From Deltaproteobacteria bacterium (lineage in GTDB: Bacteria > Myxococcota_A > UBA796 > JAFGLY01), in the NCBI GenBank assembly GCA_016927815.1, contig JAFGLY010000148.1, positions 1-36,836 on the forward strand: a stretch of 36,836 bases of DNA, read 5' to 3'. The position numbers and the translations under genes are program-made. Positions 1 to 36,836 of this stretch are shown piece after piece (positions within the stretch are counted from its first letter, which is position 1; every line of letters starts with the position of its first letter). The notes below the pieces were generated by a model. The model was not told the origin of the DNA and ran no database searches. It saw only the letters and a program-made list of their open reading frames with translations.

Positions 1-23
1 GTAGGCTGTAGGCTGTAGGCTGT
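1..23. repeat. Heptanucleotide tandem repeat (GTAGGCT), at least 3 copies
   Basis: Three full copies of GTAGGCT occupy 1-21 and a partial copy follows. The tract may continue left of the window. It lies about 60 bp beyond the stop codon of the leftward PLP enzyme gene. Read on that gene's strand it is the same heptamer (CTACAGC, circularly permuted) found at 10838-10869. Confidence 0.9.
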
Positions 24-63
24 GGCCGGAGCCCTGCCGCAGTTGCGGGTCGTCTGGTGGAGT

Positions 64-77
64 TCCTACGTCCTACG
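64..77. repeat. Two copies of heptamer TCCTACG, opposite in sense to the 1-23 tract
   Basis: TCCTACG is repeated twice in tandem. Its CCTAC core is the reverse complement of the GTAGG core of the tract at 1-23, with the same 7-bp period. Positions 8-19 and 65-76 could pair at 10 of 12 bases, forming a long-range stem just beyond the stop codon of the leftward gene that ends at 83. Confidence 0.6.
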
Positions 78-82
78 GGCTC

Positions 83-1573
83 CTAAGGACCGGGAAGCTC
101 CAGCGGCGGTACCGGCGGATCCCCGTCCCGGGCGTACCAGTCTGCCGTGAGCGGATCGGGCACGTACCGATCGGCGTGCTCCCTCCAGTGGTGGGCCACG
201 TAGGGTACGGCCTCGAGCAGGACCTCGAGATCCTCGCGGGACGTGGCCGGAGAGAAGGACGCGCGCACCCAGCCCGGCCTGGCCAGCGCCTCCCCGGCGT
301 CGAGGCGGGCCAGGATGGCCTCGCTCCGCTCCCGGCCGATCCCCAGGAGATCGTGTCCGTAGGTGCCTGCGCACATGCATCCCCCCCGCACCTGGATGCC
401 GTAGAGGTCGTCGAGCAGGCGTACGGCGAGGTTGTGGTGCAGGAGGCCGTCGTCGAGGATGAACGAGAGGATGCCGATCCGTGGGGCCTCGAGGTCTCCG
501 AGGAGGCGGATCTTGGGATCACCCGCCCAGGCCTCCACCGCCCGCCGGAGGCACGCCGCTTCCAGGGCCTGGATCCGGTCCACGCCGATGCGTTCCTTCA
601 AATCCAGCACCAGACCCGCTCGGATGACCTGCACGATGGGCGGGGTCCCCCCCGACTCCCGGTGCTGGAGATCGGCCAGGTAGCGGTGCTCCCAGGGGGA
701 CGTGTAGAGCACGGTGCCGCCGCCGGGTTCCACGGGCACGCGTCCGCGGAAGAGGGACCGGTCGGCCACGAGCAGCCCGGGCGCCTGGGGCCCACCCAGG
801 AACTTGTGCATGGACACGAAGACGGCGTCCTTGCAGAGCGCCGGATCGTCGCGGGGGTGCAGGTCCACGTCCACGTAGGGCGCTGCCGCGGCGTAGTCGA
901 AGAACGCGAAGCCCCCGTGCGCGTGCATCACGCGGGCCAACGCGTCCACGTCGCTCAGGATGCCCGTCACGTTGGAGGCCGCCGAGAACGTTCCGATCTT
1001 GAGGGGTCGATCCCGATGACGGGGATCCGTCAGCAGGCGATCCAGCTCCCGCCAGTCGGGCCGTCCGAGCGTGTCGTACCCGATGGCCTCCATCTGGGCG
1101 ATGCTCTCCCGCCAGGGCAGGTCGTTGGAGTGGTGCTCCATCCGGCTGCAGACCACCAGGGGCCGCTGCTCTGGGACGAGGTGCTCCCGGCACCGGTACG
1201 ACTCGAGGATGGGATCCGGGATCCGGATGCCGAGCGCGCCGATGAGCCGGTTGATGGCACCGGTGGCGCCCGACCCCACGAAGACCACCACGTCGTCGGC
1301 CGTGGCGTGGAAGGACTTCCGCACCTTCTCGTGGGCCTGCTCGTACCAGGAGGTGATGTGCCGGCTGCCGGTGTTGGCCTCGGTGTGGGTGTTGCAGAGC
1401 AGGGGGAGGACCTCGTTCCGGATGACGTCCTCGATGGGTCCGAAGGCCTGACCGCTGGCGGTCTGGTCGAAGTAGCGCTTCTTCCTCGCACCGCCGCCGG
1501 TCTGGAGAACGGTCTCGGCTCCGATGGTGCCCGCGCGGGCCCAGGAGAGGATCGGATCGGACAGGATCGTCAT
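83..1573 (-). CDS. Cysteine-desulfurase-like class V PLP-dependent enzyme
   Basis: The 496-residue product belongs to the fold-type I, class V aminotransferase group that includes SufS/CsdA cysteine desulfurases and selenocysteine lyases. Visible hallmarks are His147-His148 for stacking on the cofactor, Asp226 contacting the pyridine nitrogen, and the Schiff-base lysine Lys257 in a SMHKFLGGP motif. Near the C-terminus, RGGCMCAG (Cys399, Cys401) sits where desulfurases carry their persulfide cysteine. The protein is about 90 residues longer than typical SufS, so its true substrate is open; the family also contains lyases and epimerases. The ATG start overlaps the stop of the upstream ProRS-like gene as ATGA, with an AAGGA-type ribosome site inside that gene, so the two are probably translationally coupled. 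The frame stays open far upstream, but that extension is a shadow of the ProRS-like gene. Confidence 0.85.
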   Translation of the reverse strand: MTILSDPILSWARAGTIGAETVLQTGGGARKKRYFDQTASGQAFGPIEDVIRNEVLPLLCNTHTEANTGSRHITSWYEQAHEKVRKSFHATADDVVVFVGSGATGAINRLIGALGIRIPDPILESYRCREHLVPEQRPLVVCSRMEHHSNDLPWRESIAQMEAIGYDTLGRPDWRELDRLLTDPRHRDRPLKIGTFSAASNVTGILSDVDALARVMHAHGGFAFFDYAAAAPYVDVDLHPRDDPALCKDAVFVSMHKFLGGPQAPGLLVADRSLFRGRVPVEPGGGTVLYTSPWEHRYLADLQHRESGGTPPIVQVIRAGLVLDLKERIGVDRIQALEAACLRRAVEAWAGDPKIRLLGDLEAPRIGILSFILDDGLLHHNLAVRLLDDLYGIQVRGGCMCAGTYGHDLLGIGRERSEAILARLDAGEALARPGWVRASFSPATSREDLEVLLEAVPYVAHHWREHADRYVPDPLTADWYARDGDPPVPPLELPGP

Positions 1574-3162
1574 GGGGTCCTTCGGGGTCGGAGACGTTGC
1601 AGGAGCCGCGGCACGACCTCCGCGAGGGGCACGTCGAAGCTGTCGCCACCCGACCGTTCCCGCCACTCGGCCGTGCCCTCGGCGAGGCCACGCCGGCCGA
1701 GAGCCAGGCGGACCGGTGAGCCGTAGAGATCGGCGTCCTTGAACCTGGGGCCGGCGCGCTCGTCCCGGTCGTCGTAGAGGACGTCCAAGCCGGCGTCTTC
1801 GCAGGCTCGGTACAGCACGTCGGCCGCGGTGGTGACGGCCGGATCGCCGGCCGCGAGGGAGAGCAGGGTGACCTCGAAGGGCGCCACCGGGCCGGGCCAG
1901 CGGAGGCCGTGCGCGTCGTGGTGGCGATCCACCACGGCCTGGAGCAGGCGACCCACGTCCACCCGTACCGCGCAGGCCGGCACGCGGACCTCCCGGGCGT
2001 CGCGCCCGAGCACCGAGAGGCCGGGCGCACCCTGGGGCCACGCCTCCAGGTGGGCGACCGCGAGGGCGGGCACGGCCTCCAGGACGCCCGGGCAGTTCGG
2101 ACAGCCGTCCCCGGGCGCGGCGAGCCTGAGATCCTCCACCCGGTCGGACGCCAGGTCCCGGTCCACGTCCACGCCCCGGACGTGGTGACCCTCCCGGTTC
2201 GCGCCCGTGACCATGCCGGCAAGGCCCGAGAGCGACCGGTCCACCCACACCGGTACGCCGGTCGCGGAGGCCGGCAGGTGGGCACGCACCGCCCCCAGCG
2301 ATCCGGGCAGCGCACCCAGCAGGCCGCGGATGGCCGCACCCGGCGCGGGCTGCAGGATCCGGGCACCCAGGAGTGCGCCCAGACGGGCCTCGGACAGGGC
2401 GTGGTCGCCTCGAACCACGGCCAGGATCGGGCGGCCGTCGGCCTGGAGGACCAGGGTCTTCAGTTGGCGCTCGGGCGGGATGGCGTAGGGCGGGCTCGCG
2501 AGGTCGTCGATGGTCCGGACCCCGGGCGTCGGGAAGGGCTCGGGACGATCGAGCGGGGGGCCGGGCGAGGGGCGCGTCGGACGGCCCGTGGCCAGGCTGA
2601 CCTGGACCGCACGCCCGCAGGACGCGCAGGCCAGGACCGAGGCCGGGCCCGAGGGCACGGCCACATGGATCCAGCCGTCGAGCGGATCGCCGCCGCCCAG
2701 GCCTCCGCCCCGGATCGGATCGAGGCCCAGGTCGGCCAGCATCGCGCCGAGGGCGTCCCGCAGCGCCCGCACGCGCGCGTCGAGGGCGGCCCGGTCGGGT
2801 TCGACGAGGAGCCGGTGGAGCACCGGGGCGAACGGAGGCCGCCAGCCCTCCCCCGGGGGGGGCGGAGCCGCGCACCCCCAGGCCTGGGGCAGGAGACGCC
2901 ACGAACGGATCAGGGCAGCCGCCACGGCCAGGAGCGCCCCGTCGGCCACGCGCACCTCCTCCCAGGGGCCGGTGGCTGCCTCCAGCGCCGCAGAGGCGTG
3001 GCGCTCGAGACGGGTGAGCGCGCGGGTGCCCAGCGGAAGCCAGGCCGGGTGGCCCTCCACGATGCGCAGCAGCCCCGCCCGGGCCAGGAGCGCCTGCCCC
3101 GGTGACGCGGCGTCGGCGGGGGACTCGCGCAGCGTGGGGGCGAGGAGGCGCGTCAGGCGCAT
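1570..3162 (-). CDS. Prolyl-tRNA synthetase paralogue with degenerate catalytic core
   Basis: The 530 residues align along the whole length of bacterial-type ProRS (about 570). The N-terminus matches the family start (MRLTRLLAPTLRE). An editing INS/YbaK-like domain spans about 215-345 and retains its lysine (Lys235 in LKTLV) and the RGDHALSE motif. A C-terminal anticodon-binding domain spans about 425-530, with VAPFEV and YDDRDERAGPRFKDADL. The synthetase core is eroded. The motif 2 stretch that is normally FRDE plus MRxREF is replaced by a Pro/Gly-rich sequence near 95-112. The EVGHIFxLGTKYS block is unrecognisable at 365-385. Motif 3 GxGVSR is reduced to DVGR (Arg405). The product probably cannot make prolyl-adenylate but could still bind tRNA-Pro and edit. 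GGGAGGA precedes the ATG. It leads a two-gene unit with the PLP enzyme. Confidence 0.85.
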   Translation of the reverse strand: MRLTRLLAPTLRESPADAASPGQALLARAGLLRIVEGHPAWLPLGTRALTRLERHASAALEAATGPWEEVRVADGALLAVAAALIRSWRLLPQAWGCAAPPPPGEGWRPPFAPVLHRLLVEPDRAALDARVRALRDALGAMLADLGLDPIRGGGLGGGDPLDGWIHVAVPSGPASVLACASCGRAVQVSLATGRPTRPSPGPPLDRPEPFPTPGVRTIDDLASPPYAIPPERQLKTLVLQADGRPILAVVRGDHALSEARLGALLGARILQPAPGAAIRGLLGALPGSLGAVRAHLPASATGVPVWVDRSLSGLAGMVTGANREGHHVRGVDVDRDLASDRVEDLRLAAPGDGCPNCPGVLEAVPALAVAHLEAWPQGAPGLSVLGRDAREVRVPACAVRVDVGRLLQAVVDRHHDAHGLRWPGPVAPFEVTLLSLAAGDPAVTTAADVLYRACEDAGLDVLYDDRDERAGPRFKDADLYGSPVRLALGRRGLAEGTAEWRERSGGDSFDVPLAEVVPRLLQRLRPRRTP

Positions 3163-3300
3163 ACGGTCCTCCCGGCGGGTCCAGGATCCTATCCGCCCCC
3201 GGCCGGAACGCGGAGCCTGGGGTCGGCCTCGGACCCCGCCGGGGGCGCTCCGGGTGTGGAGACGCCGCAGGGATCGCGTTACTCTGCGAGTCCTTTTCGC

Positions 3301-3320
3301 CGGAGGGTCCGAGCCCTCCG
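3301..3320 (+). promoter_or_regulatory. Leader hairpin before the Cys/Met lyase gene
   Basis: CGGAGGG (3301-3307) pairs perfectly with CCCTCCG (3314-3320) around a 6-nt loop. The hairpin ends 15 nt before the GTG start, and the presumed ribosome site GGAGG (3326-3330) follows it. The left arm also contains GGAGG. It could modulate initiation or be incidental in GC-rich DNA. No T-tract follows, so it is not a terminator. The rest of the divergent gap 3163-3335 shows no promoter I can name. Confidence 0.3.
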
Positions 3321-3335
3321 AAACCGGAGGATGCT

Positions 3336-4595
3336 GTGGAGGATTCCAAGAGTCAGGATCTGAAGGGCTTCTACCTGGACTGCGGGTTCCGAACCCGGTG
3401 CCTGCACGCGGGCGAGCACGTCGGGCAGCCCCAGCACGCGACCCACGCGAACGCGATCTACCAGACGTCCACGTTCGTCTTCGACAGCGCGCAGCAGGGA
3501 GCCGAGTACTTCTCGGGGGAGAAGGAGGGGTACATCTACACCCGGATCGGCAACCCCACGGTCAAGGTGCTGGAAGCCAAGATCAACGCGCTGGAGGGCG
3601 GCGATCTCAAGCGCCTGCGCCCCGACGTCCGGGTGTCCACGTTGGCCTACTCCTCCGGAATGGCCGCCATCGCCGGCACCCTGCTGGCTGTGGCCAGCGC
3701 CGGCGACACCCTCCTCATGGGCGACGTGGTCTACGGGGCCACCGAGCACCTGGCGTCCCAGGTGCTCCGCCGCCTGGGCATCCGTACCGTCGAGGTCGAC
3801 ACCTCGAACCTCGACGCGGTGGACCGGGCCATCCGGGCGCATCCCGAGGCCCGGGCCATCTTCTTCGAGACCCCCACCAACCCCATGCTGGCGGTGACCG
3901 ACATCTCTGAGCTGTGCCGGGTCGTGCGCGCCGTCAACCCCGACATCCGGGTCGCGGTGGACAACACGTTCGCCACCCCGTACCTCCAGCGGCCGCTGGA
4001 GCTCGGCGCCGACATCGTGGTCCACTCCACCACGAAGTACATCGGCGGGCACGGCACCGTGGTGGGCGGGCTCATGACCACCATCCACGACGACGTGAAG
4101 AACGCAGCGTACACCGTCATCAAGGACGTGGGGAGCGTGCCGAGCCCCTTCGACGCATGGCTCATCAACATGGGCCTCAAGACCCTCCCGGTCCGCATGG
4201 AGCGCTGCTGCGCCAACGCCCTGGGCGTGGCCCGTTTCCTCGAGTCTCATCCCAAGATCGAGCGGGTGTTCTACCCCGGCCTCGAGTCGAGCCCCTTCCA
4301 CGCCCTCGCCCGGAGGCAGATGAAGCACTTCGGGGGCATGGTGTCCTTCGAGGTCCGGGGAGGCCTGGAGGCGGGCCGCCGCCTGATGGACAACGTCCGG
4401 CTCTTCACGCTGGCCGTCTCGCTGGGCAGCGTGGACTCCCTCATCCAGCACCCGGCCAGCATGACCCACGCCAGCGTGCCGAGAGAGAAGCGGGAGAAGG
4501 GCGGTGTGACGGACGGCCTCGTGCGGGTTTCGGTCGGCATCGAGGACGTGGAGGATCTCATCCGGGCGCTGGACGAAGGCCTGACAAAGGCCTGA
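3336..4595 (+). CDS. Cys/Met metabolism PLP enzyme (methionine/cystathionine gamma-lyase type)
   Basis: The 419-residue product is a fold-type I PLP enzyme of the trans-sulfuration family, which cleaves or replaces the gamma substituent of cystathionine, methionine or O-acylhomoserine. Seen are the YTRIGNPT cofactor-phosphate motif (about 68-75), SSGMAAI, Asp209 in DNTFATPY, and the Schiff-base lysine Lys234 in STTKYIGGHG. The C-terminal motif HPASMTHASVP and VRVSVGIEDVEDL are typical of the family. The product could be a gamma-lyase or an O-acetylhomoserine sulfhydrylase; sequence alone does not separate them. I chose GTG at 3336 because GGAGG lies 5 nt upstream and homologous sequence begins just after it; the longer open frame from 3102 overlaps the divergent gene. 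It diverges from the ProRS-like/PLP pair, giving a small sulfur-amino-acid neighbourhood. Confidence 0.9.
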   Translation: MEDSKSQDLKGFYLDCGFRTRCLHAGEHVGQPQHATHANAIYQTSTFVFDSAQQGAEYFSGEKEGYIYTRIGNPTVKVLEAKINALEGGDLKRLRPDVRVSTLAYSSGMAAIAGTLLAVASAGDTLLMGDVVYGATEHLASQVLRRLGIRTVEVDTSNLDAVDRAIRAHPEARAIFFETPTNPMLAVTDISELCRVVRAVNPDIRVAVDNTFATPYLQRPLELGADIVVHSTTKYIGGHGTVVGGLMTTIHDDVKNAAYTVIKDVGSVPSPFDAWLINMGLKTLPVRMERCCANALGVARFLESHPKIERVFYPGLESSPFHALARRQMKHFGGMVSFEVRGGLEAGRRLMDNVRLFTLAVSLGSVDSLIQHPASMTHASVPREKREKGGVTDGLVRVSVGIEDVEDLIRALDEGLTKA

Positions 4596-4600
4596 CGCTT

Positions 4601-4634
4601 TGCGGTAGCGGGTGGACCGGACCGCAGCTATTTT
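4601..4634 (+). terminator. Possible weak terminator after the Cys/Met lyase gene
   Basis: TGCGGT (4601-4606) can pair with ACCGCA (4621-4626), and four T residues follow at 4631-4634. The stem is short and the loop 14 nt, so this is only a candidate. Confidence 0.3.
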
Positions 4635-4672
4635 CGTTAGAAAGCCGACCTCCAGAGAGCAACGCAGATCCG

Positions 4673-6022
4673 ATGCCCGTGCGCCCGTCCCTCCTGGCCT
4701 GCCTGTTCCTCTGTTCCGCCTGCGGTAGCGACGACTTCGAGGTCGAGGCCACGGTGGATCCCGACGTGCCCTCCATCGTGCGGCTCACCTGGAGCACCGA
4801 TCAACCGGGTCGATCCTGGGTCGAGTTCGCGAGTCCTGGTGAGGACGTCCAGCGCACCCCGGCCGGTCCGGACGGCCTCACCGAGCACGAGGTCGTGCTC
4901 CTGGGGCTGCCGTTCCTCGCCGAGGCCGAGTGGCGCGCGGTCACCGAGGTGGACGGACGGGCGCTCGAGGCCTCCGGTACGGTCGAGACCGGGGGCATGC
5001 CCGCCACCTTCCCGGACGTACGGCAGACCGCATGGGAGGTCCACGAGACCGCCCCCGAGCGGTTCTTCGCCGGCACGTTCCTCGCCTCCAGCGGCCTGTT
5101 CGTCTTCGACCGGGAGGCCGGCTACCGGTGGTTCCACACGTTCGACGGCCACCAGTTGCCCGAGTTCGAGATCTCGCACCAGGGCACGCTGCTCTTCAAC
5201 TCCTTCCTCACCGACCACACCGTGGACTCGGGCGAGCTCCACGAAATCTCCTGGGACGGCGAGATCGACGACGAACGCCCCCTCGTCATGGGCCACCACT
5301 CGTTCTTCGAGATGCCCTCGGGCGACATCGCCTACGTCGCGGCGGACGTCCGCGACTGGTACGACCCGACCCTGGAAGAGACGATCTCCGTGGTGGGGGA
5401 CCAGATCCGCATCCTCCCGGCGGACGGGGGGGAGTCCTGGGCCTTCTTCTCCACGTGGGACTGGAGCGAACCCAAACGGCACGACCGGTGGAACAGCGGG
5501 TTCTACGGGGAACTCGGCGGCGACTGGACCCACGCGAACTCGGTCCGGTACCACGAGTCCACCGACACGTTCCTCCTCTCGCTCCGCAACCTGGACACGA
5601 TTCTGGAGATCGATGGCACCACGGCCGAGGTCCTCCGGGCGTTCGGACACCTCGGGTACGGCTTCGGGCCCGGGTCGACCCCGTTCTCGTTCCAGCACGA
5701 TCCCCGGTGGACGGTGGACGGCACGCTCCTGCTGCTCACCACCGACGAGCGTCAGCGGATGTCCATGGCCGTGGAGTACGAGGTGGACGACACCGAGCAG
5801 CTCCTCCGGGAGGTCTGGCGGTACCAGGACGCGGACGGCGTGTACGCCCAGCACCAGGGCGGAGTGCGCGTGCTGTCCAACGGAAACCGGATCGTCAACT
5901 TCGGGTCCGCCGGGGTCCTGCAGGAGGTCACCCGGGACGGGGACGTCGTCTGGGAGATCCGGGGCGGCACCGGCGCAGGGTTCGGCGCCACCGAGAGCTT
6001 CTCGTCCTTCTACACCCCCTGA
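4673..6022 (+). CDS. Arylsulfotransferase (ASST)-like lipoprotein
   Basis: The 449-residue product begins with a short signal peptide and a plausible lipobox ending at Cys17 (LCSAC), which suggests a lipid-anchored protein outside the inner membrane. An Ig-like or fibronectin-like N-terminal region (about 20-105) is followed by a beta-propeller-like domain. The stretch HANSVRYHE, then LLSLRNLDTILEID, is characteristic of the arylsulfotransferase family, where histidines and an arginine carry out PAPS-independent sulfate transfer between phenols. FQHDPRW and GGVRVLSNGNRIV also fit that propeller. Many family members are uncharacterised, so activity is not assured. The gene is convergent with the methyltransferase gene and their 3' ends overlap by 13 bp. 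The ribosome site before the ATG is weak. Confidence 0.75.
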   Translation: MPVRPSLLACLFLCSACGSDDFEVEATVDPDVPSIVRLTWSTDQPGRSWVEFASPGEDVQRTPAGPDGLTEHEVVLLGLPFLAEAEWRAVTEVDGRALEASGTVETGGMPATFPDVRQTAWEVHETAPERFFAGTFLASSGLFVFDREAGYRWFHTFDGHQLPEFEISHQGTLLFNSFLTDHTVDSGELHEISWDGEIDDERPLVMGHHSFFEMPSGDIAYVAADVRDWYDPTLEETISVVGDQIRILPADGGESWAFFSTWDWSEPKRHDRWNSGFYGELGGDWTHANSVRYHESTDTFLLSLRNLDTILEIDGTTAEVLRAFGHLGYGFGPGSTPFSFQHDPRWTVDGTLLLLTTDERQRMSMAVEYEVDDTEQLLREVWRYQDADGVYAQHQGGVRVLSNGNRIVNFGSAGVLQEVTRDGDVVWEIRGGTGAGFGATESFSSFYTP

Positions 6023-7218
6023 TCCGGTCGCTCGAACACCAGGACGTGCTCGAAGCGCGGTCGGCCCGAGGGCGGCCCCGGCCGCTCGGCCGTGGCCCGG
6101 GCCAGGAGGTCGAGGCCGACGGCCGGGGCGCATGCGGCGATCGGATCCGCCACCCCCACGGTGCGCCCTCGCACGAAGCCATCGCCGATCACCAGGACCA
6201 GGCGGCCGCCGGGCCGGATCGCCGTGGCCGCACGGTGCATCCAGGCGGCGGTGTCCGCGCGCCAGGCTTCTCGGGCCGCGGCGGGGTCCTTCCGGAACGC
6301 ACGCCGGGACCCCATCTCCAGGTGCTCGGATGGCGCGAGGTCCAGCCAGACGTGCCTCAGGTGCTGCATGGGCAGGTAGTCGTAGACGCCCGGGTAGGGC
6401 GGGGACGTCACGATGCCGGCCAGTGGCTCGGGCGCCGAGAACCGGCGTGCGTCGGCCTCGACCACCACCGGGGGCGGGGTGTCGGGAGGCACGGCCTCTC
6501 GGAGCGCGGCGAGTCGACGGGCCAGCTCCCGTGCCTTGCGGTGGAACAGGACCGCGGTGGTCCCTGGCGGGCGATGGTGGGGCACCCTGCGCGCCACGGT
6601 GTCGCTCCTGCGGTAGGAGGCCTTCACGAGGATCGCCGAGAAGCACGCCCACATCAGGGGCTGAACCTCGGGCGGAGCCTCCTGGCAGGCGCGGCGCAAG
6701 GACTCCAACTCCCGGAGCACGTGGGCCTCGTAGGAGGCGGCGAGGGGGCGGAGGATGGACTCGGGCGGCAGGTCGCGGCCCGTGCGGGCTCGGTCGGTGG
6801 CCGCACGAGCCCGGCCGCGGAACGCCGTGAGCAGAGGCTCGTCCGCGAGGCAGGCCCGGACGCGCGCCAGGCGCACCGCCACCGGCGCGAGGTCCCACCC
6901 CAGGGCGGACCGGCCCGCGGCCAAGGCCTCCACCAGGACCGTGCCTCCACCGCAGAACGGGTCTCCCACGGGCCCGTCGGGCAGGGAACGGACGAGGAGC
7001 GCTGCGGCATCCGGATCGAGGCCCGCGGGCCAGGTGTGGAAGCCGTGCGTCCAGCGATCCGCCTGGACAGCGGCGCCCCGGCGGACCCCGCCGGCGCGCA
7101 CCAGGCCCCCGTCGTCGCCCGGGACGGCATTTCGACAGTGGAGCGCGAGCGCCTCGCGGGCCAGGCGCTCGGACGTCGACCTGCGGGCGCGGCGCGAAGA
7201 GGCCGGATCACCCGGCAT
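6010..7218 (-). CDS. TSPPY-type DNA (or RNA) methyltransferase
   Basis: The 402-residue product is an S-adenosylmethionine-dependent amino-methyltransferase. The cofactor motif DPFCGGGT is at 86-93 and the catalytic motif TSPPY at 271-275, followed by the late motif GGRLVLVIGDG. This order, with motif I before motif IV, and the TSPPY variant are typical of the COG0863/COG1041 group that methylates exocyclic amines of C or A in DNA, with RNA-acting relatives. I see no THUMP domain and no adjacent restriction gene, so it is either an orphan DNA methylase or an RNA methylase. Its start overlaps the 3' end of the Tim44-like gene by 11 bp, making it the third gene of a coupled leftward unit. Confidence 0.75.
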   Translation of the reverse strand: MPGDPASSRRARRSTSERLAREALALHCRNAVPGDDGGLVRAGGVRRGAAVQADRWTHGFHTWPAGLDPDAAALLVRSLPDGPVGDPFCGGGTVLVEALAAGRSALGWDLAPVAVRLARVRACLADEPLLTAFRGRARAATDRARTGRDLPPESILRPLAASYEAHVLRELESLRRACQEAPPEVQPLMWACFSAILVKASYRRSDTVARRVPHHRPPGTTAVLFHRKARELARRLAALREAVPPDTPPPVVVEADARRFSAPEPLAGIVTSPPYPGVYDYLPMQHLRHVWLDLAPSEHLEMGSRRAFRKDPAAAREAWRADTAAWMHRAATAIRPGGRLVLVIGDGFVRGRTVGVADPIAACAPAVGLDLLARATAERPGPPSGRPRFEHVLVFERPDQGV

Positions 7219-8782
7219 ACACGTCGTCCTGCTCGATCATGGACAGCACCCAGTCGAAGGCGCCGCCGGTGATCTTGGCGTTGCAGTAGCCGCACACGCC
7301 CGTCTGGCTCACGCGATCCAGGGGGGCGCCGCAGGACGGGCAGGTGTCCGGACGCGCGCGAGGGGCCGCGCCGGTCCCCCAGGCGCGGATGAAGGTCCAG
7401 TACTCGGAGAACGTGCGCGGGCGCTCGGGGTCGCCGGACACCACGCGGCCGGACCGATCTTCCGTCCAGTCGCGCATGCGGGCCTTCAGGCGCACGGTGA
7501 GCGACTCGTAGAAGGCGTCGGAGTCCACCTTGACCAGCACGACGTCGAGCACCTGGATGTCGGCCAGACGGTTGCGGAGCCCGAACCGGCGGTAGCGGTC
7601 CATCCAGTAGCGGTGGGTCTGGAAGAGGGGATCGGTCTCCCAGGGGCGGGCGTCCTCCCAGCGGTCCTGATCCCACGCCTGCTGCAGGATCAGGAAGATC
7701 TCGGACACGCGCTTGAGGAAGACCGCACGGTCGAAGTCCGGATGACGCCCCACGAAAGCGCGCATCAGGGCGGGGAAGGCCGGATCCGTGCGGGTCGGGA
7801 GGTCGGCGCCCTGCTCGATCCCGCCGGGGGCGAGCCGTGGCGGTGTGACCGGCTCCCGGGAGAGGACGTTCATCTCCACGACCTCCCACAACGCCCGGCC
7901 CCGGTCGAGGGGCGCGTCGCAGTGGACGCACGATCCGTCCGGACGGGTCTCGGTCGGGTTCCCGCAGGACGGGCACGCCAGCGCCACCAGCCGGTCGGGC
8001 GCCGGAGAGAGCGCGTCCGCCGACTTGCGGAAGGTCCAGGTCTCGGAGACCAGCACCTGCTCCGTCCGGTCCGGGCTGCCCGCGCGAACCTCGGTGAGGT
8101 TGGCCTCGAAGACCACGTCCAGGACGAGGAAGGTGCCGGCCCGACGCCCCGAGGACACGCGCGTGGTGCCGAAGATGACGTCCCGGACCTGGGTGACCCC
8201 GCGGGAGCGTTCGGCCAGCACACGGCGGGTCTCGGGCGACACGTAGGCTGCCACCGCACCCAGGTCGGGATGCGGGCGGGCCTGCTGCACCCGCGCGTAG
8301 ACCACCTGCGCGAAGTCCAGGAACGCCGGGAGGGAGAAGTTGGGGTCCGAGAGCCGGATCTCCTCCAGGGGAGGCCGTGGGCGGGAAGGGGGGGCATCGA
8401 TGGACGGGAAGGGCGGTACCGGGTCCGGTGGGTACGGACCGGGCTGCCACGTGGCACGCCGGGTCGAGCCACGCCGGCCCACACCGACCCTCATGCGGCC
8501 CCGCGAGAGGAACAGCAGCACGAGCACCACGATGGCGACGGGGACGCCGATCGTGGGATGCCTGAGGATCAGCCAGATCAGGAAGAAGAAGATGTCGCCT
8601 TCGCCCCCGCCGCCTCCGCCGAAGGACCCGATCGAGCCCCCGCCCCCGCCGCCTCCGCCGCCCCCGCCCCAGTCCTGTCCCCCGCCCACGCGGGCCAGGG
8701 CCTGGGCGATCGGAAGGCCCCAGAGGCCGATCGCCAGCCCGAAGGGCAGGGCGCGACGGACGAGACGGGGCAGCGCGCTCAC
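7208..8782 (-). CDS. Membrane-anchored protein with two Tim44-like domains and two zinc ribbons
   Basis: The 524-residue product has an N-terminal hydrophobic segment (about 10-30), a nearly pure glycine tract (34-60), a transmembrane helix (about 64-93) and a Pro-rich linker. Two repeats of a Tim44-like (mitochondrial import/MBA1-type) fold follow at about 145-265 and 330-470. Each repeat ends in a four-cysteine zinc ribbon: Cys270/273/285/288 and Cys481/484/497/500. Tim44-like domains bind membrane surfaces or proteins; bacterial members have no settled function. The gene overlaps its upstream TPM-domain neighbour by 4 bp (ATGA) and its downstream methyltransferase by 11 bp. TPM plus Tim44-like pairing fits a membrane-quality or envelope role, but that is inference. 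Confidence 0.7.
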   Translation of the reverse strand: MSALPRLVRRALPFGLAIGLWGLPIAQALARVGGGQDWGGGGGGGGGGGSIGSFGGGGGGEGDIFFFLIWLILRHPTIGVPVAIVVLVLLFLSRGRMRVGVGRRGSTRRATWQPGPYPPDPVPPFPSIDAPPSRPRPPLEEIRLSDPNFSLPAFLDFAQVVYARVQQARPHPDLGAVAAYVSPETRRVLAERSRGVTQVRDVIFGTTRVSSGRRAGTFLVLDVVFEANLTEVRAGSPDRTEQVLVSETWTFRKSADALSPAPDRLVALACPSCGNPTETRPDGSCVHCDAPLDRGRALWEVVEMNVLSREPVTPPRLAPGGIEQGADLPTRTDPAFPALMRAFVGRHPDFDRAVFLKRVSEIFLILQQAWDQDRWEDARPWETDPLFQTHRYWMDRYRRFGLRNRLADIQVLDVVLVKVDSDAFYESLTVRLKARMRDWTEDRSGRVVSGDPERPRTFSEYWTFIRAWGTGAAPRARPDTCPSCGAPLDRVSQTGVCGYCNAKITGGAFDWVLSMIEQDDVYAG

Positions 8783-9384
8783 CGGCGCACCCGGGGCGCG
8801 TTGGCGATCTCATCGGGGTTGTCGTCCTCGCGCGCGGGCACATGGGTCTCGAGCACGCGCCCCACGGCGTCGAGGAGCGCCAGGAACCCATCCAGGTCCC
8901 GGGGTGCCAGGTCCAGGCCGCTCCAGGCCGCCGGAGGGATCCGGCCGTCGAGAGGCAGGTCCCGCACCAGGCAGACCTCGCCCTCGAGGATCGAGAGGTA
9001 GACGAGCAGCCCGGTTCCGCCCCGCGTGCCGTGCACCGCCTCCTCCACGAACGTCGCGCGGGCCGCGGTCTCCACCTGAGCCCGGCGCCGGGCGCGCGGG
9101 GTCAGGAGGCGCGGCAGGGCGGGGACGCGGAGCGCGATCCATCCCGTGGCCAGGACCACGAGGAGCAGATCGAGCGGGATCCAACGAGGACCGAACGAAA
9201 AGGGGCTGAAGACCAGGAAGAGCAGCACGAGGAAGGCCGTGGCGCCGGCAGTGAGCCACGCCACGTCCCGGTAGGATCCGGAGCAGGGAGCGGCGACCAC
9301 CACGACCTCGGCGTCGGTTCGTGCCTCGATCGCGCGGACGGCGCCCTCCACTGCGGTGCAGAAACGGTCGTCGGCTCGAATCAC
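8779..9384 (-). CDS. TPM-domain-like membrane protein
   Basis: This 201-residue product resembles cytosol- or periplasm-facing TPM (TLP18.3/Psb32/MOLO-1) domain proteins. The N-terminal segment, with AIEARTDAEVVVV, matches the opening strand-helix of the fold. Two hydrophobic helices occupy about 41-65 and 72-92, and a second soluble half (about 100-201) carries a degenerate TPM-like pattern with LLVYLSILEGEV. The function is unknown; family members include membrane-associated phosphatase-like and repair-associated proteins. It leads the leftward unit and its stop overlaps the Tim44-like start as ATGA. The family call rests on motif resemblance only. Confidence 0.6.
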   Translation of the reverse strand: MIRADDRFCTAVEGAVRAIEARTDAEVVVVAAPCSGSYRDVAWLTAGATAFLVLLFLVFSPFSFGPRWIPLDLLLVVLATGWIALRVPALPRLLTPRARRRAQVETAARATFVEEAVHGTRGGTGLLVYLSILEGEVCLVRDLPLDGRIPPAAWSGLDLAPRDLDGFLALLDAVGRVLETHVPAREDDNPDEIANAPRVRR

Positions 9385-9427
9385 GGGTCGCTCTCCTCGC
9401 CAGGGGTCCTAACCCCGGGCCGGGGGG

Positions 9428-10246
9428 TCATCCCGCCAGCAGCAGGCGAAGCGGGGCGTCGGGACGAAATCCGGCGCGGTGGTAGCAGCCCGCGGCCGGG
9501 GCGTTGTCCTCGTGGAGGTGCAGGGCCACGACCGGATGGTGCGCGAGGAGAACCCGGACCAGGGCGCGCATGCCCTCCACGCAGACCCCGCGACCCCGCC
9601 ACGACGGATCCACCCAGGTGCCGCCCACGAGCACACCCCGTGGCCCGGCGGGCCCCACGTCGATCTGGAACCGGACGCCGCCCTCGATCTCCATCACCCA
9701 GGTTCGGCCCTCCCGCACACGAGCCAGGACGGCCCTGCCGTGACCCACGGGGTCGGTGAACGATGGATCGTAACCGAGATCTTCCAGCATCATGGCGCCG
9801 TTTCGGGTGGAAACCTCTCCCGCCTCGCTCTCGCGGGCCCGCCGGAACCCCTCGGGGAGGGGCCCCTGCCAGGGTGTGGTACAGACCCAGAGGCGCTGAT
9901 CCCAGGTGCGGCGGGGCGAGGCGGTGCCGGCCAGGGCTGCCCAGAAGGCGTCGCAGGTGGCGCGGGGGCCCAGCAGGAAGGTGACGGGCAGGCGGCCCCG
10001 GAGGTAGGCGCCCAGCGCTCGGGCCGCCTCCAGGTCGATCGTCCAGGGAGAGGCGAATCCCGAGGGTGTGGCCTGCACCACGCCGCACAGCGAGCCCCGG
10101 GCGTCGAACGCGCCGAAGAAGCCGTGGAAGGGCCCGGGCCCTTCCAACTGGGTGAGCAGGTGGAGGTTCACCACCGGCGCCCGGGCCAGGAGGTCACGGA
10201 CACCCCTGCGGTCGCTCTCGACGAGGGGACGCACGTCCACGGGCAT
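9428..10246 (-). CDS. GNAT-family N-acetyltransferase
   Basis: The 272-residue product has a C-terminal GNAT fold. VGGTWVDPSWRGRGV is the acetyl-CoA pyrophosphate-binding region, with an RGRGV turn in place of the consensus Q/RxxGxG/A. It is followed by ALHLHEDNAPAAGCYHRAGF, the typical beta5/alpha4 ending. The N-terminal half (about 1-150) is a diverged domain that may set substrate specificity, which is not predictable. I chose the ATG at 10246 because the residues before it are unlike the family; a GTG two codons later lies at better spacing from GGAAGGG and may be the true start. It diverges from the SRPBCC gene across a gap of 52 bp that must hold both promoters. Confidence 0.75.
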   Translation of the reverse strand: MPVDVRPLVESDRRGVRDLLARAPVVNLHLLTQLEGPGPFHGFFGAFDARGSLCGVVQATPSGFASPWTIDLEAARALGAYLRGRLPVTFLLGPRATCDAFWAALAGTASPRRTWDQRLWVCTTPWQGPLPEGFRRARESEAGEVSTRNGAMMLEDLGYDPSFTDPVGHGRAVLARVREGRTWVMEIEGGVRFQIDVGPAGPRGVLVGGTWVDPSWRGRGVCVEGMRALVRVLLAHHPVVALHLHEDNAPAAGCYHRAGFRPDAPLRLLLAG

Positions 10247-10298
10247 TCCCTTCCGGGGGCTGTGGATGATAACCTTGCGGCGCCTGCCAGGAGGTTCG

Positions 10299-10826
10299 AT
10301 GAAGATCCACGCCGTCAGCACGATCCACCACCCGCGGGAGAGGGTCTATCGGACCTACCGCGATCGGCTGAGTGAGATCGCGGCCTACATCCCGGACATC
10401 AAGGAGATCCAGGTCCGGAGCCGGGAGGAGTCGGACGGCGTGGTGCGCCTGCACAACGTCTGGGTGGCGGATCGGGAGATCCCCAAGGTGCTCCAGATCG
10501 TGGTCAAGCCCCACATGCTCCGTTGGGACGACCATGCCACCTGGACGGACGCTGACACTCGCTGCGAGTGGGTCCTGGGGTTCCGGGTCTTCACCGACAG
10601 CGTCCGGTGCGAGGGCTCCAACCAGTTCCTGGAGGATGGGCCCGGCCGCTGTCGGGTGGTCCTCGACGGGTTCCTGGACATCTCCCTCGACCGCGTCCCC
10701 GGCGTCCCTGCCCTGATGGCCCGCCGGATCGGACCCCAGCTGGAGAAGTTCTTCGTCTCCCTCATCACGCCCAACCTGGAGCGCGTGAACCAGTCCCTCG
10801 AGCGTTTCCTCGACGATCAAGCCTAG
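10299..10826 (+). CDS. SRPBCC/START-like ligand-binding protein
   Basis: The 175-residue product looks like a polyketide-cyclase/START-superfamily (SRPBCC) protein. It opens with a short strand (KIHAVSTIHHPRERVYRTYRD), typical of helix-grip folds, followed by an alternating strand pattern and a long C-terminal amphipathic helix (about 145-172). Such proteins bind hydrophobic ligands in a cavity; no catalytic residues are evident. The ATG start is well supported by AGGAGG at 10289-10294, four bases upstream. It stands alone on this strand between a divergent acetyltransferase and convergent nadA, and its stop is 11 bp from a heptamer repeat tract. Confidence 0.6.
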   Translation: MKIHAVSTIHHPRERVYRTYRDRLSEIAAYIPDIKEIQVRSREESDGVVRLHNVWVADREIPKVLQIVVKPHMLRWDDHATWTDADTRCEWVLGFRVFTDSVRCEGSNQFLEDGPGRCRVVLDGFLDISLDRVPGVPALMARRIGPQLEKFFVSLITPNLERVNQSLERFLDDQA

Positions 10827-10837
10827 AAGACTCCCCT

Positions 10838-10869
10838 CTACAGCCTACAGCCTACAGCCTACAGCCTAC
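10838..10869. repeat. Heptanucleotide tandem repeat (CTACAGC), about 4.6 copies
   Basis: Four exact copies of CTACAGC (10838-10865) plus CTAC fill most of the gap between the convergent SRPBCC and nadA genes. The nadA stop codon (TAG on the minus strand, 10866-10868) lies inside the final partial unit. The unit is the reverse complement of the one at 1-23. In both places it reads CTACAGC on the strand of a gene that has just ended. Confidence 0.92.
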
Positions 10870-11798
10870 TGTAATGCCAACATCCGCTCCAGGGGCACGA
10901 GCGCGGCCGTTCGGACGGCCTCGGGCACCTCGATGCGAAACTCGAGCGTTTCCAACGAACGCAGCGTCTTTTCGGGCGTGATCAGGCGCATGTGGGGACA
11001 GACGTTGAAGGCCCTGTCAGCGCCCACGCCGGGCAGGGGGAGGAAGGTCTTGTCCGGGGCTGCCCGGCGCATGGGGTGCAGGATGCCGGGCTCGGTGGCC
11101 ACCACGAACGTGCTCGCGTCCGAACGGAGGGCGTAGGCCAGCAGGCTCGAGGTGGAACCCACGTGGTCGGCCCGGGCGAGGATGGATGCGGTGCACTCCG
11201 GGTGGGCCAGCACCTTCGCGTCGGGATGGCGCGCTACCAAGTCGAGGAGCGCGGGCTCCGAGAACGCCTCGTGGACGATGCAGGTGCCCGGCCAGAGGTC
11301 GAGGGGCCGCCCGGTCCGCTCCGCGACCCAGCGGCCCAGGTGGCGGTCCGGCAGGAAGAGCACGGGCCGATCCGGGGGAAGGGACTCCACGACCCGGACC
11401 GCGTTGGACGACGTGCAGACGATGTCGGACAATGCCTTCACGGCCGCGGTGCAGTTGATGTAGGAGACCACGGCGTGGTGCGGGTGCGCGGCCTTCCACG
11501 CGGCCAGCGCCGGCGCGGGGCAGGCATCGGCGAGCGAGCAGCCGGCCGCCAGGTCCGGTAGGAGCACGATCCGCTCGGGGCACAGGATCGCGGCCGTCTC
11601 CGCCATGAAGTGGACGCCGCAGAACACGATGACCTCGGCGTCCGACCGCCGGGCCGCCTGGGCGAGCTGCAGCGAGTCGCCGACGTGGTCGGCCAGGTCC
11701 TGGATGTCGGGTTCCTGGTAGTAGTGGGCCAGGATGACCGCGTTCCGCTCGCGCCTCAGGCGATCGATCCGGGCGAGCACGTCGGGAGGGGAGTCCAT
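10866..11798 (-). CDS. nadA: Quinolinate synthase A
   Basis: The 310-residue product condenses iminoaspartate with dihydroxyacetone phosphate to give quinolinate, the second step of de novo NAD synthesis. Length and motifs fit NadA: AVILAHYYQEPDIQD at the start, VFCGVHFMAETA, and the three cysteines holding the [4Fe-4S] cluster, Cys87 (AAGCSLAD), Cys173 (PGTCIVHE) and Cys267 (NVCPHM). NCTAAVKALSDIVCTSSNA and HPECTAS are also conserved. I chose the internal ATG at 11798 because homology begins there; the longer open frame upstream lacks NadA-like sequence. No nadB or nadC lies in the window. It runs away from the nuo operon. Its ribosome site is not obvious; GGGAGG lies in a palindrome 15-26 bp upstream. 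Confidence 0.95.
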   Translation of the reverse strand: MDSPPDVLARIDRLRRERNAVILAHYYQEPDIQDLADHVGDSLQLAQAARRSDAEVIVFCGVHFMAETAAILCPERIVLLPDLAAGCSLADACPAPALAAWKAAHPHHAVVSYINCTAAVKALSDIVCTSSNAVRVVESLPPDRPVLFLPDRHLGRWVAERTGRPLDLWPGTCIVHEAFSEPALLDLVARHPDAKVLAHPECTASILARADHVGSTSSLLAYALRSDASTFVVATEPGILHPMRRAAPDKTFLPLPGVGADRAFNVCPHMRLITPEKTLRSLETLEFRIEVPEAVRTAALVPLERMLALQ

Positions 11799-12025
11799 GG
11801 AGGTCGGCTTCCGGGAGGCCTCCCAGCGTAGCCGGAATGCGGACGGGCGGCAGGTCGGTCGCCGGCTTGGGGAGCGGTTCCGAGGGCGAGCGGCCTCTCG
11901 TGGCGTGGGGCCATGGGGGGGGCCTGCCGCGGGCCCGGCGCGAGGTCGACCCGCGAGAATCCCTCCGTGCCCCGGCCCGGTCCGGGCGATAGCCTCCACG
12001 CGCCTCCCTTTCCACCCGGCACCGC
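11799..12025. other. Divergent intergenic region between nadA and the nuo operon
   Basis: This 227-bp gap is the longest in the window and must hold promoters for both nadA and the nuo operon. The clearest element is a perfect 12-bp palindrome GGGAGGCCTCCC at 11813-11824, just upstream of the nadA start. I see no convincing -35/-10, -24/-12, tRNA or riboswitch. Confidence 0.5.
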
Positions 12026-12316
12026 ATGGGCACCGCCTGGCTCCACTGGCTGGACCCCGTGTTCGAGGAGGCGCAGGTCGTCCATACGGAAGCGACCGCG
12101 CCCGTCCTCGACGCGGCCCTCCGCCGCCTCGTCGGGGCGGAGGCCACGACTCCGGACGAGGTCGTCTGGCGGCGTCTATGCGACACCTGGCTCGTGCACG
12201 GGCCGCCGGGGATTCAGCTGCTCGGCGGGCTGTTGCGGGGGCAGGTGCTGTCCCGGCGCGACTCGCCCCTGAGGCCCCGGGAGGGCCAGGGGTACTTCAC
12301 GGGGGAGGACCCGTGA
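12026..12316 (+). CDS. Small unknown protein at the head of the nuo operon
   Basis: This 96-residue protein is not recognised. It is soluble and acidic in its first half, with [13 protein letters not shown] and a helical segment [10 protein letters not shown], then a conserved-looking [15 protein letters not shown] and a basic tail. It contains no cofactor motif. Its stop overlaps the nuoA GTG start (GTGA), so it is almost certainly the first gene of the nuo transcript. Codon use matches its neighbours. The ribosome site before the ATG is weak. Coupling suggests a role tied to complex I expression or assembly, but this is inference from position only. Confidence 0.6.
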
Positions 12317-12683
12317 GCGCCGCCTTCCTCCCCCTCTTAGCGCTGCTCGTCACGGCGGCGGCGTTCGCGGCCGCGTTCGCCTGGGCGAGCCGCCTGTTCG
12401 GGCCCCGTCTGCCCACCCGCACCAAGCTCGCGGTCTACGAGTGCGGCATGCCGGCCGTGGGCCCCGCCCGCCAGCGCTTCTCCGTCAAGTTCTACCTCGT
12501 AGCGGTGCTGTTCATCCTGTTCGACCTGGAGGCCGTCTTCCTGGTGCCCTGGGCGCTGGTGTTCCGGCGCCAGGCCGCCCTGGGAGCGGGTGCGTTCCTG
12601 CTGGCCGAGATGGCCGTCTTCGCGGGCGTGATCCTGGTGGGATGGATCTACGTGATCCGCCGCGGGGCCCTGGACTGGGACTG

Positions 12684-12684
<1 letters not shown>
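12313..12684 (+). CDS. nuoA: NADH-quinone oxidoreductase subunit A
   Basis: The 123-residue product is the small three-helix membrane subunit of complex I at the junction of the hydrophilic arm and the membrane arm. It has three hydrophobic segments (about 3-25, 60-80, 90-113). Between the first two runs the conserved loop [15 protein letters not shown], followed by [22 protein letters not shown] with its acidic pair, as expected. The GTG start is fixed by the GTGA overlap with the preceding small gene. Confidence 0.95.
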
Positions 12685-13190
<506 letters not shown>

Positions 13191-13195
13191 GGACC

Positions 13196-13708
13196 ATGGA
13201 CGCACCGCTCGATCGCCTCCTGGCCCGGTTCGAGGAGCGGGTGCGCGTCCTGCCGGCACTCGCCGGGCAGACGGCCGTCGAGGTCGCGCCCGCGGACCTG
13301 GTGGAGGTCGTCGCGTTCCTCCGGGACGAAGCGGGATTCGATGTGCTCCTGGACCTCGTCGGAGTGGACCGGCTCGGCCACCCCGAGGCCCCGACCCCGC
13401 GCTTCGAGGTGCTCTACCACCTCAAGAGCCTGGCAGGGGGAGCCCGGGTCCGGGTCCACGTGCCCGTGCCCGACGACACGCTGGAGCTCCCCTCCTGCTG
13501 GCGGCTGTGGCACGCGGCCAACTGGCTGGAGCGGGAGGTGTGGGACCTGTTCGGGATCCGCTTTGCGGGTCATCCCAACCTGTGCAGGATCCTCTGCCAC
13601 CACCGGTTCGAGGGCCACGCGCTGCGTCGCGACTACCCCATCGGGCGCCGCCAGCGTCTCGACGCGCCCGAGGCGTTCCTGCTCACCGACGACCCGGAGT
13701 GGGCATGA
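13196..13708 (+). CDS. nuoC: NADH-quinone oxidoreductase subunit C
   Basis: The 170-residue product is the 30-kDa subunit that structures the connecting arm of complex I and has no cofactor. It carries the signature EREVWDLFGIRFAGHPNL with RRDYP at about 145, and the early DLVGVDRLGH region. It is separate from NuoD, unlike the NuoCD fusion of enterobacteria. A GGTGAGGA ribosome site overlaps the end of nuoB. Confidence 0.95.
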   Translation: MDAPLDRLLARFEERVRVLPALAGQTAVEVAPADLVEVVAFLRDEAGFDVLLDLVGVDRLGHPEAPTPRFEVLYHLKSLAGGARVRVHVPVPDDTLELPSCWRLWHAANWLEREVWDLFGIRFAGHPNLCRILCHHRFEGHALRRDYPIGRRQRLDAPEAFLLTDDPEWA

Positions 13709-14895
13709 GCACCCGGGTCCCCCCGATCCCCGCCGAGCGCTTCGTGCTCAACATCGGGCCCAGCCACCCGGTGACCCACGGCACGCTGCGCATCCAGATC
13801 GAGGCCGAGGGCGAGACCATCGTCCGCTCCGCCTGCGAGATCGGCTACCTCCACCGGGGGTTCGAGAAGGAGGCCGAGCGGGTCTACTGGGAGCAGGTCA
13901 CACCCTACGCCGAGCGCCTGAACTACTGCTCCAGCCTGCACAACTCGGTGGCCTGGTGCCACGCCGTGGAGACTTTGCTCGGGGTCCGGGCGCCTCCTCG
14001 GGCCCAGGCGCTCCGCGTCCTCGCGAGCGAGATCGCCCGCATCATGGACCACCTCGTGTGCCTCGCGGCCAACATCCTCGACGTGGGCGCCCTGTCCTGC
14101 TGGTGGTACCTCTACAACGTCCGCGAGCGGCTCTACGACCTCGTGGAGGACCTGTGCGGCCACCGGCTCATGGTCACCTGGGGCCGCGTGGGGGGGGTGG
14201 CCACCGACCTGCCCGAGGGCTGGGGGGAGCGGCTCCTCGTCGTGCTCCGAGAGGCGGGCGAAGCGGTGGGGGAGGTGCGCGAGATGCTCTCGAGCAACCG
14301 GATCTTCCTCGACCGGGTCGAGGGGGTCTGCGTGATCTCCCCCAAGGACGCGATCGCGCACGGCTTCACGGGACCCTGCCTGCGGGCGTGCGGGCTCCCG
14401 CGCGACCTGAGAAAGGACGAGCCCTACTGGGGGTACGAGCGCTACGCGTTCGACGTGCCGGTCCGCTCCCACGGCGACACGCTGGACCGCATGTGGATCC
14501 GCTTCGACGAGATCGAGGCGTCCACCCAGATCGTGCGCCAGGTGATCGAGAGCCTGCCGTCCGGACCCGTGATCCTCGACGACCCCGGGATCACGCTCCC
14601 GGCCAGGGAGGAGGTGCAATCCACCATGGAGGGCCTGATCCGGCACTTCAAGCGGATCATGCACGGCATCCACCCGCCTCGGGGCGTGGTCTACTCGGCC
14701 ACGGAGGCCCCCAACGGGGAACTGGGGTTCACCCTCGTGTCCGACGGGGGGCCCCGGCCCTGGCGCGTCAAGGTGCGTTCGCCGTCCTTCGCGCACTTCT
14801 CGGCCTTCCCGAGGATGATCAACGGATCCATGATCGCGGACGCCGTGGCCGCGCTGGGCAGCCTCAACGTGGTCGCCGGGGAGTTGGACCGATGA
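13705..14895 (+). CDS. nuoD: NADH-quinone oxidoreductase subunit D
   Basis: The 396-residue 49-kDa subunit forms much of the quinone-binding site next to cluster N2. It shows GPSHPVTHGTLR near the N-terminus, EIGYLHRGFEK, and YAERLNY, which are the conserved elements lining the quinone pocket. The family is descended from the large subunit of [NiFe] hydrogenase but lacks its metal cysteines, as here. The ATG overlaps the nuoC stop as ATGA. Length is normal. Confidence 0.97.
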   Translation: MSTRVPPIPAERFVLNIGPSHPVTHGTLRIQIEAEGETIVRSACEIGYLHRGFEKEAERVYWEQVTPYAERLNYCSSLHNSVAWCHAVETLLGVRAPPRAQALRVLASEIARIMDHLVCLAANILDVGALSCWWYLYNVRERLYDLVEDLCGHRLMVTWGRVGGVATDLPEGWGERLLVVLREAGEAVGEVREMLSSNRIFLDRVEGVCVISPKDAIAHGFTGPCLRACGLPRDLRKDEPYWGYERYAFDVPVRSHGDTLDRMWIRFDEIEASTQIVRQVIESLPSGPVILDDPGITLPAREEVQSTMEGLIRHFKRIMHGIHPPRGVVYSATEAPNGELGFTLVSDGGPRPWRVKVRSPSFAHFSAFPRMINGSMIADAVAALGSLNVVAGELDR

Positions 14896-15422
14896 ACGAC
14901 CCTTGGGCCCCGGACCTGGCGCCCCTGGCCCGGGAGATCCTGGCCGGAGCGCTCGTGCCCGGGGCGGCCACGCTGCCGCTCCTGTGGCTGGTGCAGGACC
15001 GACGGGGGTGGATCTCCGACGAGGCCCTGGCCTGGGTTGCCGGGTCCACGGGACGTTCCCTGGCCCAGGTGGAGGCCGTGGTCTCCTTCTACTCGATGTT
15101 CCGTCGGGCTCCGGCCGGACGGTGGGTGATCGAGGTCTGCCGCACGCTCTCCTGCGAGCTGGCCGGCGCTCCGAGGCTCCTCGCCCACCTGGAGGACCGG
15201 CTGGGCGTGCGCGCCGGGGAGACGACCCCCGACGGGGCCTTCACGCTCCTCGCGGTCGAGTGCCTGGCCTCCTGCGGGTCGGGCCCGGTGCTCCACGTCA
15301 ACGGGATTCCCTTCGAGCGGGTCACCCCCGAGCGAGCCGACGCCCTCCTGGACGCGCTGCGGGAGGACCGGCTGCCCGAGCGACCCGAGGCCGACCTGTG
15401 GACCTGGCCCCCCGCATCCTGA
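14892..15422 (+). CDS. nuoE: NADH-quinone oxidoreductase subunit E
   Basis: The 176-residue 24-kDa subunit holds the [2Fe-2S] cluster N1a in a thioredoxin-like fold. The four ligands are Cys83, Cys88, Cys124 and Cys128 (VCRTLSC and ECLASC). The N-terminal helical region with VEAVVSFYSMFRR is conserved. It overlaps nuoD as ATGA and runs 25 bp into nuoF. Together with NuoF and NuoG it forms the NADH-dehydrogenase module. Confidence 0.95.
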   Translation: MNDPWAPDLAPLAREILAGALVPGAATLPLLWLVQDRRGWISDEALAWVAGSTGRSLAQVEAVVSFYSMFRRAPAGRWVIEVCRTLSCELAGAPRLLAHLEDRLGVRAGETTPDGAFTLLAVECLASCGSGPVLHVNGIPFERVTPERADALLDALREDRLPERPEADLWTWPPAS

Positions 15423-16660
15423 CCGCGCGCTTCGGCGTGCCGGGGTCGCACACCCTCGAGGTGGCGCGGGCCTGTGGAGTCTACGCCGACCTGGGCCGGG
15501 TCTTGCGCCTGGAAGCCGAGGCCATCGCGGCCCAGGTCCGGGCGTCGGGCCTGCGCGGGAGGGGCGGCGCCGGGTTCCCCACGGGCGCCAAGTGGGGGTT
15601 CGTCCCGCCGCCCGAGCGGCGCCAGGGTCGACCCGTCCACCTGTTCGCCAACGCCGACGAGTCCGAGCCTGGCACGTTCAAGGACCGCGTGCTCCTCTGG
15701 CACGATCCCCACCGGGTGATCGAGGGCACGCTCGTGGCGGCCCGCGCGCTTTGCTGCCACCGGGTCTGGATCTACCTGAGGGGCGAATTCCGGTTCCTCC
15801 AGGAGCGGATCGACGCCGCGCTCGGCGAGGCCCGGCAGGCGAACCTCGTCGGGCCCGACATCCTGGGCAGCGGGTTCGACTGCGAGATCCGGACCTTTCG
15901 CGGCGCCGGCGCCTACGTCTGCGGCGAGGAGTCGGGGCTCCTCGAGAGCGTCGAGGGTCGAAGGGGCCTGCCCCGCATCAAGCCGCCCTACCCCGCGCTC
16001 GTGGGTGCCTTCGGCGACCCCACGGTGGTCCAGAACGTGGAGACCCTCGCGAACCTGCCCTGGATCCTGGAGCACGGCGCCCAGGCCTACCGGGCGTGGG
16101 GCACCGAGGCGTCCAGCGGGACCCGCCTGTTCTCCGTGTCGGGCCCTGTCCGGCGGCCGGGCGTGTACGAGCTGCCCCTGGGGACGCCGTTCCGGGAGTT
16201 GCTGGAAGGGTGCGCCGGCGGCCTGCGTCCGGGGCGTCGCCTCCTGGCCGTGCTCCCGGGCGGGTCCTCCACGCCCCTGCTCACGGCCGAACAGGCGCTG
16301 GGCGCGACCCTCGACCACGAGTGCCTGGAAGCCCTGGGCAGCTTCCTCGGGTCCGGTGGGGTGATCGTGCTCGACGACAGCGTGGATCCGGTCGCCGCGC
16401 TGGCCAACCTGACCCGCTTCTACGCCCACGAGTCCTGTGGCCAGTGTACGCCCTGTCGCGAGGGCTGCGGGTGGATGGCCCGCATCGCGGCGCGCGTGGC
16501 GGCCGGGGAGGGGCGGCAGGAGGACCTGGTCACCCTCGAGGACCTCGCACGGTCTCTCCGGGGCCGTACCCTCTGTGCCTTCGGGGACGCCGCGGCCGCT
16601 CCGGTGCTCTCGTTCCTCGAGACGTTCCGGCCTGCCTTTCTCGCACGGGTGCGGCCGTGA
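15398..16660 (+). CDS. nuoF: NADH-quinone oxidoreductase subunit F
   Basis: The 420-residue 51-kDa subunit binds NADH and FMN and carries cluster N3. The glycine-rich GLRGRGGAGFPTG (51-63) and NADESEPGTFKDR are the FMN/NADH site; GAYVCGEES and RIKPPYPA are conserved. The [4Fe-4S] ligands are Cys347, Cys350, Cys353 (ESCGQCTPC) and Cys393. I placed the start at a GTG inside nuoE because the sequence preceding it is the other frame of nuoE; a slightly later start is possible. Confidence 0.95.
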   Translation: MDLAPRILTARFGVPGSHTLEVARACGVYADLGRVLRLEAEAIAAQVRASGLRGRGGAGFPTGAKWGFVPPPERRQGRPVHLFANADESEPGTFKDRVLLWHDPHRVIEGTLVAARALCCHRVWIYLRGEFRFLQERIDAALGEARQANLVGPDILGSGFDCEIRTFRGAGAYVCGEESGLLESVEGRRGLPRIKPPYPALVGAFGDPTVVQNVETLANLPWILEHGAQAYRAWGTEASSGTRLFSVSGPVRRPGVYELPLGTPFRELLEGCAGGLRPGRRLLAVLPGGSSTPLLTAEQALGATLDHECLEALGSFLGSGGVIVLDDSVDPVAALANLTRFYAHESCGQCTPCREGCGWMARIAARVAAGEGRQEDLVTLEDLARSLRGRTLCAFGDAAAAPVLSFLETFRPAFLARVRP

Positions 16661-18213
16661 ACCGGGTCACCTGCACCATCGACGGCCAGACCGTCACGGT
16701 GCCGGAGGGCACGGCCCTCATCGAGGCCGCACGCGCCCTGGGCATCGAGATCCCCCACTTCTGCTACCACCCGCACCTGCCGGTGGCCGGCAACTGCCGC
16801 ATGTGCGTGGTCGAGATCCAGGGGTCCCCCAAGCTGGAGATCGCCTGCAACACGGCGGCCCGAGAGGGCATGGCGGTCCGCACGGACACCGAGGCGGTAC
16901 GGGCCGCCCGGCGGGCCAACATGGAGTTCCTCCTGGCCAACCACCCTCTCGACTGCCCCATCTGCGACCAGTCGGGCGAGTGCCTCCTGCAGGAGTACTG
17001 GGACGCCCACGCCCGACACGCCTCCCGGCTCCGGGATCCCAAGGTGACCAAGGGCAAGCGGATCGATCTCGGCGACGACCTCGTGCTCGACCAGGAGCGG
17101 TGCATCGCCTGCACCCGGTGCGTGCGGTTCTCCGAGACGGTCACCCGGACGGGCGACCTGGTCCTCCTGGGCCGCTCGGACCACCAGCGGATCGGCCCGG
17201 CCACGGGTGCACGGATCACGCACGCCTACCAGGGGTGTCTCGCCGAGATCTGCCCGGTGGGAGCCCTCACCAGCCGTAGCTTCCGCTTCCGCAAGCGCGT
17301 GTGGTGGCTCGAGGAGGTGGACTCCATCTGCCCGGGGTGCGCCACGGGCTGCAACGTGCGGGTGTGCGTTCAGGACGACACCGTCCACCGGATCCTGGCC
17401 CGCCGCAACGACGCCGTGAACCGATCCTGGGCCTGCGACGAGGGCCGGGGCCTTTACCGCGAACTTGCCGCGCCCGAGCGGCCCCTCCTCGGGCGCGTGG
17501 CCGGCCGGCCGGCCGCTCGCGAGGAGGCACTGGCCGCGGCCGCCGCTCGACTCGGCAGCGCCCGCAGGCCCGGGCTGGTGCTCGGCGGGCAGGCCACCTG
17601 CGAGGCGCTCCTCGCGCTCGTGCGGCTTCACGAGCGCGCCCTGCCCGCGGCGCGGCTGTTCCACGTGCCCGGGCCGGACCCGGGTCGCAGGGCGTGGAGC
17701 GACGGCATCCTGGTCCACGCCGACAAGGACCCCGACACCCGGGGCGTGCGTCTCCTGGCAACGTGCGCCGGAGGCGTGGAAGACGGCGAGGCGCTCGCCC
17801 GAGCCCTGGCCGACGAAGCGCTCGACCTGCTCCTGGTCCTGGAGGACGACGCGCTCGGGCGGCTCGGGATCCCGGCCGCTCCGGGGGTGGTGGCCCTCGC
17901 CTTCCACGGTCACCGTTCTGCCGCGGCCGCCGAGGTCCTGGTGCCGGTGGCCGGCTGCTGGGAGCAGGATGGCACCTATGTGAACGCCGCAGGCCGGGTC
18001 CAGCGACTGCACCGGGCGGTACGGCCCGCGGGGGAGGCCGTGCCCGCGTACGTGGCGCTCCACCGGCTGGGGGCGCTGCTCGGCGTGGACCTGGGCTGCT
18101 CCACCTCCGAGGCCGCGGCGGGCGCGCTGGCCGAAACCATCTCGGGGTTTCCGCGCGAGGTGGGGCCCGAGGGCGTGGTGCTGCCGCCCCCCTTGGACGG
18201 AGGGACGCCGTGA
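16657..18213 (+). CDS. nuoG: NADH-quinone oxidoreductase subunit G, compact form
   Basis: The 518-residue product is the 75-kDa subunit that wires NuoF to the connecting arm. All cluster ligands expected of the N-terminal part are present: [2Fe-2S] Cys36/47/50/64, His96/Cys100/103/109, Cys149/152/155/199, and an N7-type set Cys225/228/232/260. The molybdopterin-like C-terminal region is reduced to about 250 residues, against more than 500 in E. coli, so the protein is unusually short. There is no stop or frameshift scar; the gene ends in GTGA overlap with nuoH. The compact form looks intended, since the tail (AAAEVLVPVAGCWEQDGTYVNAAGR-like) retains the ending typical of the molybdopterin fold. 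Confidence 0.93.
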   Translation: MNRVTCTIDGQTVTVPEGTALIEAARALGIEIPHFCYHPHLPVAGNCRMCVVEIQGSPKLEIACNTAAREGMAVRTDTEAVRAARRANMEFLLANHPLDCPICDQSGECLLQEYWDAHARHASRLRDPKVTKGKRIDLGDDLVLDQERCIACTRCVRFSETVTRTGDLVLLGRSDHQRIGPATGARITHAYQGCLAEICPVGALTSRSFRFRKRVWWLEEVDSICPGCATGCNVRVCVQDDTVHRILARRNDAVNRSWACDEGRGLYRELAAPERPLLGRVAGRPAAREEALAAAAARLGSARRPGLVLGGQATCEALLALVRLHERALPAARLFHVPGPDPGRRAWSDGILVHADKDPDTRGVRLLATCAGGVEDGEALARALADEALDLLLVLEDDALGRLGIPAAPGVVALAFHGHRSAAAAEVLVPVAGCWEQDGTYVNAAGRVQRLHRAVRPAGEAVPAYVALHRLGALLGVDLGCSTSEAAAGALAETISGFPREVGPEGVVLPPPLDGGTP

Positions 18214-19529
18214 GCCCCGGCCTCCAGGTCCTGGTCGTCGCCGCGAAGATCGTCTTCGTCCTCGGGTTCGTGCTGGGCCTGCTCCCGGTGGTCATCTGGA
18301 TGGAGCGCAAGGGCGCCGCGTTCCTCCAGGACCGGCCCGGACCCAACCGGGCGGGCGTGCTCGGGATCCGGGCCTCGGGCGCCCTGCACGCCGTGGCGGA
18401 CGTGATCAAGCTCGTCTTCAAGGAGGACGTGGTGCCCTCGGGCGTGGAGCGGGGGTGGTGGGCGCTCGCGCCGCTCGTGGGCCTCACCACGGCGCTCGTC
18501 ACGTTCGGATTCGTGCCCTTCGGAGACGAGATCCGGATCGCCGGCCAATCGGTGCGTCTCCAGGTCGTGGACGCGGAGGGCGGCGCACTCTTCGTGCTCG
18601 CCTTCACCTCGCTGTCCGTCTACGGCACGATGCTGGCCGGCTGGGCCTCCAACAACAAGTTCAGCCTGCTGGGAGGCCTGCGGGCCTCCGCGCAGACGGT
18701 CTCCTACGAGCTGGCCATGGGCCTCACCTTCGTGTCGGTGCTGCTCGTGTACGGCACGCTCGCGCTCGACCGGATCGTGGAGGCGCAGGCCGGTGCCCCC
18801 TGGCACTGGGGCGTGGCCCAAGGCTTCGGGATCGTGGGCGTGCCGGCCTTCGTGCTCTTCTTCGTAGCGGTCTTCGCCGAGACCAACCGGGTCCCCTTCG
18901 ACCTGCCCGAGGGCGAGGCCGAGCTGGTGGGCGGGTTCCACACCGAGTATTCGTCCTTGCGGTTCGCGCTCTTCTTCATGGGCGAGTACGCCGCGCTCGT
19001 CGTGTCCTCGGCGGTGGTCACCACCTTCTTCTTCGGCGGCTGGCAGGTGCCTTTCCTGGACGGCACGGCGTTGCGCCTGCACGCCGGGGCGGTGCTGGCC
19101 GCGGTCGGGATCGCGGTCGGGATCGGCGCGTCGGGCGGCGCGGTCCTTGCCCTCCGAGCGCGACGCCGGCGCTTCTACCGCGCCCTGCTCCCGGCCGATC
19201 CCCGCCGCCGGGAGCCCCTGTTCTGGGCCGTGGTCTGGACCGTGGCGGCCTTGGGTGGGCTGGGCCTGGCCGTCGCAGGGCTGGTGGACCTGCCTGCCCG
19301 GGTGCCCTGGGGGCCCGGAGCCGTGGCCATCATGGCCCAGTTCGGCGCCTTCACCGTCAAGACCCTCTTCGGGTGCTGGTGCTTCGTCTGGGTCCGGTGG
19401 ACCCTTCCCCGGTTCCGGTACGACCAGATCATGGACCTGGGCTGGCGCCGCCTCGTGCCGCTCGCCCTGGCGCTGGTGGGCCTCACCGCCGTCTGGGTGG
19501 TGGCCCGCGAGACGTGGGGAGGCGGATAG
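18210..19529 (+). CDS. nuoH: NADH-quinone oxidoreductase subunit H, with C-terminal insertion
   Basis: The 439-residue product is the membrane subunit that closes the quinone cavity and links it to proton pumping. Core motifs are intact: WMERKGAAFLQDRPGPNR, WASNNKFSLLGGLRASAQ, and the acidic loop AETNRVPFDLPEGEAELV. Typical NuoH has about 330 residues. Here about 90 extra residues (roughly 283-372) are inserted between FFFGGWQVPFLDG and the last helices (FTVKTLFGCWCFVWVRWTLPRFRYDQ, in two parts). The insert contains two predicted transmembrane helices (about 290-315 and 337-360) and an Arg-rich loop between them. The GTG start overlaps the nuoG stop. Confidence 0.94.
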   Translation: MSPGLQVLVVAAKIVFVLGFVLGLLPVVIWMERKGAAFLQDRPGPNRAGVLGIRASGALHAVADVIKLVFKEDVVPSGVERGWWALAPLVGLTTALVTFGFVPFGDEIRIAGQSVRLQVVDAEGGALFVLAFTSLSVYGTMLAGWASNNKFSLLGGLRASAQTVSYELAMGLTFVSVLLVYGTLALDRIVEAQAGAPWHWGVAQGFGIVGVPAFVLFFVAVFAETNRVPFDLPEGEAELVGGFHTEYSSLRFALFFMGEYAALVVSSAVVTTFFFGGWQVPFLDGTALRLHAGAVLAAVGIAVGIGASGGAVLALRARRRRFYRALLPADPRRREPLFWAVVWTVAALGGLGLAVAGLVDLPARVPWGPGAVAIMAQFGAFTVKTLFGCWCFVWVRWTLPRFRYDQIMDLGWRRLVPLALALVGLTAVWVVARETWGGG

Positions 19530-19532
19530 CCC

Positions 19533-20153
19533 GTGCCCAACCGACCCACAGGCCGGAAACGGACCCTCGCCGAGCGGACCTACCTCCTCCCGGTGCTCCG
19601 GGACCTCGCCCGCACCGGCGCCCACCTCGTCCGCACCGTGGCCCGGCCGGAGGCCAGGGTCACCGTGGAGTACCCCGAGGTGGAGAAGCCGATGTCGCCA
19701 CGCTTCAAGGGGGCGCACCGGCTGCTCCTCCGCGACGACGGCGGCCCGAGGTGCGTGGCGTGCATGTGCTGCGCGATGGTCTGCCCGGCGAAGTGCATCA
19801 CCATCGTCGCAAGAGAGGACCCCGAGGATCCCCAGGAGAAGGTGCCCGTCCGCTTCGAGATCGACCTGCTCCGGTGCATCTTCTGCGGCTACTGCGTGGA
19901 GGCTTGTCCCAAGGACGCCATCCGCATGGACACCGGCATCTTCGAGCTCAACGCCTTCGCCCGGCAGGACCTCGTGCACGGGATGGCCTACCTCACGAAC
20001 CTCGCCAAGGACGCGCGGGCCGAGGCCGCCGTCTTCCACCGCCAGCACCCCGAGGCGGCCCCGCCCGGGTTCTTGCCGGACGAGCCCCTGCCCGTGGACC
20101 CCGAGATCCTGGCCCGGCCGCGGCGGCGCGTGCCACCGGTCACCCGGGAGTAG
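19533..20153 (+). CDS. nuoI: NADH-quinone oxidoreductase subunit I
   Basis: The 206-residue 23-kDa subunit carries two [4Fe-4S] clusters (N6a, N6b) that hand electrons to NuoB. The ligand sets are Cys74/77/80/84 with Cys88 and Cys115/118/121/125, each followed by the usual CP. An extra Cys79 sits within the first motif. The C-terminal tail of about 60 residues is Pro- and Arg-rich. The GTG start lies four bases after the nuoH stop, downstream of a GGAGGCGG-like site inside nuoH. Confidence 0.95.
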   Translation: MPNRPTGRKRTLAERTYLLPVLRDLARTGAHLVRTVARPEARVTVEYPEVEKPMSPRFKGAHRLLLRDDGGPRCVACMCCAMVCPAKCITIVAREDPEDPQEKVPVRFEIDLLRCIFCGYCVEACPKDAIRMDTGIFELNAFARQDLVHGMAYLTNLAKDARAEAAVFHRQHPEAAPPGFLPDEPLPVDPEILARPRRRVPPVTRE

Positions 20154-20156
20154 GTC

Positions 20157-20651
20157 GTGGAACTCGTCCTGTTCGTCCTGTTCTCCGGAGCGGCCCTCGC
20201 CGCGGCGGGCGTGGTGGTCACCCGCACCCGGCCCTTCTCGGCGGCCATGGCGCTGGTGGCCTGCCTCTTCTTCCTGGCCGGCGACTACGTGATCCTGCAA
20301 GCACCCTTCGTGGCTGCCCTCCAGATCCTCGTCTACGCCGGGGCCATCCTGGTCCTGTTCCTCTTCGTGGTGATGCTCCTGCGCCTCGAAGGCGACGAGG
20401 CCCTGCCCCGGCTGGGCCCGCGCCAGGCCGTGGGCCTCGTGCTGGCCGGGATCGTGGGCTGTGCCTCCGTGGCGTTCGCCGCGTTCGAGGTCTCCGGCCC
20501 GTTCCCCGAGACCGGCCCGCTGTTCGGAACCGCCGACGCGCTCGCCGCCACCCTCCTCGACGGCAGGAACCTGCTCGCCCTCGAGGGCATCTCAGTGCTG
20601 CTCACCACTGCGCTCGTAGGCGCCGTGGTGCTCGGCCGGAAGGAGCTCTAG
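20157..20651 (+). CDS. nuoJ: NADH-quinone oxidoreductase subunit J
   Basis: The 164-residue product is a five-helix membrane subunit of complex I. The conserved helix with [22 protein letters not shown] shows the pi-bulge-type helix seen in the family. The start is GTG. It lies between nuoI and nuoK as in the canonical operon. Confidence 0.93.
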
Positions 20652-20655
20652 CGCC

Positions 20656-20964
20656 ATGGTTTCGGTCGGGCTCCTGCCGGTGCTGGTCGTCTCGCTGTTG
20701 CTGTTCACCATCGGCGTGGTGGGCGTGCTCGTCCGGCGCAACCTGCTCGTCGTGTTCATGTCCCTCGAGCTCATGCTCAATGCGGTGGCTCTCGCGTTCG
20801 TGGGGTTCGCCCGGGCCCGCGCGGACATGGACGGGCAGGTCGCCGCGCTCTTCGTCATGGCCGTGGCCGCCGCGGAGGTGGCGGTGGGGCTCTCCCTCGT
20901 GATCCTGCTGTTTCGCACCCGCCATACCACCCAGCTCGACGATCTCACGATGCTGAAGGGCTGA
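20656..20964 (+). CDS. nuoK: NADH-quinone oxidoreductase subunit K
   Basis: The 102-residue product is the three-helix subunit of the MrpC type. The two conserved membrane glutamates needed for proton transfer fall in [10 protein letters not shown] (about residue 38) and [12 protein letters not shown] (about residue 74). Length and position are normal; it is four bases from both neighbours. Confidence 0.95.
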
Positions 20965-20968
20965 ACCG

Positions 20969-22909
20969 GTGGACGTCGCCCTCCTCTGGACCCTGCCGGG
21001 GCTTCCGCTCTTCGGAGCGATCGTGCTCGCGATCGCCGGTCGGAGGGCGTCGCCCGCGTTCGCGGCCTCAATGGCCGGAGGCACGGCTCTCGGGGCCCTC
21101 GGTGTCGCGATCTGGACTCTGGCGGCCACGCTGCGAGGAATGGGAGCCCGCCTGGCCGTGGATCTCGGCACCTGGTTCGCGGCTGGCCCCACGAGGGCCA
21201 GCGCCGTGCTGGCGGCGGATCCGCTCACCGCCAGCATGGCGGTCATGGTGGCCGGCGTGGGCTTCCTCATCCTGCTCTTCTCGGCGGGGTACATGGACGC
21301 GCCCGAGGATCGGCCCGGATCGTGGCGCTTCTACGCCTGCATGGACCTCTTCCTCGGGTCCATGCTCCTCCTGGTCCTGGCCGACGACCTGCTGCTCCTC
21401 TTCGTCGGATGGGAGGGCGTGGGCGTCTGCTCCTGGCTGCTCATCGGGTACTGGTTCCAGGACCCGGTCCATGCCGCGGCCGCCCGCAAGGCGTTCGTGG
21501 TGAACCGGGTGGGCGACGCGGCCCTCCTGCTCGCGCTGGCGCTCCTGGTGGGCGCTCTGGGTCCGCGTGCGACGTTGCGCATCCCCGAGATGCAGGCCGT
21601 CCTGGCCGAGGACCCGAGCCTGCTGGCCGGGAGCGCCACGGCCGCGGGGCTCCTGCTGCTGTTCGCGGCCACCGGCAAGAGCGCCCAGATTCCGCTCTAC
21701 ACCTGGCTTCCAGATGCCATGGTGGGGCCCACGCCGGTCTCCGCGCTCATCCACGCGGCCACCATGGTCACGGCCGGGGCGTGGCTGCTGCTCCGGCTCC
21801 ACTTCGTGCTGGCCCTCTCGCCCGTCGCGCTGGGCGCGGTGGCCGTGGTGGGCGCCGCCTCCGCCCTCTGGGCCGGTCTGCTCGCGATCTTCCCCCACGA
21901 CCTGAAGCGCGTGCTCGCGTACTCCACGATCTCCCAGCTCGGCCTCCTCTTCCTGGGCATCGGGGTTGGGGCGGGCACCGCGGCGTACTTCCACCTCTTG
22001 ACCCACGCCTTCTTCAAGGCGCTCCTCTTCCTGGCCGCGGGCAGTGTCGTCCACGCCCTCCATCACCAGGACGTGCGGCGCATGGGCGGCCTCGCCCGGC
22101 GCATGCCCTGGACCACCGCCGCGTTCCTCGTGGGCTTCCTGGCGATCGTCGGGTTCCCGGGATTCTCGGGGTTCTTCTCCAAGGACGCCGTGCTCTTCGC
22201 CGCCCTGGCGGCCCGGCCCACGGACATCGGTGCGGGGACATTCCCGCTGCCGGTCCTGCTGTGCATGGTCGGGTTCGTCGCGGCGCTGCTCACCGCGCTC
22301 TACATGTCCAGGATCCTGTTCCTGGTCTTCTTCGGACGCTACCGGGGCGAGGGCCGACCGCGCGAGAGCCGGCCCGTGCTGGTCGTGCCGCTCCTGGTCC
22401 TCTCGGCCCTGGCGCTGTTCGGCGGCCTCCTCGACCTGCCCGCGTGGATCGGCGTGGACTCAGGCTGGCTCACGCGGGCGGCGGGTCCGCACCTGGGCGG
22501 GACACCCCCGGCGCACGGTGGAGCGGTGGAGGCGGCCCTCGGGCTCGGGCTCGCCCTGGCCAGCCTGGCCGTGGTGGCCTGGGCCGGGCGCCGGTGGGTG
22601 GACCGGCAGGACAGCACGGACTCCGTCGGGTCCGCGCTGCCCGGCACGGCCCGCTTTCTCGCGGCCGGCGGTCGGGTGGACGGAATGTACGACGCCCTCG
22701 TGGTCCGGCCGCTTCGCGGGCTGGCCCGGAGCGGGGTGGCGCGCCTGGAGGCCTCGGGCGTGCAGCGCGCCGGACGCGCCGCGGCCGCCCTGCTCGAGGC
22801 CGCGGGCGCGTGGAACGGACGCGTGCTCCAGCGCGGGCCCGTCCAGGACTATGCCCTAGGCATCGCGCTGGGGGCGGCCTTCCTCCTCCTCCTGGCGGCG
22901 GTGAGCTGA
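20969..22909 (+). CDS. nuoL: NADH-quinone oxidoreductase subunit L
   Basis: The 646-residue product is the distal antiporter-like pump subunit of complex I. It shows the family motifs FVGWEGVGVCSWLLIGYW, KSAQIPLYTWLPDAMVGPTP (lysine and proline of the discontinuous helix), HDLKRVLAYSTISQLG, and the Mrp-like THAFFKALLFL. A C-terminal lateral helix and anchor end the protein. It starts with GTG five bases after nuoK stops. Confidence 0.96.
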   Translation: MDVALLWTLPGLPLFGAIVLAIAGRRASPAFAASMAGGTALGALGVAIWTLAATLRGMGARLAVDLGTWFAAGPTRASAVLAADPLTASMAVMVAGVGFLILLFSAGYMDAPEDRPGSWRFYACMDLFLGSMLLLVLADDLLLLFVGWEGVGVCSWLLIGYWFQDPVHAAAARKAFVVNRVGDAALLLALALLVGALGPRATLRIPEMQAVLAEDPSLLAGSATAAGLLLLFAATGKSAQIPLYTWLPDAMVGPTPVSALIHAATMVTAGAWLLLRLHFVLALSPVALGAVAVVGAASALWAGLLAIFPHDLKRVLAYSTISQLGLLFLGIGVGAGTAAYFHLLTHAFFKALLFLAAGSVVHALHHQDVRRMGGLARRMPWTTAAFLVGFLAIVGFPGFSGFFSKDAVLFAALAARPTDIGAGTFPLPVLLCMVGFVAALLTALYMSRILFLVFFGRYRGEGRPRESRPVLVVPLLVLSALALFGGLLDLPAWIGVDSGWLTRAAGPHLGGTPPAHGGAVEAALGLGLALASLAVVAWAGRRWVDRQDSTDSVGSALPGTARFLAAGGRVDGMYDALVVRPLRGLARSGVARLEASGVQRAGRAAAALLEAAGAWNGRVLQRGPVQDYALGIALGAAFLLLLAAVS

Positions 22910-22911
22910 CC

Positions 22912-24384
22912 ATGCCGGTCCTCACGATCCTGGTCGGCCTGCCGGCGCTGGGTGCCCTGCTCGTCGCGCTCCTGCCGAAGCGCCTGGCCCGCCCGGCCGC
23001 GCTGGGCGCGAGCCTGGCCACCCTCGGCCTCGCCCTCGCTGCCTGGGCCCGGTTCGATCCCACCGTGCCCGGAGCCTTTGCGCTGCAGGACGGACCCTGG
23101 CCCTGGATCCGGGACCTGGGCGTGTCCTGGGCGCTCGGCCTGGACGGCGTGGGCCTGGTGCTCGTGCTAGTCACCGCCGTCCTGGTGCCCACCGCGCTGG
23201 CCTCGGACCGAACCCCCGGGCGGGCGCCCGCCGCGCTCCTGCTCCTGTGCGAAAGCGCGGTACTCGGGTGCTTCACCGCCCTGGACCTGGTCCTGTTCTA
23301 CGCCTTCTTCGAGGCCATGCTCCTGCCCGTGCTCCTGGTCCTGGCCCTGTGGGGCGGTCCGGGCCGCCTGCGCGCGGCCGTGCGGGTACTGCTCTACACG
23401 CTGGCCGGTTCGCTCCCGCTCCTGGCCGCGGTGGCCGCCACCTGGGTCCACCACAGGTCCGCGACCGGCGTCCCCTCGGCTCTGCTGGCCGACCTGCTGG
23501 CCACGCCCGTGCCCACGTCCTGGGCACCCTGGCTCTTCGCAGGCTTCGCGCTCGCCTTTGCGGTGAAGTCGGCGGCGGTTCCCCTGCACGGGTGGCTGCC
23601 CGACGCCTACGCCGAGGCCCCGGTGGGCGCCCTGGTCGTCCTGGCGGGGCTGCTCGCCAAGGCGGGCCTCTTCGGGTTCCTGCGCTGGGCCCTGCCCCTC
23701 TTTCCGGAGGCGGCGATCCGGGCGGGGCCCGTGCTGCTGGCCCTGGGCGCCCTGGGCGTGATCTACGGCGGCCTGATGGCCTGGGTGCAACAGGACCTGA
23801 AGCGGGTGGTCGCGTGGACCTCGGTCAGCCACCTCGCGCTGTGCCTCGTGGGCATCGGAGCGGGCACGCCCGATGCCCTGGCAGGAAGCGCGTGGCTGGC
23901 CGCGGTCCACGGCCTCTACGTCGGCGCCCTGTTCCTCCTGGTCGACCTGTTGGAGGCCCGAAGCGGACGACGCGGCGTGGACGACTTCGGAGGGCTCGGC
24001 GCCATGCTTCCGCGGTTCTCCTTCCTGCTGGGCCTCACCGTGCTGGCCGCCATCGCCGTCCCGGGGCTGGCCGGGTTTCCGGGCGAGATCCTGGTGATCA
24101 TCGGCACCTGGCGGGTGGCGCCGGTCGCGGCCGTGGCCGGTGCCTCGGGCGCGGTGCTCGGCGCGGTCTACCTGCTGCGTGTGCTGGAAAAGGTCTGCTT
24201 CGGCCGCCCCTCCGAAACGGCGCGTGTCCTCGTGGACCTCCGGCCCGCGCCCACCCTGCCGCTCGCGGTCCTGGGCCTGCTGCTCGTGGGGTTGGGTGTA
24301 CGGCCCCTCGTGAACGTCGTGACCCCGGCCACGGACCGGGTGGCGGCCGCCCTCGAGACGGCCCGGACGGTGGAGGCCCCGTGA
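22912..24384 (+). CDS. nuoM: NADH-quinone oxidoreductase subunit M
   Basis: The 490-residue product is the second antiporter-like subunit. Family features visible are FYAFFEAMLLPVLLVL with the conserved glutamate, KSAAVPLHGWLPDAYAEAP with the pump lysine, and QQDLKRVVAWTSVSHLALCLVG. About 14 hydrophobic helices are apparent. The ATG lies two bases after nuoL and the end overlaps nuoN as GTGA. Confidence 0.96.
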   Translation: MPVLTILVGLPALGALLVALLPKRLARPAALGASLATLGLALAAWARFDPTVPGAFALQDGPWPWIRDLGVSWALGLDGVGLVLVLVTAVLVPTALASDRTPGRAPAALLLLCESAVLGCFTALDLVLFYAFFEAMLLPVLLVLALWGGPGRLRAAVRVLLYTLAGSLPLLAAVAATWVHHRSATGVPSALLADLLATPVPTSWAPWLFAGFALAFAVKSAAVPLHGWLPDAYAEAPVGALVVLAGLLAKAGLFGFLRWALPLFPEAAIRAGPVLLALGALGVIYGGLMAWVQQDLKRVVAWTSVSHLALCLVGIGAGTPDALAGSAWLAAVHGLYVGALFLLVDLLEARSGRRGVDDFGGLGAMLPRFSFLLGLTVLAAIAVPGLAGFPGEILVIIGTWRVAPVAAVAGASGAVLGAVYLLRVLEKVCFGRPSETARVLVDLRPAPTLPLAVLGLLLVGLGVRPLVNVVTPATDRVAAALETARTVEAP

Positions 24385-25850
24385 CCCCGTTGCCCTCGAT
24401 CGCGGTCCCGGAACTCGGGCCCGACCTCCTGCGGGCGGCTCCGCTGCTGGTGGTCTTCGGAGCGGCGCTGGCGGTGCTCCTCACGGGTGCGAGCCGGCGT
24501 GGCCGGGGCCGCCGAGCTGCCTTCCTCCTGGCGATCGGAAGCCTCGCCCTGGCGGCGGCGCTCACGGTGCCGCTTCTCCTGGAGCCGGGCGGCCCTGTTT
24601 TCTCGGGCGCGGCCCGGCTCGACCGCTTCTCGGGGCTGGTCCTCCTCCTCCTGGTGCTGTGCACCGCGGCCACGGCCGCGCTCTCGCCCTCCTTGCTGGA
24701 GGCCGTGGACGCGAGGATCCCCGAGCACGACGCGTTGTTGCTCCTGTCGCTGACGGGCATGTCCCTGCTGGTGGTGGCCCACGACCTCCTTCTCGCGTTC
24801 GTGGGCCTGGAGATCGTGACCGTGGCTGCCTGGGCGCTCACCGGCCTCAACCGGTCGGAGGCCGCCGGCGTGGAGGCCGCGGTCCGGACCTTCGTGCTCG
24901 CCGCCTTCTCGAGCGCCCTCCTCCTGTACGGCGTGGCCTTCGTCTACGGGGCGGCGGGGGGCACCGGGTACGCCGAGGTGGCCAGCGCCGCCGGCGAGGG
25001 GCGGATTCTGCAGGTGGGCCTGGCCATGGTGCTGGTCGGGTTCTGCTTCAAGGTGGGCGCCGTGCCCTTCCATCCCTGGGTCCCCGACGTGGTCCAGGGC
25101 GCGCCCGCACCTGCGTCCGCGCTCTTCGCCACCGCCGTCAAGGTGGCTGCGTTCGCCGCTCTCATCCGGTTCGCCGCGGCCGTGCTGCCCACCGCCGGAG
25201 GCGCGTGGGGCCTGGCCCTCGCGATCATGGCTGCCGCCAGCATGCTCGTGGGCGCGGCGGCGGCCTTCGTGCAGAGGGACCTGAAGCGCTTCCTCGGGTG
25301 GTCCGCCGTGAGCCACACCGGCTTCGTGCTCGTGCCGGTGGCGGGACTCGGCACGAGCCGAGGTGCGCCCGATCTGCACGGCGCGCTCTTCTACCTGGCG
25401 GCCTACGCGGTGGCGTCCCTGGGGGTGTTCGCCCTGGTCGCGGCCATGACCTCCGAAGGGCGCGAAGATCCGGACATGCAGCGGCTCAAGGGGCTGGGCC
25501 GTCGTCACCCCTGGATCGCCGCAGGCCTCGGGATCTGCCTGCTCTCGCTGGCAGGACTGCCCCTGACCGCCGGCTTTCCCGCCAAGGTCTACGTGCTCCT
25601 CGCCGCCTTCCAGAACGACCGCGGGTGGCTCGCGGTCGTGGTGGTGCTGGCGGCGCTCGCGGGTGCGGCCTACGCGCTCAAGCCGCTGGTGCTCCTGCTC
25701 GAGGCACCGGGCGAGGAAGCTCCGGTCCATGTCGGGTTCGCCGGGCGGGTCGTGCTCGCGGCGGCGGTGGCCGGGGTCGTCGGACTCGGCGTGCTCCCGG
25801 GTCCCTTCGCGGACCTCTGCCGGCTGGCCCTGGCCGGGCTGGGGCGGTGA
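24381..25850 (+). CDS. nuoN: NADH-quinone oxidoreductase subunit N
   Basis: The 489-residue product is the third antiporter-like subunit and the last gene of the nuo operon. It carries AFVGLEIVTVAAWALTGLNR, KVGAVPFHPWVPDVVQGAP and QRDLKRFLGWSAVSHTGFVLV, with the expected glutamate and lysines. The GTG start overlaps the nuoM stop. No clear terminator follows; the next gene starts 37 bp on with its own ribosome site. Confidence 0.96.
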   Translation: MTPLPSIAVPELGPDLLRAAPLLVVFGAALAVLLTGASRRGRGRRAAFLLAIGSLALAAALTVPLLLEPGGPVFSGAARLDRFSGLVLLLLVLCTAATAALSPSLLEAVDARIPEHDALLLLSLTGMSLLVVAHDLLLAFVGLEIVTVAAWALTGLNRSEAAGVEAAVRTFVLAAFSSALLLYGVAFVYGAAGGTGYAEVASAAGEGRILQVGLAMVLVGFCFKVGAVPFHPWVPDVVQGAPAPASALFATAVKVAAFAALIRFAAAVLPTAGGAWGLALAIMAAASMLVGAAAAFVQRDLKRFLGWSAVSHTGFVLVPVAGLGTSRGAPDLHGALFYLAAYAVASLGVFALVAAMTSEGREDPDMQRLKGLGRRHPWIAAGLGICLLSLAGLPLTAGFPAKVYVLLAAFQNDRGWLAVVVVLAALAGAAYALKPLVLLLEAPGEEAPVHVGFAGRVVLAAAVAGVVGLGVLPGPFADLCRLALAGLGR

Positions 25851-25887
25851 CTCCCGACCCTCCTCGCACGGTGGATAGGGAGGCCTT

Positions 25888-27069
25888 GTGTCCGAACCGC
25901 TCCGCGTCCTCCACGTCCACGACCGCCTCTCGGTGCGCGGGGGCGCGGACCTGCACCTCATCGCCGTGCTGGATCGGCTGCCGGAGGGTGTGCGGGCGGA
26001 CCTCGCGGTGGGCCGCCGGGAGCACCCGCCGCCCGAGCCCTGGCCCTTCGGACTCCACCGGATCCGGGAACTGGGCGGCAGGGCTCGCGAGGGGGCCCGG
26101 GCCGCCCGGGACCTCGCCCGGCTCGTGGAGGCCCTCGCCCCTCACGTGGTCCACCTCCACGACGTGACCCAACCCGAGGTCGCCGAGACCCTGGCGCCGA
26201 TGGCGCCCCTGGTGGCCACCGTACAGGATCACCGGGCCTTCTGCCCGGGCCGGGGTCGTGTGCGCCCCGACGGACGGCTCTGCGCCGTCCCCCCCGGGCC
26301 GGAGGCCTGCGCGTCCTGCTTCGAGGATCCCGTGTATGCCTCCTGGATCGTCGCTCGTACCCGGCGGCGTCTCGACGCCCTGAGACGTGCACGCCGCGTG
26401 GTGGTGCTCTCCCGGTACATGGCCCAGGAGCTGGCCGCAGCCGGCCTGGAGCCCACACGGATCCGCGTGATTCCCCCCTTTGTGTGGCGCGGGCCCGCGC
26501 CGGCACCCCCCGCTGTCGGCGAGGGATACCCGTGGGGCTCCGGACCGTGCTTTCTGGCGGCCGGCCGGCTCACCTGGGCCAAGGGCTTCCAGGTGCTCCT
26601 CCAGGCTCACGCCCGCGCCCGCACGACCCTGCCGCTCCTCGTGGCCGGCGACGGCCCCCTGCGGGGCGACCTCGAGGCCCGGGCCGCTCGAGACGCCTTG
26701 AGGGTGCATTTCCCGGGCTGGCTGCCGCACGGCGCGCTCCTGGACCTGCTGCCCAGAGCCCGGGCCTTCGTCCTGCCGTCCGTGTGGGCCGAGCCGTTCG
26801 GGATCGCCGGCCTCGAGGCCCTCGCGGCGGGGGTGCCCGTGATCGCGTCCGACGTGGGGGGCGTCAGCGAGTGGCTCGACCCCGCGGCCGGCTGGCTCGT
26901 GCCGTCCGGCGACGCCGCGGCTCTCGCCGAGGCCCTCGAAGCCGCCTCCGATCCCGACGAGGCCGGGCGGCGAGGGGCCGTCGGCGCGGCCCACGTGGCG
27001 GCCCGTTTCCGGGCGCCCGACCTCATGGCCGCCCTGGAGGCCGTCTGGCGGGAGGCGGCCGGGGGCTGA
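25888..27069 (+). CDS. GT4-family glycosyltransferase
   Basis: The 393-residue product has the two-Rossmann (GT-B) form of retaining GT4 enzymes. The donor-site EX7E pair is Glu302 and Glu310 in EPFGIAGLEALAAGVPV; AAGRLTWAKGFQVLL and VAGDGPLRGDL precede it. A cysteine-rich stretch in the acceptor domain (Cys119, 132, 141, 144, following QDHRAF) is a pattern seen in some GT4s and may bind metal. Substrates are unknown; a surface-polysaccharide or glycolipid role is likely. The GTG start has AGGGAGG shortly upstream. It could be read through from nuo, and ends 8 bp from the convergent membrane-protein gene. Confidence 0.85.
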   Translation: MSEPLRVLHVHDRLSVRGGADLHLIAVLDRLPEGVRADLAVGRREHPPPEPWPFGLHRIRELGGRAREGARAARDLARLVEALAPHVVHLHDVTQPEVAETLAPMAPLVATVQDHRAFCPGRGRVRPDGRLCAVPPGPEACASCFEDPVYASWIVARTRRRLDALRRARRVVVLSRYMAQELAAAGLEPTRIRVIPPFVWRGPAPAPPAVGEGYPWGSGPCFLAAGRLTWAKGFQVLLQAHARARTTLPLLVAGDGPLRGDLEARAARDALRVHFPGWLPHGALLDLLPRARAFVLPSVWAEPFGIAGLEALAAGVPVIASDVGGVSEWLDPAAGWLVPSGDAAALAEALEAASDPDEAGRRGAVGAAHVAARFRAPDLMAALEAVWREAAGG

Positions 27070-27082
27070 CCGGGGCGTCAGC
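27065..27082. terminator. Hairpin spanning both stop codons of a convergent gene pair
   Basis: GCTGAC (27065-27070) pairs with GTCAGC (27077-27082) around a 6-nt loop. The two TGA stop codons of the convergent genes lie in the two arms. With no T-tract it would be a weak bidirectional terminator at best. Confidence 0.3.
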
Positions 27083-28883
27083 GCAGGCGCAACGGCACGC
27101 CTCCCGGCACGGAGGCGGTGGGAGGGACGGGGCACGGCTCGGGGAGGAACACGTCCACCGGGGCGCCCATCCCCTGGCGCACCTCGGACACGATGGCCCA
27201 GGGCTCGGTGTCCGTGGCCTCCTCGAAGGAGCCGCACCGGAGGACCACCCGAGGAGGCAGGGGAGGCGCCCAGCGCATCCCCACCCAGTCCCCGGATCCG
27301 TCGGGGGACACGGTGCCGACATCGGGCAGCTCGCGCTCGGGCAGCACGCAGAGACGGTGCCGGTTCCGGTACCGGCAGGTCAACCCCGGGGGGGCGTTCT
27401 CCCGCACGGGAGGGTGTTCCAGCACCAGCCGCACCCCGCTCGCCTCGAGCAGGACCTGGGCAGAGGGGCGCGGCCACTGGTTCGCCAGCTGGTTCCAGCG
27501 CTTGAGCAGCGGGGACGTGCGGGCTACCCGGGCACCGGCGAGCGGGAGCCCATGCACCAGGGCGGCGCGCAGGCGGGGCGTGCCGGCACAGTCGCACCCC
27601 TGGCGGAAGCACTCGTAGATCGGGCCCTGGACCTTGGAGGTCCGCACGAGCCGGTAGGCCTCGTCCCAGGCGACGGTCCGGGCCGGGACGGCCCGGGCGT
27701 GCGGGAGTTCGAACAGCACGATCCCCACGACGCCGACGAGCAGGATCGCTGCGGCCCGGCCGGGGAGACGCCTGAGCAGGGCCTTCACGGCCACCGCGGC
27801 CCACAGGGCCATGGCTGCGTGGACGAGGAACAGCCAGCGGATCGGGGCCCGGATGTTGGGACCCAGCAACGCCGCGGGGCCCGGGATGCCGGGGGCGAGG
27901 CTCGGGCCGAGGGCGAGGAGGGCCGCGGCCAGGGCGGTGAGGGCCACCGCCACCCAGGCTCGCCCGCGTGCGAGGGCGAATCCGAGGAGCGCCAGCCCCA
28001 GCACGAGGCAGCCGGGACACGCCGGATCGGCGCCGGGCATCGGGGTGGGGGGGACGTGGATCCGGGCTCCCAGGATCGGGCCCAGAAACGCCGCCGGGTG
28101 CCACGAGGTGGCCACGGTCTCCCCCGGGTCGAGGACGAACCCGAAGCGGGTGGACGCCTCGAGGTGGGCGGCGGCCACGGGTGCCACCGTGACCAGGCCG
28201 ATCGCCAAGCCCACGCCTCCGAGCGCGAGCGCCCGGCCGCGGGCCAGCACGGCGCCCACCACGAGGAACGCGAGGCAGGTGTGGAGGCCCGAGTACAGGC
28301 CGAAGTGGAAGGCCGAGCCGGCCATCAGCCCGCCCAGGAAGGCGAGCCAGGGCCTGCCCCGCGCGCCCAGGCCCACGAGCAGGGGGGCCAGCACGGTCCA
28401 CTCGTGGTGCACGAGGTTCACGTGGATGGCGTGGCTCACCTGGAGCGGACCGAACCCACCGATCAGGGCGGCTACGACGTTGTGGAGCCCGGGACCTGCA
28501 AGCGCACGCGAGGCCGCGTGGAAGGCCACCGCGGTGAGCAGCAGCCCCTGCAGGCTGCCGAGCATGTACACGCGCTCCGGATCCAGGCCCAGGACCCTCA
28601 AGGGGAGGGTCGCCACAGCCTGGCCGAGCTGCCAGTCCGTCCACCCGAAGATCCCCGAGAACGGCCACCCGAGCGGAGCGTCGTCGAGGCCGGCACGACC
28701 GGTCAGCAGGCCCTGCAGGTGGTGGAGGGCCAGCGTGGAGGTGGGGGCGTCCGTGTCGGCGAACACGTACGAGGCGTCCCAGGCCCACGGGGCGCAGGTC
28801 CGGGCGATGGCCGCCACCAGCACGACCACGAGGCAGGCGATCTCGCCTCTCCACCCTCCGGCTGCTTCAGCGATCCGGCGCAT
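27078..28883 (-). CDS. GT-C-like multi-pass membrane protein
   Basis: The 601-residue product has about ten or more hydrophobic helices over residues 15-385 and a soluble C-terminal part with paired cysteines (FRQGCDCAG, CRYRNRHRLC). The overall plan, many helices with polar loops (FADTDAPTS and HHEWT-like acidic/His loops) then a periplasmic tail, resembles GT-C-fold lipid-linked sugar transferases or YfhO-type proteins. The helix-entry NIRAPIRWLFL fits that group. No precise family or substrate can be named. It is similar in size and plan to the protein at 34354-36144. The ribosome site before the ATG is poor. The upstream gap 28884-29018 (135 bp) holds no gene I can see. Confidence 0.65.
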   Translation of the reverse strand: MRRIAEAAGGWRGEIACLVVVLVAAIARTCAPWAWDASYVFADTDAPTSTLALHHLQGLLTGRAGLDDAPLGWPFSGIFGWTDWQLGQAVATLPLRVLGLDPERVYMLGSLQGLLLTAVAFHAASRALAGPGLHNVVAALIGGFGPLQVSHAIHVNLVHHEWTVLAPLLVGLGARGRPWLAFLGGLMAGSAFHFGLYSGLHTCLAFLVVGAVLARGRALALGGVGLAIGLVTVAPVAAAHLEASTRFGFVLDPGETVATSWHPAAFLGPILGARIHVPPTPMPGADPACPGCLVLGLALLGFALARGRAWVAVALTALAAALLALGPSLAPGIPGPAALLGPNIRAPIRWLFLVHAAMALWAAVAVKALLRRLPGRAAAILLVGVVGIVLFELPHARAVPARTVAWDEAYRLVRTSKVQGPIYECFRQGCDCAGTPRLRAALVHGLPLAGARVARTSPLLKRWNQLANQWPRPSAQVLLEASGVRLVLEHPPVRENAPPGLTCRYRNRHRLCVLPERELPDVGTVSPDGSGDWVGMRWAPPLPPRVVLRCGSFEEATDTEPWAIVSEVRQGMGAPVDVFLPEPCPVPPTASVPGGVPLRLR

Positions 28884-29018
28884 GGGCGATCCGAGAGGCG
28901 GGGTACGTGCACGAGGGGAGCAGGCGAGGCACGGCGACGTCCGGGCAGCGCCAAGGTACCCCGCACGGTCGACGGGTGCCGCGGGCCGTCCGTCCGCACG
29001 GGTCGTCGGAGGGAGGGC

Positions 29019-29798
29019 TCACTCCACGCACATGGCCCGCCGCACCGCCCGCAAGGCCTCCGTCCGGCCTCCCCTGGCGTCCCGGACCTCCAACGGGGGG
29101 TGGACCTCGACCGGGCCTTCCGATCCTTCGTCCCGCTCGAACCCGTACAGCATCAGCGCCGGGGGCTGTCCGGCGCGGAACACCACGGGACGGCGCGATC
29201 GGCACGCCAGGCCCGCGGCACGGGCCGCGGCCTCCGGTCTCGGGTCCGAGGCGGAGAAGGCGAGGCAGAAGGCGCCTCTTGAGGCGAGGACGCGGGCGGC
29301 CGCGAGGCACCAGTCCGCCACCTCGCCGTCCAGCTCCAGGCGTGCCCGCGCCCGGGCCGCGATCCCGGAGGCCGTGGCCCGGCCGGCCGGCAGGTAGGGT
29401 GGGTTGGCGAGCACCAGGTCGAACCCGGACCGTCCCCCGAGCACGGCCGGATCCCTCAAGTCGCCCTCCCGGACCTCCACCCGGTCCTCCCAGCCCTGCA
29501 GGGCGACGGTGCGACGCAGCAGGGCCGCGCTCCGGGACTGGATCTCCACGGCGGTCAGGCGCGCGGCCGGCCCGAGGGCGACGAGCGCGAGCAGACCGAC
29601 GGCACCCGTGCCCGCGCCCAGGTCGAGCACGTCTCGGGCCTGGGGCCGCGTCTCCACGCCCGTCCAGGCCAGCAGCAGGTCGTCCGTGGACCAGCGCTGG
29701 CCCTTTCGAGGCTGGAAGATCCAGCGGTCCGCGGCGAGGCGGTCCAGCGTGGCGCCCTCGGGCAGGTCGCACAGGGGGGGAGTGTCGTTCCCGCGCAT
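29019..29798 (-). CDS. tRNA1(Val) A37 N6-methyltransferase-like (TrmN6/YfiC family)
   Basis: The 259-residue product is a Rossmann-fold methyltransferase. QPRKGQRWSTDDLLLAW near the N-terminus is the substrate-domain signature of the TrmN6/YfiC group, DLGAGTGAVGLL (59-70) binds S-adenosylmethionine, and NPPY (132-135) is the catalytic motif for adenine N6 methylation. Family members modify A37 of tRNA-Val; relatives act on other RNAs or proteins, so the target is inferred. A tRNA-Val gene lies 700 bp away, which is probably coincidence. It diverges from the small secreted protein across 81 bp. Confidence 0.8.
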   Translation of the reverse strand: MRGNDTPPLCDLPEGATLDRLAADRWIFQPRKGQRWSTDDLLLAWTGVETRPQARDVLDLGAGTGAVGLLALVALGPAARLTAVEIQSRSAALLRRTVALQGWEDRVEVREGDLRDPAVLGGRSGFDLVLANPPYLPAGRATASGIAARARARLELDGEVADWCLAAARVLASRGAFCLAFSASDPRPEAAARAAGLACRSRRPVVFRAGQPPALMLYGFERDEGSEGPVEVHPPLEVRDARGGRTEALRAVRRAMCVE

Positions 29799-29879
29799 GG
29801 GCGAGGCCTATCCGCCCCAGGCGGTGGCGCGGATCCGTGCGAGAGGTGTCCATAGGGCATCCCCCCCGGAGCCCAGGCC

Positions 29880-30440
29880 ATGATCCGCCCCCTCCTCGTC
29901 GCCGCCCTCGTCGTCGCTCTCTTCCTCCCCGATCCCGCGCGCGCCGAGGTCGCCGTGGAGGCCACGGGCCTCGCCATGGTGCAGGCCGGCCCGGCCACGG
30001 CTCTCGGGGTCCGCCTCCAGGGCGACAAGGGGGGGTTCCTCGCGCTGGAGGGGCGGACCGTGTTCCGGGAGGGCTGGATGGGACGGGGCACCGTGGGGAT
30101 CGATCTCTTCGGAGGCTCCGATGCCTTCGACGTCACCTTCGGGGCCTTCCTCGGCAGCCACGGAACCTTGTGCGAGCCGGTGGTGGTCGTGTCTCCCACC
30201 GTGGGCCTCGAGTTCGGGATCGGCCTCGGAATCGGGCCGGTCCAGGGGCGCTACCGCCACATTCGCGGGGGCTCCGACGCCGGGAGGGGGCCCTACACCT
30301 TCGCCGAGAACGAGTGGCGGCTGGGGTTTCGCCTGCCCGCCGACGTCACGGTGTACGGCCAGGTCATGAACACCCTCCACGAGCACGGACAGGACGTGGA
30401 CCGCCTCGGCGTGGGCGCCGGCGCGACGGTGGTCTTCTAG
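29880..30440 (+). CDS. Small secreted protein, probably outer-membrane beta-barrel-like
   Basis: The 186-residue product is not recognised. A clear signal peptide covers about 1-22, with a cleavage site after PARA. The rest is a Gly-rich alternating pattern of short beta strands (GVRLQ, LALEGRTVF, GTVGIDLFG, VSPTVGLEFGIGLG) ending in VGAGATVVF, with a final Phe. This is what small outer-membrane beta-barrels look like. One cysteine is present (near residue 99). The ATG lies after a GGAG at short distance. It stands alone on its strand. Confidence 0.6.
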   Translation: MIRPLLVAALVVALFLPDPARAEVAVEATGLAMVQAGPATALGVRLQGDKGGFLALEGRTVFREGWMGRGTVGIDLFGGSDAFDVTFGAFLGSHGTLCEPVVVVSPTVGLEFGIGLGIGPVQGRYRHIRGGSDAGRGPYTFAENEWRLGFRLPADVTVYGQVMNTLHEHGQDVDRLGVGAGATVVF

Positions 30441-30464
30441 CCCAGCGCCCGACGCGTGCCCCAC

Positions 30465-30496
30465 CCTGCGCGGGTACGGCGTAGACCCCGCGCAGG
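30465..30496. terminator. Long GC hairpin between a small gene and tRNA-Val
   Basis: CCTGCGCGGGT (30465-30475) pairs with ACCCCGCGCAGG (30485-30496), leaving one bulged base and a 9-nt loop. It sits between the 3' ends of the rightward secreted-protein gene and the leftward tRNA gene. It has no T-tract on either side, so Rho-independent activity is uncertain, but it is the strongest stem in the window. Confidence 0.45.
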
Positions 30497-30510
30497 AGGG
30501 GGCGAGAGGG

Positions 30511-30582
30511 TGGGCGAGACAGGATTCGAACCTGCGACTTCCACCGTGTGAGGATGGCACTCTCCCGCTGAGTTACTCGCCC
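30511..30582 (-). tRNA. tRNA-Val (anticodon CAC)
   Basis: The 72-nt minus-strand sequence folds as a full cloverleaf: acceptor GGGCGAG/CTCGCCC with discriminator A, D-stem ACTC/GAGT, anticodon stem CCATC/GGTGG with one T-G pair, and T-arm GCAGG TTCGAAT CCTGT. The anticodon loop CTCACAC puts CAC at 34-36, reading GTG (valine), a favoured codon here. The 3' CCA is not encoded. It could serve as an integration site, but no att-like duplication or integrase is near. Confidence 0.95.
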
Positions 30583-30663
30583 GAGAACCCGCGACGCTTA
30601 TGCGGCCCGCCCCGGGCCGTCAATCCGGGCCCGGGATAGGGAGGCCCCCCTCGGGAGGATCGG

Positions 30664-31974
30664 ATGCCGCCCTCCATCGCGGACCTGGTGCGGAACGCGG
30701 GCGTGGTGGGTGCGGGCGGCGCGGGATTCCCGACCTGGGCGAAGCTCTCCTCCAGGGTCGACACCTGCCTGGTCAACGCCGCGGAGTGCGAGCCGCTCCT
30801 GTACAAGGACAAGGAGCTGTGCCGCCTGGAGGCGAAGCGCCTCGTGGACGGCCTGCGCCTCGCCATGGAGGCCACGGGTGCCACCCGGGGGATCGTCTGC
30901 ATCAAGGAGAAGGCACACGACGCCATTCGGGCCATCGAGCCCTTCGTGATGGGCCCGATCCACCTGCACCGCCTGGGCGACTTCTACCCGGCCGGCGACG
31001 AGGTCGTGCTGGTCTTCGAGGTCACGGGCCGCCTGGTGCCGCCGGGCGGCCTCCCGCTCCACGTGGGCTGCCTGGTGAACAACGTGGAGACCCTCGTCAA
31101 CGTGTCTCGCGCGGCGGAGGGCATCCCGGTCACCACCAAGGCGCTCACCATCACGGGTGCGGTGGCCGAGCCCGCCTCCTTCGTGGTGCCTCTCGGCATC
31201 TCCGTGCGCGAGGTCCTCGAGGCCGCGGGGGGCGCCACGGTGCCCGACGGCGTGGCCATCGAGGGCGGGGCCATGATGGGTCGGGTCGTCCTCGATGCTC
31301 CGGTCACGCGCACCACTGGCGGGTACGTCGTGCTGGACCGCAGCCATGCCCTCGTCCGGCGCCTGCTCCGCCCGGACGAGGTCCACGTCCGGATCGCCCG
31401 GTCCGCGTGCGACCAGTGCGCCTTCTGCACCGAGCTCTGCCCCCGGTACCTGCTGGGATACGCGGTGGAGCCCCACAAGGTCATGCGGTCCGTGGGGTTC
31501 GCCGGGGAGAAGGCCGCAGCCTGGAACGCCTGGGGGCTCCTGTGCTGCGAGTGCGGGCTGTGCGACCTGTTCGCCTGCCCCGAAGACCTGCCTCCGCGCC
31601 GCATGTGCGTGGCCGCCAAGGCGGCCGCCGCCGGCCACGCGGCCACGCCTCCCCCCTCCCGCGGGCAGCCCCACCCGCTGCGCGAGGCCCGGCGCGTCCC
31701 GACGGCGCGCCTGGTGGAGCGCCTCGGGCTCGCCCCGTACGATCGACCCGCGCCCATGCGTCCGTTTCCCGGCCTCCCGTCCCGCGTCTTCCTGCCCTTC
31801 CAGCAGCACGTGGGCGTCCCCGCGGCCCCCGTGGTCCGCGTGGGCGACCGGGTGCGGGTCGGCCAGGTGGTGGCCGCGGTGGATCGCGGGGCCCTCGGCG
31901 TGGACATCCACGCCTCGATAGACGGCCGCGTCACCGCCATCGAAGCCGGCGGGCTCCGGATCGAGAGGGAGTGA
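30664..31974 (+). CDS. pduS: PduS-like microcompartment electron-transfer protein
   Basis: The 436-residue product resembles PduS, the corrin reductase of propanediol-utilisation compartments, and more distantly RnfC/NuoF. The N-terminal flavin/NADH-binding part has VGAGGAGFPTWAKL (about 15-28) and ECEPLLYKDKEL; an SLBB-like domain follows. Two [4Fe-4S] sites are complete: Cys249/252/255/259 (CDQCAFCTELCP) and Cys294/297/300/305 (CCECGLC with FACP). The C-terminal sandwich-hybrid region contains HVGVPAAPVVRVGDRVRVGQVV. In known systems PduS reduces cob(III/II)alamin using NADH, partnered by PduT at the shell. Length matches PduS (about 450). GGGAGGA precedes the ATG. It lies two bases before pduT. 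Confidence 0.9.
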   Translation: MPPSIADLVRNAGVVGAGGAGFPTWAKLSSRVDTCLVNAAECEPLLYKDKELCRLEAKRLVDGLRLAMEATGATRGIVCIKEKAHDAIRAIEPFVMGPIHLHRLGDFYPAGDEVVLVFEVTGRLVPPGGLPLHVGCLVNNVETLVNVSRAAEGIPVTTKALTITGAVAEPASFVVPLGISVREVLEAAGGATVPDGVAIEGGAMMGRVVLDAPVTRTTGGYVVLDRSHALVRRLLRPDEVHVRIARSACDQCAFCTELCPRYLLGYAVEPHKVMRSVGFAGEKAAAWNAWGLLCCECGLCDLFACPEDLPPRRMCVAAKAAAAGHAATPPPSRGQPHPLREARRVPTARLVERLGLAPYDRPAPMRPFPGLPSRVFLPFQQHVGVPAAPVVRVGDRVRVGQVVAAVDRGALGVDIHASIDGRVTAIEAGGLRIERE

Positions 31975-31976
31975 CC

Positions 31977-32540
31977 ATGGACCTCGACCGCTTCCCCCCC
32001 TCGCTCGGCCTCGTGGAGCTGTCGAGCATTGCGCGCGGCATCGAGACCGTGGACCGCATGCTCAAGGCGGCCGAGGTGGACCTCGTCCTTGCGCGCACCG
32101 TCTGCTCGGGCAAGTACATCGTCGTGGTGGGCGGGGAGCTGGACCGGGTCGAGGCCAGCATGGCCGCGGGCGTGGCCAACGCCGCAGAGTGCGCCGTGGA
32201 CCACTTCATCATCCAGAACGTCCACCCCGACGTGTATCCGGCCCTCACGTCCACGGGCGTGATCGAGCGCCGGGAGGCCCTGGGCGTGCTCGAGTCGTTC
32301 TCGGTGGCGTCCCTCGTCGAGGCCGTGGACCGGGTCGCCAAGGCCGCGCCCGTGGCCGTGGTGGAGTGCCGGATCGCCATGGCCCTGGGGGGCAAGGCCT
32401 TCCTGGTCTTCACCGGGGACGTGGATGCCGTGCGGGCCTCGCTGGACGCCGGCGCCGAGGTCATCGAGGCCCGCGGCCTGCTCGTCAACCGCGTGCTCAT
32501 CCCCGATCCGCGGCCCGAGCTGTTCGAGACCCTCCTCTGA
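31977..32540 (+). CDS. pduT: PduT-like trimeric BMC shell protein with iron-sulfur cysteine
   Basis: The 187-residue product has tandem BMC domains (about 9-90 and 100-180), the BMC-T fold that forms pseudohexameric trimers in shell facets. It is close to PduT: LGLVELSSIARGIETVDRML, then TVCSGKY with Cys43 at the position of the PduT pore cysteine, of which three (one per subunit) hold a [4Fe-4S] cluster. NVHPDVYPAL and GVLESFSVASLVEAVDR continue the match. It would pass electrons across or at a shell with PduS. No BMC-H, BMC-P, signature enzyme or encapsulation-peptide gene is seen in this window. The gap to pduS is two bases. Confidence 0.92.
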   Translation: MDLDRFPPSLGLVELSSIARGIETVDRMLKAAEVDLVLARTVCSGKYIVVVGGELDRVEASMAAGVANAAECAVDHFIIQNVHPDVYPALTSTGVIERREALGVLESFSVASLVEAVDRVAKAAPVAVVECRIAMALGGKAFLVFTGDVDAVRASLDAGAEVIEARGLLVNRVLIPDPRPELFETLL

Positions 32541-32549
32541 TCCGCCCCG

Positions 32550-34235
32550 TCACTGGACCTGGCAGATCTCGAACGCCCGGTCGCAGCGCACCACCACCTC
32601 GCCTCCCTTGGAAACCTCCACCAGGAGCACCTTCTCGAGACCCGCCTCGCCTCCGAAGTCGGCCCAGATGGCGTACGACCCCGGCGGCACGGTCTCGCCC
32701 GGGACCGGTCCTCGTTCCCCGCGGATCTGCACCGCTCGGGCGTCGCCCTCGATCCGGATTCGACCCGTGGCCGCCGACGTGCGTGCCACGGTCGCGCTCA
32801 CGGGCGTGTGCCCTCCTCGGCGCCGGGGTGTGCCCTCGGCGATCCCGGGCGATGGCGTGTCGGCGGTCCCCGGCGATGGCACCTCGGGCGGGTCGGGCAG
32901 GGCGAGCGGATCGGGGGGAGCGGACGGAGCGTCCGGCAAGGGCTCCGGATCCTCCAGGGGCGCCCTCTGCGGGCCTGAGGCCACTTGAAGCCCCACCAGG
33001 ACGAGCCCGGCGGCGAGACCCAGCCCCACGAGCCACGCAACGTGGCCCGGCCGTGCCCGTCCGGATTGGATCGCGTCGGGTGTCTTCGCGTGTGGAGCCC
33101 GGGCGCCCGCCCCGCCCAGGGGAACGAAGGCGGTCCGGGCCCCCGACTCGGTGGGGACCGCCTCGGGAGGGGTAGTGGCGTCCCCGGGCTCGGCCTCCGG
33201 CTGGATCCTCGGGGCGGGCACCGGTGCCTCCTGGGCCTCGGACCCGTCTTCGAGGCGGCTGTGGCCGTCCACCGTCTCCACCGGGGCGGACCAGGTCTCC
33301 ACGAACTCCCGGCCCGTGAGCTCCCCGTCCTTCTCCACCCGACTCCGCAGGATCGCCGGGAGCGTGCTCCACGCCCAGTCGGCCAGGAGCGGCTCCGGAT
33401 GGTCCCGCCTCAGGCGCACCACCCGGTGGTGGAACGCGTCCGCCGTGGGCCGGGTGTCGGGGTCGAAGGCGAGCCCCTCCCGGGCCAGGTCCAGGATTCG
33501 GGGGTCCGAGACGACCTTCGCCAGCTCCGCGAGCGTGTCGGTCACCACCGCGGCGTGGAGGGGCGCACGGGTGCAGGCGTTGTGCACGCGGGTGCCCGTG
33601 AGCAGTTCGCACAGCACCACCGTGAGGGCGTAGACGTCGCCGGCGTGGGAGTCCACGCCCATCAGGCGCTCCGGGGACAGGTACCCGGCCGAGCCCAGGA
33701 CCATGGCCTGGGTGCGCGCCTCCCGGCCGGACAGCACGCCGCGCGCCACGCCCCAGTCCAGGACCTTGATCTCACCCGCAAGGGTGACCTGGATGTTGGA
33801 GGGCTTGATGTCCCGGTGCAGCACGCGGAGCACCGAACCGTCCTCCAGAGGGTGGTCCCAGGCCACGTGAAGGGCCCGGGCCACCTCCTGCACCACCTCC
33901 AGGACGATCCCCACGGGCAGGCGGCCCAGCGCGCTCCGCACCTGGAGCAGGTTGACCCCGCCCACCAGTTCCATCACGACCGTCCAGCTTCGGTTGATCT
34001 GCACCAGGCCCAGCACCTGCACGATGGCGCGGTACGAGAGCCGACCCAGCAGGCGGGCCTCGTCCCGGAGGCGCACCGCCATCTCCCCGTCGGCGGCCGT
34101 GGTGGCGTTCAGGACCTTGAGCGCCACGGGCCGGGCGAATCCGCCCGCGCCGATCATCTCGGCCCGGTACACCCGGCCGAACCCCCCCTGGCCGAGGACC
34201 TTGTCGATCCGGTACCGACGCGCCGACGAGCCCAT
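32550..34235 (-). CDS. Transmembrane Hanks-type Ser/Thr protein kinase
   Basis: The 561-residue product has an N-terminal eukaryotic-like kinase domain (about 8-280): glycine loop GQGGFG (15-20), Lys40 in VALK, catalytic HRDIKPSN (140-147), DWG in place of DFG (Asp160) and GYLSPER activation segment. An acidic, Pro-rich linker (about 330-400) leads to one transmembrane helix (about 398-420). Beyond it lie a Pro/Glu-rich spacer and an extracytoplasmic domain (about 490-561) with two cysteines (551, 558) that may form a disulfide. The long Pro-rich spacer suggests envelope crossing. I started at the ATG of MGSSARRYR; longer frames upstream are shadows. It is convergent with pduT and diverges from the GT-C-like gene. 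Confidence 0.9.
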   Translation of the reverse strand: MGSSARRYRIDKVLGQGGFGRVYRAEMIGAGGFARPVALKVLNATTAADGEMAVRLRDEARLLGRLSYRAIVQVLGLVQINRSWTVVMELVGGVNLLQVRSALGRLPVGIVLEVVQEVARALHVAWDHPLEDGSVLRVLHRDIKPSNIQVTLAGEIKVLDWGVARGVLSGREARTQAMVLGSAGYLSPERLMGVDSHAGDVYALTVVLCELLTGTRVHNACTRAPLHAAVVTDTLAELAKVVSDPRILDLAREGLAFDPDTRPTADAFHHRVVRLRRDHPEPLLADWAWSTLPAILRSRVEKDGELTGREFVETWSAPVETVDGHSRLEDGSEAQEAPVPAPRIQPEAEPGDATTPPEAVPTESGARTAFVPLGGAGARAPHAKTPDAIQSGRARPGHVAWLVGLGLAAGLVLVGLQVASGPQRAPLEDPEPLPDAPSAPPDPLALPDPPEVPSPGTADTPSPGIAEGTPRRRGGHTPVSATVARTSAATGRIRIEGDARAVQIRGERGPVPGETVPPGSYAIWADFGGEAGLEKVLLVEVSKGGEVVVRCDRAFEICQVQ

Positions 34236-34353
34236 GCGCGAACCGGCCTCCCGGCCGGTCTCCCCGCGTAACGCCCCGGCAGAGGAGGTGACGACGGGAA
34301 GGCCATCGATCCTCCACGAACGCCCGCGACCCCGGGTTAGAGCCCTTCGCCCC

Positions 34354-36144
34354 ATGGACCCGCCCCGTCCCCCCGTGCGGCGCACCCTGCCCCTCGTCGG
34401 GCTGCTGCTCTTCGTGATCGCGGGGTTCGTCCGCCTCCTTCCGCACTGGACCACCCGCGTGGTCGCCTCCGGGGGGGCGTCCCTGCACCCCGACGCCTCC
34501 CTGCACCTCTGGCAGTACTCCTGGCTCCGGCGCACGCTCGCGAGCGGCACGGTCTGCTTCGACTCGGACGGGCTCGTGTTCCCGGAGCGCGTGGACCTCC
34601 TCTCCCTCTGGGAGGGGCACCTCGACCTCCTGGTCGCGGCACCGGTGGTCGGTGCCCTGGGCCCGGCGGCCGCGGCCAACACCGCCGCGATCGCCCACCT
34701 GGCCCTGCTGGCCGTGGGTGCGTACGTGCTCGGCCGGTCCGTGGCACGCGACGCGTGGGCCGCCGCCACGGGGGCGACGCTCCTGGTCCTCTCGCCGGTC
34801 TTCCTGCGCGAGTTCCACGAGGGCCGGATCGAGGCGGGCTCGGTGGGCTGTCTGGCCCTCGCCCTGGCCTGGGCCGGGCGCTGGCAGGCAGGCGGGGGGG
34901 TGCGGTTCCTCTTCGGGTTCGCCGCGGCCCTCGCCGCAGGCATCGTCGGCTACCTCCACCTGGGCGTACTGGCCGCCTGCCTCCTGCCCCTGCTCGCCCT
35001 GGGCTGCCTGGCGGCCGGCCGGGACCCTGGCGCCCCGCCCCGCGCACGCCGGGTTGCCCGAGCTCTGGCGCTGGCGGGGGTCCTGGCGATCCTGGCGCTC
35101 CTCGCGGCGCGCTTTGCCTCCCTCCACGTCGGGACCTTCCGTGCCTCCCTCCTCGACCTGGGCCTCCTCAGGGATCCGTCGTGGCATGCCTGGGTGGAAC
35201 GGACCCGGCACAACGGTCTTTCTCCCTGGGAGCTCGTCCGACCCTTCCCCTGGATGCCGCACGCCGGATCCGGAGGGGTCCTGCCCCTCGTGGCGCTCCT
35301 GTCCCTCCTCGGCCCCCACCGGCGCCGGACCCTGCCCTGGTGGTTCGGCGCGGCGGGCCTCCACCTCGCAGCCCTCGGCACCGCCTGGTCCCTGGGTGCG
35401 GGGCGCGTGGTCCTGTCGCCGCTCGGCTACCTCCCCCTGGTCCTGCCCTTCCTGCTCCGCTTCCAGTTCCCCCAGCGGTTCCTCCTGGCCGGAGACCTCT
35501 GCCTCGCCGTGCTGGCGGCACTCGGGATCGCGGCCGTGGGCGCCCGTCTCGCGGCGCGCACCGCGACGCCCCGACGCCGCCTCCTGGCGCTTGTCGCCCC
35601 TGTCCTCGGCGTGGTCCTCCTCGGCCTGGTCCAGGCCTTGCCCGGCTGGCCGTTCGGGACCGTGGAGGCGGCCTCGCCCTCGCCCGCCGTCGCGTTCCTC
35701 GCCGCCGAGGCGCCGCGAGCCGTGCTGGAGGTGCCCGCGCCCGGGGGTCCGCTCTGGATGCGCGATCGCAAGCCCTTTCTCTACGATCGCTACCGCGCCG
35801 CGGCCATGCACGACGCGCCCCTCTGCTGCGCCACGCTGCCCGAGGAACGGTCCCGCAGCGTAGAGGGCGCCGAGGCGAGCGGTGCCGTCTCGTGGTTGCT
35901 CCGCGGCCAGGGCGATCCCGAACGAGGGCCCTCGATCGAGGCGCTCGGCTTCAGCCACGTGGTCGTGCACGGCGCGTCCTGCTACGCGACCGCCGTTCGC
36001 CCTGCCGGCGTGTCGGCCCCGCCCGATTGCCGTACCGTCCTGGCGTTCCTGGAGGCGCGGTACGGGCGCCCCACGCGCCGGTGGTCCACCCGGGGGGACG
36101 TGATCGCGATCTGGCGCCTGGGGCCGACCCGAACCGCCCCCTAG
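34354..36144 (+). CDS. GT-C-like multi-pass membrane protein
   Basis: The 596-residue product begins with an uncleaved helix (about 10-30), then a periplasmic loop with HPDASLHLWQYSWLRR and about ten further helices to residue 430. A soluble tail (about 440-596) follows. LLRFQFPQRFLLAGDLCLAVLAALG is a helix-entry motif common in YfhO-like or GT-C proteins, and the tail resembles those of sugar transferases of lipid-linked donors. Substrate is unknown. It shares its architecture with the 27078-28883 protein. Its stop codon overlaps that of the LOG gene in the palindrome CTAG. The ATG chosen lies in the 118-bp gap shared with the divergent kinase gene. Confidence 0.65.
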   Translation: MDPPRPPVRRTLPLVGLLLFVIAGFVRLLPHWTTRVVASGGASLHPDASLHLWQYSWLRRTLASGTVCFDSDGLVFPERVDLLSLWEGHLDLLVAAPVVGALGPAAAANTAAIAHLALLAVGAYVLGRSVARDAWAAATGATLLVLSPVFLREFHEGRIEAGSVGCLALALAWAGRWQAGGGVRFLFGFAAALAAGIVGYLHLGVLAACLLPLLALGCLAAGRDPGAPPRARRVARALALAGVLAILALLAARFASLHVGTFRASLLDLGLLRDPSWHAWVERTRHNGLSPWELVRPFPWMPHAGSGGVLPLVALLSLLGPHRRRTLPWWFGAAGLHLAALGTAWSLGAGRVVLSPLGYLPLVLPFLLRFQFPQRFLLAGDLCLAVLAALGIAAVGARLAARTATPRRRLLALVAPVLGVVLLGLVQALPGWPFGTVEAASPSPAVAFLAAEAPRAVLEVPAPGGPLWMRDRKPFLYDRYRAAAMHDAPLCCATLPEERSRSVEGAEASGAVSWLLRGQGDPERGPSIEALGFSHVVVHGASCYATAVRPAGVSAPPDCRTVLAFLEARYGRPTRRWSTRGDVIAIWRLGPTRTAP

Positions 36145-36647
36145 CCTGCCAACACGGCGTCCACCTCCCGCTCCAGGTCGGCCAGCGTGGGACAGGCCAC
36201 GATCGGCGCACGGGGCTGGTCGTCCACAGCCTGGCCGCCGAGCCGGGCGGACCACCCGCCGTGGGCGGTCAGGGCCAGGATGGGTCGGCCGTGGATCCAG
36301 GCCAGGCTCACCTCCGAGAGGGTCCCCGCCGCGCCGCCCACGACCACCACGAGATCGCCCGCGAGCGCGGTGAGCGCGTTCCGGCCGTGCCCCATGCCCG
36401 TGGGGATCGCGACCGTGCACCAGCGGTTGGCCCCCTCGACCCGATCGCCCGGGAGGATCCCCACGACCACGCCGCCCGCCTCGCTCGCACCCTTCGAAGC
36501 GGCGGCCATGATCCCGCTTCCGCCGCCGGTGACCACGACCACGCCGCGCTGGGCGAGCATTGCGCCGAGCCGCTCCGCATCCTGACACGCCTGCGGAGGC
36601 GCGTCGCCCGAACCGATCACCACGGCCTGGAGGGGACGACGGGTCAT
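36141..36647 (-). CDS. LOG/TIGR00725-family Rossmann protein
   Basis: The 168-residue product belongs to the LOG-like/TIGR00725 nucleotide-binding group (often misnamed lysine decarboxylase). GGGSGIMAAASKGA (about 41-54) and GGAAGTLSEVSLAW (104-117) are the paired motifs; the second replaces PGGxGTxxE with GGAAGTLSE. Canonical LOG enzymes release cytokinin from its ribotide; bacterial TIGR00725 proteins are of unknown role and the missing PG makes phosphoribohydrolase activity uncertain. GGGAGG stands five bases before the ATG. Its end overlaps the convergent membrane-protein gene by 4 bp. Confidence 0.75.
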   Translation of the reverse strand: MTRRPLQAVVIGSGDAPPQACQDAERLGAMLAQRGVVVVTGGGSGIMAAASKGASEAGGVVVGILPGDRVEGANRWCTVAIPTGMGHGRNALTALAGDLVVVVGGAAGTLSEVSLAWIHGRPILALTAHGGWSARLGGQAVDDQPRAPIVACPTLADLEREVDAVLAG

Positions 36648-36746
36648 GGAACCTCCCGGGGCGGCGAGAGCCGCCCGATGCGATCGATGTCGACGGTGAG
36701 CCACACCTTGGGTATCCTGAAGGATTCCACGCCACCCGAGGGTGCC

Positions 36747-36836
36747 ATGCGCACCGCAGTCCTGCTTCTGTTCGCCTGGACGACCGCCGGTTGCACGGCC
36801 GAGGACCCGGCCGATACCGCCAGCCAGGAAGCCGAC
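36747..36836 (+). CDS. Start of a lipoprotein gene, cut by the window end
   Basis: Only the first 30 codons are present, with no stop. They encode a signal peptide with a lipobox ending at Cys16 (TAGC), followed by an acidic Asp/Glu/Thr stretch typical of outer lipoprotein linkers. The mature function cannot be told. The 99-bp gap before it, shared with the divergent LOG gene, shows only a weak GAGGG upstream of the ATG. Confidence 0.55.
   Translation, partial: MRTAVLLLFAWTTAGCTAEDPADTASQEAD

What the first reader, a model, noticed from the sequence alone, without database searches (positions are those of the whole stretch)
30664..32540. PduS-PduT pair with no visible microcompartment locus
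Seen: a PduS-like protein with two complete [4Fe-4S] sites and, two bases later, a BMC-T protein whose Cys43 aligns with the PduT pore cysteine. Known: in propanediol and related compartments these two partner as an electron relay across the shell. Here no BMC-H, BMC-P, signature enzyme, aldehyde dehydrogenase or regulator lies within roughly 30 kb upstream or 4 kb downstream; instead the pair lies between a tRNA gene and a convergent Ser/Thr kinase. Inference: either a satellite module serving a shell encoded elsewhere, or a stand-alone redox pair, perhaps membrane- or filament-associated.
Basis: partly seen in the sequence, partly recalled or inferred. Interest (0 to 1): 0.75.

Follow-up and report, generated by a model that had tools for sequence, protein, structure and literature searches.

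The report
Detached electron-relay pair of a microcompartment
Two genes for a likely electron outlet of a bacterial protein-shelled organelle sit alone in this stretch of DNA, but the shell and its enzymes are encoded elsewhere in the same genome, and the same detached pair recurs in many bacterial phyla that nearly always also carry a shell.

Summary
pduS (30664-31974) and pduT (31977-32540) are intact, have all ligand cysteines, and no other shell gene, aldehyde dehydrogenase or class II aldolase lies on this contig (the window is the whole contig).

The "missing" compartment is elsewhere in the same draft genome. A contig end carries BMC-H, BMC-P and the start of a targeted acylating aldehyde dehydrogenase. 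A second contig has a BMC-T like Haliangium HO-5816, and a third a class II aldolase with a targeting tail. The shell proteins are closest to the Haliangium ochraceum (HO) shell. A sister genus has the same split, with the same kinase gene beside pduST. More distant Myxococcota carry pduST beside, or in one operon with, the HO-type shell genes.

So this is a satellite of an HO-type microcompartment, not a stand-alone redox pair. The pattern is general: in 50 genomes with a PduS relative (49 with no shell gene found near it), 48 have BMC-P and 49 have further BMC domains. The pair switched between linked and detached at least about 7-10 times on the PduS tree.

Likely role (inferred): PduS oxidises NADH made by the dehydrogenase and passes electrons out through the PduT pore cluster.

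The parts
30664..31974 (+). pduS: NADH/FMN/two-[4Fe-4S] RnfC-like oxidoreductase
   Evidence: Pfam domains; AF2 model pLDDT 89, best fold matches RnfC 9eri_C and 7zc6_C
31408..31440 (+). first [4Fe-4S] motif of PduS (C249, C252, C255, C259)
   Evidence: sequence; 90/90 relatives conserved
31543..31578 (+). second [4Fe-4S] motif of PduS (C294, C297, C300, C305)
   Evidence: sequence; 90/90 relatives conserved
31977..32540 (+). pduT: trimeric BMC-T shell protein
   Evidence: two PF00936 domains; best PDB matches 3nwg and PduT 3n79/3pac by sequence and fold
32103..32105 (+). codon of the pore cysteine Cys43 of PduT (predicted [4Fe-4S] ligand)
   Evidence: TGC; Cys in 76/76 pduS-adjacent PduTs and 0/7 sampled main-locus BMC-Ts
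30509..30582 (-). tRNA-Val (CAC), divergent neighbour; flank, not part of the module
   Evidence: ARAGORN
32550..34235 (-). Ser/Thr protein kinase, convergent neighbour; also beside pduST in the sister genus G001, probably syntenic rather than functional
   Evidence: Pkinase 3.4e-30; 50% identity over 371 aa to the kinase on the G001 pduST contig, plus a C-terminal match

Best explanation
pduST here is a two-gene satellite locus of a Haliangium-type (HO-like) metabolosome whose remaining genes are scattered over at least three other contigs. SHOWN: intact PduS and PduT with all ligand cysteines; BMC-H, BMC-P, the N-terminal part of an acylating aldehyde dehydrogenase, an HO-5816-like BMC-T and an EP-tailed class II aldolase elsewhere in the same genome; physical linkage of orthologous pduST to the HO-type shell genes in other Myxococcota; one further genus of the family with the same detached arrangement. 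INFERRED: PduT is made from its own small transcript and inserted as a trimer in that shell, with PduS docked on its inner face. The aldolase produces an aldehyde in the lumen, the dehydrogenase turns it into acyl-CoA and NADH, PduS reoxidises NADH through FMN and two clusters, and electrons leave through the PduT pore cluster to a cytosolic acceptor. This would regenerate NAD+ without a compartment alcohol dehydrogenase. Confidence: about 0.9 for the satellite reading, about 0.5 for this electron-export role; the figure below is for the satellite reading with some electron-relay role.
For: Own genome: BMC-H and BMC-P at C8, AldDH N-terminus with EP-like helix running off the contig end, C110 BMC-T best match HO-5816, BMC-H best natural match HO-5815, class II aldolase C215 with C-terminal EP-like tail. 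Contig composition agrees, r 0.985-0.993. Sister genus G001: complete main locus on one contig, pduST on another with the same kinase neighbour. Linked forms: G045 and G058, L077 and L078. Among 50 genomes with a PduS relative, 48 have BMC-P and 49 have more BMC domains than PduT alone. Linked/detached changes at least 7-10 times on the PduS tree. Mechanism: Citrobacter PduS is an NADH-reducible FMN, 2x[4Fe-4S] protein that copurifies with PduT (PMC2982820). Own genome has no PduL hit, no EutB and no glycyl-radical enzyme hit.
Against: No expression, localisation or biochemical data. The main locus is cut by the contig end, so one BMC-P is seen and the main-locus BMC-T, other BMC-Ps and any alcohol dehydrogenase there are unseen. 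Distances between contigs are unknown; C142 ends 4.3 kb after pduT, so the pair could lie within about 10 kb of the main locus. Direction of electron flow and the external acceptor are not testable here. Two genomes lack BMC-P (G142, G159) and one of them shows no other BMC domain.
Confidence: 0.8

Rival explanations
1. A stand-alone PduS-PduT redox pair working without any shell, for example on membranes or filaments.
For: No shell genes within the contig. No conserved neighbour around 53 other loci without nearby shell genes. One genome (G159, Opitutaceae VE3) shows only the two PduT domains and no BMC-P.
Against: 48 of 50 genomes with a PduS relative have BMC-P and 49 have further BMC domains. 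Orthologues sit in HO-type shell operons. The window genome itself has BMC-H and BMC-P.
Confidence: 0.04
2. The pair is close to the main locus and only looks detached because the assembly broke between contigs C142 and C8.
For: C142 ends 4.3 kb after pduT and C8 ends inside the aldehyde dehydrogenase; the join is unknown.
Against: In the sister genus the complete main locus has 11.5 kb upstream and about 4 kb or more downstream without pduST, and pduST there sits among unrelated genes with the same kinase. Even if true, a convergent kinase and at least two other genes would still separate it from the operon.
Confidence: 0.08
3. PduS serves as a corrin reductase for a B12-dependent enzyme, as in the Pdu system.
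For: Same domain make-up as Pdu PduS.
Against: No EutB and no diol dehydratase large subunit found in the genome (the diol dehydratase search had no positive control). PduS is known from B12-free compartments (PMC4207490, PMC6325248).
Confidence: 0.06
4. Satellite of the shell, but electrons flow inward: PduT feeds PduS from the cytosol to reduce something in the lumen.
For: Proposed as possible for PduS in other compartments (PMC4207490); nothing here fixes the direction.
Against: The aldehyde dehydrogenase reaction produces NADH, so an oxidising outlet is the simpler need; the published PduT cluster potential (+99 mV) favours export from NADH.
Confidence: 0.15

Closest known systems
PduS/PduT of the propanediol-utilising compartment (Citrobacter, Salmonella)
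   Same: Domain order, identical spacing of both cluster motifs, pore cysteine, adjacent gene pair
   Different: Encoded apart from the shell operon; no B12-dependent signature enzyme found in the genome
HO-type microcompartment of Haliangium ochraceum (Sutter et al. 2021, PMC8217296)
   Same: BMC-H closest to HO-5815, double-stacking type BMC-T closest to HO-5816, AldDH with aldolase, satellite loci
   Different: The catalogue's main text does not mention PduS or PduT; here a PduST pair with a natural pore cysteine is present, whereas HO-5812 was engineered to bind a cluster (5dii)
SPU and SPU-like loci with PduS (Axen et al. 2014, PMC4207490)
   Same: The linked Myxococcota form pduS-pduT-tpiA-rpiB-deoC-BMC-H matches the sugar-phosphate plan
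   Different: In the window genome the candidate aldolase is class II and the genes are scattered
Satellite loci, e.g. 'EUT modules' and CcmK3/K4 (PMC8217296)
   Same: Shell protein, with or without an enzyme, distal from the main locus
   Different: The module is a shell-bound electron relay rather than a substrate module or shell proteins only

Membership tests
PduS | Complex1_51K + SLBB + Fer4 dicluster + RnfC_N domains | tested here: met
PduS | Two four-cysteine motifs with Pdu spacing | tested here: met
PduS | Binds FMN, oxidises NADH, contacts PduT | not testable with these tools
   only the Gly-rich and ECEP motifs are seen
PduT | Tandem BMC domains (BMC-T) with pore cysteine aligned to PduT Cys38 | tested here: met
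PduT | [4Fe-4S] cluster in the trimer pore | not testable with these tools
   inferred from Cys43
Satellite locus (Sutter 2021) | Distal from a main locus that has BMC-H and BMC-P in the same genome | tested here: met
   not on the same contig, but the physical distance is unknown because of contig breaks
Satellite locus (Axen 2014, strict) | Shell genes only, no other BMC-associated gene beside them | tested here: not met
   pduS is BMC-associated, so by that definition it is 'satellite-like'
HO-type microcompartment | HO-like BMC-H and HO-5816-like BMC-T | tested here: met
   (best matches among solved structures only)
HO-type microcompartment | Characteristic BMC-P triplet | tested here: inconclusive
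   one BMC-P seen; locus cut by the contig end; sister genus G001 main locus has three
HO-type microcompartment | AldDH of the HO/SPU5/SPU7 branch | not tested
   only the first 155 residues are available

The most novel reading that the evidence does not exclude
Detached pduST is a separately placed, separately regulated 'electron port' module that many phyla plug into different sugar-phosphate/aldehyde compartments, replacing the alcohol dehydrogenase as the way to regenerate NAD+; in some genomes PduT is the only trimeric shell protein, so that every BMC-T tile is an electron port.
Probability: 0.3. Interest if true: 0.65.

Novelty: new variant of a known kind. Interest (0 to 1): 0.4.

Why it matters
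Satellite loci and PduST are both known, but a pduST-only satellite recurring across many phyla, nearly always with a shell elsewhere, was not found described in the papers searched (supplementary tables were not readable). It suggests that HO-type compartments, the main structural model with an unknown function, have a natural iron-sulfur electron port in some relatives, which makes electron export and NAD+ recycling in incomplete-core compartments directly testable. It also shows that shell inventories built from one locus can miss redox components.

Tried and rejected
A neighbour-clustering search for a conserved partner near loci without nearby shell genes found none beyond pduS/pduT themselves. 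DeoC in the window genome is only a weak hit on C170 with no clear called gene, so the class II aldolase was preferred as candidate signature enzyme. The sigma-70/terminator scan of the pair found no promoter (uninformative in a 73% GC genome). Misbinning of the contig was considered and rejected on composition and on the kinase synteny with the sister genus. The diol dehydratase search had no positive control, so its negative is weak.

Full report
OBSERVATION. The pair is real and intact. pduS (30664-31974) carries the four expected domains and pduT (31977-32540) two BMC domains, with a 2-base gap. Cluster motifs have the same spacing as the biochemically studied Citrobacter PduS. Across 90 aligned PduS proteins all eight cysteines are invariant, and across 76 pduS-adjacent PduTs the pore residue is always cysteine. 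In contrast, seven BMC-Ts of main shell loci, sampled from relatives, lack it. AlphaFold models (pLDDT 89 and 91) match RnfC and PduT structures.

WHERE THE COMPARTMENT IS. The window is the entire contig C142 of a 216-contig draft genome of 3.99 Mb, 97.3% complete. Elsewhere in that genome, contig C8 carries BMC-H (839-1132), BMC-P (499-807) and, running off its first base, the N-terminal 155 residues of an acylating aldehyde dehydrogenase with an encapsulation-peptide-like helix. Contig C110 carries a 238-residue BMC-T closest to Haliangium HO-5816. Contig C215 carries a class II aldolase ending in a proline-rich linker and a short amphipathic tail. This aldolase is 61% identical to the one inside the pduST operon of relative G058, and 56% identical, tail included, to a homologue in sister genus G001. 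The BMC-H is closest to HO-5815. Tetranucleotide profiles of C8, C110 and C215 agree with the window at r 0.989-0.992, so misbinning is unlikely.

RELATIVES. In G001, the same-family genome in the sample, a complete main locus (BMC-H, BMC-P, AldDH, BMC-T, BMC-P, BMC-P, class II aldolase) is on one contig. pduST (PduS 60%, PduT 75% identical) is on another, again with a convergent kinase 50% identical to that in the window. In other Myxococcota the pair is linked: G045 has pduS-pduT-tpiA-rpiB/deoC-BMC-H-BMC-P-AldDH-BMC-T-BMC-P-BMC-P-BMC-T, and L078 has the same order; G058 has pduS-pduT-tpiA-class II aldolase-rpiB/deoC-BMC-H; L077 has the pair divergent beside a full locus. The window's PduS falls in a supported clade with these (SH-aLRT 98).

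GENERALITY. A scan of one genome per species gave at least 573 PduS relatives; the 80 best come from Myxococcota, Acidobacteria, Verrucomicrobia, Planctomycetes, Elusimicrobia and others. At the sensitivity used, 22 pduST pairs have other shell genes within the fetched flanks, 27 have none with at least about 4.5 kb on both sides, and 26 have none but short flank on at least one side. Whole-genome searches of 50 of these genomes (49 chosen because no shell gene was found close to the PduS gene) found BMC-P in 48, mostly three, and more BMC domains than PduT alone in 49. In Planctomycetes bacterium CA13 the main locus and pduST lie about 0.63 Mb apart on one 8.6 Mb contig. The linked/detached state changed at least 10 times by parsimony, 7 forced by well-supported branches. 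No third gene is conserved around the detached pairs. The pair therefore moves as a two-gene unit, and nearly always in genomes with a shell.

MECHANISM. From published work PduS is an NADH-reducible FMN protein with two coupled clusters and copurifies with PduT, whose pore holds a cluster (PMC2982820, PMC6325248). The window genome gave no PduL, EutB or glycyl-radical enzyme hit, and the diol dehydratase search was negative but without a control. The simplest reading is an aldolase-AldDH compartment in which PduS reoxidises NADH and PduT conducts electrons out. The direction, the acceptor and the physical association with this shell are inferred, not shown.

LIMITS. The main locus is truncated by an assembly gap; contig order is unknown; all genomes but a few are drafts; the tblastn linkage test can miss diverged shell genes; the 80 loci are those most similar to the PduS alignment used, not a random sample; gene calls in relatives are my own, by reading frame and GC pattern.

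Noticed in passing
window 12026-25613: A complex I (nuo) operon with NuoB, D, F, H, J, K, L, M/N-like genes lies in the window, while contig C8 beside the shell genes (L006:7528-17352) holds a second nuo operon whose D and H genes abut, apparently without the NuoEFG NADH module.
   Followed up: partly
L105, L119, L128 genomes (G128, G138, G145): Exactly three BMC domain hits per genome (one BMC-H plus two that appear to be the PduT domains) with three BMC-P: the detached PduT may be the only trimeric shell protein.
   Followed up: no
L150 genome (G159, Opitutaceae VE3): pduST present but no BMC-P and no BMC domain other than PduT found in the draft; either incomplete assembly or a true orphan pair.
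   Followed up: no
L049:9287-10654: G064 (same class) has a divergent PduS-like gene (31% identity) between AldDH and a BMC-T without pore cysteine in its main locus, and in addition a separate pduST with the pore cysteine (L048).
   Followed up: partly
G001:C406 and G001:C119: Sister genus G001 also has an EutB and a glycyl-radical enzyme homologue, so its compartment may take further substrates.
   Followed up: no
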